A DNA stretch of 64,000 nucleotides from Sporomusa acidovorans (GTDB lineage Bacteria; Bacillota; Negativicutes; Sporomusales; Sporomusaceae): the NCBI RefSeq assembly GCF_900101845.1, contig NZ_FNAM01000010.1:62001-126000 (forward strand), read 5' to 3'. Shown here piece after piece: positions 1 to 64,000 of this stretch; the stretch's first letter is position 1, and each line of letters opens with the position of its first letter. The position numbers and the translations under genes were made by a program. The notes beneath the pieces are model-generated. The model searched no databases. It worked only from the letters and a program-made list of their open reading frames with translations, and was not told where the DNA came from.

Positions 1-291
1 GATATGCAAGGCAGGTTGTGGCCGGAAAGCGATGCCGATATAGAGCGGGCCAGGACAATGGGGATTACTGATATTAATAAGGTCTTTACCCTCGATGAAC
101 TGGTTAAGGGGGATGACGTTATCTTTGCCGCAACAGCCATTACCCAGGGCGATTTACTCAACGGAGTACGCTATTTTGGGGGCGGGGCCCGTACCCATTC
201 TATTGTAATGCGCGCATCGACAGGTACGATTCGCTTTGTTGATGCCATTCATAAGTTTGAGAAAAAACCGATGCTTATTAAGCGGGCATAA
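1..291 (+). CDS. glpX: Fructose-1,6-bisphosphatase class II (GlpX), C-terminal part
   Basis: The frame is open from the first base of the window and stops at 289-291, so only the last 96 codons are present. The residues match the GlpX family C-terminus: an acidic segment with TLDELVKGDDVIFAATAIT, then GDLLNGVRYFGGGARTHS and a final segment of the kind that closes the fold. GlpX hydrolyses fructose-1,6-bisphosphate in gluconeogenesis using Mn2+ or Mg2+. No start or upstream region is visible. A 40-base AT-rich stretch with a short hairpin and U tract near 335-368 may be its terminator. The family assignment is by recognition of these conserved blocks. Confidence 0.85.
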   Translation, partial: DMQGRLWPESDADIERARTMGITDINKVFTLDELVKGDDVIFAATAITQGDLLNGVRYFGGGARTHSIVMRASTGTIRFVDAIHKFEKKPMLIKRA

Positions 292-447
292 GAAAGCGGA
301 TATTCTTAAAAACATGTAAATTTATAAAGATACCTCTTGCAATTATTTATTGTAAGAGGTATTTTTAATAAGGAATAGCGAAATCATATTTTTATGATTG
401 ACGTTACCTGATATTCGATCATACACTATACCAAACTAAACATTCTC

Positions 448-672
448 TGTTAGGTGAGGCTCCTGCATAGAAAAATGCCACTGCCCGGAAACGTCGAGAG
501 ACGCCAATGGGTTAACAGGTTCTACCGAATTAAGGTTTTACTTAATGTGGCTGAGTGATATCCCGCTCTACGTTATGCAGTGCTAAAACTAAACGAGTAG
601 AGAAGGTCACAGACAGTTACTTAGCGATTCAGATAGACCTTCTTCACAAAAGAGAAGGTCTGTCTTTTTTAT
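448..672 (+). ncRNA. M-box (ykoK) magnesium riboswitch with terminator
   Basis: The leader carries the conserved M-box blocks in order: GTTAGGTGAGGCTCCT at 449-464, ATGCCACTGCCCGG near 475-488, AGACGCCAATGGG near 500-512 and AACAGG at about 515-520. It ends in an intrinsic terminator (AGACCTTCT 635-643 pairing with AGAAGGTCT 653-661, then a U tract at 665-670). An earlier AGAAGGTC at 600-607 can compete for the same partner strand, giving a terminator/antiterminator switch. M-boxes fold when Mg2+ is plentiful and stop transcription. Here it precedes an MgtE-like protein and an NRAMP-family transporter, so that pair is predicted to be induced when Mg2+ is low. Confidence 0.93.
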
Positions 673-803
673 TTCTGACCAGAAGGAGGTGGTGTTGTGG
701 ATTCCGGCCCTGAGAGTAAGACCCAATATAACAGGCAAAAGCCCTGCTTATCGCTTCACGTGAATTTGGTAGGCCGGGCCTGTGCAAAAGAGGAGGTATG
801 GAT

Positions 804-2084
804 ATGACGGTGATGATTAATGAATTTTATTTTAGTCAGCTCCTGGGAAAACCCATTCTTGATATCGCTGGGCGGCGGATTGGCCAGGTTAAGGATATGG
901 CAGTCAAATGGGACGGCGCCGCACCGCGGGTAACAGGCATTAAATACGGACGGAATATCCAAGGCTTGGTGCCGATACAGTTTGTTGCGGAAGTGAGTGA
1001 CAGGCAGGTAAAACTCGCTGGCGAATTTTCCCCGCAGGTTATGATGCCGCTCTATGAGGATGAAATTTACGTCCGCAAATGGCTGCTTGATAAGCAGATT
1101 ATTGATTTTAAGGGATCTAAACTGGTCCGGGTCAATGATATTACTTTGACGTGGATTGTCCATGAACAGCAGCGAAATTTAGTCTTGCTGGCCGTTGATG
1201 TCGGGTTGCGGGGACTTTTTCGGCGACTTGGCTTGGAATTTTTGGTCAAACGTTTGGCGCAAAATTTTATTGGCTGGCAGTTTATTAAGCCTTTGGAAGA
1301 CCGGACTTCCAGCCTGCAGCTTAGCCGTGACAAGAAGCAGTTCAGCCAGCTGCATCCTGCGGATATCGCCGATATTGTCGAGCAGTTGGATTATAACAGC
1401 AGGGCCAGTTTTATCAAGAATTTGGATACACGGCAGGCGATTGAGGCTTTGGCTGAAATGGATCTGGATACCCAGATAGAAATTATTACTCAAATGGATC
1501 AGGAACAAGCCTCCGATCTTTTGGAAGATATGCCGCCTGACGAAGCGGCAGATATTTTAGGCGAGCTGCCTGACGAAAAATCACAGGCATTGCTGAGCTT
1601 AATGGAATCCGACGATGCCGAAGAAGTGCAGGAATTAATGAATTATCCTGACGCTACGGCAGGTGCCCTGATGACAACCGAGTACATTGGCTTGTCTGCC
1701 AAACTTACGGCGGAAGAAACCATTGAGAAAATACGCGAATTAGCGCCAAACGCAGAGACTATTTACTATATTTATGTTCTGGATGACAAAGAAATGTTAC
1801 TGGGAGCACTTTCCTTACGTGAGCTTATTCTGGCGTCTCCCCAGGCTAAGTTGGAATCGATTATGCATGAAAAAGTGATTTATGTACGGCATGAGGATAG
1901 TCACCGCAAAGTGGCGGATATTATCCACAAGTACGGCTTACTGGCAGTTCCGGTTGTTGATGAGCAAAATAGCATGCTGGGCATCATAACGGTTGATGAT
2001 GTGCTGGAAATCCTGATTCCTGAACGCGGTAGAGGGGATGTGGGTTCCGGGTATATTGTCAATAGACGCCTCTGGAGGTGGTAA
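804..2084 (+). CDS. PRC-barrel / MgtE N-domain / CBS protein (soluble Mg2+ sensor)
   Basis: The product is a soluble protein of about 426 residues. It begins with two PRC-barrel-like segments (about residues 1-75 and 90-150), continues with the helical MgtE intracellular N domain (about 175-290, including the DMPPDEAADILGELPD repeat) and ends with a CBS pair (about 295-420). The membrane-spanning C-terminal domain of true MgtE channels is absent, so it cannot transport by itself. Its stop overlaps the start of the downstream NRAMP-like gene (TAATG), which suggests it gates or senses Mg2+ for that carrier. The ATG at 804 lies 7 bases after AGGAGG (791-796); the ATG at 798 is only 1 base from it. 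Expression is under the M-box. The regulatory role is inferred. Confidence 0.85.
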   Translation: MTVMINEFYFSQLLGKPILDIAGRRIGQVKDMAVKWDGAAPRVTGIKYGRNIQGLVPIQFVAEVSDRQVKLAGEFSPQVMMPLYEDEIYVRKWLLDKQIIDFKGSKLVRVNDITLTWIVHEQQRNLVLLAVDVGLRGLFRRLGLEFLVKRLAQNFIGWQFIKPLEDRTSSLQLSRDKKQFSQLHPADIADIVEQLDYNSRASFIKNLDTRQAIEALAEMDLDTQIEIITQMDQEQASDLLEDMPPDEAADILGELPDEKSQALLSLMESDDAEEVQELMNYPDATAGALMTTEYIGLSAKLTAEETIEKIRELAPNAETIYYIYVLDDKEMLLGALSLRELILASPQAKLESIMHEKVIYVRHEDSHRKVADIIHKYGLLAVPVVDEQNSMLGIITVDDVLEILIPERGRGDVGSGYIVNRRLWRW

Positions 2085-3361
2085 TGGTGAAAGCGATTAA
2101 AGGTATTCGTGAGCGTCTCGGCCTTTTCTTAGCCGTTATGGGACCGGGTATTGTTACGGCGTTTGCCGATAATGACGCCGGTGGAATTGCCACTTATGCG
2201 GCGGCTGGGGCCAAATACGGCTATGCTCTCTTATTTACCATGTTTGTTGCTACGGTTTGTCTGGCTATTGCCCAGGAGATCTCCGCCCGGACCGGTGCTG
2301 TCACAGGCAAGGGACTCGCAGACTTAATTCGTGAGCAATTTGGTGTCAAGTGGACGCTGTTTGCCATGGTTGTCCTTTTAATTGCTAATATCGGCACTAC
2401 CGCTTCCGAGTTTTCCGGAGTGGCGACAAGTTTTGAAATATTTGGCGTGAATAAATATCTATCGGTGCCTGTAATAGCCGGAGTGGTCTGGTGGCTAGTT
2501 GTTAAAGGCAGCTATGAACGGATTGAAAAAATTTTCCTAGCATTGTGTGTAACTTTTTTTAGCTATATATTATCCGGTATTATTGTTAACCCGCCTTGGC
2601 AGGAGGTCCTGGTCGCCTCGGTGACCCCTTCTTTTTCCCGGGATACCGAATTTCTGTTTATGGCAATCGGTGTAATTGGAACAACAATCACGCCCTGGGG
2701 CCAGTTTTACGTGCAAGCTTCCATCGTCGATAAAGGCATTGTGGCCAAAGATTATGTGTATACCCGCTGGGACGTATTTATCGGTTCGTTCTTTACCGGG
2801 TTGGTTGCCTTTTTTATTATCGTAGCCACAGCGGCAACTTTGTATGTTAACCATATATCCATGGAAACCGCAAAAGATGCGGCTCTGGCATTAGAGCCGC
2901 TTGCCGGTAAATACGCCAGCTTGCTTTTTGGTTTTGGCTTATTTGGCGCTTCTATGCTGGCCGCCTTTATTTTGCCTTTGAGTACGGCTTATGCGATTTG
3001 TGAAGCGTTTGGTTTCGAACATGGCATGGGTAAATCCTATGAGGAAGCCCCGGTGTTTTTTGGCTTGTATACGGCGCTGATTGCAATCGGCGCCGCCTTG
3101 GTGCTCCTGCCGGGATTGTCACTTTACAATGTGATGCTTATTTCGCAAGTGGTCAACGGCGTTTTGCTGCCGCCGATCTTAATCTTTATGGTTGTAATCG
3201 CCAATGATAAAAATATTATGGGTGAGTATGCCAATTCCCGGATGTATAATGTGCTTTCCTGGTTTTTCACCATTGTGCTGATCCTGTTGACTGTACTATT
3301 ACTGGCCGCTACAGTCGCACCGGACGCAGTGGACTGGGTCATGGTTTTTTTTGGCCTGTAA
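2084..3361 (+). CDS. NRAMP-family divalent metal transporter, probable Mg2+ type
   Basis: This is a membrane protein of about 425 residues with the SLC11/NRAMP fold and roughly eleven hydrophobic helices. In helix 1 the usual DPGN metal motif reads DNDAGG (residues 29-34). In helix 6 the usual MPH motif is replaced by a TPWGQF segment, so the methionine that selects Mn2+/Fe2+ is missing. Those substitutions, the M-box leader and the cotranscribed MgtE-like protein point to the NRAMP-related magnesium transporter clade rather than Mn2+ uptake. The start is the ATG overlapping the upstream stop, 5 bases after GGAGG. Annotation pipelines would probably call it MntH or a generic NRAMP transporter. 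The Mg2+ specificity is an inference from motifs and context. Confidence 0.85.
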   Translation: MVKAIKGIRERLGLFLAVMGPGIVTAFADNDAGGIATYAAAGAKYGYALLFTMFVATVCLAIAQEISARTGAVTGKGLADLIREQFGVKWTLFAMVVLLIANIGTTASEFSGVATSFEIFGVNKYLSVPVIAGVVWWLVVKGSYERIEKIFLALCVTFFSYILSGIIVNPPWQEVLVASVTPSFSRDTEFLFMAIGVIGTTITPWGQFYVQASIVDKGIVAKDYVYTRWDVFIGSFFTGLVAFFIIVATAATLYVNHISMETAKDAALALEPLAGKYASLLFGFGLFGASMLAAFILPLSTAYAICEAFGFEHGMGKSYEEAPVFFGLYTALIAIGAALVLLPGLSLYNVMLISQVVNGVLLPPILIFMVVIANDKNIMGEYANSRMYNVLSWFFTIVLILLTVLLLAATVAPDAVDWVMVFFGL

Positions 3362-3392
3362 TTCATGTAGTACACCGGGAATATTGCCGATT

Positions 3393-3423
3393 TAAAAGGG
3401 TTACCTGCGGGTAACTCTTTTTA
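3393..3423 (+). terminator. Intrinsic terminator after the Mg transport operon
   Basis: AGGGTTACC (3397-3405), a TGCG loop and GGTAACTCT (3410-3418) form a 9-bp stem with one G-U pair. A run of T residues to 3422 follows. It sits 30 bases past the NRAMP stop. Confidence 0.85.
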
Positions 3424-3599
3424 AATTTATGAATATCCGGAATACTGTTGCAGACAGCCATAGGATAAAAAGCTAAGAAAAATAATCCAAGTTATGCATA
3501 ATTTGAGAGCCTGCCCGATATGCTAATACTGGGGATTGTATTAGCAGATTGGGCAACAGCTGTTAACCAAAATAAGACCAGTAAGCGAGGTGAGGTATT

Positions 3600-4472
3600 T
3601 TGCCGAAATATGATGCCAAGCAATGGGCCTGTCTGGGAGGCGCTGCCTTGTTCGCCGGTATATGCGCTCTTCCTATTGGACCAAAACCGCTGCCGGATGT
3701 TATTAATTCCCCGTCGACAACTGAAAATCAGCCTGCCAAGGTACAGGTTGCGGCAGTTTCTCCGCAACCGGTGATAAAGAATCACACTGTAAAAGACGGA
3801 GATACGTTATCAGGGATAGCCGAACAATATGGTATTGATTTGGAAACATTAGAAGCCGCCAATCCGGGTATAAGTGAACTCATCCACCCGGGTGATGAGC
3901 TAGTTATATTGCCGCAAAAGGGAGCTATTCATCAGGTAAGCACCGGCGATACCTTATGGGATATTGCCCATACATACGGAGTGCAGATAGAATCAATTAA
4001 AACGGCTAATGCTAAAGATAGTGATCAGGTAGCTGCCGGTGAAAAACTCTTTATTCCCGGTGCGCGTTGGGCCCGGGTCGATACGGCGGTGGCCCGGGGC
4101 TCGGCCAGCCGGTTTATCTGGCCGACAAAAGGCGAGATATCCTCGCCGTTCGGCTGGCGATGGGGCCGGCTCCACGAGGGCGTTGACATTGCCAATGATA
4201 TTGGCACCTATGTTATGTCCGCAAGGGCCGGCCAGGTGATTTGGGCCGGCTGGCGGGGCGGTTACGGTTATGCGGTTATGATTGATCATGGTGGTGGTTA
4301 TGTCAGTTTATATGGCCATTTAAGTGACTTTTATGTGGAACGCGGGCAATTTGTACGGGCCGGTCAGCGGATAGCCTCTATGGGCAATACCGGCAATTCG
4401 ACAGGACCGCACCTGCACTTTGAAATCCAAAAAGATGGCCAACCGGTAGATCCTATGGGGTATCTGCCGTAA
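3600..4472 (+). CDS. LysM-LysM-peptidase M23 cell-wall hydrolase
   Basis: This protein of 290 residues starts at TTG 3600 behind a GAGGTGAGG ribosome site. An N-terminal hydrophobic stretch (about 10-26) acts as a signal or membrane anchor. Two LysM repeats follow (HTVKDGDTLSGIAEQYG near 62-105 and HQVSTGDTLWDIAHTYG near 110-153), then a C-terminal M23 endopeptidase domain (about 170-285). Visible zinc-site motifs are HEGVDI and the terminal HLHFEI. It should bind peptidoglycan through LysM and cut peptide cross-links outside the membrane. In spore formers such proteins act in growth or in engulfment and cortex remodelling; which applies here cannot be read from the sequence. It shares a terminator with the convergent gene that follows. 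Confidence 0.9.
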   Translation: MPKYDAKQWACLGGAALFAGICALPIGPKPLPDVINSPSTTENQPAKVQVAAVSPQPVIKNHTVKDGDTLSGIAEQYGIDLETLEAANPGISELIHPGDELVILPQKGAIHQVSTGDTLWDIAHTYGVQIESIKTANAKDSDQVAAGEKLFIPGARWARVDTAVARGSASRFIWPTKGEISSPFGWRWGRLHEGVDIANDIGTYVMSARAGQVIWAGWRGGYGYAVMIDHGGGYVSLYGHLSDFYVERGQFVRAGQRIASMGNTGNSTGPHLHFEIQKDGQPVDPMGYLP

Positions 4473-4512
4473 ATGAGAAATGCCGCGTCGGCCGACGCGG
4501 CATTTCTCATTT
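4471..4512. terminator. 42-bp perfect palindrome, bidirectional terminator
   Basis: The two 21-base arms are exact reverse complements with no loop bases (centre between 4491 and 4492). The core is GCCGCGTCGGCCGACGCGGC flanked by AT-rich ends that give U-rich tails in both directions. It lies between convergent genes and overlaps the stop of the M23 gene. Confidence 0.85.
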
Positions 4513-4524
4513 ATTTTCTCACGG

Positions 4525-5457
4525 TTATGGACGTTTGCTAAGATGCTGCAGTGTAGCATCATGGTAAGGCCAGGCGGCGTCGCTCATACCCTTGTCAGCC
4601 GGAGCGAGGGCAGCATACACATTGTTGGTTTCCGTATGAGTAACCAACCACTTTTTACCTATTTTTTCGAAAGTCAGATCCGTTTTGCTGATACTGCTGC
4701 CGAATTTAGTGGGAGTAGCCGCCGCCACACCGTTAATGACGATACCATCGTTTTTGATCACGATAATCGTATCGACTTTATTTTGTAATTGTTTGGTGGC
4801 ACTCAAAATGGCGTCTGCCTGATCGGTTACTTTAAGGCCGGCGTAATTTTTATCCGTAATATCCGGCTGGGCAGATGAAACGCCGATAATACCGATACGG
4901 ATTTTTTCCTTCTTTTTGTCCTTACCCACATTAAGTTCCTTAATGGTATAAGGCTTAAGCGCCGACCAGGTTTTATCCGAGGTGCGGATATTAGCTGCCA
5001 GTACGGGGAATTTGGCAAGGGCCATTGCTTTAGAAAGATAGAGCGGACCATAGGCGAATTCGCCCGCGCCGAGCACGACAGCATCATAGTCGAGATAATT
5101 ATACATGGCCATCATGGGGTTTGGCAGCTTGGATGGCGTAATGGCAAAATAGTCAGTCAGCGCAGAACCGGAAAGCATGTTGCCGCCATCCACCAGGATG
5201 GTATACGGATTGCTCTGCCGTTCTTTTTTTACCAGGCTGGCAACTTTAACTAAGCCGAATTCGGCTGTCCGGGGAAAATTATAATCCCAGTTGATCAAAT
5301 GACCATTAACGCCTGCCGTCGCCATGATGGTTACTTTAACCGGTGCCGGTGCCGTTACGGGCGATTTTTTGGCGGCAAACGAACTGGCTGGCAGGCACCA
5401 GATTACGGTTAATGCCAGCGCCACCAGCCGAAATAATTGTTTATACGAGTTTTGCAA
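4525..5457 (-). CDS. Secreted metallophosphatase/5'-nucleotidase-like protein lacking metal ligands
   Basis: The best start is TTG at 5457-5455, 6 bases after GGAGGG, giving about 310 residues with a signal peptide (hydrophobic core then ASSFAA). The body aligns by eye with the N-terminal calcineurin-like domain of bacterial 5'-nucleotidases. The signature blocks are degenerate: the DxHG motif reads AGVNGH, the GD motif reads GGN (in LVDGGNMLSG) and the GNHE motif reads GAGE. All the expected metal-binding Asp, His and Asn side chains in these blocks are therefore replaced. The product is probably a catalytically dead exported protein with a binding or structural role. The reading frame itself is intact and has a good ribosome site, so it is not simply decaying. 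Confidence 0.75.
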   Translation of the reverse strand: MQNSYKQLFRLVALALTVIWCLPASSFAAKKSPVTAPAPVKVTIMATAGVNGHLINWDYNFPRTAEFGLVKVASLVKKERQSNPYTILVDGGNMLSGSALTDYFAITPSKLPNPMMAMYNYLDYDAVVLGAGEFAYGPLYLSKAMALAKFPVLAANIRTSDKTWSALKPYTIKELNVGKDKKKEKIRIGIIGVSSAQPDITDKNYAGLKVTDQADAILSATKQLQNKVDTIIVIKNDGIVINGVAAATPTKFGSSISKTDLTFEKIGKKWLVTHTETNNVYAALAPADKGMSDAAWPYHDATLQHLSKRP

Positions 5458-5643
5458 GACTATCCCTCCAGAAATATTACTGTTTCCTGTCATCATCATT
5501 TCGTCATGCAAGCAGTTTTTTCCTGTCGGAGAATACCTGTAAAAGCAAAAATTACCGATTTGGGGATTGGCGGTATAGAAGGCTATTTTCTGGGGGAATA
5601 ATAAACATGGTTTAAACAAGGCTGGCAAAGCTGCGAGGGGATC

Positions 5644-6063
5644 ATGGCCTATTTAATTGCTATTCTCATGGCCGCGTTGAGTTTCCTGCTCAATCGGTTT
5701 TGTTTGTACTACATTGGGTCGATAACCGTTATTAGTACGGGCCCGGTGGTGGAAGAGACAGCCAAAACCTTATTCGCTTACTATCTGGGAGCTGATATTA
5801 TGACTGTCCATGTTGTATTCGGCATGATTGAGGCCGGCTATGACTGGTGGCAGGGCCGGCGGGGAAATCTGGCCGCCCCTTTTTTTAGTATTGGCGGTCA
5901 TAGCCTGTTCGGAGCGGCAACCGCCGGGATGTTATCCCTGACAGGCGGCATCTGGGGTGGTCTGGCTGCCGGTCTAATTCTTCACATGACGTATAATGTC
6001 GCTGTTATTAAATGGCTGGCTGCAAGAAACGGGAACAATTCAGAAGAGAGGGATAATCCATGA
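5644..6063 (+). CDS. Small PrsW/CPBP-like intramembrane metalloprotease homologue
   Basis: The product is a 139-residue hydrophobic protein with about four membrane helices. It contains PVVEETAKTLF (an EExxK-type motif), a GHSLFGA segment and HMTYN near the C-terminus. These are the spaced Glu and His motifs of the PrsW and CAAX-protease-like (CPBP) superfamily of intramembrane proteases. The length is short compared with PrsW. It overlaps the downstream fin gene by 4 bases (ATGA), so the two are probably translated together. In Bacillus PrsW cleaves an anti-sigma factor; a similar job in the mother cell or forespore is speculation here. Confidence 0.6.
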   Translation: MAYLIAILMAALSFLLNRFCLYYIGSITVISTGPVVEETAKTLFAYYLGADIMTVHVVFGMIEAGYDWWQGRRGNLAAPFFSIGGHSLFGAATAGMLSLTGGIWGGLAAGLILHMTYNVAVIKWLAARNGNNSEERDNP

Positions 6064-6308
6064 AAATTTTATATACGTGCGAATATTGCGGGGATCATAT
6101 TGATACATTAGAAGTAGATGAAGTGGATGAAGTCAAGTTTGGCTTTGATCGCTTGACGGCCCAGGAACGTCAAGATATAATTAAGACTGATGCTGCGCAA
6201 AATACCATCTACGTAAAATCGCTGTGTGACCAATGTATCGCTTCGATGGGACTGGATGACCCGATTGCGCTCGGCATACCGGAGGTTAATAAAGGATATA
6301 TTCATTAG
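6060..6308 (+). CDS. fin: Anti-sigma-F factor Fin
   Basis: This is an 82-residue protein with a CEYCG motif at residues 8-12 and a second CDQC motif near 58-61, which together could bind zinc. It has the size of Bacillus Fin (YabK) and its position immediately before mfd. Fin is made under sigma-F in the forespore and inhibits sigma-F so that sigma-G can take over. Its start overlaps the stop of the PrsW-like gene. The call rests on motif layout and synteny. Confidence 0.8.
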   Translation: MKILYTCEYCGDHIDTLEVDEVDEVKFGFDRLTAQERQDIIKTDAAQNTIYVKSLCDQCIASMGLDDPIALGIPEVNKGYIH

Positions 6309-6333
6309 GGCATGATCATTAAAAAATACATAT

Positions 6334-6364
6334 AAAGGGCTTTAGCCTAGGCTAAAGCCCTTTT
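6334..6364. terminator. 30-bp palindromic terminator between fin and mfd
   Basis: The perfect palindrome at 6334-6363 has arms AAAGGGCTTTAGCCT and its complement, ending in TTTT. It can stop transcription from fin. Confidence 0.85.
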
Positions 6365-6392
6365 AGCACTACCAGGATGGATGAGGTTTTTT

Positions 6393-9300
6393 ATGGGAGA
6401 AAAAACAACGCTGACATTATTTGCCGCCTTACAGGCGGATAAAGCCTTACGGCAGGCCCAGGCAGCATTTTCGTCAGCAAATACGCAGAGTTTAATTTAT
6501 GGTGTGACAGGTGCGCAAAAAAGTGTGCTGATCGCATCGGCTTTTCAGGCGGCTGCGCGGCCAATTGTCATTATTGCGGCTAATCATGAAGCCATAGACG
6601 GATATCGGTCTGACTTTGCCGCTCTCCTGCCGGCGGTGCCAGTGGTAGAACTGCCGGCCATTGATATTGTAACTTTTGCCGCCGCGGCCAAGAGCGTTGA
6701 ATTGGCGGCAAAACGGATGGATGTTTTGAGCCGGATTGCCAGGGGCGAGAAAATTATTGTTTTAGCCACAGTCGAAGCCGCCATGCAGAAAGTGTTGCCC
6801 AAACAAGAGTTTTTAAATAGCCGAATAACGATTCATACTAACAGTGTAATATCCCGGGAAGAGTTGGTTGGTTCTCTTGTCGGGTTTGGCTATGAGCGGG
6901 TTGATCAGGTAGACAGTGCCGGCCAGTTTTGTGTACGCGGCGGTATTATCGATATATTTGCCGTTAACCGCAGCCTGCCGCTCCGGCTTGAACTGTTCGA
7001 TGACGAGGTTGATTCCCTGCGCGAGTTTGATCCCGTCAGCCAGCGTTCGGTACAAGACCTGGTCTTGGCTGACATTATGCCGTTGACCGAACCCGAGCAT
7101 AGCGGCAAGCCCGCTGTATTTGTTTCCTATCTGCCTGAAGGCGCGGCTACGGTGTTGGATGAACCGGCGCGGCTCAGAGAACAGATGGCTAAGCTGGTCA
7201 AGGAAAATCCGGAGATAAAACGCAGGGTTTTTAGTTGGGCAGAGCTTGTGGCGGTTTGTCAGGCCTATCACGTAATTTATTTATCCTTGCTGCTGCAAAA
7301 GATTCCGGGAGCACAGCCAACGGAGATCATTAGTATCACAGCGAAAGGCATTGCCCCCTTTCACCGCCAGATTGAGCCGCTTATTGCGGAAATTAAAAAC
7401 TGGCAGGACAAAAAATATAATATTGCTTTATATATGCCCAGCCGCGATAAGGCGTTAAATATCGAACACAACCTGGCTAATGAGGGAATTACGACTGTTA
7501 TGGCCGCGAGCGGGACAATGCCGCTTGTGCCAGGCGCCGTGGTAGTTGTTACCGGTTCCTTATCCGGCGGCTTTGAGTTTCCCCAGGCGAAGCTGGTGGT
7601 GCTGACCGAACTGGATATTTTTGGGCGTCAGAAGAAAAAACGCCGGCCACGGGTCAGCAAAGAGCAGCAGATTACCTATTTCCGTGATATCAATATCGGC
7701 GATTATGTAGTCCATGTTAATCACGGAATTGGCAAATATGTGGGTGTGGAAACGCTGGAAATAGGCGGTGTTCATAAAGACTATTTGCACATTCGCTATG
7801 CAGGCGATGATAAATTATATGTGCCTACCGATCAGGTGGGCTTGTTGCAGAAATATATCGGCTCTGAGGGGGAAGTGCCGCGACTTAGTAAAATGGGCGG
7901 CAGCGAATGGCTAAAAGTCAAGACAAGAGCGAAAGCAGCCGTAGCCGATATGGCCAGGGAATTGATTACGCTTTATGCTCAGCGCCAACTGCAGGTTGGC
8001 CATGCTTTCGGCCCGGATACCCCCTGGCAACGTGAATTTGAAGACGCATTTTCCTATGAGGAAACACCGGATCAGTTGCAGGCCATTGCCGAGGTTAAGC
8101 ATGATATGGAACAGCCCCGGCCCATGGATCGTCTGTTATGCGGTGATGTCGGCTTTGGCAAAACGGAAGTGGCTATCAGAGCGGCCTTTAAGGCCGTTAT
8201 GGGTGGTAAACAGGTAGCGGTGCTGGTGCCGACAACCGTACTTGCCCAGCAGCACTATCAGACCTTTAGCTCGCGCTTTAAGGAATTTGGTACAGTGGTA
8301 GATGTTATCAGCCGGTTTAGAAGTGCGCGCGAGCAGAAGGCCACCCTGCACAAACTGGCCTTAGGCCAAATTGACGTGCTGATCGGTACACACCGGATTT
8401 TGCAATCAGATATTGCTTTTAAAGATATCGGCCTGTTAATTGTTGATGAAGAGCAGCGCTTTGGTGTGGCCCAAAAGGAAAAAATGAAAAAATGGCGGGC
8501 CAATCTCGACGTACTTACGTTAAGTGCCACGCCGATTCCGCGTACTTTGCATATGTCGCTGGTTGGCGCGCGGGATATGAGCATTATTGAGACTCCGCCG
8601 GAAGACCGGTTTCCGGTGCAAAGCTATGTGGTTGAGTATAATGAGGAAATTATCCGTGAGGCTATCGTGCGGGAACTTAAGCGCGGCGGTCAGGTGTATT
8701 TTGTGTATAACCGGGTACAAACTATTGATAAAATACGGCAGCGCCTAAGTGAAATTCTGCCGGATGCTATGATTAAGACCGGTCACGGGCAAATGCCGGA
8801 AGAGCTTTTGGAGCAGGTTATGCTCGATTTTTATGAGGGACGGGACGATGTTTTACTATGCACAAGCATCATCGAAAATGGGCTCGATGTGCCTAATGCC
8901 AATACGATTATCGTGTATGACGCCGATCACTTCGGTTTGTCGCAACTTTATCAAATGCGGGGACGGGTTGGCCGTTCCCATCGCATGGCGTATGCTTATT
9001 TTACTTACCGGCAGGATAAGGTGTTAACAGAAGTGGCGGAAAAGCGGCTGCAGGCCATCAAAGAATTTGCCGAACTCGGGTCAGGCTTTAAAATTGCCAT
9101 GCGGGATCTGGAGATCCGGGGAGCAGGCAATCTTCTGGGGCGTGAACAACATGGACATATTGTCAGTGTCGGCTTTGAAATGTATTGCCGGCTGCTGGAT
9201 GAGGCTGTTGAGGAATTGAAAACAGGCAAGATCACGCTGCCGCCGCCGGAACCAACCATTGAACTTACCGTGGATGCCTACCTGACCGGTGATTATATCA

Positions 9301-9701
9301 GTGACGCCATGCATAAAATTGAAATTTATCAGCGCATTGCCGCGATTCGTAATGAAGAGCATTTGCGAGAACTGCTGGATGAGCTGATTGACCGCTTTGG
9401 TGAGCCCCCATTACCGGTTACCAATCTGTTAGGGGTTGCCAGAATAAAAAATGTAGCGCGCCACCTGGGCATTCGGACAATAACCGAGCGAAGTGGAAAA
9501 GTAGAAATTATCTTTGGAGACACACCGAATTTGGCTGAAGACGGCTTGGTCAAGGCCAGGAGCCTTTTTCCCGGCAAGCTTTCCTTTATGCCTGGTCCTC
9601 CGCAGGCTATGCGGCTTAATACTTCCCGGATTACTATGCCGCTTGTTGACGTGTTAACAAAGCTGCTGACCTGTTTGGCTGGGTTTACAAATATAAAATA
9701 A
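6393..9701 (+). CDS. mfd: Transcription-repair coupling factor Mfd
   Basis: This protein of about 1,100 residues has the full Mfd layout. An N-terminal UvrB-like region includes a GGFEFPQAKLVVLTE segment (about 390-410). The RNA-polymerase-interacting CarD-like domain follows (GDYVVHVNHGIGKY near 440). A RecG-like helicase has Walker A GDVGFGKTE near 585 and a DEEQ box (VDEEQRFG) near 690, with SATPIPRTLHM as motif III. A C-terminal TRCF domain closes the protein. It removes RNA polymerase stalled at lesions and recruits UvrA. I prefer ATG 6393 because a GGATGGATGAGG ribosome site ends just before it; ATG 6381 would lie inside that site. Confidence 0.97.
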   Translation: MGEKTTLTLFAALQADKALRQAQAAFSSANTQSLIYGVTGAQKSVLIASAFQAAARPIVIIAANHEAIDGYRSDFAALLPAVPVVELPAIDIVTFAAAAKSVELAAKRMDVLSRIARGEKIIVLATVEAAMQKVLPKQEFLNSRITIHTNSVISREELVGSLVGFGYERVDQVDSAGQFCVRGGIIDIFAVNRSLPLRLELFDDEVDSLREFDPVSQRSVQDLVLADIMPLTEPEHSGKPAVFVSYLPEGAATVLDEPARLREQMAKLVKENPEIKRRVFSWAELVAVCQAYHVIYLSLLLQKIPGAQPTEIISITAKGIAPFHRQIEPLIAEIKNWQDKKYNIALYMPSRDKALNIEHNLANEGITTVMAASGTMPLVPGAVVVVTGSLSGGFEFPQAKLVVLTELDIFGRQKKKRRPRVSKEQQITYFRDINIGDYVVHVNHGIGKYVGVETLEIGGVHKDYLHIRYAGDDKLYVPTDQVGLLQKYIGSEGEVPRLSKMGGSEWLKVKTRAKAAVADMARELITLYAQRQLQVGHAFGPDTPWQREFEDAFSYEETPDQLQAIAEVKHDMEQPRPMDRLLCGDVGFGKTEVAIRAAFKAVMGGKQVAVLVPTTVLAQQHYQTFSSRFKEFGTVVDVISRFRSAREQKATLHKLALGQIDVLIGTHRILQSDIAFKDIGLLIVDEEQRFGVAQKEKMKKWRANLDVLTLSATPIPRTLHMSLVGARDMSIIETPPEDRFPVQSYVVEYNEEIIREAIVRELKRGGQVYFVYNRVQTIDKIRQRLSEILPDAMIKTGHGQMPEELLEQVMLDFYEGRDDVLLCTSIIENGLDVPNANTIIVYDADHFGLSQLYQMRGRVGRSHRMAYAYFTYRQDKVLTEVAEKRLQAIKEFAELGSGFKIAMRDLEIRGAGNLLGREQHGHIVSVGFEMYCRLLDEAVEELKTGKITLPPPEPTIELTVDAYLTGDYISDAMHKIEIYQRIAAIRNEEHLRELLDELIDRFGEPPLPVTNLLGVARIKNVARHLGIRTITERSGKVEIIFGDTPNLAEDGLVKARSLFPGKLSFMPGPPQAMRLNTSRITMPLVDVLTKLLTCLAGFTNIK

Positions 9702-9892
9702 ATGTTAACTTATTTACCAGTTTTCTAGCCAGAAAAATGAATAAAACGTATCACCTGGATATATACTACTATCAAATGCAAGAGTGTTATTTACTGAGAA
9801 AGAGGAGATTATTTGCGATTGTTTTCCGTAGTTATTTTTGACTTTTGTCTCGAATTTACTAGTCTGCACAAGCTGTAGAAAGGGGGATATTG

Positions 9893-10459
9893 GTGAAAGC
9901 AACCGGAATTGTACGCAGAATTGATGATTTAGGCCGGGTTGTAATACCCAAAGAAATTAGAAGAACCCTTAGAATCCGTGAAGGTGATCCGCTCGAAATA
10001 TACGTTGACCGCGATGGAGAGGTAATTCTTAAAAAATATTCTCCGGTCGGGGAATTAGGTGATTTCGCCAAAGAATACGCTGATTCTCTATTTGAAGCGG
10101 TTGGCCATATTATCCTGATTGCCGATCGTGATAATGTAGTCGCGGTCGCTGGCGCTTCTAAAAAAGAATTCTTAAGCAAGCCCCTCGGCCCGGCTGTAGA
10201 GAAAGTGATGGAGGAACGCAAGGCTGTATTAATCAGTAACCCTGGTGAATACAAACATTGCAAAGGCTGTGCCGCGCAGTGCGAAGATGACGAAACCTGT
10301 AAATTTACTTCGGAAGTGATCGCCCCCATTATTGTAGAAGGAGATGCCATCGGTGCCGTTATTATTTGTTCCAAAGAGCCCGGGGCGCAAATGGGGGATA
10401 TGGAGGTCAAACTGGCCGAAACAGCAGCAGGTTTTTTAGCAAAACAAATGGCTCAATAA
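9893..10459 (+). CDS. spoVT: Stage V sporulation protein T (AbrB-family regulator)
   Basis: The 188-residue protein starts at GTG 9893, 6 bases after AGGGGG. The N-terminal swapped-hairpin AbrB domain (residues 1-50, including GIVRRIDDLGRVVIPKEIRR) is followed by a GAF-like domain (about 55-180) with a CKGC...CEDDETC cysteine cluster. SpoVT is a forespore transcription factor modulating sigma-G genes. Gene order after mfd matches Bacillus. Confidence 0.95.
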   Translation: MKATGIVRRIDDLGRVVIPKEIRRTLRIREGDPLEIYVDRDGEVILKKYSPVGELGDFAKEYADSLFEAVGHIILIADRDNVVAVAGASKKEFLSKPLGPAVEKVMEERKAVLISNPGEYKHCKGCAAQCEDDETCKFTSEVIAPIIVEGDAIGAVIICSKEPGAQMGDMEVKLAETAAGFLAKQMAQ

Positions 10460-10485
10460 CAGTTACACACATGTTTTAGTGGCGT

Positions 10486-10526
10486 AAGTAGCGGACAATA
10501 ACAATTCTGTTAAGTTCGCTACTTTT
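10486..10526 (+). terminator. Terminator after spoVT
   Basis: AAGTAGCG (10486-10493) pairs with CGCTACTT (10517-10524) and is followed by TT. The loop is long, about 23 bases. Confidence 0.65.
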
Positions 10527-10640
10527 ATGTTATCTATATAGTAACCAAGACAGTTATTTATTGTTTAATTGATAGGGAGATTTTGCTATAATAGTTAAAG
10601 TGGCCGGCTAGGCCAGATTTTGGAGAGGAATGACTCGGTA

Positions 10641-12242
10641 TTGAGCAAAGATACATTTTTAAAAGGCGCGTTGATATTAACAGTAGCCGGTATTGTCGTT
10701 AAAATTATCGGCTCAGTTAACCGCATTCTATTGTCCCGTCTGCTGGGCGGTGAAGGGGTTGGCCTCTACCAGATGGCCTATCCTATTTATTTACTGGCAC
10801 TTAGCATTTCATCGGCCGGTATTCCGGTAGCCATTTCCATTATTGTAGCTGAAAAACTGGCGCGCGGCGATTATCGCGGCGCGGGCCGCGTGTTTCGCAT
10901 TTCGCTGGGGGTTTTGGCGGTTACCGGTCTTTTGTTTACCTTTGTCCTGTACTATGGTGCCGGCTGGCTGATTGAACATCATTTTGTGCGTGATGCCCGC
11001 GCCTATTATGCAATTGCCGCTTTAGCCCCGGCCATCTTCTTTGTTACTGTGCTTTCCAGTTACCGGGGCTATTTTCAGGGACTGCAAATGATGACACCCA
11101 CGGCGGTTTCTCAGATTTTTGAGCAACTGTTCCGGGTTATTACCATGATTGCTTTTGCCTATATTCTCCTGCCGCAGGGGCTGGAGTTTGCCGCCGCCGG
11201 AGCAAGTTTTGGCGCCGGTCCGGGGGCTGTTGCCGGCTTGATGGTTCTCTTGTACTTTTATTGGCGCCACAAACCGGGCTTTACGCATAAAATGAAAATG
11301 CAGCCGCCGCTGCCCCAGGAATCCGGCATTCGTATTATCAGCCGGATTGTCAAGCTTGCTTTGCCGGTTTCTTTAGCGAATATCATGCTGCCGGTAGTGT
11401 CGAATATTGACCTGTTAATCGTGCCGGCCAGACTGGAGGTTGCCGGTTATTCCGTCGAGCAGGCTACCGAGTTGTTCGGCTATTTAACAGGCATGGCCGT
11501 ACCGCTTGTTAATTTAGCAACCATTTTGACTGCTTCGCTTGCTGCCAGTCTAGTACCCGCTGTATCGGAAGCGTATACTCTTGGCAACAAGCAGTTAATT
11601 TATCAACGGATAGCCACAGCCATGCGGATTTCCAATCTTATTACGATTCCCAGCTTTGTGGGCATGTGGCTGTTGGCAACACCCATTTCCCTACTGTTGT
11701 ATGGGACACCGAATGCCGGTACATCGATCGCAATTTTGGCGGTCGGTATTGTTCTCTTGGGTATGCATCAGGTAACGACAGGTGTGCTGCAAGGCCTTGG
11801 ACATACGGCGATCCCTGTAATAAATATGGGAATTTCCGCTATCGGCAAAATTATTATGAGTTGGGTGCTTACCGCCGTCCCTGCCCTTGGTATTATGGGA
11901 GCTGCCTGGGCGACGGTGGCCGATTTTGGTGTCGCCGCCCTCTTAAATATATTTTTTGTATATCGTTATGTCGGTTTTAGCCTTAATCTGAACGATACCT
12001 GTAAGGCACTTGCGGCTTCCGCCGTTATGGGCGTTGCCGTGCTTTTGAGTTATGATGCCATCATGAGCCACTTGCTGCATAACAGCCTCGCTACCTTGGG
12101 ATCGATTGTAGTGGGGGGCACCGTGTTTGGAGTTGTCTTGTTATTAATTGGCGGGATTGAGGTCCGCGATATTGAGCAACTGCCGCGAATCGGCGGAAAA
12201 TTGGCTGCTGTTTTAACAAAATTAAGACTGTTGAGGCGATAA
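10641..12242 (+). CDS. spoVB: SpoVB-like polysaccharide flippase (MOP superfamily)
   Basis: A polytopic membrane protein of about 533 residues with some fourteen hydrophobic helices. It opens with DTFLKGALILTVAG and a later GVGLYQMAYPIYL segment, as in SpoVB and related lipid flippases. SpoVB-type proteins are needed for spore cortex peptidoglycan precursor export. The chosen TTG at 10641 aligns with the Bacillus N-terminus; the GGAGAGG site lies 13 bases upstream, a little far, and TTG 10620 is a longer alternative. It lies between spoVT and mazG as in the classic order and is only 2 bases from mazG. Confidence 0.88.
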   Translation: MSKDTFLKGALILTVAGIVVKIIGSVNRILLSRLLGGEGVGLYQMAYPIYLLALSISSAGIPVAISIIVAEKLARGDYRGAGRVFRISLGVLAVTGLLFTFVLYYGAGWLIEHHFVRDARAYYAIAALAPAIFFVTVLSSYRGYFQGLQMMTPTAVSQIFEQLFRVITMIAFAYILLPQGLEFAAAGASFGAGPGAVAGLMVLLYFYWRHKPGFTHKMKMQPPLPQESGIRIISRIVKLALPVSLANIMLPVVSNIDLLIVPARLEVAGYSVEQATELFGYLTGMAVPLVNLATILTASLAASLVPAVSEAYTLGNKQLIYQRIATAMRISNLITIPSFVGMWLLATPISLLLYGTPNAGTSIAILAVGIVLLGMHQVTTGVLQGLGHTAIPVINMGISAIGKIIMSWVLTAVPALGIMGAAWATVADFGVAALLNIFFVYRYVGFSLNLNDTCKALAASAVMGVAVLLSYDAIMSHLLHNSLATLGSIVVGGTVFGVVLLLIGGIEVRDIEQLPRIGGKLAAVLTKLRLLRR

Positions 12243-12244
12243 TT

Positions 12245-13714
12245 ATGGGAATTACAATTACCGGGCTGGGCCCCGGCAACTTTAAGCATATTACACTGGA
12301 GACCTGGGAGCTTTTGACCGGGAACAATCCCGTCTTGCTGCGTACTGCTAAGCACCCCTGTGTCGAAACACTTAAAGCACGAGGCGTTCCCTTTACCAGC
12401 TTTGATTACCTGTATGATCAGGCCGGGGATTTTGCCGGCCTCTATCAGGAAATTGCCGCCGCTGTAATAGAAAAGGCGAAACAGGGGCAGGATATTGTAT
12501 ATGTTGTGCCGGGCAGTCCGCTGGTGGCGGAAAAAACGGTGGAGTTAATCAGCTTGCAGGCGAAAGCCGCCGGCATTGAACTTACCATTGTTCCGGCGAT
12601 GAGTTTTTTGGAAGTGCTGTACACACGACTGGGCATCGATCCGATTACCGGTGTCACAATTGTCGATGCCGCCGATTTGGCGCTGTTGCCGCCTGATCTG
12701 GCAACAGGCCTGATTGTGACCCAGGTATACAGCCGGCAGGTGGCATCGGATGCAAAATTGACGTTAATGGATTATTATGGCGATGAATACCAGGTTACGG
12801 TTGTCCGCCATTTGGGTCTGCCGGAGGAACAGATCATCAACACGATGCTGTTTGAACTGGACCGGCTTAATGGTATTGACCATCTTACGAGTGTCTATGT
12901 ACCGCCCCGGCCGGTGAGCACCAAAGTATTTTCCCTTGATCCGGTAGTTGACGTCATGGCCCGCTTGCGATCCCCCGGCGGCTGTGTCTGGGATATTGAA
13001 CAGACACATCTTAGTTTACGCCGGTATATTGTGGAAGAGGTATACGAAGTGCTGGAGGCTATAGAACTGGCCGATGGCGTTAAACTGTGTGAGGAACTTG
13101 GCGATTTGCTGCTGCAGATTGTATTTCACGCGCGCGTCGCGGAAGAAAGCGGCGGGTTTACCATGCAGGACGTGATAGACTCAGTTACCGAGAAGATGAT
13201 TCGACGTCACCCGCATGTATTTGGCGGGATTACGGTACGTGATGCGGCTGAGGTGGTAGTTAATTGGGAGAAAATCAAGAAGCGGGAAAAAGCCGGAGAA
13301 AGGGAAAAAGTGCTTGATGGTGTCCCTATTGGCCTGCCGGCGTTGATGACGGCTTACAAGCTCCAGTCAAAAGCGGCCAAGGTAGGTTTTGACTGGCAGG
13401 AAATCGGCCCGGTGTGGGACAAGGTAGCCGAAGAACTGGCTGAGCTAAAGGAGGCGGCTGCATTGCCGGCGGCTGAACGCTGTCTGCGCATGGAAGACGA
13501 ATTAGGGGACGTCCTGTTCGCTATTGTTAACCTGGCCCGGTTTATGGGGATTGATGCGGAGATTGCGCTTAACCATACAAATAACAAATTTCGCCGGCGG
13601 TTTGATCATATTGAGACAAGCTTAAAGCAGCAAAATAAACGCTGGGAAGACGTGAATCTGGCTGATTTGGATGGCTTGTGGGAAGAAGCCAAAAAAAAAG
13701 AGGTGAAAAGTTGA
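12245..13714 (+). CDS. mazG: YabN: tetrapyrrole-methylase domain fused to MazG pyrophosphohydrolase
   Basis: The 489-residue fusion has an N-terminal SAM-dependent tetrapyrrole methylase-like domain (about 1-215, with GLGPGN near the start and VPGSPLVAE) and two MazG repeats (about 235-335 and 370-470). The metal-binding acidic motifs CEELGDLLLQI and EDELGDVLFAI are both present. MazG hydrolyses nucleoside triphosphates to monophosphates and is thought to clean aberrant nucleotides; the role of the methylase half is unknown. The fused form follows spoVB in Bacillus too. Confidence 0.92.
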   Translation: MGITITGLGPGNFKHITLETWELLTGNNPVLLRTAKHPCVETLKARGVPFTSFDYLYDQAGDFAGLYQEIAAAVIEKAKQGQDIVYVVPGSPLVAEKTVELISLQAKAAGIELTIVPAMSFLEVLYTRLGIDPITGVTIVDAADLALLPPDLATGLIVTQVYSRQVASDAKLTLMDYYGDEYQVTVVRHLGLPEEQIINTMLFELDRLNGIDHLTSVYVPPRPVSTKVFSLDPVVDVMARLRSPGGCVWDIEQTHLSLRRYIVEEVYEVLEAIELADGVKLCEELGDLLLQIVFHARVAEESGGFTMQDVIDSVTEKMIRRHPHVFGGITVRDAAEVVVNWEKIKKREKAGEREKVLDGVPIGLPALMTAYKLQSKAAKVGFDWQEIGPVWDKVAEELAELKEAAALPAAERCLRMEDELGDVLFAIVNLARFMGIDAEIALNHTNNKFRRRFDHIETSLKQQNKRWEDVNLADLDGLWEEAKKKEVKS

Positions 13715-13770
13715 GTTTTTTTACCAAATTTTTTAATAAAAGCAGGAATAAAAAGTTGCGTAGCGAATAA
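13711..13770 (+). CDS. Possible 19-residue micro-protein between mazG and hup
   Basis: TTG at 13711 overlaps the mazG stop and sits 6 bases after AGAGGTG. The reading frame gives a short basic, Phe-rich peptide (MSFFTKFFNKSRNKKLRSE) ending at 13770. The ribosome site and stop overlap support translation, but nothing is known about the product. It could equally be a leader that couples mazG and hup. Confidence 0.3.
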   Translation: MSFFTKFFNKSRNKKLRSE

Positions 13771-13809
13771 AGCTAATCGTAATCGATTTACGTTAGGGGG
13801 AGCACAATT

Positions 13810-14085
13810 GTGAATAAAACTGATCTTGTCAAAGCAGTAGCCCAAAAGGCGGATATGACTCAGAAGGATGCTGAGAAAGCAATTAATTCTGTATTTGCCG
13901 CTATTGAAGAAGCCTTAGCCAATGATGATAAAGTACAAATTATCGGATTTGGTACTTTCGAAGTAAAAACCCGCGAAGAACGCAAGGGCCGTAATCCGCA
14001 AACCGGCAAAGAGATTACCATCCCAGCTTCCAAGAACCCGGTATTTAAAGCCGGTAAGGGGTTGAAGGATGCTGTAAACGCCTAA
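13810..14085 (+). CDS. hup: DNA-binding protein HU
   Basis: This 91-residue protein has the complete HU fold: N-terminal helices (MNKTDLVKAVAQKADMTQ), the FGTFEVKTREERKGRNPQTG beta-arm entry and the KNPVFKAGKGLKD C-terminus. HU compacts and bends DNA as a dimer. It starts at GTG 13810 behind a GGGGGAG site. It could be the host factor assisting recombinase reactions such as that of the element 1 kb downstream, but this is only a general possibility. Confidence 0.96.
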   Translation: MNKTDLVKAVAQKADMTQKDAEKAINSVFAAIEEALANDDKVQIIGFGTFEVKTREERKGRNPQTGKEITIPASKNPVFKAGKGLKDAVNA

Positions 14086-14109
14086 TTCAAAAGTGGACAA
14101 GACTACTAT

Positions 14110-14141
14110 AAACCAGGTTTTTTTCTAAACCTGGTTTTTAC
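14110..14141 (+). terminator. Terminator after hup
   Basis: AAACCAGGTTT pairs with AAACCTGGTTT across a short T-rich loop (14110-14137) and is followed by TTT. Confidence 0.85.
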
Positions 14142-14263
14142 TTATCCGGGAAAAGGCTAGGTCGCTCGCATCAACTCTTATCTTAATTCCGGGTATGTGC
14201 GTTTTTACCGTACAACTTGGTGCAAACCATGTTATTTAGCGAAAATGAGGAGAGACATCATTT

Positions 14264-14959
14264 ATGGCAGGTAAGATTTTAATAGTAGATGATGAGGCTA
14301 ATATCCGTGAATTGTTAAAGTTCAATCTGGAGAAGTCCGGTTATAAGGTCATTGAGGCAGATGAAGGCCAGACTGCGATCAGCAAGGTGAAAACTGAAAA
14401 ACCGGAATTGATTGTGCTTGATCTAATGCTACCGGGTATTGATGGCCTTGAAGTGTGCCGGCTGGTGAAAAACAGCCGGGAAACAGCGGCTATTCCCATT
14501 ATTATGCTCACTGCCAAAAGCGAGGAAATTGATAAAGTCATTGGCTTGGAATTAGGGGCGGACGACTACATGACCAAGCCATTCAGCCCCCGTGAACTTC
14601 TGGCCAGAATTAAGGCCGTCCTCAGGCGAAGCCAGAAAGAAAGCGCGGTTGGCGGCGAGCTGCTTCTCGGTAAGCTTAAACTTAATTTTAGCCGCTATGA
14701 GGCTTATCTGGGATCAACAAAGCTTGAACTTACCCCCAAGGAATATGAAATGCTTAAATTGTTTGCAACGAATATTGGCAAGGTATTTACCAGAGAGCAA
14801 CTGCTGGAAAAGGTATGGGGCTATGAATATTTTGGCGATACCAGAACTGTTGATGTGCATGTACGGCATTTGAGAATGAAACTGGCGCCAGAGAATGACG
14901 TTGCTGAAGCTATAGAAACTGTACGTGGTGTTGGCTATCGTTTTCGGGAACTGGAATAG
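14264..14959 (+). CDS. phoP: PhoP/PhoB-type response regulator (OmpR family)
   Basis: The 231-residue protein has an N-terminal receiver (1-120; Asp pair DDE near 8-10, phosphoacceptor in LIVLDLMLPG near 53, Lys in MTKPFSPRE near 105) and a C-terminal winged helix (about 130-228, with LTPKEYEML and GVGYRF). The pst genes and a PhoR-like kinase follow on the far side of the integrated element, so this is taken as the phosphate regulator. Its partner is probably the minus-strand kinase at 32355-34142. PhoP-type proteins bind TTAACA repeats spaced by 11 bp, and three such boxes are present in the pst region. No TTAACA repeat is seen in front of phoP itself. Confidence 0.87.
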   Translation: MAGKILIVDDEANIRELLKFNLEKSGYKVIEADEGQTAISKVKTEKPELIVLDLMLPGIDGLEVCRLVKNSRETAAIPIIMLTAKSEEIDKVIGLELGADDYMTKPFSPRELLARIKAVLRRSQKESAVGGELLLGKLKLNFSRYEAYLGSTKLELTPKEYEMLKLFATNIGKVFTREQLLEKVWGYEYFGDTRTVDVHVRHLRMKLAPENDVAEAIETVRGVGYRFRELE

Positions 14960-14979
14960 CTACAATAGGGTTTCACAAG

Positions 14980-15048
14980 ACTGTTTCACTATCGGCCTGC
15001 AGCCACTTCCGCAATGAAGTACGCAGGGTTAGTTGAAACAGTTTTTTT
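14980..15048 (+). terminator. Structured terminator after phoP
   Basis: ACTGTTTCA (14980-14988) pairs with TGAAACAGT (15034-15042), followed by T residues to 15048. Inner pairs CCTGC/GCAGG and ACTTC/GAAGT fill the loop, so the hairpin is nearly continuous. Confidence 0.75.
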
Positions 15049-15101
15049 ACAATAACAAGGATAAACTCTTCTATAATAAACAAAGACGGCCAGCCTCTGC
15101 C

Positions 15102-15157
15102 GGCGCCCACATAAGAAAAGACTTGGCACAGGCCGAGCCTTTTCTTATATGGGCGCC
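15102..15157. repeat. 56-base long hairpin beside attL
   Basis: GGCGCCCA (15102-15109) and ATAAGAAAAG (15111-15120) pair with CTTTTCTTAT (15139-15148) and TGGGCGCC (15150-15157) with one mismatch. A further CTTGGC/GCCGAG stem closes on an ACAG loop. There is no T tract, so it is not an ordinary terminator. The inner ACTTGGCACA recurs at 32331-32340 near the 3' end of phoR. It lies in the old phoP-pstB spacer just outside the element. Confidence 0.6.
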
Positions 15158-15172
15158 GATTTCTTAAAACTT

Positions 15173-15194
15173 TAACAAGATATTAACATTCGTC
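15173..15194 (+). other. attL core, left 22-bp direct repeat
   Basis: The 22-base block is identical to that at 30645-30666. It contains TTAACA-N5-TTAACA (15172-15177 and 15183-15188), a PhoP-box pattern. Outside it to the left is the phoP 3' region, so this is the junction of chromosome and element. Confidence 0.85.
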
Positions 15195-15270
15195 GTTAAT
15201 GGAAAAGTATCGTTTAAGGACCGTAAATACTACATTGTTGGATGATTAGTAATGTAGTATTTTTCTCTTT

Positions 15271-15294
15271 CTGGACAGTTTTTTGGACAGTTAG
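15271..15294 (+). other. Left arm-type recombinase site
   Basis: Two TGGACAGTT copies separated by TTT form a 24-base block identical to 30522-30545, in the same orientation. It lies 76 bases inside attL. In the excised circle these blocks would flank the att core on both sides, as arm sites of Tn916/lambda-type integrases do. Confidence 0.7.
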
Positions 15295-15319
15295 GTTGAA
15301 AAATAACTGTTGAGATATA

Positions 15320-15348
15320 TTGACGAGCAACAATGATCATGTTAGAAT
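15320..15348 (+). promoter_or_regulatory. Promoter for the left-end element genes
   Basis: TTGACG (15320-15325) and TAGAAT (15343-15348) are 17 bases apart. A near-palindrome AACAATGATCATGTT spans 15329-15343 between the two boxes and is a plausible operator. Confidence 0.6.
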
Positions 15349-15397
15349 TTAAATAATCACGAACATGCATACTTAAAATTTATATTGGAGGTAGTAT

Positions 15398-15856
15398 ATG
15401 TCTCCTGATGAAGTATTGGAAAAATTGCAACGGATGGGCGTAAAAATATCAAGGTCGACTTTGATGCGATATGAAAATCAATGGCTGATTCCTGAACCGA
15501 AGCGCGGCGGGGGTGGCCCTGGTGGACGGTATACTGATTACCCGGCAGAAACAGTTATTGAAGCATACGCAGCGTACGCATTAATGCACGGCGATTATAT
15601 TTATGATGATAATTCCAAAAAGTTGTTTGCCGATGGCAAGGAACCTAGGCTAAGCCCTAAAGTAATTTCAATTAGTCGAAGTGTAGCCCGAGACATGGAT
15701 GAAAACAAGGGGCAGGAATCTTTTAATTCAGGACTGTTTGCGTATACGCTGGAAAAGTTGATGGATAAGCCCATAGGAGTTGCTTTTATTCAATTTGGTA
15801 TACATGCTTGGCTAGAAGCAAAAAAACGTGGTCAGATATTACTGGGAATAGTGTAA
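15398..15856 (+). CDS. MerR-like helix-turn-helix protein of the element
   Basis: The 152-residue protein starts at ATG after GGAGG at the left end of the element. Its N-terminus (SPDEVLEKLQRMGVKISRSTLMRYENQWLIP, about 2-34) resembles a MerR-type winged helix recognising DNA, followed by a Gly-rich turn (GGGGPGGRYTDYP). The rest is helical and of no family I recognise. Position directly behind the first promoter suggests a regulator of element genes, such as a repressor or excision control protein. This is inference from position and the HTH only. Confidence 0.6.
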   Translation: MSPDEVLEKLQRMGVKISRSTLMRYENQWLIPEPKRGGGGPGGRYTDYPAETVIEAYAAYALMHGDYIYDDNSKKLFADGKEPRLSPKVISISRSVARDMDENKGQESFNSGLFAYTLEKLMDKPIGVAFIQFGIHAWLEAKKRGQILLGIV

Positions 15857-15882
15857 AAACGCCAAAATAAATGGCGTTTTTT
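15856..15882 (+). terminator. Terminator after the MerR-like gene
   Basis: AAAACGCCA (15856-15864) pairs with TGGCGTTTT (15872-15880) around a 7-base loop, ending in T residues. It isolates the first gene from the replication operon. Confidence 0.75.
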
Positions 15883-15905
15883 AAAAAAAATAACTTTTCA
15901 TAACC

Positions 15906-16196
15906 ATGAATAGTCAAAGTCAAAAGGAGGTATTTATCATTACTATTTACACTTTGAAACAAGAAAACGGTACCAATAAAAAATATACCGTTAAAAATGG
16001 CGAACTAGTCGAGCTACAAGAAAATGAACCAGTTACACGCATCACCGTAACACCAGAAGAAGGTCGAAAAATGCTTGGACTCGCGCGTAATACGTTCATG
16101 CGGCTATTATACACGGGACAAATTCGAGCAAAAAAAGCAGGCAAGCGATGGCTGATACCGGTCGAAGCAATCAGGGAATTTTTGGAACGTACTTGA
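15906..16196 (+). CDS. Excisionase-family DNA-binding protein
   Basis: The C-terminal half (about residues 45-96) is a typical excisionase/MerR-like winged helix, with LARNTFMRLLYTGQIRAKK followed by GKRWLIPVEAIREFL. ATG 15906 has no ribosome site. A strong AAGGAGG lies inside the frame at 15924-15930, 8 bases before an in-frame ATT at 15939, so the real product may be the 85-residue version begun at ATT. It precedes the primase zinc-finger gene by 3 bases and may act in excision or as a replication-operon regulator. Confidence 0.7.
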   Translation: MNSQSQKEVFIITIYTLKQENGTNKKYTVKNGELVELQENEPVTRITVTPEEGRKMLGLARNTFMRLLYTGQIRAKKAGKRWLIPVEAIREFLERT

Positions 16197-16199
16197 TAG

Positions 16200-16775
16200 A
16201 TGAAGATTATTGATGAAATTAAATGGCAACTGGACATTTTGACAGCCATCCAACAATATATTCCGGGGTCAGAACTTAAAAGAAGAGGACATAAATTTTG
16301 GTGCTGTTGCCCTTTCCACGGTGAAAAAACGCCAAGCTTTATGATAAATCCGGATCGAAATAATTTCCACTGCTTCGGTTGTGGGGAGCATGGCGATCAG
16401 CTTGACCTAGTGGCAAAAATATTAAATCTTTCCTTGTCGGAAACAGTCAAGTTATTAGCTTCAGACTTGGGCTTAACCTATGAGACCGATACCGAAGCCG
16501 TTCGGGAGCGGCGGCGAGCATGGCAAGAAGAGCAGCGGCAGCGGGAAGCAGTCAGTCAATATGAGCAAAGTGTTGTAAATGCATTTCGTAAGTTGAGAAG
16601 ATTACACGCATTATGCGAAGAGCAATTAAAAGAAATTCAGCCACGCAACTTAAACAATGCGGGAGTAGCTGACACGATTTGTCTCATGGGGAATACAGAA
16701 ATTTTGATCGACATGTTGTTAAGCGACAATTTTGAGTTTCAAATGTGGGCATTGACACAGTCGCAGGAGGTGTAA
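16200..16775 (+). CDS. CHC2 zinc-finger primase-like protein
   Basis: The 191-residue protein carries a DnaG-type CHC2 zinc ribbon near residues 30-70 (CCPFHGEKTPSF and FHCFGCGEHG give C-x2-H and C-x2-C). A charged helical C-terminus follows. The TOPRIM catalytic domain of DnaG is absent. It should recognise DNA template or start sites and work with the downstream ATPase to begin element replication. Stand-alone CHC2 proteins of this size next to DUF927/helicase genes are common in Firmicute phages and integrative elements. Confidence 0.8.
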   Translation: MKIIDEIKWQLDILTAIQQYIPGSELKRRGHKFWCCCPFHGEKTPSFMINPDRNNFHCFGCGEHGDQLDLVAKILNLSLSETVKLLASDLGLTYETDTEAVRERRRAWQEEQRQREAVSQYEQSVVNAFRKLRRLHALCEEQLKEIQPRNLNNAGVADTICLMGNTEILIDMLLSDNFEFQMWALTQSQEV

Positions 16776-16777
16776 AT

Positions 16778-18631
16778 TTGCTGGTAACGGACGCACAGAA
16801 AAAAGCAGCATTAAAGTTGTTAAAGCAGGATGAGGCAATGAAAAAAGTAACTGTTGGACAAGATAATAAATTCCATCCGGCGGACACATCAGATAAATTT
16901 GCCGAGTGGAACAAGTTGTTTTTTGGAACGCCGTATTTGGTTGAAAATGGCCGCCTGGTCCGGGTGTCAGAGGATAGAAATGGAGACAAAAAAAAGATTT
17001 GCCTTGCGAGCTTCGCCGCCAAAATCATTAAAGAAGTAGTCAGAGATAATGGCCAAGACGAGGCCACTGAATTCGTTATCGAAGGTATAACGAGCAGCGG
17101 CAGAAAGCTTAAGCGAATTCATGTCCCTACATCAAAATTTAGCTCAATGATTTGGGCAGTCGATAGTTGGGGAGCTGTCGCAAATCCCTCGCCCGGCAGT
17201 ACTATGCGCGACTATTTGCGACATGCAATTCAGTGCACGGGGGAGAGCTGCCAGCGCGAAACAATTTATGGGCACCTAGGGTGGCGCAAAATTGGAGGAA
17301 AATGGTTTTATCTGCACGGCGCCGGCGCTGTGGGGGATTTAGATGGAAAACTATCGGTCGACTTGACGCAGGATAACCTTCAACAGTACGCTTTACCGAC
17401 AGCGCCAGGTGACTATAGGTCTGCAGTACAAGCTTCACTAAAATTGTTAACAATGCAGCCGCTGGAGACTTTTTATACGTTATGGGCAACGGTGTACCTT
17501 GCGCCGTTATGTGAGCTAATGCGCTTAGGCGGGTGCGAGCCATCGTTTTTGATTTGGCTGCTTGGGCATTCCGGGGCGATGAAAAGCAGCGTGGCAGCAC
17601 TTATTTTAAATCATTTCGGGGTATTTCCGGACAAATTAGCATTGCCGGCAAATTTCAAAGACACAGCAAACATTTTGGAACGCAAGACCTTCCTTGTCAA
17701 GGATAGCCTACTTGTCGTAGATGATTTTCATCCTCCAACTAATCGAAAAGAGGAGGATCGCATGAGGGAATCCGTACAGCGGTTAAGTCGTGGCTATGGT
17801 GACCGCCATGGCCGGAGCCGAATGAATTCGGATACAACAACCAAAAAAGCGTATGTGGCGCGCGGGATGTGCCTTGTGACTGGGGAAGATTTGGGCAATA
17901 TTGGCGAGAGTGCTGGCGCGCGGCAGATTGTGGTTGAACTGAAAAAAGGCGACATTGACAGTGGGACTATGACAGCTAGACAAGGTGAGGCCAGGTGTTA
18001 TTCTTTAGCGATGAAGGGATATTTGGAGTGGTTGATTCCTCAGCTGGACAAGCTGCCTAAACAATTTAAAGAGGATTTCATCGCACTCCGACAACAGGCC
18101 GCCGATGATAGCCAGCACGCTAGAGTTGCTGAGGAAATTTCCTGGTTGTATATGGGTTTTTGCACAGGGTTGGAATTCGCCGAACAGGTAGGAGCATTGG
18201 ATTTAAAGGAAAAAGAAGCGCTGTGCCGCCAGGCTTGGAACATTTTTACCGAATTGGGTAACAAGCAAGCAGCAAAAACACGCGAAGAAAAGATAACGAC
18301 ACGTTTTGTCAGCGCCCTTCAAGAATTATTGGATTCAAAAACTGTTTGGGTGAAAAACATTCGAGGCAACAGCACCGAAGGAAATGGTCAATTTATCGGC
18401 TGGTTTGACGATAAGTTTTATTATTTGATAACAGGAACCGCATTGTCTGCAGTTGTTAAACATTATCAATCTCAAGGAGGTTTTTTTACCACAACTACTG
18501 CTACATTATTGAAGCGCTTGGCACAGGAAGAAATGATTCATTCTGAAAATGGCACCGCCAGTATGCTAAAAAAAATCGAGGGAAAAGCAGTGCGTGTGAT
18601 GTATTTGCGAAAGGAGTTTCTGAAATCCTAG
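16778..18631 (+). CDS. DUF927-like replication ATPase/helicase
   Basis: The protein has about 617 residues, starting at TTG 16778 7 bases after AGGAGG; the start follows the stop of the zinc-finger gene by 2 bases. A central P-loop reads GHSGAMKSS (near residue 265) and a Walker-B-like LLVVDDFHP follows near 310. Next come an RLSRGYGDRHGR segment and a CLVTGEDL sensor-like strand. This layout matches DUF927 superfamily replication proteins that pair with CHC2 primases. It probably unwinds the element's origin. The DNA immediately after its stop holds the first cluster of GGTAACGCC words, a possible binding array. Confidence 0.75.
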   Translation: MLVTDAQKKAALKLLKQDEAMKKVTVGQDNKFHPADTSDKFAEWNKLFFGTPYLVENGRLVRVSEDRNGDKKKICLASFAAKIIKEVVRDNGQDEATEFVIEGITSSGRKLKRIHVPTSKFSSMIWAVDSWGAVANPSPGSTMRDYLRHAIQCTGESCQRETIYGHLGWRKIGGKWFYLHGAGAVGDLDGKLSVDLTQDNLQQYALPTAPGDYRSAVQASLKLLTMQPLETFYTLWATVYLAPLCELMRLGGCEPSFLIWLLGHSGAMKSSVAALILNHFGVFPDKLALPANFKDTANILERKTFLVKDSLLVVDDFHPPTNRKEEDRMRESVQRLSRGYGDRHGRSRMNSDTTTKKAYVARGMCLVTGEDLGNIGESAGARQIVVELKKGDIDSGTMTARQGEARCYSLAMKGYLEWLIPQLDKLPKQFKEDFIALRQQAADDSQHARVAEEISWLYMGFCTGLEFAEQVGALDLKEKEALCRQAWNIFTELGNKQAAKTREEKITTRFVSALQELLDSKTVWVKNIRGNSTEGNGQFIGWFDDKFYYLITGTALSAVVKHYQSQGGFFTTTTATLLKRLAQEEMIHSENGTASMLKKIEGKAVRVMYLRKEFLKS

Positions 18632-18796
18632 GGGCTCTATGGGCGCGAAAAGACGTTACCGGCGTTACCAGACCCTGAAACTCCTTATAATTCGCGGGAT
18701 TCAGCGGTAACACCAAGGCAAAAAATGGCGTTACCGCGGCGTTACCTTTCTAGAAAATGGCGTTACCTTGCTACTAAAGGTAACGTCGGTAACGCC
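18610..18796. repeat. Word cluster A: GGCGTTACC / GGTAACGCC iterons
   Basis: Eight copies of the 9-base word or one-base variants occur in 145 bases. Forward copies are at 18652 (GACGTTACC), 18661, 18727, 18738 and 18759. Reverse copies are at 18706 (GGTAACACC), 18779 (GGTAACGTC) and 18788 (GGTAACGCC). A 10-bp inverted repeat (AAGGAGTTTC 18611-18620 and GAAACTCCTT 18677-18686) encloses the first two. The tandem at 18652-18669 is the exact reverse complement of the tandem at 27764-27781. The spacing and position after the replication ATPase suggest an origin or regulator array. Confidence 0.8.
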
Positions 18797-18848
18797 AAAA
18801 TAGGCCCCTTCTTCTAAAAAATAAAAAGCGGTGGAGGTGATAAGAAAA

Positions 18849-19208
18849 ATGTTAATGCCGGGTATTGATTTTGAAGTTAATAAGAAACCGGCTGAGCAGA
18901 ATCGCTATTCAACGGCGGAATGCGTCATAAATGCCATTTATGCTGGCACATTCAACGGTTCGGTTTTAATCAAAGTATTACCGGAATATCAGCAAGTTTT
19001 GGGCCTCGCTGTATGGGTATGTTCTAATCCGGAGACAGCCGCCCGTAAGCGGCAGGCAGAAGTTGAATTGGTTTTTACTACAGAGGAATTAAAACTTGTC
19101 GTTGAAACGGCAATGGATGGAATAGAAGAGTTGCGCTGTCTGATCGACGCGAAACGCATGTTTGGCGGCGTGATCGGCGAGGCAAAAGAAGGAAACTATG
19201 AGTTTTAA
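18849..19208 (+). CDS. Element protein of unknown function
   Basis: This is a product of about 119 residues starting at ATG 18849 behind GGTGGAGGTG. The sequence mixes beta-type and helical segments and has no motif I recognise (notable stretch: EVELVFTTEELKLVVETAMDG). It overlaps the next gene by 11 bases, so both are in one operon. It lies between the replication ATPase region and the tail module. Confidence 0.55.
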   Translation: MLMPGIDFEVNKKPAEQNRYSTAECVINAIYAGTFNGSVLIKVLPEYQQVLGLAVWVCSNPETAARKRQAEVELVFTTEELKLVVETAMDGIEELRCLIDAKRMFGGVIGEAKEGNYEF

Positions 19209-19752
19209 ACAATTCATAATAGCTCAGGGACGCCGGGATGATTCAATAGGTGATATCGCCAGGGATGTTGCGAAAGACAAGAACTTTCCGTATTCGGGTG
19301 ATCTTAAAAGTCTTATCCGATATCTGCGAAGGTGTGACGCCTGCCCGGGGGCATTGGAGGCATTGCAAAAGGCCTGTAACGAGTGGAGCAAGGAGGGGGC
19401 CATGACTGATTTAGTAGTGGCATATCGACAGGAGATTGCAAATCAGATTTATCAAGTCTGTAAGCAATGGAAACAAACAGATTTGTTGTTGACCCTTTTT
19501 GATGATAACAACCAGGCAGAAGAGAATCGCAAGATTGCAAAATTCAAGGTTCGCAAAATGATTATTAAAGCTTATCACGAATTCCAAACAGCCCATAACC
19601 TGGACAACAATACAATGGCGGAAATTCACCGCGCCTGGTGCGCATCGATCGCAAAGCAAGGGCGCGCATTAGACAGACCGCAAAATGAAATTGTGCGCGT
19701 GTTCAAGTTTTGGACTCGCGTCCCTGCCATGGCGGACAGGGGGTCAAAATAA
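19198..19752 (+). CDS. YozE SAM-like domain protein
   Basis: The 184-residue protein has an N-terminal 65-residue segment resembling the YozE sterile-alpha-motif-like fold (MSFKQFIIAQGRRDDSIGDIARDVAKD, a later FPYSGDLKSLIRYLRRC). The helical C-terminal region is of unknown function and is rich in aromatic and charged residues. YozE-like proteins recur in mobile elements of Firmicutes without a settled function. It overlaps the upstream gene by 11 bases. Confidence 0.55.
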   Translation: MSFKQFIIAQGRRDDSIGDIARDVAKDKNFPYSGDLKSLIRYLRRCDACPGALEALQKACNEWSKEGAMTDLVVAYRQEIANQIYQVCKQWKQTDLLLTLFDDNNQAEENRKIAKFKVRKMIIKAYHEFQTAHNLDNNTMAEIHRAWCASIAKQGRALDRPQNEIVRVFKFWTRVPAMADRGSK

Positions 19753-19831
19753 TGCAGGCATTGGGCAGGCCGCCGCCGGCGCCGTACTTTTCATCAAAAC
19801 ATCAATAAAATTTTGAGGGGGAAACTTACAA

Positions 19832-20557
19832 ATGGACTATTTTGACAAAAAACGAGCGATCCTTAATGATCGGATGCTTTCGGACGCTGGCAAAAAAAGC
19901 AAAATATCGGAATTGCAAAAGCAAACCCGCGAAGAATTGTTGTCAGAACAGAATATTAATAAAACACACATCGAAGCTGTTAGGGGACAAATTAATGAAA
20001 TGCGAAAATCAAAATTTGTCCGGCCTTTGCCGAAAGTGTCAATACCGAATCACGAAAGTATGGCTTCAGCAGATATCGGTATTGCTACGCTGCTTGCACA
20101 GTCTGTCGCACTGGCGGCTGAGCAGCGGTCTTTTGAAAGATTAATAACGAAGCTCTCTATGGCTGATACGGCTGATAAGTTTTTGGCTGCAGTGAGCGAT
20201 GCTATTCAAGAGAATCCGGCTGCGGTTGTAAGAGGGTTCCTGGGTATCAAGCAAGGCTTTGAGCGGTTCGACATTAATGGCACCGGTTTACGGGCACGTC
20301 TTAATCAGCTCTACAATGAAGCTTGTACTGCTGAACAGACGCCGCAAGAAAAGAAGTGGATTGCAGCAAATGCTACCAAATTGGAAGAATTGCAGCGGCG
20401 AGAAACATTATTATTTACGGAATCAATGAATATTGAACAAAACCTGCAAATACTGTCGAATGACATTAGTACCGAAAAAGGAAAGGATTGGTATTTCGGC
20501 GGCGGTAAGCAAGAAGCAAAAGAATCAGCGCCATATGGCCTGGTAATGGATGAATAA
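19832..20557 (+). CDS. Coiled-coil element protein upstream of tail chaperones
   Basis: A 241-residue protein starting at ATG 19832 behind GAGGGGG. The N-terminal 60 residues are highly charged and helical (KKRAILNDRMLSDAGKKSKIS), and the C-terminal third is again a likely coiled coil. The middle is Ala-rich. In complete siphophages this position is held by the major tail protein, but the composition does not resemble a tail tube. I do not recognise the family. Confidence 0.5.
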   Translation: MDYFDKKRAILNDRMLSDAGKKSKISELQKQTREELLSEQNINKTHIEAVRGQINEMRKSKFVRPLPKVSIPNHESMASADIGIATLLAQSVALAAEQRSFERLITKLSMADTADKFLAAVSDAIQENPAAVVRGFLGIKQGFERFDINGTGLRARLNQLYNEACTAEQTPQEKKWIAANATKLEELQRRETLLFTESMNIEQNLQILSNDISTEKGKDWYFGGGKQEAKESAPYGLVMDE

Positions 20558-20615
20558 AAAAGCTTTGAATGATTACAAAGACGTTATTTGTAAAAATATA
20601 AAGGAGTAGTGAAAT

Positions 20616-21071
20616 ATGAATGATAAAGACGAAATGAGCATTATTTTCCCGGAACGTGAGGTGGTATTATCGCAAGAAACCATAACAATTTCACCATTCC
20701 CTTTCGGGAAGTGGCCTAAGATTATCGCCTTGGCAACTGGTATTGTCGGCATTGCAATTGAAGAGTACCAAAAACATGGTGAGGCGCTATTTGATATTTC
20801 ACTAGACAATGATCGCTTCAAGATAAGTCCAGAAATTGTTAATTTTGTTATTCGCCTCTTTAGTGAGGGTGGTGATGATCTTTTAGATATCCTGGCAATC
20901 GGGGCCAATAAACCCCGGTCATGGGTGGAGGCCCTGCCGGGCGATGACGGTATGACGCTCCTTATACATGTCATGCAGGTAAACAGAGATTTTTTTTCCG
21001 GGCGGGTCCTCCCCAAATTTCCAATGCTGACGGCGGGACTCGCGACAACGATATCGGCTGGGGACAGATAA
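20616..21071 (+). CDS. Phage tail assembly chaperone, short form (gpG-like)
   Basis: The 151-residue protein resembles tail assembly chaperones placed before tape measure genes; the PRSWVEALPGDDGMTLLIHVMQ stretch split as PRSWVEALPGDD and LLIHVMQVN is typical. It is followed by an overlapping -1 frame that encodes the second chaperone part, and then by the tape measure gene. Such chaperones bind the tape measure protein while the tail tube polymerises. The frameshift site is at 20990-20996. An AAGGAG ribosome site precedes ATG 20616. Confidence 0.65.
   Translation: MNDKDEMSIIFPEREVVLSQETITISPFPFGKWPKIIALATGIVGIAIEEYQKHGEALFDISLDNDRFKISPEIVNFVIRLFSEGGDDLLDILAIGANKPRSWVEALPGDDGMTLLIHVMQVNRDFFSGRVLPKFPMLTAGLATTISAGDR
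20990..20996 (+). promoter_or_regulatory. Programmed -1 frameshift slippery site T_TTT_TTT
   Basis: In the chaperone frame the codons read GAT TTT TTT TCC at 20988-20999, so T_TTT_TTT is in the exact X_XXY_YYZ register. After a -1 slip the new frame is open with no stop to 21268, giving a fusion of about 217 residues. A G/C-rich stretch follows directly. This arrangement is standard for the G/GT chaperone pair of long-tailed phages. Confidence 0.7.
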
Positions 21072-21079
21072 TTGCCACG

Positions 21080-21268
21080 TTGTTGCATAACGGCCACAGA
21101 ATGCGTGAAATTGAACTTTACACTAAAGATCAGTTGATATTCTACTATGATGCAGCCAAAGAGCAGGAAATCGAACGGCGGACTGATTTTATTTATGCTG
21201 TACGGGCAGCCGTTTATCTGGACGGCTCCACACTCAATAGAATGATGGAAGAGCAGACCAAGAAATAA
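21080..21268 (+). CDS. Tail assembly chaperone C-terminal part (gpT-like), reached by frameshift
   Basis: This 62-codon stretch is in the -1 frame relative to the upstream chaperone and continuous with it from the slippery site at 20990-20996. There is no ribosome site before TTG 21080, so it is probably made only as the fused GT product. The residues (GHRMREIELYTKDQLIFYY and a Glu/Arg-rich helix) resemble T-domain sequences that recruit the tail tube protein. A GGGCAGGCTTT hairpin at 21284-21309 separates it from the tape measure gene. Confidence 0.6.
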   Translation: MLHNGHRMREIELYTKDQLIFYYDAAKEQEIERRTDFIYAVRAAVYLDGSTLNRMMEEQTKK

Positions 21269-21283
21269 TCAATAAAGTTGACA

Positions 21284-21309
21284 GGGCAGGCTTTCCCAAA
21301 AGCCTGCCC
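21284..21309. repeat. Hairpin between chaperone and tape measure genes
   Basis: GGGCAGGCTTT (21284-21294) pairs perfectly with AAAGCCTGCCC (21299-21309) around a 4-base loop. A-rich rather than T-rich DNA follows, so it is more likely an RNA-processing or attenuation structure than a terminator. The same GGGCAGGCT block begins the terminator at 25493. Confidence 0.7.
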
Positions 21310-21333
21310 TAAAAAGAATGGAGGTTTTTATGT

Positions 21334-24300
21334 ATGGCAGGTAAGGCGATTGTCGTAAAAATTACCGCCGACAACCAGGGCTTTGTAAAGGCTATTTTTC
21401 ATACGGTGGAGATGGCCAAGGCTGCGGAACGCGCGCTTGTTCAAGCCGGCAGCTCCGCGGGAACGGGCTTTAGCAACGCCTCAGCCAGTACCGCGGCGTT
21501 TGGCCAGACCCTGGCGAATGTGACTATCATAGCCAACGGCGTTGTTAATGTAGTCGGCAAAATCAGAGATATACTGGCGAAAGCGATTGCTCCCGGGATT
21601 GATTATACAAAACAGATGGAGTCGGCGCGTGTCGGCGTGGCCGGTATTCTGCTGTCCATGACGGAACTGAATGGCCGGCAGTTAGAACTCAATGAGGCAT
21701 TGTCTATTTCAGAACAGACTTTCGAATCACTGCAGCAGCGCTCCTTGCAATTTAATCTCAATATTAAAGATACGGCGGGCGCCTTTCAGGCTATAGTCGG
21801 GCCTGGCCTGGCGGCGCAGATGACGCTGGAGGAAATAGTTCAAATCGCTACTACCGGTACCAAGGCGGTCAAAAGTTTTGGGTTGGATTCGATGCAAGTA
21901 ATTCAAGAACTTAGAGCCATGGTTTCCGGTGACATCAATATGGACAGCCAGGTATCAAAGGCGTTGGGAATAACGGCAACAGAGGTGGCGCAGGCTAAGC
22001 AGACGGCGGGCGGGTTGTTCCAGTACCTTAATGATAAACTGAAGGGCTTTTTGCTGGTGGCCGGGGAGATCCCGAAAACCCTTGCCGGGAAAACCGACAT
22101 GCTGAATGCGGCTCTTAGCCTGGTATCGGAACAAGGATTTAAACCGCTGATTGACACGGCAAAGGCTGGCCTGGATGCAATAATTGGATATTTGACAATA
22201 ACGACCGTCAAAACCGATGAATTCGGCAAGACTATTAAAAAAGTTGAAATGAATCCGGAAGTAGTTTCAGCTTTGAAAGAGAGTTCAGAATACCTTTCCG
22301 GACTGATAAAAAGCGGTGTCAACTTTTCTGTTACCCTAGCTAAGATAGCCTCCGGTCCGGCTCCGTTGCTATTGTCTGTGATTAAGCTGATTCTTGATAA
22401 TGCCGGCCAGGTGACTTTCACATTGTTGGCATGGATGTCCATTAGCAAGCTACGGCCAATACTAGCCGATATTCTTCTGCAATTGCAGTATCAACTTTCT
22501 ATTTTTCGAATGCTGGTAGCAACGAGCGGGACTTTTAAAGCTACGCTAATAACTACAGGCACGGTCATAAAATCTCTGTTGGCTACTACCGGCTGGGGAT
22601 TACTGGCGGTTGCAATTGGCTATGCTGCCGATCAGGCGTTCAAGCTGTATGAGAATTTAAGCAAGGCCGGCAAAGCAAAAACTGACTACTTCAAGGAAAA
22701 AGAAAACATCAATTCTCCTCTACCACAGCAACTTGAAGGCAAACTGGAAAAGCCCGTATATAATGTAAATCCCGATGTAAACATGGGTTTAAAGCAAGGC
22801 ACAATGGACAAATTAGAAAAATTTATAGCTGCCATAAATTATATGTTTCCTGATAATGCTGTAACGGTTACCAGCGGATTCCGGCCAGGTGATACGGGTG
22901 GCCATGGCCGGGGCGAAAAAGCCGACATCTATGTGGCCGGCACAGAAGACCCGTTTTTCAGGCAACAGATAATGAGCCTTGCGAAAGAATTTGGGATAGC
23001 AGTGCTTGATGAAATGACCGCGCCGGCAGACCCTAGTAAAGCGGATATGTGGGGGCCGCATTTGGACTTAAATTTTTCCGAAGAAAATGACCTTAATCTT
23101 ACTGACCCGCCGCAAACAGCTAAAGAACTAAAAGAAGCGGAATTAAAATTTTTGGAAGCGCAGCGGGAAGGGATAGAAAAAGAATATATTGCCCAGCTTT
23201 CGCAGCAGGAAACAAAGCTAAAGCAGCAGTTTCAGTCCGCAGAAATCGGTGACAATGAATACTTTGAGCAAATCGGCACGATTCTAACACAAAAGGTTGT
23301 CGCGCAGATCGAAACGATTCGCGGGGAGATTGCCGATAAAACCGAGGCGATGAGCAATAAGAATTATACGGCTGCGGATAAGAAGAACATAGAGGCCGAG
23401 ATTGAGGCGTTGCTGTCTGAGATTCGCGTCAAAGAAATTGAACTGGCCGAGGCACAAAGCACGAATTCCTATGAATACCGGCAGGCTGCGCTGGAATCCA
23501 AAGATCAGGCACTGGATGCGCAAATCTTACTGCTGAAGCTGGAAGGCAACTTAGAGCAGGCGGCGCGAATGGAATTGCAGAAGTCGGAGAATGTGAAACG
23601 GCTGGCCAAGCTTGCGGCTAATAAGGCCGATCTTGCCTTGAAGGCGCAGCAGGCGTCCAATGCCGCCAGTATTATTGAAGCACAGGTTACGGATGCTACG
23701 ACTAATATTGGTTATGTTGTCAACGATATGGGCCTGGCACAGGGTAAGCTAATTCAAAGCGTCTTGGACGGGACCACTGCTGCCGGCGATTCTATCAAGC
23801 AATTTCAGGCTGATTTTGATACTAAAATCAAAACGTATGTGGACAAGCTGAATGCCGCGCTTGCCGCCGCCAAGGAAATTGGCTGGATGGCTAAAGCCCG
23901 GGAGATTGAGCAGAAATTAAGGGAAGTAAAAGGCACTGTCCTGGACTATATCACGGATTTGCTTGACGCCCTGGATAAAGCCTTGCAGCAGCAGATTGAC
24001 GCTATCAACGCTAATCTGGATTTGACGCCGCTCCAAAAAACAGATTTGATTGAGGCCGCTCAGCGGGCTACCGCGGCGAAAAAGGCGGTTGTTTATGGAA
24101 TGCAGGCAGATGCTATTTTGGCGCAGGGGAATAAAGGCGCCGAGATCATGGCAAATATTGCAGCCAATCAAGCTAATTTATCTACTGAAACATCTAAATA
24201 CGTGACAATATTAGAACAGGTACGTAAAGCTTCAAAAGACGCCTTCGAAGACGGCCTACTAACTTTTCTTACTGACGGCATAACAAAATGCGCAACTCTT

Positions 24301-24915
24301 GGAGAAGCTTTCCGGAACTTAGCGGTTACCGTATTAAGCGCTATTCAGAGGATTTATGCGCAAGCCCTGACAAAAAATATTATGGCAGCTTTGGGGTTAA
24401 CTTCACCGGTACGCCCGACAGTGAACGGAATTGCCGTACAAGGGCCGTTTAAAGCAGACGGGAGTTTCGCTACAGGCGGCAGCTTTGTCGATTCTTTCGG
24501 CGTGGTTCATGGTCCCGGTACCAGTACAAGTGACAGCATATTGGCTTACGCGCAAAAGTTCGGCAAGATCATTAATATCGGTAACGGGGAGGGCATATTA
24601 ACCGGTAGGGCGGTACAAAATCTTGGAGAAAGGGCATTGGCGGCATTGAATGATGGCGTTGACCCTAGAAAGATATTTAAAAACTATGCTACGGGTGGTT
24701 TGCTAACAGATAGGAATGTTGCCGCGATTCCCGGGCCGCAAGAACTGGCCGCTTCACTGGTTAATAACAATAGTACTACTATTCCGCTCAGTATCGCGAA
24801 TTTTATTGATCCTGGCACGATGAGCAAGTTTGTTAAATCTCGTGAAGGTAAGCGAGCTTTACTGAACTATATTAAAGAAGATGCGGGAACCATAAAACGT
24901 ATTTTAAGGATATGA
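21334..24915 (+). CDS. Phage tail tape measure protein with embedded M15 peptidase-like segment
   Basis: The 1,193-residue protein is the largest in the element. The N-terminal 330 residues match the tape measure N-terminal region (Ala/Gly-rich start, ARVGVAGILLSM, an IVQIATTGTKAVKSFG stretch). Hydrophobic helices occupy about 340-440. Residues about 485-590 carry M15-type peptidase motifs: TSGFRPG, GGHGRGEKADIYV (H-x6-D) and WGPHLDL (H-x-D). A long coiled-coil region rich in Glu, Gln and Ala covers about 600-1000, and a Gly-rich C-terminus follows. The length sets tail length in siphophages; peptidase modules help cross the cell wall. Ribosome site GGAGG precedes the ATG pair. Confidence 0.85.
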   Translation: MAGKAIVVKITADNQGFVKAIFHTVEMAKAAERALVQAGSSAGTGFSNASASTAAFGQTLANVTIIANGVVNVVGKIRDILAKAIAPGIDYTKQMESARVGVAGILLSMTELNGRQLELNEALSISEQTFESLQQRSLQFNLNIKDTAGAFQAIVGPGLAAQMTLEEIVQIATTGTKAVKSFGLDSMQVIQELRAMVSGDINMDSQVSKALGITATEVAQAKQTAGGLFQYLNDKLKGFLLVAGEIPKTLAGKTDMLNAALSLVSEQGFKPLIDTAKAGLDAIIGYLTITTVKTDEFGKTIKKVEMNPEVVSALKESSEYLSGLIKSGVNFSVTLAKIASGPAPLLLSVIKLILDNAGQVTFTLLAWMSISKLRPILADILLQLQYQLSIFRMLVATSGTFKATLITTGTVIKSLLATTGWGLLAVAIGYAADQAFKLYENLSKAGKAKTDYFKEKENINSPLPQQLEGKLEKPVYNVNPDVNMGLKQGTMDKLEKFIAAINYMFPDNAVTVTSGFRPGDTGGHGRGEKADIYVAGTEDPFFRQQIMSLAKEFGIAVLDEMTAPADPSKADMWGPHLDLNFSEENDLNLTDPPQTAKELKEAELKFLEAQREGIEKEYIAQLSQQETKLKQQFQSAEIGDNEYFEQIGTILTQKVVAQIETIRGEIADKTEAMSNKNYTAADKKNIEAEIEALLSEIRVKEIELAEAQSTNSYEYRQAALESKDQALDAQILLLKLEGNLEQAARMELQKSENVKRLAKLAANKADLALKAQQASNAASIIEAQVTDATTNIGYVVNDMGLAQGKLIQSVLDGTTAAGDSIKQFQADFDTKIKTYVDKLNAALAAAKEIGWMAKAREIEQKLREVKGTVLDYITDLLDALDKALQQQIDAINANLDLTPLQKTDLIEAAQRATAAKKAVVYGMQADAILAQGNKGAEIMANIAANQANLSTETSKYVTILEQVRKASKDAFEDGLLTFLTDGITKCATLGEAFRNLAVTVLSAIQRIYAQALTKNIMAALGLTSPVRPTVNGIAVQGPFKADGSFATGGSFVDSFGVVHGPGTSTSDSILAYAQKFGKIINIGNGEGILTGRAVQNLGERALAALNDGVDPRKIFKNYATGGLLTDRNVAAIPGPQELAASLVNNNSTTIPLSIANFIDPGTMSKFVKSREGKRALLNYIKEDAGTIKRILRI

Positions 24916-24918
24916 TAA

Positions 24919-24948
24919 TTGACGAAAAACGGCAAAAAATGGTATAGT
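24919..24948 (+). promoter_or_regulatory. Promoter of the moron gene
   Basis: TTGACG (24919-24924) and TATAGT (24943-24948) are separated by 18 bases and start immediately after the tape measure stop. This gives the following gene its own transcription. Confidence 0.6.
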
Positions 24949-24970
24949 CAAAGCAAAAAGGGTGATTTCA

Positions 24971-25477
24971 ATGAAGAAATTTATAGGTCTCTTCGTACTG
25001 GTCGTGCTATTTTGTTTAACATCGACTTCAGAGGCTAAAATATCCAGGCAATACGATTCTTTTAGTGACTATTATGGGGTATCAAGTATAGTTTCAAATA
25101 TTGGTGATTTAAACCGTATTGTATTTGCTAAAGGATACACTAAAAATTCGACTACTCCCAATTATATGCTTACTCTTGCAAAATACACTCATGATAATTG
25201 GTGGTTTTTTTCAAGTAATTTTTTAGAGATTAAGATAGGCGATGCAATAAAGTCACTTCCAGTATACCGGTCAGATAGTCAATATATTAAGGATAATGGG
25301 TATTTACCGTTTTATACGAACACGCATATTATGTTTCCTAATGAAGTGATTAGTAAACTGAAAGACGTCGACACTGTTACATTAAGAATTTATTTTGACA
25401 ATCAGCCTTCTGTTGATCTTGTTGTGCCGCAAAAAGTCCTGGCTGAATGGCAAGAGGTCATTGCTGCGGAAAAATGA
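24971..25477 (+). CDS. Secreted moron protein of unknown function
   Basis: The 168-residue product starts at ATG 24971 after AAAGGGTGA. It has a clear signal peptide (MKKFIGLFVLVVLFCLTSTSEA) and a mature part rich in Tyr, Ser and Asn with beta-strand character. It has its own promoter and a strong terminator, the hallmark of a moron inserted behind a phage tail gene. Its base composition looks more A/T-rich than the tape measure gene. It is likely expressed from the integrated element and acts at the cell surface; surface modification or superinfection exclusion are common moron roles, but none is shown here. Confidence 0.65.
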   Translation: MKKFIGLFVLVVLFCLTSTSEAKISRQYDSFSDYYGVSSIVSNIGDLNRIVFAKGYTKNSTTPNYMLTLAKYTHDNWWFFSSNFLEIKIGDAIKSLPVYRSDSQYIKDNGYLPFYTNTHIMFPNEVISKLKDVDTVTLRIYFDNQPSVDLVVPQKVLAEWQEVIAAEK

Positions 25478-25492
25478 TTGCTATGTAATGAG

Positions 25493-25538
25493 GGGCAGGC
25501 TGGCGCCGCGCGGTACGTGCACCAGCCTGCCCTTTTTT
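25493..25538 (+). terminator. Strong terminator after the moron
   Basis: GGGCAGGCTGG (25493-25503) pairs with CCAGCCTGCCC (25522-25532), followed by six T residues. The loop GCGCCGCGCGGTACGTGC can also pair in part. Confidence 0.9.
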
Positions 25539-25639
25539 GGAATTAACTCAAATAATGTGGAAGGGTTTACCAGTGCTTTCCTGGACTTTTCTGTCCGGAG
25601 GAAAAACTTGATTTAGGGTTTTTCGTTGCCCGGCAGTAA

Positions 25640-26340
25640 AAATCGCGATGCAATTTTGTATGCGTCCATGCATCTTAAAAAGTGTGCATCCGGACGCAAA
25701 AAGGGTGCAGTAGGGTGCAGCGTCCACCGTGGGGCAAATGGTAACGCGTTACTATTCGCCTTAATGGTAATGTTACCATTACTGAGGGGATTTCGTTCTT
25801 GGGGCGCTCCACTTTGGAGTGGAGCATTTTAAAGGAACGCTCCACTGTAGTACTACGGATTTGCAGAGTGTATTACTACAGTACTACACTACTTTCGGCG
25901 TGATTATCCGTGTGATTAATTGCGCGTAATGATTGCGTGATTAATTGCGTTAAGAACCAACGAACTGCGGAAATTCCGCAGTTAGAAACAAACATTGGTG
26001 TAGACGGCAAGGAACGTCCCCTCCAAGTCGATAATGTGTTGGGGAATTTCCCCACGTCTGCCCCCTGTGGGAATTCCAACACATATAAGAAGTTGGCCGA
26101 AAAAAATAAATAACCGGGAATAGTCCGGCTAGAGTACGCTTTCGGACTTAGTAGAATTACGGAAAATCCCTCCCATATCTCCCGTTCCTCCCAATCCCAG
26201 TAATGGCGCGGCTTTTTTATGGGAGGCAAATAAGAATGAATGGGAGGCAAATTTTAACCTCCCAATTACCCTCCCGTTAAGGAAGCTAGTAAATTCGCGG
26301 CATTGGGAGGTACGGGAGGAAAGGGAGGCAGTTTCGGAGG
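25640..26340. repeat. Word mosaic B: about nine adjacent short-repeat families
   Basis: No convincing gene occurs at 25478-26486. Instead distinct short words are iterated in adjacent patches. They are: GCGTCC/GATGCA and GGGTGCAG (25647-25725); GTAACGCGTTAC and AATGGTAA-TG-TTACCATT (25741-25780); GCTCCACT three times (25806-25846); TACTAC/GTAGTACTAC (25847-25892); GTGATTAATTGCG twice (25912 and 25937); AACTGCGGAA-A-TTCCGCAGTT (25963-25983); a TGTGTTGG...CCAACACA pair (26035-26083); CCGG hairpins (26114-26129); and GGGAGG/CCTCCC, about eleven copies (26169-26340). Each patch has copies in both orientations and does not share its word with the next. Confidence 0.75.
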
Positions 26341-26437
26341 TTTCCCCAAAGTCCAAAGTGGGGGGCGTGCGGAATTTGCATAAGCTCTGTAGAAATAGCT
26401 CAGTGCTTAATAATTTACGGCTTACATTTAAGCCGCA

Positions 26438-26466
26438 AAAAATAAATAGCCGGGGTTATTCCCGGC
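26438..26466 (-). terminator. Minus-strand terminator-like hairpin
   Basis: GCCGGG (26449-26454) pairs with CCCGGC (26461-26466). On the minus strand it is followed by TATTTATTTTTT (the A-rich run at 26437-26448). A similar A-run plus CCGG hairpin occurs at 26101-26129 and at 27135-27161. A separate CGGCTTA/TAAGCCG hairpin sits at 26418-26435. Confidence 0.5.
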
Positions 26467-26486
26467 CAGATCGGAGAGTGTACATC

Positions 26487-26807
26487 ATGAAAAATGAGTT
26501 GGAGCAGGTATTGTTTAGCGATAGCGACAATATGCTGGATGAACTGCAAGCGCTCATAGATTCACAACCGAAAGAATCCCGTGAGCGCAAGGCACTAATC
26601 AATCTTAGAGCATATCTAATGTTTACGACAGAGCCGGAGCAGGATTTATTGTATTCCCCTGCGTCAATGGCAGCAGCGTCCTTGCGGGCCACGGGGCTGA
26701 TAAACGACACAGGGCGGGATGAAAGCCTTACGGCACTGATATTGCAGTCGGCAATAGAGGCATGGCTTTTGGTTAATGGGCAACAGGACAAAGAAAATTT
26801 GAATTAG
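26487..26807 (+). CDS. Small acidic element protein, unknown
   Basis: ATG 26487 follows GGAGAG and gives 106 residues; a longer frame exists upstream but runs through the repeat mosaic without a ribosome site. The product is acidic and helical (MKNELEQVLFSDSDNMLDEL). No domain is recognised. It is the only plus-strand gene in the repeat-rich zone and ends just before a strong terminator at 26823. Confidence 0.5.
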   Translation: MKNELEQVLFSDSDNMLDELQALIDSQPKESRERKALINLRAYLMFTTEPEQDLLYSPASMAAASLRATGLINDTGRDESLTALILQSAIEAWLLVNGQQDKENLN

Positions 26808-26822
26808 AGAGCAGAATTTTGC

Positions 26823-26850
26823 GCTGCCCTCAATTCTGAGGGCAGCTTGA
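26823..26850 (+). terminator. Terminator after the 106-residue gene
   Basis: GCTGCCCTCA (26823-26832), loop ATTC and TGAGGGCAGC (26837-26846) form a perfect 10-bp stem followed by TTGACTTT. Confidence 0.75.
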
Positions 26851-26884
26851 CTTTACGAACACATTAACAGCCGTCCCGATCGGA

Positions 26885-27101
26885 GCCGGTTGAGGTATCC
26901 AACTTGGACACCTGTCCTGTTGTCGTTTAGGCCGGCAGCAAATTGTTATCTTTCTGACGGATAACAATGGGCTTATTGAATGAATACCCTTTGCAGGTGC
27001 AGTGGGAGTGCTCATAAAGCCTATAATGGCCAACATTCAAAATATTCATAGCTATCGTTCGGGGCGATAGCTAATTGCCGGGAACCTGGCTCCCGACAAT
27101 T
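26885..27101. repeat. Run of unrelated palindromes
   Basis: This gene-free stretch holds consecutive inverted repeats of different sequence. TCCAA-C-TTGGA is at 26898-26908 and GGACA-CC-TGTCC at 26906-26917. ATTGTTATC/GATAACAAT is at 26942-26968 and TAGCTATCG/CGATAGCTA at 27049-27073. An imperfect AATTG..CGGGA/TCCCG..CAATT pair closes it at 27073-27101. It continues the style of mosaic B: many short dyads, each different from its neighbours. Confidence 0.6.
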
Positions 27102-27134
27102 CGACAGCCAGAAACAGTTGCCCCGCCCCAGAGC

Positions 27135-27161
27135 AAAAAAAATAACCGGCGCAATGGCCGG
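27135..27161 (-). terminator. Terminator of the minus-strand coiled-coil gene
   Basis: CCGGC (27146-27150) pairs with GCCGG (27157-27161). Read on the minus strand it is followed by TTATTTTTTTT, and it lies 6 bases past that gene's stop. Confidence 0.7.
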
Positions 27162-27166
27162 GATAA

Positions 27167-27532
27167 CTACTTAACTGCTTTTAGTTGATGTATGGCTGCT
27201 TCTTGCTGGAATTGGCGGGAATTAAGGACTTCAAGCTTAGCGTTTAATTCAGCCATATCCTCTTTGGTGGCCGCTTTACCGGTTAAAACATTCAGATTGT
27301 GGCCGAGATTATGAAGCTGGGCGTTAACTTCTTCTGAGTTATGCCGGAGGCCGTGAACAATTTGGCTAATTTCAATTTGTTGGCGTTCGCTTGCCATGTC
27401 AGATTCTATCCGGTCAAGGCGTTTATTGGTTTGCTGCTGGCCTTCTTTTAGGCTTTTAATTTCTTCTTTAATGGGATTAACTTCCTCTTGAATCACAGAG
27501 CGGATGGCCTGCAATAACTCTTGATTCTCCAT
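27167..27532 (-). CDS. Coiled-coil element protein, minus strand
   Basis: The 121-residue protein is predicted to be almost wholly coiled coil: heptad-rich, Gln/Glu-rich, few aromatic residues (EEIKSLKEGQQQTNKRLDRI and later segments). It is the only gene of the element on the minus strand and has its own terminator. An AGGTAGGTG ribosome site precedes the ATG at 27532. Function is unknown; similar small coiled-coil proteins occur widely near phage lysogeny genes. Confidence 0.65.
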   Translation of the reverse strand: MENQELLQAIRSVIQEEVNPIKEEIKSLKEGQQQTNKRLDRIESDMASERQQIEISQIVHGLRHNSEEVNAQLHNLGHNLNVLTGKAATKEDMAELNAKLEVLNSRQFQQEAAIHQLKAVK

Positions 27533-27631
27533 ACTGACACCTACCTTTAAAGATATTATATCTCGCCCGGGGCGGGTAAGACAAGCAGAAACTATTGTTT
27601 GGTGTCCTGATCGGGGGCGAGAATATCAGCC

Positions 27632-27781
27632 GAGGTAACGCCATTTTAAAGAAAGGTAACGCCGAGGTAACGCCATTTTAAAGAAAGGTAACGCCGAGGT
27701 AACGCCAAAAAAATCAATGACGTTACCGGTTAAAGCCTTATGAATCAAGGACTTGTAAGAGGTGGTAACGCCGGTAACGTC
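27632..27781. repeat. Word cluster D: GGTAACGCC iterons with a 32-bp tandem
   Basis: GGTAACGCC occurs at 27634, 27655, 27666, 27687, 27698 and 27764, with GACGTTACC at 27719 and GGTAACGTC at 27773. The first five are in a 32-base unit present about 2.3 times (27632-27706, word spacing alternately 21 and 11 bases). The last tandem (27764-27781) is the reverse complement of 18652-18669 in cluster A. The position just upstream of the excisionase-like gene and 9 kb from cluster A suggests two arms of one origin or a control site. Confidence 0.8.
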
Positions 27782-28001
27782 ATATGCAGGTATATAACCC
27801 CCTTAGAGAAAAATAAAAAACAGTAAAAATACTAAAATGTGTTTCCTCCACGTGGACATGCTGTAAAAATTGGAAATTATCAAGGGTTATGGTCCTGATA
27901 ATTATTGCCTTGAAGGAATAAAAGGCTGGGGAGTATTGATTTTACTGGGGTTGTGGGAATTTATAATTTTTATGTCCGATAATATCTCTTATGACAACTA
28001 C
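27782..28001. other. AT-rich spacer with two dyads
   Basis: No coding sequence is evident. TCCACGTGGA (27847-27856) is a perfect palindrome, and AATTATCA/TGATAATT (27875-27903) is an inverted repeat with a 13-base loop. The rest is AT-rich DNA that could melt next to cluster D. Confidence 0.45.
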
Positions 28002-28050
28002 ATATAGTTTAATATAATTATTGACACTTAGATATAGTTAAATATATAAT
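28002..28050 (+). promoter_or_regulatory. Promoter and operator repeats before the xis-like gene
   Basis: TTGACA (28021-28026) and TATAAT (28045-28050) are 18 bases apart. The 15-base ATATAGTTTAATATA (28002) and ATATAGTTAAATATA (28032) differ at one base and lie 30 bases apart on either side of the -35 box, so a regulator could bind both on one DNA face. Confidence 0.65.
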
Positions 28051-28082
28051 ATAGCTATAGAATATATAAAGGGGGTGAATTC

Positions 28083-28286
28083 TTGGTTTTAGAATCAGTA
28101 TATACGCCAAAAGAACTAGCGGAATTATTAAAAGTGTCTGAACAAGTTATTGCTGATGAACTAAAATCTGGTCGACTTGTAGGTTTTAAAGTTGGCCGTC
28201 AGTGGCGTATATCAGAAATCAGTGTAAGGGAATATATCAAAGCGAATACTTGTAAACCTATTGCGGAAGAGCTAGACACTGATTAA
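28083..28286 (+). CDS. xis: Excisionase-like helix-turn-helix protein
   Basis: The 67-residue protein has a compact excisionase/MerR winged helix: YTPKELAELLKVSEQVIADEL followed by GRLVGFKVGRQWRISEISVREYI, split here by the turn. The start is TTG 28083 behind AAGGGGGTG. It is 1.1 kb upstream of the integrase. It is a candidate recombination directionality factor or repressor; the other excisionase-like protein at the left end is the alternative. Confidence 0.7.
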   Translation: MVLESVYTPKELAELLKVSEQVIADELKSGRLVGFKVGRQWRISEISVREYIKANTCKPIAEELDTD

Positions 28287-28295
28287 AAATCAAAG

Positions 28296-28386
28296 GGCCT
28301 GCCGGTGTTAACGCCACCGAACAGGCCAAGCAGTCAGGAAACCTTTACAGAACCCTGCCGCCCTTTCATTCTATCAGGCGGCGGGA
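28296..28386. ncRNA. Structured leader with two hairpins
   Basis: GGCCTG (28296-28301) pairs with CAGGCC (28322-28327), with inner CGGTG/CACCG. A second stem, CCGCC/GGCGG, lies at 28358-28381. The region precedes the 48-residue gene and may be a regulatory leader or a small RNA. The loop holds GTTAACGCC, near the cluster A/D word. Confidence 0.4.
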
Positions 28387-28416
28387 GAACAGTCAAATGA
28401 TAGGAGGAAAAGCTTT

Positions 28417-28563
28417 ATGAAACGTATCAAAAAGACCATGTCCATTGATTATGAGGGACGTACTGCTTCATTTACATTTCAATGCCACATGCCTCATTTA
28501 ACCCCCAGAGAACAGGCGAGAGTCGTTAAGAAATTACTTCTCGTATTGGTGAACAAGCCATGA
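28417..28563 (+). CDS. 48-residue element protein
   Basis: ATG 28417 follows AGGAGG by 9 bases, and the frame runs to TGA at 28561-28563, overlapping the next start (ATGA). The product is basic at both ends (MKRIKKTMSIDYEGR and ARVVKKLLLVLVNKP) with a central FTFQCHMPHL. No family is recognised. The good ribosome site and coupling make it a credible small gene. Confidence 0.6.
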   Translation: MKRIKKTMSIDYEGRTASFTFQCHMPHLTPREQARVVKKLLLVLVNKP

Positions 28564-28748
28564 CCGACTTTAAGCGCGAACGGCTTAACTGGTACATAGG
28601 CGATGCCGAACAATTTTTGACCACAATTCAAAAAATCTTGCAGTACCCGGAAACTCCTGCACAGGCGGCAGCGGCCAGCATGACTAGGGCGGCAATTGAA
28701 CTGGTGGCCGGCATTAAGCAGCAAATGAAAATTGATGGGGGCGTGTGA
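28560..28748 (+). CDS. 62-residue element protein
   Basis: The start overlaps the stop of the 48-residue gene (ATGA) and the gene ends 1 base before the next ATG. The helical product (FKRERLNWYIGDAEQFLTTI) has no recognised domain. The tight packing of three small genes points to one operon made before or together with the integrase. Confidence 0.55.
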   Translation: MTDFKRERLNWYIGDAEQFLTTIQKILQYPETPAQAAAASMTRAAIELVAGIKQQMKIDGGV

Positions 28749-28749
28749 T

Positions 28750-29151
28750 ATGGATAAAAAGCAGTATCGTATAGAAATGTTGCAATCAGAGAGCATTGCG
28801 GAAAAGCATAAACGGGCCGTAAGGCGTGCCGGGCGGCTATACCGTCAATTATCGGCAGATCTAACGGCAGGGCAGCTCCAGCAGCTAAACATTTTAATGG
28901 AATGCTGGGACACAGGGTTAGCTATTTTAGATGAACTGCCCGGCGCTATTTTAAGAGAGCGAATAGAACCGTTAACGATTAATTATGCCTTGATTGTTAC
29001 TAAGAGCGAATCAGGGCAAGTTATATCACATATTGCGAATGTAGGGACGCTCAAGCCTTTAGAAGTAAAAAGAGCTATGACTAATGCCAAAATGATTGCC
29101 GGTGATAAATTTCGGCTGGCGGTGAAGCTATTACCGTTTGCTGCTGGCTGA
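28750..29151 (+). CDS. 133-residue element protein
   Basis: ATG 28750 lies 9 bases after GGGGG. The product is helical and basic in the N-terminal half (KHKRAVRRAGRLYRQL) with a more beta-rich C-terminus. No domain is recognised. It is the last gene of a three-gene cluster and its stop is followed directly by word cluster E. Confidence 0.55.
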   Translation: MDKKQYRIEMLQSESIAEKHKRAVRRAGRLYRQLSADLTAGQLQQLNILMECWDTGLAILDELPGAILRERIEPLTINYALIVTKSESGQVISHIANVGTLKPLEVKRAMTNAKMIAGDKFRLAVKLLPFAAG

Positions 29152-29172
29152 GTGTTGGGGCGGGATAGCCTG

Positions 29173-29278
29173 TTGCGGAGACTTAGCGGAGATATTAAAT
29201 AATGTTGCTCCGCAAGTATCTCCGCACTGCCAGCCCAGTAACAGCGCTGCTTTGCGGAGATGCGGAGACAGCGGAGCC
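29173..29278. repeat. Word cluster E: GCGGAGA repeats before int
   Basis: GCGGAGA or its complement appears at 29175, 29186, 29218 (ATCTCCGC), 29254 and 29262, with variants at 29207 (GCTCCGCAA) and 29271 (GCGGAGCC). TTGCGGAG (29173) pairs with CTCCGCAA (29208) and GCGGAGAT (29186) pairs with ATCTCCGC (29218), an interleaved order that could form a pseudoknot in RNA. It occupies the gap between the small-gene operon and the integrase. Confidence 0.75.
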
Positions 29279-29354
29279 GTTTTTTGTTCTCTATTTGGTG
29301 GTAAGCGTGCTAGGATGGGAAGTTTTAATTTAAAACAGATTGGGAGGGGTTATT

Positions 29355-30500
29355 ATGGCAAAGGAACGCCGGGAAAACGGCGCAGGCACTAAACCTAAAC
29401 AACTTGCTAACGGTAAGTGGTGGAAAAAGATTAGTTACACGGATAACTATGGCAATAAAGGTAGAAAGAATATTTACGGCAATTCAGAAGCGCAATGCAA
29501 GGCCAATGAAAAAACCTTTCTAAAAGAGCTTGCGGACGGCCTTAAAGCAGCAACGGACATAAAGACGCTAGGGCAATGGCTTACTAAGTGGCTGGAGGTA
29601 TATAAGAAGCCTCCTATATCAGAAATTACAACCTATGCAGCATATGAACACCAGATTAACCAGCATATTATTCCAGAACTTGGCGATAGCCAGCTTAAAA
29701 AACTTCAAAGAGTACACATCCAAGAGTTTTTTAATAAAAAAGGTGAGAAGCTATCACCAAGCACACTTAAACTAATAAAAGCCATATTAAATGACGCCTT
29801 AAATATGGCGGTTGTGGACGGTTATATAACCAAGAATCCCTTAGTCAAGATAGCGCTACCAACTCCAGAGGCAAAAAAGATTAAGCCTTTGGTTAAAGAT
29901 GAAATTGTTAAGCTGTTAAAAGCTGCTGAGGGTAGTCCCTTTTATACGATAATTTACCTAGCCATTCATACCGGAGCAAGAAAGGGAGAGCTGGCAGCGC
30001 TTACATGGGATGATATAGATTTTAAAGCCAAAAAGATTCATATTCAGCATAGTGTGAAGTATGATCGGGCAAATAGAAAGTTTATTATAGGCAGCACTAA
30101 GACCGATGGACATAGGTCTATTCCCATACATGCTACTGTGCTTGCCGAACTAAAGAAGCATAAGGCCAAGCAGGCGGCCGAGAAATTAGAGCTAGGGGAC
30201 GCATATGAAAAGAATAATCTGGTGTTTGCTAAGCCTACAGGGGAAATCTTATCCCTGACAGTCCTTGCATCTAAATTCAATGCTATTGTTAAGGAATCAG
30301 GAATAGAACGCCGGACATTTCACGATTTGCGGCATACCTTTGCCAGCATATGCATATCCCGGAAGGAGAATGTAAAAGCACTGTCCGAATACCTTGGTCA
30401 TTCAAATGTTGGCATTACCTATAATACTTATGGTCACTTGATGCCCGGAGATAAGGAGAGCATAGCCAACGCAATAACGGCTTATTTAGCAGGCGAATAG
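29355..30500 (+). CDS. int: Tyrosine recombinase (integrase)
   Basis: The 381-residue protein starts at ATG 29355 after GGGAGGGG. An N-terminal AP2-like arm-binding segment (about 5-55, KWWKKISYTDNYGNKGRK), a core-binding SAM-like domain (about 65-145) and the catalytic domain (about 165-375) are in the standard order. The active-site residues are visible: Arg in HTGARKGELAAL, Lys in STKTDGHRSIP, His and Arg in HDLRHTFAS, His in LGHSNVGITYNTYGHL, and Tyr in the same block. It recombines the att core at 15173/30645. It reads toward attR, ending 144 bases before it. Confidence 0.95.
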   Translation: MAKERRENGAGTKPKQLANGKWWKKISYTDNYGNKGRKNIYGNSEAQCKANEKTFLKELADGLKAATDIKTLGQWLTKWLEVYKKPPISEITTYAAYEHQINQHIIPELGDSQLKKLQRVHIQEFFNKKGEKLSPSTLKLIKAILNDALNMAVVDGYITKNPLVKIALPTPEAKKIKPLVKDEIVKLLKAAEGSPFYTIIYLAIHTGARKGELAALTWDDIDFKAKKIHIQHSVKYDRANRKFIIGSTKTDGHRSIPIHATVLAELKKHKAKQAAEKLELGDAYEKNNLVFAKPTGEILSLTVLASKFNAIVKESGIERRTFHDLRHTFASICISRKENVKALSEYLGHSNVGITYNTYGHLMPGDKESIANAITAYLAGE

Positions 30501-30521
30501 CCTGCTTATTTCATGTATTTA

Positions 30522-30545
30522 CTGGACAGTTTTTTGGACAGTTAG
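30522..30545 (+). other. Right arm-type recombinase site
   Basis: This is identical to 15271-15294: two TGGACAGTT copies separated by TTT. It starts 22 bases after the integrase stop and ends 99 bases before attR. Confidence 0.7.
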
Positions 30546-30632
30546 CATTATTTACAGTTAATTAACATTAAGCGTAATTGTGCAAGAAGCTAGTAAAATT
30601 AAGCATATTTGGGTATAGTTAATCATAAAAAA

Positions 30633-30687
30633 TTAAGAAAAAAATAACAAGATATTAACATTCGTCTCCCTGTTTTTGTGGTATATT
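30633..30687 (+). promoter_or_regulatory. pstB promoter: Pho box overlapping attR
   Basis: Three hexamers at 11-base steps, TTAAGA (30633), ATAACA (30644) and TTAACA (30655), are followed 21 bases later by TATATT (30682-30687). The second half lies in the att core and the first hexamer comes from the element end. The same layout (last TTAACA about 20 bases before the -10) is seen before pstS and pstC, which supports its role as the PhoP-activated promoter of pstB-phoU. Confidence 0.75.
30645..30666 (+). other. attR core, right 22-bp direct repeat
   Basis: It is identical to 15173-15194. The sequence after it is the native pstB promoter region, so this is the element's right junction. Confidence 0.85.
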
Positions 30688-30721
30688 GCATATGAGAAAC
30701 TACAGGAGGCTAGACTGGCTT

Positions 30722-31477
30722 ATGAACTATAAAATTCAGGTTAATAAATTAAAGCTGTATTACGGGGACGTCCTGGCTTTAAAAAAGATTTCGATTAATA
30801 TTGCAGAAAACAGCGTGCTGGCCTTAATTGGTCCGTCCGGTTGCGGTAAGTCGACTTTTCTCAAAACTCTTAATCGGATGAATGACCTGATTGAAAGTGT
30901 CAAAATTGAGGGAGAAGTATTGCTTGACGGCGAGAATATTTATCACCCCAAAATTGATACAGTCATGCTGCGGAAACGGGTAGGCATGGTTTTTCAGCGG
31001 CCCAATCCATTTCCCATGTCTATTTATGATAATATTGCTTACGGGCCGCGTATTCATGGTCAATCCAACCGAGCCGTTTTGAATGAAATTGTCGAGAAGA
31101 GCTTAACAGGTTCGGCGTTGTGGGATGAGGTGAAAGACCGGCTGCATTCTTCGGCTATGGGCCTATCCGGCGGTCAGCAGCAACGGCTTTGCATTGCCCG
31201 GTTGCTGGCAGTGGAACCGGAAGTCTTGTTAATGGATGAGCCTTGCTCAGCGCTTGACCCTATATCTACGATGAAAATTGAAGAATTAGTAACAGAGTTA
31301 AAAGCAAGGTATACGATTGTTATGGTTACGCACAATATGCAGCAGGCGGCCCGGGTATCCGACTATACCGGCTTTTTCTTAAGCGGTGATCTGGTCGAGC
31401 ATGATAGAACCGATAACATTTTTACCCGGCCGCAGGATAAACGAACCGAAGATTATATTACCGGACGCTTTGGTTAA
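30722..31477 (+). CDS. pstB: Phosphate ABC transporter ATPase PstB
   Basis: The 251-residue ABC ATPase has Walker [11 protein letters not shown]-loop VFQRPNPFP, signature LSGGQQQR and Walker [13 protein letters not shown], all PstB-typical. It powers high-affinity phosphate uptake through PstCA. ATG 30722 follows AGGAGG with 12 bases between, and the N-terminus [12 protein letters not shown] fits the family. It is placed before phoU instead of after pstA, and the operon starts just past the integrated element. Confidence 0.95.
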
Positions 31478-31492
31478 AGGAGGAAACATTAA

Positions 31493-32149
31493 GTGACAAC
31501 AAGAAACAGTTATGACCAGGAACTGGAGTATTTGCGCCGGGACTTACTGAATATGGGCAACGCGGTAGCTATTGCGATTGACGAGGCAGTTGCTTCATTG
31601 GCCCGACAGGATGAAAAATTAGCCCGCAAAGTGATGGATGACGATGACGAAATCGACCGGATGGAAGTTGAGATTGAAGATAAATGTATGGTTTTAATCG
31701 CCAGGCAGCAACCTTTAGCCCGCGATCTGCGCGTTATTGGCACTGGTCTTAAGATTACCACTGATTTGGAGCGAATGGGTGATCATGCTTACGATATTGC
31801 CAAAATTGCGCTCTCGATGAACAATCAACCGTTGATTAAACCGCTTGTCGATATCCCGCGTATGGCACAATTAGCCCAAAAGATGCTTAAGGATTCTTTA
31901 GAGGCTTATACGGCTTTGGATATAACGCTGGCTGAACAGGTTTGTCTCAATGATGATGAAGTTGATCATATCTATAATCAGGTATTCAGGGAATTATTGA
32001 CCTACATGATGGAAGATCCCACAACAATTACCCAGGCTACGCAGCTTATTTTTGTTACTCGTTACCTGGAACGGATTGCCGATCACGCCACCAATATCGC
32101 CGAATGGACCATTTATTTAGTGACGGGACAGAGAAGAAGGAAAAAGTAG
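31493..32149 (+). CDS. phoU: Phosphate transport regulator PhoU
   Basis: The 218-residue all-helical protein has two PhoU repeats with acidic metal-binding motifs (DDDDEIDRMEVEIEDKCM near 45-60 and NDDEVDHIYNQVFREL near 145-160). PhoU links PstB to the PhoR kinase and turns the phosphate response off when phosphate is ample. It starts at GTG 31493 after AAAGGAGG and is 15 bases downstream of pstB. Confidence 0.95.
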   Translation: MTTRNSYDQELEYLRRDLLNMGNAVAIAIDEAVASLARQDEKLARKVMDDDDEIDRMEVEIEDKCMVLIARQQPLARDLRVIGTGLKITTDLERMGDHAYDIAKIALSMNNQPLIKPLVDIPRMAQLAQKMLKDSLEAYTALDITLAEQVCLNDDEVDHIYNQVFRELLTYMMEDPTTITQATQLIFVTRYLERIADHATNIAEWTIYLVTGQRRRKK

Positions 32150-32175
32150 ATAGTGGCGTAAATGGAAATAAAGAT

Positions 32176-32264
32176 AAGGCGGGATTGCCGTGCAGGCACT
32201 TGCAATGGCCGGAGTTCACTCCGGTTTATTGCAAGACCTGTAACGTAAATCCCGCCTTTTTTCA
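32176..32264. terminator. Long nested hairpin between phoU and phoR
   Basis: AAGGCGGGATT (32176-32186) pairs with AATCCCGCCTT (32248-32258) and T residues follow. Inside, CAGG/CCTG, TTGCAAT/ATTGCAA and CCGGAGT/ACTCCGG (32209-32224) stack into one long stem. It terminates phoU. Its symmetry could also serve the convergent phoR transcript. Confidence 0.85.
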
Positions 32265-32354
32265 TATTATTGGACTGATCTTTTCTGATAATAAAGAAAA
32301 CCGACTAGAGCTTCTGTCTGCATCTTGAAGGACTTGGCACAAGTCCAGTATTCT

Positions 32355-34142
32355 TTATGGTTCTAACGCCCTGGAGAGTGTTATGGTAAAGGTGGTTCCG
32401 ACATTTACCTGGCTTTCAACATCAATGCGTCCACCCAGCATTTCAACGATAAATTTAACAATAGCCAACCCCAGGCCGCTGCCGCCGGCCGAACGGGTAC
32501 GGGCCTTGTCTACCCGGTAAAACCGGTCAAATATTAACGGCAGGTCTTTAGCCGGAATACCAATGCCGGAATCTTTGACGGCAAGTTTCACCTGATTGTC
32601 TTCCAGCCAGCAGGACAGTGTAATTTTACCTGCCTCCGGGGTATATTTGATACTATTTTCCAACAGATTAACGACAACTTGTTTGAGCCAGTCGGGATGA
32701 GCCAGGGCGTTAATGGATTCTTGACAGCACTCTAAAGCAACGACTTGTTTTTTTTGCTGCCAACGCGGCGTCAGATCCTGTTTGGCGGCCGTCAGTACCG
32801 ATAAAATAGCAACCGGCTCCAATTTAATTTGTTCGCGGTATTCCTGGGCATCAAGCCGGGCTAGTTGGAGTAAATCCTGGATCAGGCGATGCATGCGGTC
32901 AGATTCGTCATAGATAATGCGGACAAATTTCTTTCCTAACTCAGGCTGCGTTAGCGCACCGTCGAGCAAAGTTTCGGCAAAGCCTTTGATCGCAGTGAGC
33001 GGTGTAGCTAGTTCATGCGAGGCATTGGTAACAAAATCAGCCTGGCGGTCATGAATTTCTTGCAGAGTTGTTATATCGTGAAAAACTGCCAGAATGCCGG
33101 AAGGTTCTTGTTCTCCATTCATCATGGGGGCCAGGAATACCTGAAATACCCGCTTTTTGTCGTGTATATTGGTCTTTAAGTCAATAACCCGGCTTTGTTT
33201 TAGCCGTAGGGTATCTTGTGCCGCTTGCTCTAATAGGCTATTGCCGATGACTTGGATATTATGCTGCCCAAGCATTTGTTCGGTGATGCCGAAGGATATT
33301 ATTGCCGTTTTATTGGCGGTTGTTACCTTACCAAAGCGGTCAAGCAAGATAACAGCATCGCCCATGTTTTCGAGAATGAGCTCCAGCTTGTGGTTTTGGG
33401 CAATAATATCGGTTACTTTATCTTCCAAACTTGAGGTCAAGTTGTTGAGGGAATGGGCAAGCAGTTCAAGTTCATCCCCTGTTTTAATAAAAATTCGTTT
33501 ACTTAGCTCGCCTTGGGCAATTTCGTTGGCCGTATCGATAATTCTTTCGAGCGGGCGGGTATACTTATAAGCAAGGGCCAAACTAAAGGAAATAGCTACA
33601 AGAAAGGTCAAACAACTAGCGACTAAAAGGGCGGATAATATTCGGCGATAGCCCTCGTCCACGTGATCCAAGGGTATGGCGACCCGGACAACGCCGGTAA
33701 TTTCGTTATTATAATAAATGGGAGTGGACACATACAGCAGGGATCTGTCCAGGGTAGTACTTGCCCGAACGCTGTAGCCATTATTGCCGGCAAGTGCCTG
33801 AGCTATTTCGGACCGGTCGCTGTGGTTTTCCATAAGCGCCGGATTTTGCTGCGAGTCGGCAATGACAACTCCGGTTGTATCAACTACCGTAACCCGTAAA
33901 TCAGTACGGGAACTAAGTTCTTTAACCTTTTCGTCAATTTGTCCTTTTTGGATAGGGCCGGCCATATCCGGGTAAATTAATTCCTCAATGATTTTAGCTT
34001 GGTTGAGCATAGTGGCATTAAGACTGGCAATGTTATGCTGGTAAAAGAACCACAATATATAGCCGCCAAGTGCTAATAGCGTAAAAAGGATGAGCGCTAA
34101 AAAAGAAATAACCAGCCGGTTGCGGAGGTTACGGGTAAACAC
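32355..34142 (-). CDS. phoR: PhoR-type sensor histidine kinase
   Basis: The protein has about 595 residues. Membrane helix 1 (about 8-30) is followed by an extracytoplasmic sensor region, helix 2 (about 160-182), HAMP (185-235), PAS (about 240-345), HisKA (His in NASHELATPLTAIKGF) and HATPase (LLENSIKYTPEAG, DSGIGI, SGLGLAIV). GTG 34142 follows GGGAGG by 10 bases; an ATG at 34181 has no ribosome site. It is divergent from pstS and shares the pstS Pho-box region. It is the likely partner of the response regulator at 14264, now 17 kb away because of the element. Confidence 0.88.
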   Translation of the reverse strand: MFTRNLRNRLVISFLALILFTLLALGGYILWFFYQHNIASLNATMLNQAKIIEELIYPDMAGPIQKGQIDEKVKELSSRTDLRVTVVDTTGVVIADSQQNPALMENHSDRSEIAQALAGNNGYSVRASTTLDRSLLYVSTPIYYNNEITGVVRVAIPLDHVDEGYRRILSALLVASCLTFLVAISFSLALAYKYTRPLERIIDTANEIAQGELSKRIFIKTGDELELLAHSLNNLTSSLEDKVTDIIAQNHKLELILENMGDAVILLDRFGKVTTANKTAIISFGITEQMLGQHNIQVIGNSLLEQAAQDTLRLKQSRVIDLKTNIHDKKRVFQVFLAPMMNGEQEPSGILAVFHDITTLQEIHDRQADFVTNASHELATPLTAIKGFAETLLDGALTQPELGKKFVRIIYDESDRMHRLIQDLLQLARLDAQEYREQIKLEPVAILSVLTAAKQDLTPRWQQKKQVVALECCQESINALAHPDWLKQVVVNLLENSIKYTPEAGKITLSCWLEDNQVKLAVKDSGIGIPAKDLPLIFDRFYRVDKARTRSAGGSGLGLAIVKFIVEMLGGRIDVESQVNVGTTFTITLSRALEP

Positions 34143-34222
34143 TTGTTCATTGCCTCCCTCAGTGAAGTTTGATTCCATCATATCATTTTTCTATAGAGGC
34201 TGCATAGGATATAGTTGCTATC

Positions 34223-34276
34223 TTAACATTTCCTTAACATGGACTTAACACAATCGAATGTAAAATCAATTACAAT
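34223..34276 (+). promoter_or_regulatory. Triple Pho box and promoter of pstS
   Basis: Perfect TTAACA hexamers at 34223, 34234 and 34245 are in exact 11-base steps. TACAAT (34271-34276) follows 20 bases after the last. This is the clearest PhoP site in the window. It lies between divergent phoR and pstS and could serve both. Confidence 0.85.
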
Positions 34277-34319
34277 AAAATCATCAAGCGTACAAACTTC
34301 GAGGAGGGCAATAAAAACC

Positions 34320-35186
34320 ATGAAACTTTCCAAAAGAATGCTAGCCAGCGCACTGGCAATGATGCTGGGCGTAAGTCTACTGGCTGGCTGTGGTGGTCAA
34401 AAAGAGGCGCCGAAGGATGCGGGAAAAGCGCAAGCTGAAATATCCGGTACGGTGACTGCTTCCGGGTCGACAGCACTCTTACCTTTCTTAAAACCGGCTC
34501 AGGAAGAATTCCAGAAAAAGAATCCGAAAGTAACGGTGAATATTGCGGGTGGCGGTTCTTTTACCGGCATGAATCAGGTTGCTGCCGGCTCGGTTAACAT
34601 TGGCAACTCAGATGTTTTTCTGACAGCGGAACTGAAAGACAAAGGACTGGTTGATCATCAGGTAGCTGTGGCTCCCTTTGTTTTCATTGCTAACACCGAT
34701 GTGACTGTTGATAATCTGACCCAACAACAATATACGGATATTTTTACCGGCAAGATTACCAACTGGAACGAAGTTGGGGGCAAAGACCAAAAAATTAGCA
34801 TTATTCACCGGGCTAAATCCTCCGGTTCCCGCGCCACTATTGCTGAAATTGTTCTGAAAAATGCCGCCTTTACGGACAATGCAGTTATCCAGGATTCGAA
34901 TGGCGCGGTAAAAGCCGCCATCGCCAGCACTCCCGGTTCTATCGGTTATGTAGATGCCGCGTATGCGGATAATTCGGTCAAGACTTTGGCTTATAACGGC
35001 GAAAAGTATACTCCGGAAAGCGTTATTAACGGCAAATATCCGGTTTTTGCTTATGAACATATGTATACCAAGGGAGAGCCTACCGGTGCTGTTAAAGCTT
35101 TCATCGATTTTGTTATGAGTAAAGAATTTCAGGAGGCTTATGCCGCCAAGAGTGGCTTCATTCCCATTACCAGTATGAAAAAATAG
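34320..35186 (+). CDS. pstS: Phosphate-binding lipoprotein PstS
   Basis: The 288-residue lipoprotein has a signal peptide and lipobox (LLAGC, Cys 24). The phosphate-binding family motifs SGSTALLPFL near 45 and the later SGSRATI are visible. It binds phosphate outside the membrane and delivers it to PstCA. ATG 34320 follows GAGGAGGG; an upstream ATG at 34239 overlaps the Pho box and is rejected. Confidence 0.95.
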   Translation: MKLSKRMLASALAMMLGVSLLAGCGGQKEAPKDAGKAQAEISGTVTASGSTALLPFLKPAQEEFQKKNPKVTVNIAGGGSFTGMNQVAAGSVNIGNSDVFLTAELKDKGLVDHQVAVAPFVFIANTDVTVDNLTQQQYTDIFTGKITNWNEVGGKDQKISIIHRAKSSGSRATIAEIVLKNAAFTDNAVIQDSNGAVKAAIASTPGSIGYVDAAYADNSVKTLAYNGEKYTPESVINGKYPVFAYEHMYTKGEPTGAVKAFIDFVMSKEFQEAYAAKSGFIPITSMKK

Positions 35187-35224
35187 TGAACCTGTTTTGA
35201 CGTTAATAACTGAATAGGGTGACT

Positions 35225-35259
35225 AAAAAGCTTTGCGCAAAACCGGCGCAAGGCTTTTT
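35225..35259 (+). terminator. Terminator between pstS and pstC
   Basis: AAAAAGCTTTGCGC pairs with GCGCAAGGCTTTTT (35225-35259) with one G-U pair. It would keep PstS more abundant than PstCA. Confidence 0.8.
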
Positions 35260-35325
35260 GCTGAGCCTGTTGGATAATAACGACTCGCCGCAGAACCTTG
35301 TGACTGAATTTCAGCGATATAAAAA

Positions 35326-35379
35326 TTAACACAATCTTAATATTGCATTAACAACCGCAAAATACTAATACCGTATAAT
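35326..35379 (+). promoter_or_regulatory. Triple Pho box and promoter of pstCA
   Basis: TTAACA (35326), TTAATA (35337) and TTAACA (35348) are in 11-base steps. TATAAT (35374-35379) lies 20 bases after the last. This gives pstCA its own PhoP-controlled promoter. Confidence 0.8.
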
Positions 35380-35414
35380 TTAAGAAAAACAACTTTTAGA
35401 TAGGATGTGGCGAA

Positions 35415-36308
35415 GTGGCGATAGCGGCCGACAACCGGCAACATCAACCAAAACTTATTTATGACCGGTATGTTCGTTATTTATTTATTGCTAGTGCTTT
35501 TTTGATGACGGTCATTATTTTATCAATCATTATTTTTGTGGGACAACAAGGGCTGGCAACTTTTAAAGATGTCAGTCCTGTGGAATTTTTCTTAACGGCA
35601 AAGTGGGATCCGGCGGAGGATCAATACGGTGCTTTGAGCTTTTTGATGGGTTCGGTATATGTCACCTTATTGGCGTTGTTGTTTGGCGCGCCGCTTGGGT
35701 TGGCAGGAGCCATCTTTATGGCCAAGATCGCACCCGGCTGGCTGCGGGAAATTATGCGGCCGGCCACAGACTTGTATGTTGCCATTCCGTCGGTTGTATA
35801 CGGTTATGTGGGATTGACGGTATTTGTGCCGTTTATCCGTGAATTTTTCCACGTGAGTACCGGCTTTGGTTTGTTTGCGGCTGCCCTGATTCTCTCCATC
35901 ATGATTTTACCGACCATTATTAGTATATCCGAGGATGCCCTGCGGGCAGTGCCTAAAAATTTGGAGGAGGCTTCCCTGGCCTTGGGGGCAACCCGTTGGC
36001 AAACCATTTCCAAGGTTCTTGTACCAACTGCCTTGCCCGGTATTTTGACAGCTATTATTCTAGCCATGGCCAGAGCGATTGGTGAGACCATGGCGGTACA
36101 AATGGTAATCGGCAATACACCGCAAATGGCAAAGTCGCTGTTTTCCCCCACGTCAACTCTTCCCAGTGAAATTGTTGTTGAGATGGGTAACACACCGTTT
36201 GGTTCGGCCTGGGGAAATTCATTGTTTTTGATGGCTTTGGTGTTGCTCATTATATCATTGATTATGATTTTACTTATTAGGAGAATTGCGGCAAGGAGGA
36301 TGGCATAA
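35415..36308 (+). CDS. pstC: Phosphate ABC transporter permease PstC
   Basis: The 297-residue protein has six membrane helices and the ABC permease coupling segment EEASLALGATRWQTISKVLVP. It pairs with PstA to form the phosphate channel. It starts at GTG 35415 after AGGATG, and its stop overlaps the pstA start. Confidence 0.95.
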   Translation: MAIAADNRQHQPKLIYDRYVRYLFIASAFLMTVIILSIIIFVGQQGLATFKDVSPVEFFLTAKWDPAEDQYGALSFLMGSVYVTLLALLFGAPLGLAGAIFMAKIAPGWLREIMRPATDLYVAIPSVVYGYVGLTVFVPFIREFFHVSTGFGLFAAALILSIMILPTIISISEDALRAVPKNLEEASLALGATRWQTISKVLVPTALPGILTAIILAMARAIGETMAVQMVIGNTPQMAKSLFSPTSTLPSEIVVEMGNTPFGSAWGNSLFLMALVLLIISLIMILLIRRIAARRMA

Positions 36309-37168
36309 TGTCGGCACGAAGTCTGGATAAACTGGCTACGGCCGTTATGTGGCTGGCCGGTACGGCAATATTGGCAATACTTGTTACCTTTTTAGGATAT
36401 ATGCTGGTAAGAGGGTTGCCTGTTTTGAGCTGGAATTTTATTACCGGGATGCCTAGCGATATTAACGTTGGCGGCGGTGTGGGGCCGCAGTTGTTTAATT
36501 CGTTTTATATTCTGGGGCTATCGATGCTGTTTTCTATTCCGGCAGCCGTAGGTGCCGGGGTTTATTTAGCCGAATATGCCGGCGCTGGCCGCTTAACCGA
36601 TATGATCCGGCTAAGCACCGAAAGCTTGGCTACCGTACCTTCCATTGTTCTTGGATTATTCGGCATGATTATTTTTGTTAATTTGTTTGGTATGGGGTTT
36701 AGTATTATCGGTGGCTCACTGACTTTAATGCTGCTTAATTTACCTGTACTGGTACGGGTAACGGAAGAATCCATTCGTACGGTACCGGTGCATTACCGGG
36801 AAGCCAGCCTGGCGTTGGGGGCGACTAAATGGCAAACCATCTGGCGGGTGGTTTTGCCTAATGCCATGCCGGGAATTATTACGGGTATTACGCTCACCGC
36901 CGGACGGGCACTGGGAGAAACTGCAATTTTGATATTTACCGCCGGCACGACCGTATCGCGCACGGTACCTGATTTTGATATTACGGCTGCCGGCGAAACG
37001 CTGGCCGTGCACATGTGGTATGTTATGGCTGTCGGCCTGGTGCCTGACCGGGGAGCAATTGCCGACGGTACGGGTGCCCTGCTGATTATTACGATTTTGA
37101 TTTTTAACCTGATGTTCACGCTTCCCAGTAAATATATTCAACGAAAAATGGCTGGCGGCGGTCACTAA
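36308..37168 (+). CDS. pstA: Phosphate ABC transporter permease PstA
   Basis: The 286-residue permease has six helices and the coupling motif REASLALGATKWQTIWRVVLP. The ATG overlaps the pstC stop and follows AAGGAGG. pstB is not downstream as in most operons; it lies 5 kb upstream with phoU. Confidence 0.95.
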   Translation: MSARSLDKLATAVMWLAGTAILAILVTFLGYMLVRGLPVLSWNFITGMPSDINVGGGVGPQLFNSFYILGLSMLFSIPAAVGAGVYLAEYAGAGRLTDMIRLSTESLATVPSIVLGLFGMIIFVNLFGMGFSIIGGSLTLMLLNLPVLVRVTEESIRTVPVHYREASLALGATKWQTIWRVVLPNAMPGIITGITLTAGRALGETAILIFTAGTTVSRTVPDFDITAAGETLAVHMWYVMAVGLVPDRGAIADGTGALLIITILIFNLMFTLPSKYIQRKMAGGGH

Positions 37169-37173
37169 ACAAG

Positions 37174-37207
37174 AGAAGTCCTGAACTGGTTACAGTTCAG
37201 GACTTCT
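37174..37207. terminator. Bidirectional terminator after pstA
   Basis: AGAAGTCCTGAACT (37174-37187) pairs perfectly with AGTTCAGGACTTCT (37194-37207). It overlaps the stop of the convergent CYTH-CHAD gene. Confidence 0.85.
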
Positions 37208-38787
37208 TCTATAAATGGCTTCGTCCTCAAGGGGTCTTAGTTTTTTTACTTTGTAGGCGGCTTTTCTTATTTTGCTCCAGGTCCTATCCCAGTTTTCCAG
37301 GGTAGTGGCTGACCGGGCTAAGTGCCAGCCGGTGATGAGACCGGAATCATGGTGAGTGAGACGGCTGGCCGAGGCTTTGACAAGTTCTTGCAAAAGAGAC
37401 AGAGTAAACGCAGTATCGAGAATTTTGCCTAATGCATCCTGGAGTTGTTCTAAACGTCGGTACAGCACGCCGGTATTGCCGGGCAGGGCAGGTGCCAGCG
37501 AGTCTAATGCGCACCGCAGGCGTTCGCCGGCAAGGTATAGACTATGAGCGGCTTCCTCGTTAGCCGGATCCAGGTTGTCACCCTGCTGTAATAAATGGGC
37601 AAGCCAGTCTGCTAACCGTTCCCGGACAAACTTTTTACAGCTAACAGGTGTTGTGGAGATGTTGGCGGACCAGTGTTCTATAATTGACCATAAGCCTAAG
37701 AACACGGGGGTGCATTGACCGGTGGCAATTTCGGTGAAAAAAGCGGCCTTGGTTACTTGAAGCTTATTGTCAACTAAGGGTATTAGGGCTGGTTTGCCGG
37801 CCTTATTGGCAAGCACATTGCTCATAGACCGCATGCTCTCAGTCCAACCAAGGCAAAATCTTGCAAGAGCGTGAATGTAATCAAGTTTTTCCTGCCAGGC
37901 AGAGAGACTGGTCACATAAGAAGAATAATCTTCGCCTGGAAGCAGCGGTTCGCTAAGCTCCAGTAACGCATGCAGTTTGCTCAGCGCCACACGAAACTGG
38001 TTTAGTGTGGCGCTTTGGTCTGGAGTGGATAAATAAGTCTGCTGCGCTCTGATTGTCGTATGTATATGATAGATCAGTAATTGACTGAGCAGTTGGTCGG
38101 CAGGGAGAACTGCCGTGGATTTTTTTAGCGGGCAGGGAAGCGGGCTGTCCTGCCCAAGGCCATCAGCCAAGCCGGCTAGGACAGTTGCCCGGTACAATTT
38201 GCTATTTTGTTCAGGCAGCAAAGGAAAATCTTTTGCCAAAGCCGCTCCCAGCCAAATCAAAGCCCGTGGTTTTCCTGCTTTTAATTCTAATTCCAGCTCC
38301 AGCAATTGTTGCTGTTTATTGCCGGCGCTGATGTCGCCATCATCCAGTGCCAGTTCGATCTCACTGCCATCCGGGGCCGTGAGGTTCATAATGTGGCGAT
38401 TGAACCGGGTGCGGAAGATAGGTTCCAGGGGCATATTCTGTACGGCCGCTGCCAGCCTTGGGCCGATGGCTGTGGTCATAAAGGGTTCCAGGCTGGGAAG
38501 CGGGTTGTCTACCGATAGGTTGTACTCAGTACGCTGGTGCAGCCCGCCGTCACTTGTACCATCTGCTTTAACGGTTGCTGTCCACTTACCATCTGCTGAG
38601 CGCAAGCGGTATGACAGGCGCGATTTCAGTAATCGTTGATCAGCCGTATCATAATAAGTGGTCTCAAGCAGTTGGCAGTAGGCCGGCTGGGATAACAATT
38701 CCTGTAATAAGTGGGCATTGAGCAAATTTTTTAAGCAGGCAGGATCGGCCAGACGTAGTTTTAACTCGGCTTCCGTATTGGAAATGG
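37190..38787 (-). CDS. CYTH-CHAD domain protein (polyphosphate/triphosphate-related)
   Basis: An N-terminal CYTH tunnel domain (about 1-205) opens with an ExExK motif (EAELKLRL) and is followed by a helical CHAD domain (about 230-520). CYTH enzymes act on triphosphate substrates such as inorganic triphosphate, and CHAD domains bind polyphosphate, so a place beside the pst genes is sensible. The strong AAGGAGG (38802-38796) sits 8 bases before ATT 38787, which puts ExExK right at the N-terminus. GTG 38796 overlaps that site and TTG 38866 has none. A rare ATT start is therefore likely. Confidence 0.85.
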
Positions 38788-38862
38788 GAAACACCTCCTT
38801 GGATATGGCCCGGGGGAAATGTGGCGGTTTGACAGATGGAGTCCTTGCGATTTTGGCTCCAA

Positions 38863-40050
38863 TCAAATGAAGCGTCCGCCTGACAGGGATCCGAAATCTG
38901 GTTCAAATAATTTTTGCCAGATTATCGCTGCAATGGCCTGGGAGGCCATTGGACGACCAATTTGGGTTGCCATCTCGCGCATAGAGCTAATTTGCTGCGG
39001 ATTGGCAAGAAGGTCATGGACTGTGGCCGTAAGACTGTGGCTGTTTTGTGACCATAATGCCGCTCCCTTGCCAATTAAATAAGCGGCGTTTTCCTCTTCA
39101 TGGCCGGGGATAGCTTGATACAACAGCAGCGGGAGCTTCATTGACAATGCTTCGCTGATGGTGAGGGCGCCCGGTTTCGTAATTAAAAGATCGGCCACCG
39201 ACATGAATTCCGGGATATGCCGGGTATAGCCAAGCACCTTAAGCGGGTGAACAAAGTTTGGTGCCTTGGATAAGAGGCTGCGGCGCAAAGTGGCGTTTCG
39301 CCCGGTTACGACTACCAAATTAAGGGGTAATGGCAAAGTATCAAGGGCCAGTACGGCTTGTTCAAGGTCGCCTAATCCCAAGCCGCCGCCCATAATGAGA
39401 ATTACCGGATGGGGGTTGGCAAAGCCCAGCAGCCGGCGAAGCGAGTCAAGTTCTACCTGGCTGGGTATATGGCTGAATTTCTCATTGACAGGTATGCCGG
39501 TAGCATGAATGCGGGACAGATCAATATTTTGCCGCGCTAATTGCTGTTTGAGCTCAGGGGTAGCTACAAAATATAAATCCGTTTCGCGATAACACCAGAA
39601 CCGATGGATGGCAAAATCGGTGATAACGCCGATTAGCGGCAGATTGATCTTATGGTTGCGTTTAAGATAGGCAGCGGCACCGCACGGAAAAGGGTGAGTA
39701 CAGATAAGCGCATCCGGTCGGTGGGCTTCAATCAGTTTAAGCATGCTGCGTTTCATCGCCATAGCCATCAGGCTTTGCACTTTGCTGCCCGGTACCGGCA
39801 TCTGGGAAAAGCGGTAAAGAAGGTCATATATATCAGGAAAAATATCAATAAGTTTGAGGTAGGCTTCTTTTACCAGCGTGTTTAGATAAGAGTTTTCACC
39901 GGCCATAAAATCGACCATTTGTGCGGTGAATAGCTTTTGGTTTTCTAGGGCTGTTTTGATAGCCAGTGCGGCTTGGGTGTGACCATCGCCGACTGATGCT
40001 GAGACTAATAAGATTTTTGCCGGTTTCGTAGTGGAAGACAAAGTAATCAC
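38863..40050 (-). CDS. MGDG-synthase/UgtP-like diacylglycerol glycosyltransferase
   Basis: The 395-residue GT28/GT-B glycosyltransferase has an MGDG synthase N-terminal signature (VSASVGDGHTQAA near 14-26) and a C-terminal UDP-sugar-binding region (KPGALTISEAL near 305-315). It adds sugars to diacylglycerol, making membrane glycolipids that replace phospholipids. Its position downstream of the Pho locus hints at phosphate sparing, but no Pho box is seen before it. Its stop lies 76 bases from the CYTH-CHAD start. Confidence 0.82.
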   Translation of the reverse strand: MITLSSTTKPAKILLVSASVGDGHTQAALAIKTALENQKLFTAQMVDFMAGENSYLNTLVKEAYLKLIDIFPDIYDLLYRFSQMPVPGSKVQSLMAMAMKRSMLKLIEAHRPDALICTHPFPCGAAAYLKRNHKINLPLIGVITDFAIHRFWCYRETDLYFVATPELKQQLARQNIDLSRIHATGIPVNEKFSHIPSQVELDSLRRLLGFANPHPVILIMGGGLGLGDLEQAVLALDTLPLPLNLVVVTGRNATLRRSLLSKAPNFVHPLKVLGYTRHIPEFMSVADLLITKPGALTISEALSMKLPLLLYQAIPGHEEENAAYLIGKGAALWSQNSHSLTATVHDLLANPQQISSMREMATQIGRPMASQAIAAIIWQKLFEPDFGSLSGGRFI

Positions 40051-40147
40051 CTCGTCAATAACCTCATTATAATTATATCATGCTGGCAAAGCTTGGCGAT
40101 TCAGAATTACATGGGGACATTACGGAACAGGTAGAGCTAATTAATGT

Positions 40148-40196
40148 AAAAAAACCCGCGCGTTCATTGCTAGTGGGCTTGCAATATCAGCGCGGC
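40148..40196 (-). terminator. Terminator after the EAL-GGDEF gene
   Basis: On the minus strand CCGCGC...GATATTGC pairs with GCAAT...GCGCGG, followed by seven T residues (the A run at 40148-40154). Confidence 0.7.
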
Positions 40197-40225
40197 GCAG
40201 TATATCTTACCTTATTTGACTATGG

Positions 40226-42118
40226 TTACTGAAAAACACTGCTCCGTCGGTCATAAACAACGCAAGAACCCGGACGCTGTTTGGCCAGTTTCTTTAAGTC
40301 GGCGGCTACTTCCGCTATTTCAAGATAATTGGTGAATTTCTGGAGCCGGTTGGTTACGGCAGCAATAGAAATCGACATAATCGGGAACTGTTCCAACTGC
40401 CCGCGACGGTTTTTCACTTCTATATAGCCTTTTGTTAAATCAGTAAGAGAATATTTATTTTTAATCTCCCGGTCAAATAGTTCAATAATTTTTTCCGACA
40501 GGCTCTCTATAAACTCAGGTCTGGTAATAAGGATAAAATCGTCGCCGCCAATATGACCGAGAAAGTCATCAGTAGAACCGGATTTGCCAATACTTCGGCT
40601 TACGATCTGAGAGGTCAAAAGCAGAATCTGATCGCCACGTTCAAATCCATATTTATCATTGTACGCTTTAAAGTTATCAAGGTCAAGATACATAACGGCA
40701 AAAGGTTCCTGGGAGGCGACAAGCTTTTTTAAGCGCTCTTCAATTACCCAATTACCCGGCAGGCCTGTAAGGGGATTGGAGTTGTGCGCCTGATGGATTT
40801 GCAGATTGGTGATATGGTTTAACAGGGACATAATCGAAACAATGCCTAAATATTCTCCGGCTTTGACGACAATAATAAAATCATACAGGTGATACTCTTT
40901 CCGGTTCATCGCCATTTGGGATACGGTCTCAAGCGGCAGCTCGGCACTGACGATCAGTGGTTTTTTGTCCATTACCCGCTCGACAGGGCGGCGATAATAA
41001 AGGGATATACCATAATTTGTTCCTAACTGGTAATAAAGTTTATCTTTCATTAACAAACCAACAGGACGGGCTGAGTCAACGATGACAATACCATTGACTT
41101 TTTCAGTAGTAAAAATTTCCTCAACAGTGTTTACCGTGGTAGCGGGATTAACGATAGGAATTTGTTCAACAATTTCGCCGATGCTAACTCCAAGTCCCTG
41201 GCGAGAGCGGGATTTTGCCTGTGCATCCTGAAAGTTGTACTCGGCAATCAATTCCAACACCTCCTGTGTTATTGCCGGCGGAGGAAAGGCTGGGCGCGCC
41301 AAAAAGTAGCCTTGACCGTAATGCACACCCTTACGAATAAGAATGGCTAGTTCAGCCGCCGTCTCGATCCCTTCGGCAATCAGCTTACTGTTAATTATGG
41401 CAGCTAGTTTGACCATGGCATCAAGCATTGCCTGCTTAAGAGGATCCTTGTCAACTTCGTGGACGATTGAGCGATCCAGTTTAATATAGTTAGGCCTGAG
41501 CGCTGCAATGGCCTCCAGGCTGGAATAGCCGGCACCGGCATCATCTACGGCAATGCTGTAGCCTTGTTCGCGGTAGTGATTGAGTGATTTGGAAAAACTT
41601 TCAAAATCATTAATAGCTGTCCGTTCCGTGATTTCAAAAGTTACTTGTGACGGATTGATACCATTTTCAATTAAAAATGCTTTGGTTAAGCCGCCGCGAA
41701 AGTTGGGATCTTTGATAACCTCGGCGTTCATATTAAGAAATAGTCGCTGCTTTTTTCCTAAAGCCGTCATATGATTTAATGCGGCCTCGCGGCAGACCTG
41801 CTCTAGCGGTAACAACCTGTTGGTTTCTATAGCAATGCTAAATAACTTTGCAGGAAAGTGCAGCGGACTGTTTGCCGGCCCTCGGCTTAAGGCTTCATAG
41901 CCCATAATTATTCCTGTTTTCAAATTAACAATAGGTTGAAATACCGGAGTGATTTTTTTATCTTTAATAATTATCTCAAGCTCTTTTTGCAGGTCGATTG
42001 TTAAGAAAGGATGTCTTGCAGGCAGGAAATTATAGGATAATGACAAAGTATCAAAAGCCAATGATTGGATATTGAAAGGAAAATTATTATAGAAATTTTT
42101 AAACATCGTAAGCGACAA
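40226..42118 (-). CDS. EAL-CBS-GGDEF cyclic-di-GMP protein
   Basis: The protein has about 630 residues. An N-terminal EAL phosphodiesterase domain (about 35-275, with GYEALSRGP, NMNAEVIKD and DDAGAGYSS) is followed by a CBS pair (about 295-430) and a C-terminal GGDEF domain (about 450-610, motif GGDDF). Both catalytic motifs look intact, so it may make or break cyclic-di-GMP under control of nucleotide binding to CBS. TTG 42118 lies 8 bases after GGGGGAGG. It is transcribed alone between two terminators. Confidence 0.88.
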   Translation of the reverse strand: MSLTMFKNFYNNFPFNIQSLAFDTLSLSYNFLPARHPFLTIDLQKELEIIIKDKKITPVFQPIVNLKTGIIMGYEALSRGPANSPLHFPAKLFSIAIETNRLLPLEQVCREAALNHMTALGKKQRLFLNMNAEVIKDPNFRGGLTKAFLIENGINPSQVTFEITERTAINDFESFSKSLNHYREQGYSIAVDDAGAGYSSLEAIAALRPNYIKLDRSIVHEVDKDPLKQAMLDAMVKLAAIINSKLIAEGIETAAELAILIRKGVHYGQGYFLARPAFPPPAITQEVLELIAEYNFQDAQAKSRSRQGLGVSIGEIVEQIPIVNPATTVNTVEEIFTTEKVNGIVIVDSARPVGLLMKDKLYYQLGTNYGISLYYRRPVERVMDKKPLIVSAELPLETVSQMAMNRKEYHLYDFIIVVKAGEYLGIVSIMSLLNHITNLQIHQAHNSNPLTGLPGNWVIEERLKKLVASQEPFAVMYLDLDNFKAYNDKYGFERGDQILLLTSQIVSRSIGKSGSTDDFLGHIGGDDFILITRPEFIESLSEKIIELFDREIKNKYSLTDLTKGYIEVKNRRGQLEQFPIMSISIAAVTNRLQKFTNYLEIAEVAADLKKLAKQRPGSCVVYDRRSSVFQ

Positions 42119-42276
42119 AGAGATTACCTCCCCCGAGTGTGGAGTCCATATCATTATTATAGCTCAGAGCGGGATAAGGCTTTGTAATTATTCTGTTAAT
42201 TTTTTGGCAATGTATGGACCGGGCGTCTCATTGCCATAATAACATAGAAGAATATGTTGAGTGAGGTGCATGTAGG

Positions 42277-43242
42277 ATGAATAGAAAGAGTTTTAGTTTT
42301 GTGGCTATACTTGTATTTTTATGTTTGTTGCTCATTGGCTGCAGTATGCAGCCCCAGAAAAAACCTGATACGCAGCCGTCTCCAACGCCTCCCCAACAGG
42401 CGGCTGAGCAGAATGAGCCGGCAATTACCGTATTTATGCATGAAACCGGCGAAAAGAAAACCATGAAGATGGAGGATTATATAGCCGGGGTGGTTGCGGG
42501 AGAAATGAAAAACGATTGGCCGGTAGAGGCATTGGCAGCTCAGGCGATTATTGCCCGTACCTTTACGCTGGAGGCTATAGAAACCAAGGGGGGCGTCCCT
42601 GAGCGCGGCACGCAGGCATCTACTGATATCAAGGAATTTCAGGCCTATGATGCCAAAGCCGTGAATGATAATGTGCGCAAGGCCGTTGAAATGACACGCG
42701 GCATGATTATGACCTATCAAGGCAAGCCAACCAAAAGCTGGTTTCACGCATCGGCGGGCGGGATTACTGCTACGGCCAAAGAAGGCCTGAACTACCGGGA
42801 TGCCGAGCCGCCCTATATTCTATCAGTGCAATCGCCGGATGAACTCGCCCCTGATGACGTTAAAAATTGGACCATTGTTTTCCCGAAAGAAGATATTATC
42901 AACGCACTGGCCAAACTGGGGAAAAAAGTATCTGACATCAGCAGTGTCGAAATTTCGCAAAAGGGTCCGTCAGGAAGGGCTACGATATTGATGATTAATA
43001 AGCAAGTAGAAGTATCGGGACCTGATTTTAGAGTGGCGCTGGATAGCACCAAACTAAAATCGATGCTGCTGGATAAAATAATTGTCGGCGAAGAGGGAGT
43101 TACCTTTGCCGGCAAAGGGTATGGCCATGGTGTCGGCATGTCCCAGTGGGGGGCTAACCGGATGGCCAAAGACGGAAAAAAACCGGAAGAGATTGTTAGC
43201 CATTACTTCAAGGATATAACCATAGAAAAGCGCTGGAATTAG
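42277..43242 (+). CDS. SpoIID/LytB-domain lipoprotein
   Basis: The 321-residue lipoprotein (lipobox LLIGCS) has a SpoIID/LytB domain (about 55-315) with MKMEDYIAGVVAGEMKNDWP, the AQAIIARTFTL block and a C-terminal GYGHGVGMSQWGA. SpoIID enzymes are lytic transglycosylases that act during engulfment or germination. Standing next to the gerK operon suggests a spore role; a true SpoIID would usually sit elsewhere, so this is a paralogue. Confidence 0.88.
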   Translation: MNRKSFSFVAILVFLCLLLIGCSMQPQKKPDTQPSPTPPQQAAEQNEPAITVFMHETGEKKTMKMEDYIAGVVAGEMKNDWPVEALAAQAIIARTFTLEAIETKGGVPERGTQASTDIKEFQAYDAKAVNDNVRKAVEMTRGMIMTYQGKPTKSWFHASAGGITATAKEGLNYRDAEPPYILSVQSPDELAPDDVKNWTIVFPKEDIINALAKLGKKVSDISSVEISQKGPSGRATILMINKQVEVSGPDFRVALDSTKLKSMLLDKIIVGEEGVTFAGKGYGHGVGMSQWGANRMAKDGKKPEEIVSHYFKDITIEKRWN

Positions 43243-43297
43243 GGCTTACATGGCGGCGTCCGTTCGATCCGGTAAATGCTGAGGAGGCTGTCTGGCG

Positions 43298-44962
43298 GTG
43301 GGGCTATCCAATACGAAAAAAACGTGCTCTTTTAGAAAACTGTCGGATATTCTGCCGGGCAATTCTCTGGATACATTGAAGGTACGTGTTGCCGCCCTAA
43401 AGCAATTGGTAAAAGACAGCACCGAACTCGGCGAAGACATGTCCGGTATTGTTGCCGAGCTTAGGGCGGTACCGGCTGCCGGTGAAGAGCAATTTCTGTT
43501 TACCCCGCAACTGGGGCTGAATGTTCAACTGCTAAAAACAATATTTCGCGATTGCGATGATGTAAAATTTCGTTTCTTTAAAACCGCAGGCCGGCAGGCG
43601 CTGCTGGTAACTTTAGATGGAATGACAGATACTCCTACACTGGAAGATAATATTTTGCAGCCGCTTATGCAAGCCCCTGCAGGCAATTTCGACTTAAGGC
43701 GCTTCGTTGAAGAACGGTTAACTGTGACTAACGTAACTATTGAGGATCAGGGAAGCGCTGCCATTGAAGCCTTGATGAGCGGCAACGCCCTGGTCATGAT
43801 TGATGGGATTGCCGATATTCTGTCAGTCAGTGCGACCAAGCATGTAAAACGAAGTGTTAGCACACCGGTGACGGAAGAAAATATCCGGGGGCCGCAGGAC
43901 GCCTTTAATGAAACTCTGGCAGATAATATTGTTCTGATTCGCCGCCGGGCAAAAGACACAAATATAAAAGTCCGTGTCATTACAGTCGGTACACGCAGCA
44001 AAACCTCAGTGGCGGTTATTTATTCGGCTGCTTTGGTCAAACCCGGACTTGTGGAGGAAGTCGAGCGGCGCATCAAAGACTTGAAAGTAGATCAAGTGTT
44101 GGTATCCAAAGTGGTGGAAGATGCCATGGTAGATCATCCTTGGACACCTTTCCCCCAGCTTGACGTGACGGAACGGCCGGAGAAAGTGGTAGCAGCTGTT
44201 TATGAAGGCCGGGTAGGCGTGCTTGTGGATAATACGCCTTTTAGTATCATTGTACCATGTACTTACGCCAGTATGATGAACGCCGTGGAAGATTACACCA
44301 TGCCGGCATCGGTAGCCTGCCTTGTCCGTGTGAGCCGTCATGTGGCAGCGTTTATCGCCATTTATACACCGGCGCTTTATATTGCGATTGTCTCCTTTCA
44401 TCCGGGCATGCTGCCGACCGGTTTAGCGATTTCGCTGGCGGAACTCAGGGCACGTACGCCCTTCCCATCCTTTTTGGAAGCTATCATTATGGAAATCATG
44501 CTGGAACTATTCCAGGAGTCTGTCGCCAGGTTGCCTAAAAAGCTTTCCAGCGCGGCCAGTATGGTTGGGGCTTTTGTTATCGGGACAACGGTCGTACAAG
44601 CCGGTTTGGTCAATCCGTTCTTGGTGGTGGTTACGGCGATTACGGCAATTGCCTCCTATGTAATGCCTCACTATTCCTTAGGTTTGGCACTGCGATCATT
44701 ACGGATACCGATTTTATTCCTGGCCTCAACATTGGGCCTGTATGGCGTTATGCTGGGTGTCATTATTATTACGGTTCATTTGTGCTCCTTAAAAAATTTC
44801 GGCGAATCTTATTTAGGCGGTATATTGGATGTGAATCTTTTGACTGATTGGAAAGACGGGTTTGTCCGGCTGCCGCATAAGTTTATGAAGAGCAGGCCGG
44901 TTGAATTTGGGGCGCAAGACAAAAAACGGCGTGGTGACGGCACAGATTATGGTCAATCTTGA
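43298..44962 (+). CDS. gerKA: Spore germination receptor subunit A
   Basis: The 554-residue GerA-family protein has N-terminal hydrophilic domains (about 1-290) and four to five membrane helices (about 295-500). GVRVRVITVGTRSKTS-like and HPWTPFPQLDVTERPEK segments are conserved in the family. It forms the nutrient receptor in the spore inner membrane with subunits B and C. It starts at GTG 43298 after AGGAGG. Confidence 0.9.
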   Translation: MGLSNTKKTCSFRKLSDILPGNSLDTLKVRVAALKQLVKDSTELGEDMSGIVAELRAVPAAGEEQFLFTPQLGLNVQLLKTIFRDCDDVKFRFFKTAGRQALLVTLDGMTDTPTLEDNILQPLMQAPAGNFDLRRFVEERLTVTNVTIEDQGSAAIEALMSGNALVMIDGIADILSVSATKHVKRSVSTPVTEENIRGPQDAFNETLADNIVLIRRRAKDTNIKVRVITVGTRSKTSVAVIYSAALVKPGLVEEVERRIKDLKVDQVLVSKVVEDAMVDHPWTPFPQLDVTERPEKVVAAVYEGRVGVLVDNTPFSIIVPCTYASMMNAVEDYTMPASVACLVRVSRHVAAFIAIYTPALYIAIVSFHPGMLPTGLAISLAELRARTPFPSFLEAIIMEIMLELFQESVARLPKKLSSAASMVGAFVIGTTVVQAGLVNPFLVVVTAITAIASYVMPHYSLGLALRSLRIPILFLASTLGLYGVMLGVIIITVHLCSLKNFGESYLGGILDVNLLTDWKDGFVRLPHKFMKSRPVEFGAQDKKRRGDGTDYGQS

Positions 44963-46052
44963 AGTTAAAAACAAAATGTCGGTTGCCCAGTTTGCTATTT
45001 TAGTGACTGCGGCCATGTTTGGCGGCCAGATTATCGGGCTGCCCAGTAAACTTGTCCCTCAGGCCGAACAATTTGCCTGGGTAAGTATTATCCTCGGCGG
45101 TGGCCTGTTCTTCGCGGCAGCCTGGCTGATGCTGAAACTGGGAGAACTCTATCCTGATTGCGACTATACTGAATATCTACCCAGACTTTTGGGAAAATGG
45201 CCGGGATTGGCCGTCATTGGTGGATTTATTGGCTTGTTTCTTATTGTTTCCTGGGCTAATCTCAGCCAGTTCAGTCAGGCGTTGACATTTTTCATGTTTG
45301 ACCGGACACCCAGTGATGTTGTTATTATGGGAATGCTGGGCGTGGTTGTTTATTGTGCATTACAGGATTTGGGTACTATTATCCGGGTTGTTGAGTTTAA
45401 CTTCTTTGTTGCTACCCTCATGATGGGGACGATTTGGTTGCTGGGCATCTTTAATTTCCAGCCCGAAAATATGCTGCCCTTTTGGACCGATAAGCCGCTA
45501 GGCATGGTAAAGGGGGCCATTGACATATGGGGCGTCTATGGCGGCTACGAAATAATTCTGCTGTTTTTTCCGCTTATTAATAAGGAAAAAGGCAGCCTTA
45601 CCCTGGCGCTGGCCGCTGCTATAGCTTTTGTTGTGGTGACAAGTGTCATAATTGTCGTTTTTACCGTTGGTGTTTTGACAGTAGAAGGGGTAAAAAGTGA
45701 ATCTTATCCGACATTGGTTGTGGTCAGAAGTGTTGAACTGCCGGGCACATTTATCGAGCGGCTGGAAAATTACCTGCTTGTCGCCTGGATCCCTTCGATT
45801 TTTAAGACTCTGGCAATTTTTGTTTATATTTGCAGTCAGACACTGGCTAAGCTATGGGGCTTTGCTGACCATCGGCCCTGGGTGCTGGCGCTGACCCCCG
45901 TCATCTTTACCGGAGCGACCCTGCTGAATGGACCGGAATTAATGAAACTGACTGATCAGGTGCTCACCTGGCTGGGACTTGCCTTATCAGTAGGCATTAT
46001 GCCCGTGGTTTATCTACTGGCCAAACGGCGCAGGCGGAGTAGTGTCAGGTGA
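44949..46052 (+). CDS. gerKB: Spore germination receptor subunit B
   Basis: The 367-residue APC-fold membrane protein has about ten helices. ATG 44949 overlaps the gerKA stop by 14 bases and gives the family-like N-terminus MVNLEVKNKMSVAQFAILV. GerB subunits bind the germinant amino acid or sugar. It overlaps gerKC by 4 bases. Confidence 0.88.
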   Translation: MVNLEVKNKMSVAQFAILVTAAMFGGQIIGLPSKLVPQAEQFAWVSIILGGGLFFAAAWLMLKLGELYPDCDYTEYLPRLLGKWPGLAVIGGFIGLFLIVSWANLSQFSQALTFFMFDRTPSDVVIMGMLGVVVYCALQDLGTIIRVVEFNFFVATLMMGTIWLLGIFNFQPENMLPFWTDKPLGMVKGAIDIWGVYGGYEIILLFFPLINKEKGSLTLALAAAIAFVVVTSVIIVVFTVGVLTVEGVKSESYPTLVVVRSVELPGTFIERLENYLLVAWIPSIFKTLAIFVYICSQTLAKLWGFADHRPWVLALTPVIFTGATLLNGPELMKLTDQVLTWLGLALSVGIMPVVYLLAKRRRRSSVR

Positions 46053-47269
46053 AGGGGAAGCGGCGGTTGACCGGTCTTGTGTTTGTTGTGCTGATTTCCA
46101 TACTTATTAGTGGCTGTTGGGACCGGCGTGAACTTCAGGACAGAAACTTTGTCTTGGCGGTAGCCATTGATGTGGCCGACGCCGGTAAAAAGCCCGGCCA
46201 AAGTCAGGCCGGGCTGCAGACCAAAACCTTCGTCCAACCGCATGGCGACAAACAGTACCGGCTCAGTCTCCAGATTCTGCGGTTGGGGCAAGCGGGCGGG
46301 GGCGAGGATAGTCAGCAAGCAGGCGGCAAGACGGGGCCTAGAACCTATGTGATGTCAAATACCGGCCAGTCGTTGTTTGAAATGGTGCGCGATATGCTGG
46401 GACAAAGCAGCAAATCGCTTTATTTTGAACACATTCAGGCTATTGTAATTAGTGAAGCGGCCGTACGGCAGGCAGGGTTAAAACCTATCCTTGACTGGTT
46501 TTTGCGCGATGCGGAAATGCGCTGGCGGATAAAGGTATTTGTCACACCCGGCGAGGCCAGGCCAATCATTGAATATGCGCCGCCAAGCAAAGAAGCGGGC
46601 GGCATCTATCTGGCTAATATTCTTCGCAACCATCTGAAAAATGTCCATGTTGCTGGGGCGCGAACCGATCTTGGTAATATCAGTGTTATGCTGGAAAATA
46701 AACAGGATATGGGTATTCCGTGCCTGGAAATGACCGACAATATCGTAAAAGCCAGAGGTGTTGCTTTATTTAAAAAAGACAAGTTTGTCGGTTATGCTGA
46801 TGAGCAGGCGGTAGCCGGGATAAAATATATCCGGGGAACAGAAAAGTCTGCCGTTATAACCGTGCCAGGTGACAACCCCGGCGAGGTGGTAACCTATGAA
46901 TTGTTTTCTCATGACACCCAGCTGGAACCCCATGTAGATGGTGAGCACATTTATTTTACGCTTGATATTACTATGCGGGGAAATCTGGGAGAGTATCAGG
47001 CCCGGAATCAGGTGAAGGGGGCAGGGGATCCCGCTTTTATTCAGCGAATTGAGGTCAAAACAGCCGAGGAAGTTAAACGAATTGTGCTGTACGGGAAAGA
47101 TACCTGTCAATCAATGGGAGTGGATATTCTTACTTTTTCGTCAAAGCTTAAGACCGATTATCCTAAAACCTGGGCGAAAATCAAAGACCATTGGGGTGAA
47201 ATCTTTCCGAATGTCCCGTTAGTGGTATCGGTCAATGTGGTTATTAACCAATTAGGTGAGCACAAATGA
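46049..47269 (+). CDS. gerKC: Spore germination receptor subunit C (lipoprotein)
   Basis: The 406-residue lipoprotein has lipobox LISGCWD, the typical GerC start, followed by WDRRELQDRNFVLAVAIDV. The three-domain GerC fold spans the rest. GTG 46049 overlaps the gerKB stop. It ends the A-B-C receptor operon, followed by two tiny overlapping frames. Confidence 0.9.
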   Translation: MKGKRRLTGLVFVVLISILISGCWDRRELQDRNFVLAVAIDVADAGKKPGQSQAGLQTKTFVQPHGDKQYRLSLQILRLGQAGGGEDSQQAGGKTGPRTYVMSNTGQSLFEMVRDMLGQSSKSLYFEHIQAIVISEAAVRQAGLKPILDWFLRDAEMRWRIKVFVTPGEARPIIEYAPPSKEAGGIYLANILRNHLKNVHVAGARTDLGNISVMLENKQDMGIPCLEMTDNIVKARGVALFKKDKFVGYADEQAVAGIKYIRGTEKSAVITVPGDNPGEVVTYELFSHDTQLEPHVDGEHIYFTLDITMRGNLGEYQARNQVKGAGDPAFIQRIEVKTAEEVKRIVLYGKDTCQSMGVDILTFSSKLKTDYPKTWAKIKDHWGEIFPNVPLVVSVNVVINQLGEHK

Positions 47270-47322
47270 AACAGCACCTTATGCAGGCGGTTAAAAGGCG
47301 TTATAAGGACTGGCTATCTTGA
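47266..47322 (+). CDS. Possible 18-residue micro-ORF after gerKC
   Basis: ATG 47266 overlaps the gerKC stop (ATGA) after AGGTGAG and encodes MKQHLMQAVKRRYKDWLS. Its stop overlaps the next micro-ORF. The chain of overlaps suggests translation, or the wreck of a fourth receptor gene. Confidence 0.25.
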   Translation: MKQHLMQAVKRRYKDWLS

Positions 47323-47393
47323 TGAAAACGAAACAGTCGGGGCGAATTTATCTTAGGGGTAGAGGAAGTCTGCAGTTGATTGAAAGCAAATAA
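47322..47393 (+). CDS. Possible 23-residue micro-ORF after gerKC
   Basis: ATG 47322 overlaps the preceding stop (TGATG). It encodes a basic peptide beginning MKTKQSGRIYLRGRG and ends exactly against the convergent gene that starts at 47394. No homology is recognised. Confidence 0.2.
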   Translation: MKTKQSGRIYLRGRGSLQLIESK

Positions 47394-47624
47394 CTATTTA
47401 AAAATAACGGTAAATAGCCACAGGGTCAGTGCGGCGGCGGCATAGAAGGCCGCCGTTTTGCGTGCGAAATTCGCTTCACGGTAGCGGACGTTTTGTTGAT
47501 ATAAAACCAGGCTAAGCCCCCAGGCAACCACCGCTGTCACAAAAAAAACAATGAGCAGCCACAGGGTAGTCTTGTGAACGATTTGGTAGGCAAGTTTTTG
47601 CCAATAATAGGCTAGAATATCCAA
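47394..47624 (-). CDS. Small membrane protein, unknown
   Basis: TTG 47624 follows GGGAGG by 8 bases and gives 76 residues with two membrane helices (TTLWLLIVFFVTAVVAWGL and AAFYAAAALTLWLFTVIF). The frame stays open upstream to 47744, without a ribosome site. It faces the gerK operon and diverges from yabP. A sporulation role is possible from position only. Confidence 0.5.
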   Translation of the reverse strand: MDILAYYWQKLAYQIVHKTTLWLLIVFFVTAVVAWGLSLVLYQQNVRYREANFARKTAAFYAAAALTLWLFTVIFK

Positions 47625-47764
47625 TGCTAAAGCCTCCCGTAAATTCGGTTTTTCGTTTACTCCGGACTTTTTTCTAACAGTGACAGGATCATCTCGTTGT
47701 ACTATTATCTGCTTTCCTGGCATATACATAACTTGAAATAGCATTAACTGGGAGGGGAAATTTT

Positions 47765-48046
47765 ATGCCGATAGATAATAAAACTCCTAAATGGCGGCAT
47801 CAGTTGACGCTTGTTGAACGGGAAGAACTTAATGTCGACGGCGTTGTCAGCCTGGGAAGCTATGACGAAAAGGAAATTGTCATGGAGACCGAACAAGGCA
47901 TATTAACGATCAGAGGCGAAGGCCTTAATATTAAACAACTGAATCTAGAGGAAGGAAATATTATTATCGAAGGTACGGTAAAAGGGCTAAACTATGAAGA
48001 AGAACTGCGCCAGAAAAAAGGTCTGCTGGATCGGTTTTTGAAGTAG
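47765..48046 (+). CDS. yabP: Sporulation protein YabP
   Basis: The 93-residue YabP-family protein has the GVVSLGSYDEKEIVMET core and TIRGEGLNIKQLNLEEG. It is a sigma-E-controlled mother-cell protein in Bacillus, related to YqfC. ATG 47765 follows GGGAGGGG. It is separated from yabQ by a lytic transglycosylase gene. Confidence 0.88.
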   Translation: MPIDNKTPKWRHQLTLVEREELNVDGVVSLGSYDEKEIVMETEQGILTIRGEGLNIKQLNLEEGNIIIEGTVKGLNYEEELRQKKGLLDRFLK

Positions 48047-48047
48047 C

Positions 48048-48776
48048 GTGCGCAGCCGGGCGTTGTCACTATGGCTGTTCCTGCTGTTGTTATTGGTCGT
48101 ACAAGGGATGGTTTACAGCCTGGCAATCAGCCTTGCTGAGTATAGTCGGCGTGCCGTATATGATCATTTCACGGCAAAAACAGCTTCTTTGCGGGAAGTG
48201 AAGGGGTTACCCTATGCTGACCTTATGAATAGGGCCGGCAAAACCTACGGAGTAAGTCCTGAACTTGTTGCTGCGATTATAAAGGCCGAAAGCGCCTTTG
48301 ATCCCCGGGCTCTTTCCAAGGCCGGTGCTTATGGTATCATGCAGGTTATGCCTGACACCTGGCGGCTTGTCAATCGTCAAGCGCTGGTGTGTACCGGCCG
48401 CCACGACGGGGAGTGCGGCAGTGACTGTTTTTATAATCCCGAGTTAAATATCGCAGTTGGTACTTGCTATCTTGGTGAACTTATGAAGCGGTACAAAAAT
48501 CATGCCGAGTTAGCGGTGGCGGCCTATAATGCCGGACCGGGAGCTGTTGATAAATATGGAGGAATTCCGCCTTATGCCGAAACCAAAGAATATGTAGGCA
48601 GAGTGATAAATTATTGGTATCGGATAAGCGGACAATTACCACCAGGCTTGTTGTCAAATGAGATTTGGCTGAAGATAACTGTGGTTTTGAGTTGGAGCAT
48701 GATGACCACTGCTGCTGCGGTCATCGTGGCAGGTAGGTGCTTATTTAAACGCTTCCATTCTTTCTATTGGCGGTAA
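48048..48776 (+). CDS. Membrane-anchored lytic transglycosylase (SLT domain)
   Basis: The 242-residue protein has an N-terminal membrane helix (about 5-28) and an SLT domain (about 55-195). The catalytic Glu in AIIKAESAFDP, GAYGIMQVMPDTW and AVAAYNAGPGAV are visible, and a second membrane helix lies at the C-terminus. It cleaves peptidoglycan glycan strands. GTG 48048 starts 1 base after the yabP stop, so it is co-transcribed with sporulation genes and may act in the cortex or in engulfment. Standard yabP-yabQ pairs lack it. Confidence 0.85.
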   Translation: MRSRALSLWLFLLLLLVVQGMVYSLAISLAEYSRRAVYDHFTAKTASLREVKGLPYADLMNRAGKTYGVSPELVAAIIKAESAFDPRALSKAGAYGIMQVMPDTWRLVNRQALVCTGRHDGECGSDCFYNPELNIAVGTCYLGELMKRYKNHAELAVAAYNAGPGAVDKYGGIPPYAETKEYVGRVINYWYRISGQLPPGLLSNEIWLKITVVLSWSMMTTAAAVIVAGRCLFKRFHSFYWR

Positions 48777-48843
48777 GCTGCTGTTTTGCGCTCAGGACAG
48801 ATACAATATAAGGCAAGTGAGCAGGCTGGAAGGAGGGGAGCAG

Positions 48844-49326
48844 GTGGATTTTGGGACTCAGGTTAAAACATTTTTCATTATTGCAGCCACAGGGGTTTTC
48901 CTGGGGATGCTGTTTGATCTATATAGAGTGCTGCAGCGGTATTTTCGGCCGCCCTGGCTAGTGACATCAGTAGCTGATCTTATTTATTGCCTGCTGGCAG
49001 CGGCAATTGCATTTGCCGCCCTGCTTATCAGCAATTGGGGTGAACTTAGATTTTATGTGGTAATCGCCTTATTTTCCGGTATATTTTTTTATTTCAGGCT
49101 GGTTAGCCGGCCGGTGCTGAAAATGATCGTCGTTTTGCTAAAAACGACAGTCAGGGTTTGGCGGATGATTAAAAAAGTATTTGGGTTTGCGATTGTTAAG
49201 CCGGTCATTTGCCTTATCAAAACAGTCTCATGGCCGGCCAGATACCTGACTATAAAATCCAAAAAATGGTATAAAAAATGGCAATCGCCGCCGCTGCCGC
49301 CCAATGAGACGCCACCGCAGAAATAA
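48844..49326 (+). CDS. yabQ: Spore cortex protein YabQ
   Basis: The 160-residue membrane protein has an early DFGTQVKTFFIIAATGVFLGM helix, with about four helices in total and a basic C-terminus. YabQ is needed for spore cortex formation. GTG 48844 lies 7 bases after AAGGAGG; a GTG at 48817 would put that site inside the gene. Confidence 0.85.
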   Translation: MDFGTQVKTFFIIAATGVFLGMLFDLYRVLQRYFRPPWLVTSVADLIYCLLAAAIAFAALLISNWGELRFYVVIALFSGIFFYFRLVSRPVLKMIVVLLKTTVRVWRMIKKVFGFAIVKPVICLIKTVSWPARYLTIKSKKWYKKWQSPPLPPNETPPQK

Positions 49327-49421
49327 ATGTTGAGGAATTTTTTATATAATTTCCCAGCATAAAGAGGAATTGACGTATAAAGAGCGAATAAAATAATAAT
49401 CAATGTATTGTGGTGATGCTT

Positions 49422-49709
49422 ATGAGCGAAAGGCAGAAGACAATCAGAAAGTTTAGCTGGTTTCGACTGTGTCTTTTAGTTATGGCAGGATATTTTTGCT
49501 ATGCTATTATTGGACAACAGACTGAGTTGGCCAGAATTCACCAGGAAACGGAAATGGTGAATTCCCGGATGGCTGAGGCGGTTGAATTGAATAAAAGTCT
49601 GGTCGCTGAAAAAGAAAAGCTAAATACAGCTACTTATATCGAAAAGGTGGCCCGCGAGCAGCTTGGGTTAGTGAAACCGGGAGAAGTGCCTTATATTCCG
49701 TCACGGTAA
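49422..49709 (+). CDS. divIC: Septum formation initiator DivIC/FtsB-like
   Basis: The 95-residue bitopic protein has one membrane helix (about 15-33), a coiled coil (about 38-70) and a C-terminal YIEKVAREQLGLVKPGE motif typical of DivIC. It bridges DivIB and FtsL at the division septum. ATG 49422 follows GTGGTGATG. Confidence 0.9.
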   Translation: MSERQKTIRKFSWFRLCLLVMAGYFCYAIIGQQTELARIHQETEMVNSRMAEAVELNKSLVAEKEKLNTATYIEKVAREQLGLVKPGEVPYIPSR

Positions 49710-49721
49710 GTAAGTCATTTC

Positions 49722-49751
49722 TTGACACATTTTCACTGGCAAGGGTATAAT
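49722..49751 (+). promoter_or_regulatory. Promoter before yabR
   Basis: TTGACA (49722-49727) and TATAAT (49746-49751) are 18 bases apart, a near-consensus vegetative promoter. Confidence 0.75.
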
Positions 49752-49813
49752 ATGGATTGCGGGTTCCTAAAAATAAAAAGTACGAAAGATTTTAAGGAGG
49801 AAATTTGATTAGT

Positions 49814-50233
49814 ATGTCCATTGAAGTTGGCAGTGTTGTAGAAGGAGTTGTGACCGGCATTACTAACTTTGGCGCTTTTGTCGAGTTGCCGGGTGGAAAG
49901 GTAGGTTTAATTCACATCTCCGAAGTTGCTGACGTATACGTCCGCGATGTTAAGGATTTTTTAAAGGAACAGGACAAAGTGAAAGTTAAAGTCTTATCTG
50001 TAGATGATCGCGGCAAAATTGGCCTTTCCATTAAGCAGCTGCAACCTCCGGCACCAAGAAAACAGCATGCCAACGATTTCCGCCGTTCTAATAAAGTCAA
50101 CAGCCTGACATTTGAGGATAAGTTGAGTAAATTTCTAAAAGACAGTGATGAACGGTTGTCTGATCTGAAACGAAATACTGAGTCTAAGCGTGGTAGTGGG
50201 GGCCGTGGCGGCGTAGCGCGCCGGGCCGAGTAA
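49814..50233 (+). CDS. yabR: S1-domain RNA-binding protein YabR
   Basis: The 139-residue protein has an S1 fold at residues 1-75 (GSVVEGVVTGITNFGAFVELPGG split before ITNFGAF, and HISEVADVYV) and a basic tail. ATG 49814 gives the Bacillus-like MSIEVGS start; AAGGAGG lies 13 bases upstream and TTG 49805 is a nearer alternative. The function is probably linked to RNA or ribosomes. Confidence 0.88.
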   Translation: MSIEVGSVVEGVVTGITNFGAFVELPGGKVGLIHISEVADVYVRDVKDFLKEQDKVKVKVLSVDDRGKIGLSIKQLQPPAPRKQHANDFRRSNKVNSLTFEDKLSKFLKDSDERLSDLKRNTESKRGSGGRGGVARRAE

Positions 50234-50285
50234 ATAGTTTTCTCTCGACAAAAAAACGGAATAATTTAATGTGAAGTAGATTAAG

Positions 50286-50319
50286 AACCGCCTGGTGAGG
50301 AATAGCCAGGTGGTTTTTT
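50286..50319 (+). terminator. Terminator after yabR
   Basis: ACCGCCTGG pairs with CCAGGTGGT (50287-50314) and six T residues follow. Confidence 0.85.
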
Positions 50320-50448
50320 GCCGCTTGCATTGAATTTATGTCGGATTTTTTTGTGTGTAAGGGTACTTAAACAGACAGATATTTTATTGGAAACTTCTGT
50401 AAAATTTAAGCACAGGTGTAAGACACATTTTTACAGGGGTGAAGAACC

Positions 50449-52905
50449 ATGCCGAAAGTATCTGTTATTACACTGCCTGAGGAAGTCCTGCAGGCACCAC
50501 CTGCCAAACCGCCAGTGGCTACCGTGGAGGAAGACAAGCCCGGGTTTCCGTGGCAAGTGTTTTTTGACTGGGTGGGTGTCGGCGGCAAGTCATTGTTTCA
50601 TCAACAAAACTTACCGCTCAATGTCCTGGCGTTTTTCATGGGCCGGGTTTCTCTGCTGGGAGAGATGGCCCCATTTGGTTTAGCACTCTTTGCCGCAGTT
50701 GCCAGTCTGGCCAGAGAGCGAACGGCCGTTGTCGGTATATGGGCACTGGCCGGCGTGCTTAGTGCCGGCTTTTATCAGGAGGGAGTTATCTATCTATTAT
50801 CGATGCTTTTGTATTGGCGGTTTTCGGACAGGCTGACACGGTATGAGACAAAGACGCAGACCATTCCGCTATTTTTATTTGCCTGTATATTGGTAAGCGG
50901 CACCGCGTTATTGCCCTGGCGGGACTCAACACTATACAGTATGATGCTGGTGGCGATTGAAGCAACCTTATGTATGACACTAATCTTTATTTTTCGTTAT
51001 GGCGCGCCATTGTTCCTTGTCCGAGACAAGGATGAACAGACCGGGGCCGAAAATTTATTGTGTGGCACTATTATGCTGGCCACGGCGGTTGCCGGCTTTG
51101 GAAATTTGACATTGTTTGATTATAGCTTGCGCAATATTGCCGGCTCGCTGGTTGCTATGACACTGGCTTTTAGCGGTGGTTCAGGAGTTGGCACAACAGT
51201 AGGGGTTATTATTGGGCTGGTAATCGGGTTAAATGATGGCGATGCCGCAGCGGCCATTGCTATGTATGCATTGGCTGGCATGATCGGCGGTTTATTTCGT
51301 GAGATGGGAAAACCTGCCGTATTGTTGGGGTTCATTCTTGGCAGTGCCATCGCCGTGCTGTATTTGGGACAACCAAGTCAGTTATTGCTGGCTTTGGTCG
51401 AGGCGTCAGTTGCCGGGGCAGCTTTTATGCTGGTGCCTGTTGGTAAAATCGGCCGGTGGCGCGAAATGAGTTTGGAAGCAGATAGTTCTGTGGCTGCGCA
51501 GCGGGCAATTCATGCTGCTGTTGATAAACTGGAAAATATGTCTGAAATTTTTGGCGATTTAGCCGGTACTTTCGGTACTGGCAGCACAGAAGAAAGTACA
51601 GCGTATGATACGAAGATCAAGGAGGCCCAACTGGCAGAGATGCTTTCACGTGTGGGTGAAAAAGTCTGTGGTCCTTGCACACAGCGGGATGGATGCTGGG
51701 ATCGTAACTTTTATCAAACTTATCAGGCGATGCTTGACATGTTGGCGATGGCCGAAGGTGGAAATCTGAAAGACGCTACAATGCCCGCTATGATGAAAGA
51801 CTCGTGTATTCATCGGCAGGCGCTTTTCGACCAGATTAAGCAGGTGGCGGACAGTAATAGAACGAACCGCTATTGGCATAAGAAATTGGGCGAATGCCGG
51901 CAAGTAGCTTTGGAACAAATGCAAGCTACGGGAACAATTATCGGCAATTTGGCCCAGGAGTTAAGAAAAGGTCCACAGACTGATGCCGAGGTCGCTGAAA
52001 TGCTGACAGAACGGGCGGCTGCATTAGGTTGCCCGCTGGCGGGAATTCGGGTAACCAGCGAGCGGAGTAAGGTTATGGTGGAAGCGCAAAAAACTGTCTG
52101 CAACGGGACGCGGGAATGTGTTAATACAATTTTGCCGATAACGGCCAACTTATTGCAGGAAAAAATGACGTTGCATGCCACTTGTGGCAATAAAATCAGA
52201 CACAAAAATTGTAGGCTGACCATGGAATTGGATGAACGGTATCAGATCGAAACAGGTATGGCTACCGCCGCTAAAAATACGGGCGATGCATGTGGTGATA
52301 CGTGTGTGGTTCAGCCGCTTGCCCGGGGGCGAACCGCCCTTATTTTAAGTGACGGCATGGGCAGTGGTAAAAATGCGGCCAACAGCAGCCGTCAGGCAGT
52401 TAAATTTTTACAAAAGCTGTTGACTGCGGGGTTTGAGGTGGATACCGCTATTAAGACCGTTAATTCTATGTTGCTGATAAAAATACCGGGCGATACATTT
52501 GCTACTATCGATATGGCGGTCGTTGACACCTTTACCGGTGAAACCGAGTTTTTAAAAATTGGGTCAGCGCCAAGCTATATCAAACGGGTGCGGGAAGTAA
52601 CAATCATCAACCCGGCTTCGCCGCCGATAGGGATACTTGAGCACATTGAAATTGAGCCTGTCAGGCGTGTGCTGGCACCAGGTGATATCGTAGTAATGGT
52701 AAGCGATGGCGTCACCGATGTTGTGCATGGAGCGGATAGGGAAAACTGGATTGCTAATCTTCTTCGCCGCATAGGCAGTGACCGGCCGCAGGATATTGCC
52801 GACAGACTGTTGCGGCAGGCAATTGAATTGTCTGGCGGTGTAACCAAAGATGATATGGCCGTGCTGGTCGCCAGGGTGACTGAACGACCTGACCTTGTTC
52901 AATAA
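50449..52905 (+). CDS. spoIIE: Stage II sporulation protein E phosphatase
   Basis: The 818-residue protein has about ten N-terminal membrane helices (about 50-330), a central FtsZ-interacting region and a C-terminal PP2C-type phosphatase (about 600-815, with LSDGMGSGKNA and VMVSDGVTD). SpoIIE dephosphorylates SpoIIAA to activate sigma-F in the forespore. The long gap before it (50320-50448) contains an ATGTCGGA resembling a Spo0A box. ATG 50449 follows GGGGTG. Confidence 0.95.
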   Translation: MPKVSVITLPEEVLQAPPAKPPVATVEEDKPGFPWQVFFDWVGVGGKSLFHQQNLPLNVLAFFMGRVSLLGEMAPFGLALFAAVASLARERTAVVGIWALAGVLSAGFYQEGVIYLLSMLLYWRFSDRLTRYETKTQTIPLFLFACILVSGTALLPWRDSTLYSMMLVAIEATLCMTLIFIFRYGAPLFLVRDKDEQTGAENLLCGTIMLATAVAGFGNLTLFDYSLRNIAGSLVAMTLAFSGGSGVGTTVGVIIGLVIGLNDGDAAAAIAMYALAGMIGGLFREMGKPAVLLGFILGSAIAVLYLGQPSQLLLALVEASVAGAAFMLVPVGKIGRWREMSLEADSSVAAQRAIHAAVDKLENMSEIFGDLAGTFGTGSTEESTAYDTKIKEAQLAEMLSRVGEKVCGPCTQRDGCWDRNFYQTYQAMLDMLAMAEGGNLKDATMPAMMKDSCIHRQALFDQIKQVADSNRTNRYWHKKLGECRQVALEQMQATGTIIGNLAQELRKGPQTDAEVAEMLTERAAALGCPLAGIRVTSERSKVMVEAQKTVCNGTRECVNTILPITANLLQEKMTLHATCGNKIRHKNCRLTMELDERYQIETGMATAAKNTGDACGDTCVVQPLARGRTALILSDGMGSGKNAANSSRQAVKFLQKLLTAGFEVDTAIKTVNSMLLIKIPGDTFATIDMAVVDTFTGETEFLKIGSAPSYIKRVREVTIINPASPPIGILEHIEIEPVRRVLAPGDIVVMVSDGVTDVVHGADRENWIANLLRRIGSDRPQDIADRLLRQAIELSGGVTKDDMAVLVARVTERPDLVQ

Positions 52906-52911
52906 TGACGC

Positions 52912-52947
52912 AAAAAAACTCCCGGCTAATAATCCGGGAGTTTTTTT
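52912..52947 (+). terminator. Terminator after spoIIE
   Basis: AACTCCCGG pairs with CCGGGAGTT and T residues follow (52917-52947). Confidence 0.85.
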
Positions 52948-53000
52948 GGAGGCACATGGAATTTTATGAAATATGAGTAGCCGTGTTTTTTAACTGAAGT

Positions 53001-53594
53001 TTACACATTGTTTTCGGGTTTCTCTAGTCCTGCTTGCGGTATGCGTTTATAAGGCAGCTTTACTAAAAGTTCCTCGGTAAGTTCTTTTAAAATTACAGAC
53101 ATGGCGGTATCAACGCTTTCCGGTTCTGTTTCCCATTTTTTTACTTTCAGTACGTCATATTTTTTAGTTAAAGCGGAATAGGCGTAGCAGGTGAGCGCTA
53201 CATCAGACTCAACATAAGTGTCGTCAAGACGGAATGAGGAAAATCTAGTTTGTTTGGCCCTTGACAATTCAACAACGACTACAATGTCGGCCGATAATTT
53301 GTTGGCGATGGCAGTCAGACTTTTTTCGTTGGTCAAATGCAAGGATTTGTTTTCTGCCAAGTAGGCTTTGGCGGCATTTTGTACTGCGTCTTGTGGCATC
53401 AAAGAATAGTAGGGATATTTAAATGGTTTTTTTATTGTGCTCTGGATGATTTGCATACTAGCAGGATCATTAAAGCCAGCCGTGTTAACCGGCGGTAAAA
53501 CAGCTACGTTAAAAGGTTCAATGGCAAAAACAGGCAGTGCGGCGGAAAAACACAAAAGCGCAAAGAGCAAGACAATCTTTTTGCATAAAGTCAA
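53001..53594 (-). CDS. Secreted CsgG-like/DUF799-type protein, unknown
   Basis: This 197-residue protein has a signal peptide (KKIVLLFALLCFSAALPVFA). The mature part starts FNVAVLPPVNTAGF, a pattern seen in CsgG-like and DUF4136-related exported proteins, and later holds ADIVVVVELSRAKQ. TTG 53594 follows GAGGTGAA. It is a single gene with no clear partner. Confidence 0.55.
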   Translation of the reverse strand: MTLCKKIVLLFALLCFSAALPVFAIEPFNVAVLPPVNTAGFNDPASMQIIQSTIKKPFKYPYYSLMPQDAVQNAAKAYLAENKSLHLTNEKSLTAIANKLSADIVVVVELSRAKQTRFSSFRLDDTYVESDVALTCYAYSALTKKYDVLKVKKWETEPESVDTAMSVILKELTEELLVKLPYKRIPQAGLEKPENNV

Positions 53595-53835
53595 GGAAAT
53601 TCACCTCATTGTTTGCAGTTCTTACAATCATTATACATTTTTTTATTTGATATTACAGGAATAAGTTTCCAATTTAGCCTAAGTTTATGCGACAGGACCA
53701 GAACTCCCCCGCAGGGTGCATACGTATAATTAAAAAATGTTGCGCCATAATAGGAATTGCGGGCACCCTTTCAATATGGGCAGTATTTTTGTTTAGGATA
53801 CTAACAGTTTGTTGTAAGTAAAGGAGTTGGGCAAC

Positions 53836-53913
53836 TTGAAAATAGCGTTGCATAAACCTACAGGTATGTTATGGGCGACTTTAGAAGTGACAGCAAAGAT
53901 GTGGGCGTTGTGA
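53836..53913 (+). CDS. 25-residue leader ORF before the DUF2229 operon
   Basis: TTG 53836 lies 10 bases after AAAGGAG. The frame encodes MKIALHKPTGMLWATLEV and a short tail, and its TGA overlaps the GTG start of the next gene. It may be a leader that sets translation of the downstream gene. Confidence 0.35.
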   Translation: MKIALHKPTGMLWATLEVTAKMWAL

Positions 53914-54824
53914 GAGTGCGTGTGGGAATACCGCAGGGGTTACTGCATTTTCAGTATGGCGCGGTCATGGAGCGTTTTTTGGCTGAACTGGGGGCAGAGG
54001 TAGTGCTGTCGGGTGAGACATCACGCCATACCCTTGACTGTGGCAGTGTCCTTGACGAGGTATGCTTGCCGGCGAAGGTTTTTTTCGGGCATGCCTGCCA
54101 TTTGCGCAACCAGGTCGATTATTTATTTTTGCCGCGGGTTGTCAGCATCAGACCGGGACAATATACTTGTCCGAAAATTATTGGCATGCCGGATTTGCTA
54201 AGAAATAATGTGGGGAATTTACCGGCAATCATTGATATTAATATTGATATGCGGCAAAAAAGCAGGCAGATATATCAGGCGGTGATTGCGGTTGGCCGGT
54301 TTTTCGGCCGCGGCGTGGCCGCCAGTTTGTATGCTTGGTTTAAGGCTTGGCAATACCGGGCGCAAGTGCGGCGTGGGCCGTTGGCATGGGCATATGACGG
54401 CCGTCCGCAACTGGCGCTTATTGGTCATCCGTATATTGTTTATGACCGTCAAATTAGTTTTGATACGCTGGGAAAACTAAATAAATTGGGAATGCAGGTG
54501 ATTACACCCGAAATGGTCGATGCCGGCGAGATTAATCGGGCTGCGGCCAGGCTTGAAAAACAGCTGTATTGGTCTAACAGCCATACGATAGCCGGAGCGG
54601 CGATGGCGCTAATGACTGGCGACCGCCCGCTGAGCGGCATTATTTTCATGACCTGTTTTGCCTGCGGGCCGGACGCACTGGTCGGTGAACTCATCAAGCA
54701 GCAAGCGGGAAAACGAAATATTCCCTGTATGCAGCTATCACTGGATGAGCATACGGCAGAGGCTGGCTTAGTCACCCGCCTGGAGGCTTTTGCCGACATG
54801 CTGAAGCGGAGGCAGGCGCTATGA
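53910..54824 (+). CDS. DUF2229 / 2-hydroxyacyl-CoA dehydratase activase-related protein
   Basis: GTG 53910 overlaps the leader stop and opens MRVRVGIPQGLLHFQYG, the family start. About 304 residues with conserved Cys motifs (VCLPAKVFFGH, TCFACGPDALV) follow, which could hold an iron-sulphur cluster. Family members are related to CoA-substrate enzyme activases but often lack the ATPase half. The next gene is a homologous partner and the two probably form a complex. The reaction is unknown. An ATG at 53871 is an alternative start. Confidence 0.75.
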   Translation: MRVRVGIPQGLLHFQYGAVMERFLAELGAEVVLSGETSRHTLDCGSVLDEVCLPAKVFFGHACHLRNQVDYLFLPRVVSIRPGQYTCPKIIGMPDLLRNNVGNLPAIIDINIDMRQKSRQIYQAVIAVGRFFGRGVAASLYAWFKAWQYRAQVRRGPLAWAYDGRPQLALIGHPYIVYDRQISFDTLGKLNKLGMQVITPEMVDAGEINRAAARLEKQLYWSNSHTIAGAAMALMTGDRPLSGIIFMTCFACGPDALVGELIKQQAGKRNIPCMQLSLDEHTAEAGLVTRLEAFADMLKRRQAL

Positions 54825-55936
54825 TTGTTACTTTTCCCCATATGGGGACCATGAGTATTGTTTTGCAGGCTTTATTTGAAAATCTGGAATGTCAGGTTTT
54901 GGTTCCCCCGCCGATTACGAAACGGACTATGGAACTGGGCACAAGGTTTTCACCGGAGACAGTATGCCTGCCATTCAAACTGACACTAGGCAATTTTATT
55001 GAAGCACTGGAGCAAGGTGCCGATACTCTGGTAACTTGCGGCGGGGTTGGCCCCTGCCGCCTGGGTTATTATGGAACCATTCAGCAAGAATTACTTGAAC
55101 AATTAGGTTATCAGTTCAGGATGATCATGGTAGAGCCTGATCTAGTGAAAATCTATAGACAGCTAAACTATTTTGCGCCACATAAAAACTGGTATGAAGT
55201 ATATAAGGCCTTTCGGTTGGCCGGCTGCAAAATGAATCTTTTGGATGAGCTTGGGCGAGAGATGAACCGTCTTAGGGCTTATGAGGCTAAAGCCGGTTCT
55301 TTGGATTCGCTGTGGGATGAGGCCAGGCGGGAGATCATTCTAGCCAACAACTGTCAGACAGTTAACAATTTGCGGGAACGATTGTTGCAAAGGGTTAAGG
55401 CGGTTAGGCTGGTGCAGAGAAGCACCGTGCTGCGCATTGCCATTGTTGGAGAAATCTATGTCATGCTGGAGCCCTTCGTTAATCAGAACCTGGAACGCCG
55501 TCTCGGCAGCATGGGAGCTGAGGTGTTCAGGACGATGTCTTTAACCGATTATGTCAAAGGCCAATTGCTTCGGCGGCAAAGTTATCTGGATTTATATAAA
55601 AAGCTGTCAGTTATGGCTAATCCCTATCTTGGGCATCCTGTCGGCGGTCATGCCCTTAAGAGCATTGCCTATACCGTTTTTCAAAAACAGCAAGGGTATG
55701 ACGGCATTATCCAGGTATATCCTTTTACGTGCATGCCTGAGGTTATTGCTAAGAATATTTTGCCTAAAGTCAGCCAGGACGTTGATATGCCGGTACTTAC
55801 ACTTGCTTATGACGAGCAGACAGGTGAGGCGGGGATGATGACTAGGCTGGAAGCATTTATTGATTTATTGAAATATCGCAAGGCTAAGCTGGACAAAGTC
55901 AGCCACGTTGGCAACGCTATTGGGCAACAACAGTAA
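54821..55936 (+). CDS. DUF2229-family partner protein
   Basis: The 371-residue protein overlaps the previous gene by 4 bases. Conserved cysteines appear in TVCLPFKLTLGNF, GGVGPCRLGYYG and PFTCMPEVI, resembling the substrate-binding part of activase/dehydratase proteins. It has the same EQTGEAGMMTRLEAF motif as its neighbour's DEHTAEAGLVTRLEAF, so the pair arose by duplication. Confidence 0.75.
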   Translation: MIVTFPHMGTMSIVLQALFENLECQVLVPPPITKRTMELGTRFSPETVCLPFKLTLGNFIEALEQGADTLVTCGGVGPCRLGYYGTIQQELLEQLGYQFRMIMVEPDLVKIYRQLNYFAPHKNWYEVYKAFRLAGCKMNLLDELGREMNRLRAYEAKAGSLDSLWDEARREIILANNCQTVNNLRERLLQRVKAVRLVQRSTVLRIAIVGEIYVMLEPFVNQNLERRLGSMGAEVFRTMSLTDYVKGQLLRRQSYLDLYKKLSVMANPYLGHPVGGHALKSIAYTVFQKQQGYDGIIQVYPFTCMPEVIAKNILPKVSQDVDMPVLTLAYDEQTGEAGMMTRLEAFIDLLKYRKAKLDKVSHVGNAIGQQQ

Positions 55937-55940
55937 GCTG

Positions 55941-55969
55941 CAGGGCGGGAACGCCCTGTTCCTTTTTTT
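55941..55969 (+). terminator. Terminator after the DUF2229 pair
   Basis: CAGGGCG (55941-55947), loop GGAA, CGCCCTG (55952-55958) and a T run to 55969. Confidence 0.85.
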
Positions 55970-56067
55970 CTGCTTGCCAGCAGCAAGGCATAATTAGTAA
56001 TTCAGGCAGGAACTTTTGCTCTGAGACGCGAATGGAAAACTAAAACGCCTAGCAAACGGGGGGCAGT

Positions 56068-56829
56068 ATGCGAATCCTGTTAGAACAAATAATGGATATT
56101 GCCGTTTTGGCTGGTGAGATTATGCTTACGAACGGGGCGGAAACCAGCCGGGTAGAAGAAACAATGTTTCATATTGCCAGGGCTCTCGGCGCAGTTAAGG
56201 CCGAAAGTTTTGTAATTCCGACGGGTGTGTTTCTGACAGTGACTGATTGTGAAGGACGGACAAGTACGGTGATGCGGCGGATACATGACCGTACTATAAA
56301 TCTTGACCGTATTGCCAAGGTAAATGAGTTGTCACGGCGTTTAACCGACCGCCGTATGGATTATGACGCGGCTTATGCTCACCTGGAACGAATTGCCCGG
56401 GAGCGCACCGGCTTTTCCCTGGTGCCGTCGATGCTGGCGTCCGGTGTAGTAGGCGGCACGGCCGCATTGCTTTTAAACGCCGGCCTGCCGGAAAGTGCGG
56501 CAGCTTTTGGTACGGCACTGGTTGTCCGGTATATTGCCCATGTCGTTTCCCGACTGCATGGGGTTCGCTTTACTTTTGAATTTTTCGGGGGTGTGACGGC
56601 TGCCTTGGTAGGGACGCAAATACAGCACTTTTGGCCGCAAGTAAGTTCGGATATTGTTGTTGTGGGGGGTGTCATGCCACTTGTGCCGGGTGTTGCCATA
56701 ACCAACGCCATCCGGGATGTTATCGCCGGAGACCTTCTGAGCGGATTGTCACGCGGTTTGGAGGCGGCCCTTACATCGGTGGCTATTTCAATGGGAGTCA
56801 TGATCATTTTGGCTGTCAGTAGGTGTTAA
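56068..56829 (+). CDS. ThrE-type threonine/serine exporter, N-terminal subunit
   Basis: This 253-residue protein matches the ThrE N-terminal family (YjjP type). A soluble first half has EIMLTNGAETSRVEETM and SFVIPTGVFLT, followed by about five membrane helices. It works with the small downstream membrane protein to export amino acids or small metabolites. ATG 56068 follows GGGGGG. Confidence 0.85.
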   Translation: MRILLEQIMDIAVLAGEIMLTNGAETSRVEETMFHIARALGAVKAESFVIPTGVFLTVTDCEGRTSTVMRRIHDRTINLDRIAKVNELSRRLTDRRMDYDAAYAHLERIARERTGFSLVPSMLASGVVGGTAALLLNAGLPESAAAFGTALVVRYIAHVVSRLHGVRFTFEFFGGVTAALVGTQIQHFWPQVSSDIVVVGGVMPLVPGVAITNAIRDVIAGDLLSGLSRGLEAALTSVAISMGVMIILAVSRC

Positions 56830-56842
56830 ACGGGGTGAAACT

Positions 56843-57298
56843 ATGCTGCTGATCAAACTTGCTGCTGTATTTATCATGAGCAATGCCATTGGCATCCTCT
56901 ACCGCATTCCCCGGAATTTAATTGTGTATGCCAGTATCACCGGAATGACAGGCTGGTTTGTTACCTATTTGGTTATCAGCAGCGGCATCAGTACGATCAT
57001 GGCTAATTTTTTGGGTAGCATGGTGGTAGGGGTATTGTCCGAAGTGCTGGCCAGAGTGTTAAGAAAACCTGCCACAATTTTCATTATACCCGGCTTTATA
57101 CCCTTAGTGCCGGGAAGGGAAGCATATACGGCCATGCTGTTTATGGTTAAGGGGCAATATACCAATGGCGTGGCGATGGGGATGTTGACACTGCTGACTG
57201 GCGGGGCGATCGCCTTCGGTATTTTTGTAAGTTCTACATTGTTTAGAATATTGCGCGCTGCCAAAGATGAGCAAGCAGAAAGTGAAGGCCAAAGATAG
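56843..57298 (+). CDS. ThrE-type exporter, C-terminal subunit (YjjB-like)
   Basis: This 151-residue protein has four helices. ARVLRKPATIFIIPGFIPLVPG is the typical motif of the partner subunit. It completes the exporter split over two genes and ends 2 bases before tilS. Confidence 0.85.
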   Translation: MLLIKLAAVFIMSNAIGILYRIPRNLIVYASITGMTGWFVTYLVISSGISTIMANFLGSMVVGVLSEVLARVLRKPATIFIIPGFIPLVPGREAYTAMLFMVKGQYTNGVAMGMLTLLTGGAIAFGIFVSSTLFRILRAAKDEQAESEGQR

Positions 57299-57300
57299 CC

Positions 57301-58677
57301 ATGTTTGACAAGATAAAAGAATGGATTAACAATTATACTATGGTAGGGCCGGATAGCCGGATTTTGGCCGCCTGTTCAGGTGGGCCGGATTCCCTGGCGC
57401 TGGTTCATATTTTACATCGACTAAAAGTGGAAATTGGCTTTGGTTTGGCTGTGGCCCACGTAAATCACATGTTTCGTCCGGAGGCGGCCAAAGAAGCCGA
57501 GTTTGTTGCCGCTTTTTCGCACCAGTTGGGCCTCAAGTGTTTGGTTACGGCTATTGATGTGCCGGCATATAGCAAGACCAGCAAAACCTCCCCGGAGGAG
57601 GCAGGCAGGTTTCTCCGGTACCGGTATTTGCGCCAGGTGGCCGCGGAATGGGGCGGTGCGCAAATTGCAACCGGCCATCACAAAGACGACCAGGTTGAGA
57701 CAGTGCTTTTGAATTTCTTGCGGGGGGCGGGCAGCGCAGGCTTAAGGGGAATGCAGCCGGTTAATGGCGACATTATCCGCCCGCTGCTGGCTGTCAGCCG
57801 CTTCGAAATTGAGGCCTATTGCCGGGAACAGGGGCTGCAGCCATGTTATGACAGTTCAAATTTTACGCCGGATTACCGGCGGAACCGGATTCGTTTGGAG
57901 CTTTTGCCTGCTTTGGAAAAAAACTATAACCCGTCCGTCCGGGAGGCAATTTGGCGGTTGGCTTCGCTGGCAGGGGACGAATATAGATATATTTCCCGCG
58001 AAGCCGCGAAACGATGGGACGCTGTGGTAGTGGAAGGCGAAACGCTGACCATAGACAGTCAGGCGCTGACTACTCTGCCGAAGGCGCTGCAGCGGGAGTT
58101 AATTCGGCAAGTAATTGAGAAAAAAAAGGGAAGCCTGACAGGAATAAGCTTTGATCATGTGGAAAAATTACTTACTATGGGACTAGCTGGTAAAGTGGGT
58201 TCGCGCCTTACTTTGCCAGGAAGATTACTGGCCAGAAAAACATATACGGGAGTTGAACTTCTGAACCAGGCGCTTGCCCGGGAGATGCCAACTATTGGCG
58301 GTAAACCGGCACCCGCCGCTATAGTTGTGCCCGGCACAACAAATTACGGCAGTACCCGCATAGTGGCCGAAATCATTGCCGGACCACCGTTAAAGCAGGG
58401 AAAACAAACGGCAGTATTTGATTTTGAACAATTGGTGTTGCCGCTGACAGTAAGAACAAGACTTCCCGGTGACCGCTTTCGGCCTTTAGGCCTAAGCGGC
58501 AGCAAAAAGCTGAAAGAGTTTTTTATTGACAGTAAAGTGCCTGAGGCACAGCGGGATTTTGTTCCAATTGTCGCCGATCAGCAGGGAATACTTTGGGTTG
58601 CCGGTTATCGCCAGAGTGAACATGGACGGATTACAGAATCTACGAAAAAATTTTTGCGGCTTTCGATTACTAAATAG
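57301..58677 (+). CDS. tilS: tRNA(Ile) lysidine synthetase TilS
   Basis: The 458-residue PP-loop ATPase has SGGPDS at residues 26-31, GHHKDDQVET near 124-133 and C-terminal TilS domains (about 240-455, with TRLPGDRFRP). It changes the anticodon C34 of tRNA-Ile(CAU) to lysidine and is essential. It is followed by hpt and ftsH as in Bacillus. Confidence 0.95.
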   Translation: MFDKIKEWINNYTMVGPDSRILAACSGGPDSLALVHILHRLKVEIGFGLAVAHVNHMFRPEAAKEAEFVAAFSHQLGLKCLVTAIDVPAYSKTSKTSPEEAGRFLRYRYLRQVAAEWGGAQIATGHHKDDQVETVLLNFLRGAGSAGLRGMQPVNGDIIRPLLAVSRFEIEAYCREQGLQPCYDSSNFTPDYRRNRIRLELLPALEKNYNPSVREAIWRLASLAGDEYRYISREAAKRWDAVVVEGETLTIDSQALTTLPKALQRELIRQVIEKKKGSLTGISFDHVEKLLTMGLAGKVGSRLTLPGRLLARKTYTGVELLNQALAREMPTIGGKPAPAAIVVPGTTNYGSTRIVAEIIAGPPLKQGKQTAVFDFEQLVLPLTVRTRLPGDRFRPLGLSGSKKLKEFFIDSKVPEAQRDFVPIVADQQGILWVAGYRQSEHGRITESTKKFLRLSITK

Positions 58678-58691
58678 GGGGTATTTTGAAT

Positions 58692-59243
58692 ATGAGTAAT
58701 AATATGATGGCAGATGTGGAGAAAATACTATTTAGTGAGGAGCAACTGACTAGCCGGATTAAAGAACTGGGTGAGGCGATTACTCGTGACTATGCCGGCA
58801 AGGAAATATTAATGATCGGTGTTCTGCGTGGTGCGGTAATTTTTATGGCTGATTTGGCCCGGGCGATCAAACTGCCGGTCGCTATCGACTTTATGGCTGT
58901 ATCCAGTTATGGTTCTTCCACTTCGTCAAGCGGCGTTGTCCGTATTTTGAAAGATCTGGATGAGGATGTGGAGAACAAGCATGTAATTATTGTGGAGGAC
59001 ATTATTGATTCCGGGCTGACATTAAACTATCTTATGGATAATTTATGGTCCCGCAAACCTGCCAGCATAAAGATTTGTACTCTCCTCAATAAGCCTGACC
59101 GCCGTAAAGTTGAAGTGCCTATAGCTTATAACGGTTTTACCATTCCTGATTATTTTGTTGTAGGGTATGGTTTGGATTTTGCGGAAAAATACCGTAATTT
59201 CCCGTTTATCGGGGTCCTTAAGCCAGAAGCCTATGAAGGATAA
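58692..59243 (+). CDS. hpt: Hypoxanthine phosphoribosyltransferase
   Basis: The 183-residue enzyme has the PRPP loop VIIVEDIIDSGLTL, VLRGAVIF and a C-terminal DFAEKYRNFPFIGVL. It salvages hypoxanthine and guanine to nucleotides. ATG 58692 is preferred over TTG 58686. Confidence 0.93.
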   Translation: MSNNMMADVEKILFSEEQLTSRIKELGEAITRDYAGKEILMIGVLRGAVIFMADLARAIKLPVAIDFMAVSSYGSSTSSSGVVRILKDLDEDVENKHVIIVEDIIDSGLTLNYLMDNLWSRKPASIKICTLLNKPDRRKVEVPIAYNGFTIPDYFVVGYGLDFAEKYRNFPFIGVLKPEAYEG

Positions 59244-59353
59244 ATGTTTTTCCTTAATTGTCAATTTTTATTTAGTATGCTATAATTATGCGATATGAAT
59301 AGTAACATGTATCTAACGTCGTTTTTGTGGTCCAGCGAGAGGAGGGCTACTTG

Positions 59354-61282
59354 TTGAACAAGTTTTTCCGGAATGTCAGTTTTTACCTGTTGATTATCAT
59401 CATAGCCATTTCGATAATCGACTATTACTCATCACGGACAACACCTAAGCAGGAAATCAGTTACACTCAGTTCCTGAAACAAGTGGAAGAGCAAAAGGTC
59501 GAGCGGGTGACGATTGTTGAAAATACCATCCGCGGCAAACTTAAGGATGGCCAGGAGTTTGCCACTATTACACCTGATGATCCCACGTTAATCGGTCAGC
59601 TCAGGGAAAAGGGTGTTGACATTAAAGCGGAACAACCGCCGCAGCCACCGTGGTGGACGACAATTTTTTCGTCAATTTTGCCAATGCTCTTGTTGATTGG
59701 CGTATGGTTTTTTATTATGCAGCAAACGCAAGGTGGCGGCAATCGGGTTATGTCTTTTGGCAAATCCCGGGCGAAACTGCATGGTGAGGATAAAACCAAG
59801 GTTACATTTAGTGATGTGGCCGGAGCTGATGAAGCCAAGCAGGAATTAGAAGAGGTCGTTGAGTTTTTAAAACATCCTAAAAAATTTAATGACCTGGGAG
59901 CGCGTATTCCCAAAGGAGTACTTTTATTTGGGCCGCCCGGCACAGGTAAAACACTGCTGGCCCGTGCGGTAGCCGGTGAAGCTGGTGTACCCTTCTTTAG
60001 CATTAGCGGATCTGATTTTGTTGAAATGTTTGTTGGTGTTGGTGCTTCGCGGGTGCGCGATCTATTTGAGCAGGCTAAGAAAAATGCTCCTTGTATCGTG
60101 TTTATTGATGAAATTGATGCTGTCGGCCGCCAGCGTGGCGCAGGTCTTGGCGGTGGGCATGACGAACGTGAGCAGACACTCAATCAATTGCTTGTTGAAA
60201 TGGATGGGTTTGGCGTCAATGAGGGGATTATCATTATTGCCGCTACCAACAGACCCGATATTCTTGACCCGGCGCTGCTGCGTCCCGGTCGCTTTGACCG
60301 GCAGATTGTCGTTGACCGGCCGGATGTTAAAGGACGTTTGGAAATACTCAAGGTACATACCAAAGGCAAACCGCTTGCCAAGGAAGTTGATCTTGATGTG
60401 CTGGCTCGGCGTACTCCCGGCTTTACCGGTGCAGATTTGAGCAATCTGGTTAATGAATCAGCGCTATTAGCTGCCAGGCGCAATAAGCGGCGTATTGAAA
60501 TGCCGGAAATGGAAGAAGCCGTTGAGCGGGTAGTCGCCGGACCTGAACGCAAATCCAAAGTCATCAGTGAAAAAGAGAAAAAACTTACTGCTTACCATGA
60601 GGCGGGCCATGCGTTGATTGGCATGCTGCTAACCCATACCGACCCTGTACATAAGGTATCCATTATTCCCCGCGGCCGGGCAGGCGGTTATACGCTGATG
60701 CTGCCTAAAGAGGATCGTTATTATGCCACCAGAACGGAACTTCTGGAGCAGATAAAAACCTTTCTGGGCGGCCGGGTTGCGGAAGCCGTCGTGCTTGGCG
60801 AAATCAGTACAGGGGCGCAAAATGATCTGGAACGGGCTACCGATCTGGTGCGTAAGATGATTACGGAATACGGCATGAGCGAAGTATTGGGGCCAATTAC
60901 CTTTGGGCGCCGCCAGGAACAGGTTTTCCTGGGACGCGATATTTCCCGTGACCGCAACTACAGCGAAGAAGTGGCTTACTCAATTGACAAGGAAGTACGT
61001 CGCCTTATTGAGGATGCTTATGCGAAAACGGAAGAACTCCTCCGAGCCAATATCGATAAACTGCACCTTGTTGCCAACGCGCTCTTAGAACGCGAAACAC
61101 TCGAAGGCGCAGAATTGGCTCAATTATTAAATCAAGGCAAAATAACCGAAAAAGACAGTGATGATAATCCGCCGCCGTCTGACGATGCTGATATACCGCC
61201 GCTTTCTGCCCAGCCGGGACCTGACTCCGGCAGTGGCCCGAAGATTGTCTATAGTTTCGGCTTGGCTGAATCACGTTATTAA
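59354..61282 (+). CDS. ftsH: ATP-dependent zinc metalloprotease FtsH
   Basis: About 642 residues from TTG 59354 (7 bases after GAGGAGGG). Two membrane helices (about 7-25 and 104-125) flank an extracytoplasmic loop. The AAA domain has Walker [10 protein letters not shown], Walker B IVFIDEID and the [11 protein letters not shown]. The zinc-protease motif is HEAGH. It degrades misfolded membrane proteins and regulators such as SpoVM and Spo0E-type proteins. Confidence 0.95.
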
Positions 61283-61289
61283 TGTACCA

Positions 61290-61318
61290 AACAGCAGGGA
61301 ATCTTCCCTGCTGTTTTT
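61290..61318 (+). terminator. Terminator after ftsH
   Basis: AACAGCAGGGAA (61290-61301), TC and TTCCCTGCTGTT (61304-61315), then T residues. Confidence 0.9.
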
Positions 61319-61419
61319 ATTAAGTGCAACCATCAACTAGCGCTTTTGACAAAAACTTGGCGTTAGCCGGGTTTTCTAACAAGCTGTTAAATAGAAAATA
61401 AGGAACAGGAGGTAAAAAT

Positions 61420-62484
61420 ATGGATTGGATTAAACCAGGGCGGGCTACAGGCCTTGGAAGTTTGCCCTATCAGGATGAATTAACGGCAATCAAGCTTATT
61501 GCCAAGGCGATGCCGCATTGGCCTCACTGGCCGCAACTGCCTGCTAAAATGCCCGAACAGGGTTTTGTCGTGCAGTATGTTCAGCCGCTTATCAAGATGG
61601 GATTATTGGCTGTCCAATCATTAAAAGAGCCGGTGTTTTGCCGCGGAGAAACGGATTGGGATGCAAAGACCGCCGATTTTTATGAAAAGTATCTTGCCTT
61701 TAGTAACGATGAACCTGGTGCCGGGCAGCCTTTTGCGTTGACAGGGGAAGCGTTTGCCGGTATGGAGACCTTTATGGAACATTTTAGCCGGTTTTTTCCC
61801 CAGGCAGAAGGTGTGAAAGGACATGTCAGCGGTCCGCTTACCGTAGGCTTGCAGATTAAAGATGAGTGGGGAAAAGCCTGTTTTTATGATGAAGCACTCA
61901 GGGACATATTGGTACACTGTTTAACTGTTGAGGCGGTGCTTGAGGCAAAACGGTTAAAAACTCTCGGGTTACCGGTATTAATTTTCATTGATGATCCGGG
62001 ACTGTTTCTCATTGGTGCATCAACCCATATTACCCTGACCAGACAAGATGCTTCAACTGCTCTGGCGGCTATTATCAAAGCCTTGCAAGGGCTGGGCGTA
62101 AAAGTGGGAGTGCATGCCTGTGCGGGGATTGACTGGTCAATTTTATTCGATTTACCTCTGGATCTAATTAGTTTTGATGCTTATCACTATTTTACCGGTA
62201 TGGCCCTGCAGGCGGACGGGTTGGCAGGCTTTTTGCGCCGGGGCGGTAAAATGGCCTGGGGTCTTATTCCAACCTCCGAGGAAGCCTGGCAGGAAACAGC
62301 AGACACTATTTTTGCAAAGTTTCAGGAACAATGTGACGAATTGACTCGCCGAGGAATCGATAGTGCGCTTTTGCGGAAAAATATGCTTTGGACGCCTAGC
62401 TGCGGAACCGGTGCATTGCCTGTGGCATTAGCAGAACATATTTATGATTTAGTAGAGAAAGTTGTGGAAAACGGGGTTCCCTGA
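61420..62484 (+). CDS. MetE/UroD-fold zinc methyltransferase-like protein
   Basis: The 354-residue protein starts IKPGRATGLGSLPY and contains VHACAGIDW near 225-233 and a C-terminal WTPSCGTGAL near 325-335. A His-x-Cys pair with a later Cys is the zinc site of MetE-type methionine synthases, and the size matches the single-domain UroD/MetE-like proteins that transfer methyl groups, often with corrinoid proteins. No corrinoid partner is nearby. Its last 43 bases overlap the convergent kinase gene. Confidence 0.65.
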   Translation: MDWIKPGRATGLGSLPYQDELTAIKLIAKAMPHWPHWPQLPAKMPEQGFVVQYVQPLIKMGLLAVQSLKEPVFCRGETDWDAKTADFYEKYLAFSNDEPGAGQPFALTGEAFAGMETFMEHFSRFFPQAEGVKGHVSGPLTVGLQIKDEWGKACFYDEALRDILVHCLTVEAVLEAKRLKTLGLPVLIFIDDPGLFLIGASTHITLTRQDASTALAAIIKALQGLGVKVGVHACAGIDWSILFDLPLDLISFDAYHYFTGMALQADGLAGFLRRGGKMAWGLIPTSEEAWQETADTIFAKFQEQCDELTRRGIDSALLRKNMLWTPSCGTGALPVALAEHIYDLVEKVVENGVP

Positions 62485-63902
62485 CAGTTAGTTGCTTCCG
62501 TAGGCAACGTAAAAGTAAAAGTTGTAACTTCTCCCGGTATACTCTCTACCTGAATGGAGCCGCCCATTGCGGCCACTAATTTTTGCGTAATTGCTAGTCC
62601 TAAGCCGGTGCCGCCATCATTGCGGGAACGGGATTTATCGACCCGGTAAAAGCGTTTCCAGATATGATTCAGATGTTCTGGCGGAATGCCACTGCCGACA
62701 TTGCTTACGCTTATTATTACCTGGTGCTGCCTCGCTTTCGCAGCTAAGGTGATTACTGATCCGGGAGTGGCATGGCGGATGGCGTTTGTCAGTAAATTGT
62801 CCAATACTTGGCCCAAACGGTCGGGATCAGCAAGCGGAGGGGGGAGTTCATCGGCAATGTCGGTTGCGATTGTCAGTGATTTTGCTTCTAGAAACGGGAG
62901 GAGCTTGTCCGTGTGAGCGATAAAAACTTTAGCTAGCAGTATGGGACGGCGGATGATGGTAAGCTCGCCTGCTCCTAATTTTGATAGGTTGACTAAATCA
63001 TCAACAAGCCGGCCAATGCGTTTCGATTCACCAACAATGTTTGCCAGATAGCGCGCACGTTGTTCTGTTGTTTTTGTTAAACCATCCAACAGGGCTTCTG
63101 CTAAAGCTTGAATAGAGGCTACCGGTGTTTTCAGTTCATGGGAGACGTCAGATAAGAACTCGCGGCCACTTTGTTCTATTTGAGCCAGTTCTGCCGCCAT
63201 GTTGTTTAACGTGCGCCCGAGTCGGCCAATTTCATTTTCCTGGGTGGCGGTGGTGCGGCTGCGATAGTCGCCACTGGCAAACGCGGCTGCCGCACGGCTT
63301 ATGTCGGCAAGTGGTCTGGTAAAGCTGCGGGCCATAAAAAATCCAACTAAGGCGGCAGCCAATGCACTAACGGCCAGCGCATACAGCAATAGTTCTTCAA
63401 GAGCTATTGCGGTGCGGTTTGCACCCGTTGCCGGCGAAGCAAGAAACAGGGCAATCGGTATTCCCGACTCTTGGGGGGGAAGAGGAAAGGCAACGACGAT
63501 GTTGGGATCGCGCTCGCGGGGTCTAAACACTTTTTGTATACCTGTTCCGTCCTGCCAGTCAAGCGTATCCCATATGCGTGTCCAATATTCGGCATATTTG
63601 CTTTTCCAGTTGGCGGGCGGCTGACCGGCAATGATTTGGCCGTTTTTGTCCATGATCCAGATGTCGCCGCCGGCCATATCGCCCATGGCATCCAACATTC
63701 TGTTTGAAGGTTTTCTGCCTTGCTCCAGCACATGATTTACCATGGTGACAGCTGAAGTTCCTTTGGCTAAAAGGTCGCTGCGCTTATTTTCAATAACATG
63801 GTTATACACCAGATAGGACATGAGAGCGCCTAACGTGAGCATGCTGATGAGGATCATAATTAAATGGGACAAAAGGAGTTTGCCAAAAATTGATTTGATC
63901 AT
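62442..63902 (-). CDS. HAMP sensor histidine kinase
   Basis: This 486-residue kinase has helix 1 (about 8-33), an extracytoplasmic sensor (about 34-165), helix 2 (about 170-190), HAMP (about 192-245), HisKA (SDVSHELKTPVASIQ) and HATPase (LLTNAIRHATPGS, GGTGLGLAIT). Its start overlaps the stop of the response regulator (ATGA). Its last codons run antisense inside the convergent MetE-like gene. Confidence 0.88.
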   Translation of the reverse strand: MIKSIFGKLLLSHLIMILISMLTLGALMSYLVYNHVIENKRSDLLAKGTSAVTMVNHVLEQGRKPSNRMLDAMGDMAGGDIWIMDKNGQIIAGQPPANWKSKYAEYWTRIWDTLDWQDGTGIQKVFRPRERDPNIVVAFPLPPQESGIPIALFLASPATGANRTAIALEELLLYALAVSALAAALVGFFMARSFTRPLADISRAAAAFASGDYRSRTTATQENEIGRLGRTLNNMAAELAQIEQSGREFLSDVSHELKTPVASIQALAEALLDGLTKTTEQRARYLANIVGESKRIGRLVDDLVNLSKLGAGELTIIRRPILLAKVFIAHTDKLLPFLEAKSLTIATDIADELPPPLADPDRLGQVLDNLLTNAIRHATPGSVITLAAKARQHQVIISVSNVGSGIPPEHLNHIWKRFYRVDKSRSRNDGGTGLGLAITQKLVAAMGGSIQVESIPGEVTTFTFTLPTEATNCQGTPFSTTFSTKS

Positions 63903-64000
63903 CTGGCAGAGACCTCGAATTTATAACCTATGCCCCAGATAGTATGAATATAGGTATATTCCGGATTATCGATCTTCTGTCGCAGTCGTTTGACGGTGGC
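63899..64000 (-). CDS. OmpR-family response regulator, C-terminal end
   Basis: The minus frame is open to the window edge and ends at 63899 with VKRLRQKIDNPEYTYIHT and a final WGIGYKFEV block, the winged-helix C-terminus. Only the last 33 residues are present. It forms a two-component pair with the kinase at 62442-63902. Confidence 0.85.
   Translation of the reverse strand, partial: ATVKRLRQKIDNPEYTYIHTIWGIGYKFEVSAR

Follow-up and report, generated by a model that had tools for sequence, protein, structure and literature searches.

P4, the cos-type SaPIs, and the PICIs travel in the particles of helper phages, and their packaging takes place via a shared recognition site (the helper's pac or cos). 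To our knowledge, the satellites known so far have one or two types of site, their own TerS, or a terminase adaptor. In lambda, the R sites of cosB are several copies of a short site, which are bound by the helix-turn-helix of TerS and are located beside the terminase genes. The ori1 and crr iterons of P4 form two separate arrays of one iteron, one of them beside the helicase gene. TerS binds the start site, in some phages within its own gene, and packaging starts there, as described in PMC9611059 and PMC7672466. As proposed in PMC7672466, a pair of TerS helix-turn-helix motifs together grips about 20 bp; such a mode of binding would suit palindromes.

The window, the whole 64,000-nt stretch of Sporomusa acidovorans DNA that was analysed, belongs to a genome of 6.0 Mb in 126 contigs. 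It includes an integrated element of 15,494 bp (15173..30666). Like P4, the cos-type SaPIs, and the PICIs (see also PMC6893505, PMC5052747, and PMC6739421), this is an integrated element of small size that encodes an integrase and replication genes of its own. Unlike them, it has about seven different TerS-type words in one stretch (within 25640-26340). Judging from sequence comparisons, we think it likely that in this stretch a phage satellite holds a library of packaging addresses, which would serve for several helper phages. The wider proposition, a satellite whose library of terminase words is meant for many unrelated helpers together with a general TerS code (the PF10668 recognition helix predicts the palindrome in its own terS gene), we hold with somewhat less assurance, as moderately probable.

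The integrated element

The element has a 22-bp repeat, TAACAAGATATTAACATTCGTC, at both ends (15173-15194 and 30645-30666) and a second end repeat, CTGGACAGTTTTTTGGACAGTTAG, at 15271 and 30522. On one side it is flanked by a response-regulator gene and on the other by an ABC-transporter ATPase gene, which we take to be pstB. The attachment repeat resembles a Pho box (TTAACA-type repeats), and the element seemingly sits in a phosphate-control site near phosphate control/transport-like genes, with the site restored on both sides.

The genes described here are all on the plus strand. At the left end are found a MerR-like regulator (15398-15856; match below the Pfam cutoff), an HTH_17 excisionase-like gene (15906-16196; profile match), a CHC2 primase domain protein (16200-16775; domain match), and a helicase-like protein (16745-18631), which matches no Pfam or PHROGs family and has relatives in other elements. 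A set of three tail genes follows (20616..25477), whose relatives are found on prophage loci. It consists of a tail assembly chaperone (20616-21071; phrog_1442, E 1.7e-20), a tape measure-like protein (21334-24915), and a putative secreted protein (24962-25477), relatives of which are encoded at five of the tape-measure loci. The tape measure-like protein is named from its relatives; it is 42% identical over its full length to a protein of genome G014 and 26.5% identical over 18% to an annotated tape measure protein. Behind the tail genes lies a hairpin followed by a T-run (25493..25532, plus strand; 14-nt arms, 93% complementary). A second HTH_17 excisionase-like gene (28086..28286; profile match) and a tyrosine integrase (29355..30500; PF00589 and phrog_1) are found toward the right end.

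By this anatomy the element looks like a phage satellite, and it would depend on a helper. It combines a site-specific integrase and flanking att repeats with what appears to be its own replication module (CHC2 primase, helicase relatives, and an iteron array as candidate origin) and an incomplete set of particle genes. Sixteen element frames were scanned in Pfam, PHROGs, or both, ORFs of less than 80 codons being mostly left out; one of the 16, the tail chaperone, matches a PHROGs structural family, and no capsid, portal, or terminase gene is found among the element proteins scanned. In the genome itself, phrog_2 finds no large terminase, a TerS query finds only an 87-codon remnant, and no intact helper phage is seen. 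An element with a tail chaperone, a tape measure-like protein, a further tail-region gene, and no other particle genes found possibly sets or swaps the tail length of its helper.

Word patches and origin-like arrays

An earlier note on this DNA had described a mosaic of short repeated words at 25640-26340. A k-mer count against shuffled sequence confirms it, the repeats being far above chance, and the words are located where the note had placed them. Within these 701 nt there are 24 direct and 24 inverted pairs of 8-mers no more than 100 nt apart, while 300 dinucleotide shuffles give means of 1.2 and 1.1 (maxima 7 and 7). The inverted count is matched by none of 181 window tiles and the direct count by three. 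The sole ORF of at least 80 codons inside the stretch (25876-26250, minus strand) matches no Pfam or PHROGs family.

Seven neighbouring patches at 25658-26082 are made of palindrome-like words. The GCGTCC/GGGTGCAG words, read before as a single patch, actually form two. Patch 1a (25658..25693) is GGATGCATCC-like, with the copies GTATGCGTCC, CATGCATC, and GTGTGCATCC, and patch 1b (25703..25722) is GGGTGCA-like, with two copies of GGGTGCAG at 10-nt spacing that resemble half sites of GGGTGCACCC. Patch 2 (25740..25777) has GGTAACGCGTTAC and GGTAATGTTACC and is also similar to the element's own GGTAACGCC iteron. Patch 3 (25801..25843) has GGGGCGCTCC, GGAGTGGAGC, and GGAACGCTCC; patch 4 (25847..25887) has GTAGTACTAC, GTATTACTAC, and AGTACTAC; and patch 5 (25898..25949) has two copies of GTGATTAATTGCG and two partial ones. 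Patches 6 and 7 (25963..26082) are GGGAATTCCC-like, with AACTGCGGAAATTCCGCAGTT, GGAACGTCCC, GGGGAATTTCCCC, and GTGGGAATTCCAACAC, the actual form being odd-centred in patches 6 and 7a. The statement that neighbouring patches share no word fails for the AACTGCGGAA and TGTGTTGG patches, which have the common core GGAA(N)TTCC. Copies within patches are spaced by 10-33 nt and do not keep the two-turn spacing of terS genes (21-22 nt).

The last two words of the earlier list, CCGG and GGGAGG, are present and turn out to be of other kinds. CCGG belongs to a terminator-like repeat on the minus strand (26096..26130), which has a second copy at 26432 (84% over 31 nt). GGGAGG forms a double cassette (26169..26329) with an architecture unlike that of the other patches, inverted iterons being placed around two 28-29-nt spacers. 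A cassette with the word CGGAGA (29175..29276, just upstream of the integrase) has the same layout, and the spacers of both share a core with the spacer of the GGTAACGCC origin in L039, the sister element. The core alignment scores of L039 against GGGAGG and of CGGAGA against GGGAGG are each reached by none of 2000 shuffles. With a layout and a spacer core shared with L039 and the CGGAGA cassette, the GGGAGG patch is, in sequence terms, an origin-like cassette with a changed iteron word; its inverted iterons flank what appears to be the core of the helicase-adjacent arrays.

The element's own GGTAACGCC iterons are found in an origin-like array at 18652..18796, directly 3' of the helicase gene, in both orientations and with a 36-nt spacer between inverted iterons. 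An iteron search finds a second GGTAACGCC array at 27634..27781. Like P4 with ori1 and crr, the element has two separate arrays of one iteron, one of them beside the helicase gene; unlike P4, it has two further arrays with other iteron words sharing an origin core. One element has in this way four origin-like arrays (18652-18796, 27634-27781, 26169-26329, and 29175-29276) with three iteron words, and some of the cores are related.

Arrays are also found behind some related helicase genes. L039, whose helicase is 63% identical, has the word GGTAACGCC, and other words are found in L011 (GGTAACGCA), L012 (GGAAACGCC), L018 (GGTGGGCAA), and L020 (GATGTGTC). A scan for helicase-adjacent arrays flagged five of 36 loci, the latter four and L022, in which the repeats look longer and different. 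The 31 loci not flagged include the helicase relatives in contig C29 of this genome and in genome G004. Scans with single proteins gave no match.

TerS genes and their linker palindromes

A DNA search with 25640-26340 in 60 genomes finds the stretch itself and 13 short weak places, five of which were inspected. The places in genomes G014 and G057 lie in terS genes; those in G052 (contig C18), G003, and G036 are other coding sequence by our own reading and were dropped as chance. The two terS genes are on the same contigs as the two best relatives of the tape measure-like protein, and they match patch 2. In six prophage loci, three different palindromes occur in the terS linkers, present two or three times: GGTAACGTTACC, GGAGCGCTCC, and GGGTGCACCC, which resemble three neighbouring patches of the stretch. 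A class-wide search finds TerS relatives in 23 of 380 genomes, and genomes of the same genus have terS genes carrying GGTAACGTTACT, GGAGCGCTCC, GTGATTAATCAC, and GGAGTACTCC; patch 5 resembles the GTGATTAATCAC of such a gene.

In many phage terS genes, two or three copies of one palindrome exist in the linker behind the DNA-binding helix, and the word varies by phage. A TerS catalogue was built from two IMG/VR scans (the best 80 of 395 and the best 80 of 207 relatives) and 14 phage records. It holds 150 distinct segments after merging of identical ones; most are linker, and some are not, as the gene start could not be placed. A repeated palindrome is found in many segments and is absent in many others. 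The 12 word classes are GGTAACGTTACC, GGAGCGCTCC, GGGTGCACCC, GTGTGCACAC, GTTGTACAAC, GGAGTACTCC, GGAACGTTCC, GGATGCATCC, GCAACGTTGC, GGTTGCAACC, TGATTAATCA (one TerS lineage), and CGAACGTTCG. Two catalogue TerS scanned by profile both match PF10668, and a sequence search found no solved structure.

The word follows the DNA-binding domain. Among the 160 TerS whose word is clear, which have 107 distinct DNA-binding domains (one repeat protein that is not TerS is included in the TAGTACTA class), the residues before the tryptophan at the helix end track the palindrome: RKW is found with TAACGTTA and GAGCGCTC, SNW, SAW, or SVW with TAGTACTA, AVW with TTGTACAA, RGW or RAW with GAACGTTC, KSW with GTGCAC, RSW with CAACGTTG, and SGW with GAGTACTC. 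The nearest relative at less than 80% identity has the same word in 85 of 107 cases if chosen by the DNA-binding domain and in 29 of 107 if chosen by the C-terminal part (permuted labels: mean 17.6, maximum 32). At less than 65% identity the numbers are 47 and 13, with a permutation maximum of 35. In the loci of the TerS scans, leaving aside those found with GTAGTACTAC, 50 of 68 copy spacings are 21-22 nt, and 29 of these are 22 nt, which is no codon multiple. With the TerS loci of GTAGTACTAC added, 71 of 89 are 21-22 nt, the search pattern for these loci having limited the spacing to 18-48. Since word and recognition helix vary together and most copies are separated by two helical turns, the linker palindromes are very probably TerS binding sites, as far as sequence can tell.

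This arrangement is similar to the pac sites of the P22/SPP1 group, in which TerS recognizes a sequence within the terS gene or close to it (PMC9611059). The P22 pac is a 22-bp asymmetric sequence, whereas the present sites are two or three palindromes, in most cases separated by two turns, and their word varies along with the recognition helix. As in lambda cosB, several copies of a short site, presumably for the TerS helix-turn-helix, are located near terminase genes; unlike in cosB, the sites are palindromic and lie in the coding linker of terS. Both pac-type and cos-type packaging are possible. By eye, hybrid sites, half GGAGCG and half CGTTAC, are seen in some terS genes (L227, L225, and L217) and in the sister element L039 at 10756.

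The 12 catalogue words were compared with 25640-26160, taking all 1024 palindromic 10-mers as background. At two or fewer mismatches nine of the 12 are found in the stretch against 2.5 expected (P=8e-5), and at one or fewer three are found against 0.3 expected (P=0.003); these statistics are approximate, as catalogue words that resemble each other do not count independently. If the word that first pointed to TerS is left out, eight of 11 are found at two mismatches (P=0.0003) and two of 11 at one (P=0.03). None of 239 other window tiles has more than five words at two mismatches or more than one at one mismatch, 300 shuffles of the stretch reach at most seven words within two mismatches, and none of 2000 palindrome sets with permuted halves does as well as the catalogue. 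GTAGTACTAC of the stretch matches a terS word exactly, and most of the others have one or two mismatches. Among 478 records (2.94 Mb), four words within 300 nt at one or fewer mismatches are found only at this place (present in three records), and three words at three other places. The two-mismatch count over these records is inflated by similar words (142 records have six or more) and was not used.

Pairs of a word were also searched in the 2.9 million viral contigs of IMG/VR. A ranking of all palindromes in the stretch places GTAGTACTAC, the word of patch 4, first and GGGAATTCCC second. GTAGTACTAC, which was absent from the catalogue at the time, is found as a pair in 47 stretches; 29 of them (25 distinct) are in the TerS helix-linker where the other words sit, and 18 are elsewhere, by eye many of them in repetitive coding sequence. 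In 379 genomes from the class of the host the exact GTAGTACTAC pair does not occur, and the phages known to use it may therefore infect other hosts; a decoy palindrome is likewise absent from these genomes. For patches 6 and 7, the odd-centred pair GGAANTTCC, which serves as a rough control for the pair searches, is at no TerS gene among the at least 120 stretches listed; two of the matches listed loosely fit a TerS motif, and neither is TerS by eye. GGGAATTCCC was the second try for these patches. Nine of its 27 stretches lie with terS genes from two other families (five of the phrog_83/PF05119 type and four of the phrog_57 type), either at the gene start or 140 nt ahead of it. Three (L486, L498, and L512) were checked by profile and six by a shared motif, and by eye they make up about five lineages; any additional terS families among the other 18 stretches would escape the motif search.

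Possible functions of the stretch

The interpretation given in the earlier note is partly supported. Its collection of binding sites agrees with seven patches that match TerS-tied words, some closely and some at two mismatches. Its modular replication/packaging region fits the combination of seven apparent TerS-word patches with one origin-like cassette, similar in its core to the origins of the element family itself. If the stretch is a packaging-address library, the TerS of an active helper would bind whichever patch bears its word, the bound TerS would recruit the large terminase, and replicated satellite DNA would be packed into the head of that helper. With several words, a larger number of helpers would be usable. 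The satellite probably replicates from its own iteron origins, and the tail chaperone, tape measure-like protein, and secreted protein that it brings along belong to the same phage type. The GGGAGG patch could be one more origin-like cassette, possibly for the initiator of a related element. Several points speak against a library: the matches are imperfect, with only three of 12 words at one mismatch; the spacing within patches is not that of terS genes; the exact GTAGTACTAC pair is absent from the 379 class genomes; the apparent users of GGGAATTCCC belong to other TerS families, and the odd-centred form of patches 6 and 7a is at no TerS gene among the stretches listed; this genome shows no large terminase by phrog_2; patch 2 is also like the element's own iteron; and no second array of several words is known.

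The same TerS-word matches are consistent with a decoy (sponge), in which the patches bind helper TerS and blunt helper packaging to the benefit of the host or the satellite, with no use in packaging. Sites that are imperfect and not natively spaced would be as suitable for titration as for packaging starts. However, some fifteen weak sites would titrate little and sequestration usually needs strong sites, and we regard a decoy as unlikely. It is very unlikely that the stretch is a series of replication origins taken over from related or competing elements. The GGGAGG patch and the CGGAGA cassette share their core with the GGTAACGCC origin of L039, and some related helicase genes have arrays with other words (GGAAACGCC, GGTGGGCAA, and GATGTGTC), but the other patches are palindrome-like, lack by eye the core and the phased-iteron layout, and have words that point to terS genes. 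Captured origin words, as the earlier note had put it, may apply to the GGGAGG patch and the CGGAGA cassette (29175-29276) only, and for patches 1-7 this origin is disfavoured.

A neutral scar, that is, terS fragments left by recombination with passing phages and without present function, has a still smaller chance of being right. Patch 2 reads SNGNITIKANSNAL on the minus strand, like the TerS linker NGNAVTIPNSNVT, and the sites are degenerate; yet random debris would not be expected to pack seven different words into 425 nt and leave so little else of terS to be seen. The least probable is a large structured non-coding RNA, whose stems would mimic inverted words. The predicted folds are strong (z -7.5 on the plus and -10.8 on the minus strand, 20 shuffles each), but both strands fold, which is expected of any palindrome-rich DNA, and the words are present as direct repeats too. 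No Rfam family reaches threshold in the stretch, and there are no homologues for a covariation test. Such an RNA is not preferred, since both strands fold strongly and no Rfam match is found.

Only one close relative of the element was found, the sister element L039, and its patch consists of a single word. Five of its 11 GGAGCG/CGCTCC words are within 51 nt at 10711-10761, inside a 111-codon ORF; as a comparable array this cluster is suggestive only. Other arrays of several words were looked for in further ways. Exact GTAACGTTAC near GGAGCGCTCC is absent from the viral contigs, a pattern that the stretch itself would not match. Applied to 11 other records and the window, a palindrome-cluster detector picked up three clusters of unrelated words in the former and none in the latter, the stretch itself being missed. 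A word search at one mismatch in 19 other element records gave two chance-like pairs. By title and the start of the abstract, no literature was found on a satellite with several packaging words or on a rule from TerS helix to word, subscription journals and preprints being largely outside this search.

If the general TerS code holds, packaging specificity could be read from sequence, and a multi-word satellite would explain how a single parasite passes between hosts without a common helper. A family in which the site is shown by many of the terS genes themselves, with a helix-to-word rule, makes this directly testable and might allow helper and satellite to be matched by sequence.

Two further non-coding features are found in the window. 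A similar non-coding stretch exists in three copies, at 28283-28415 and in L041 at 10595-10730 and 12170-12300 (minus), with 67% mean column identity; it has inverted repeats and is perhaps a small RNA of these elements. At 439-608 there is an M-box magnesium riboswitch (RF00380, 155.5 bits).
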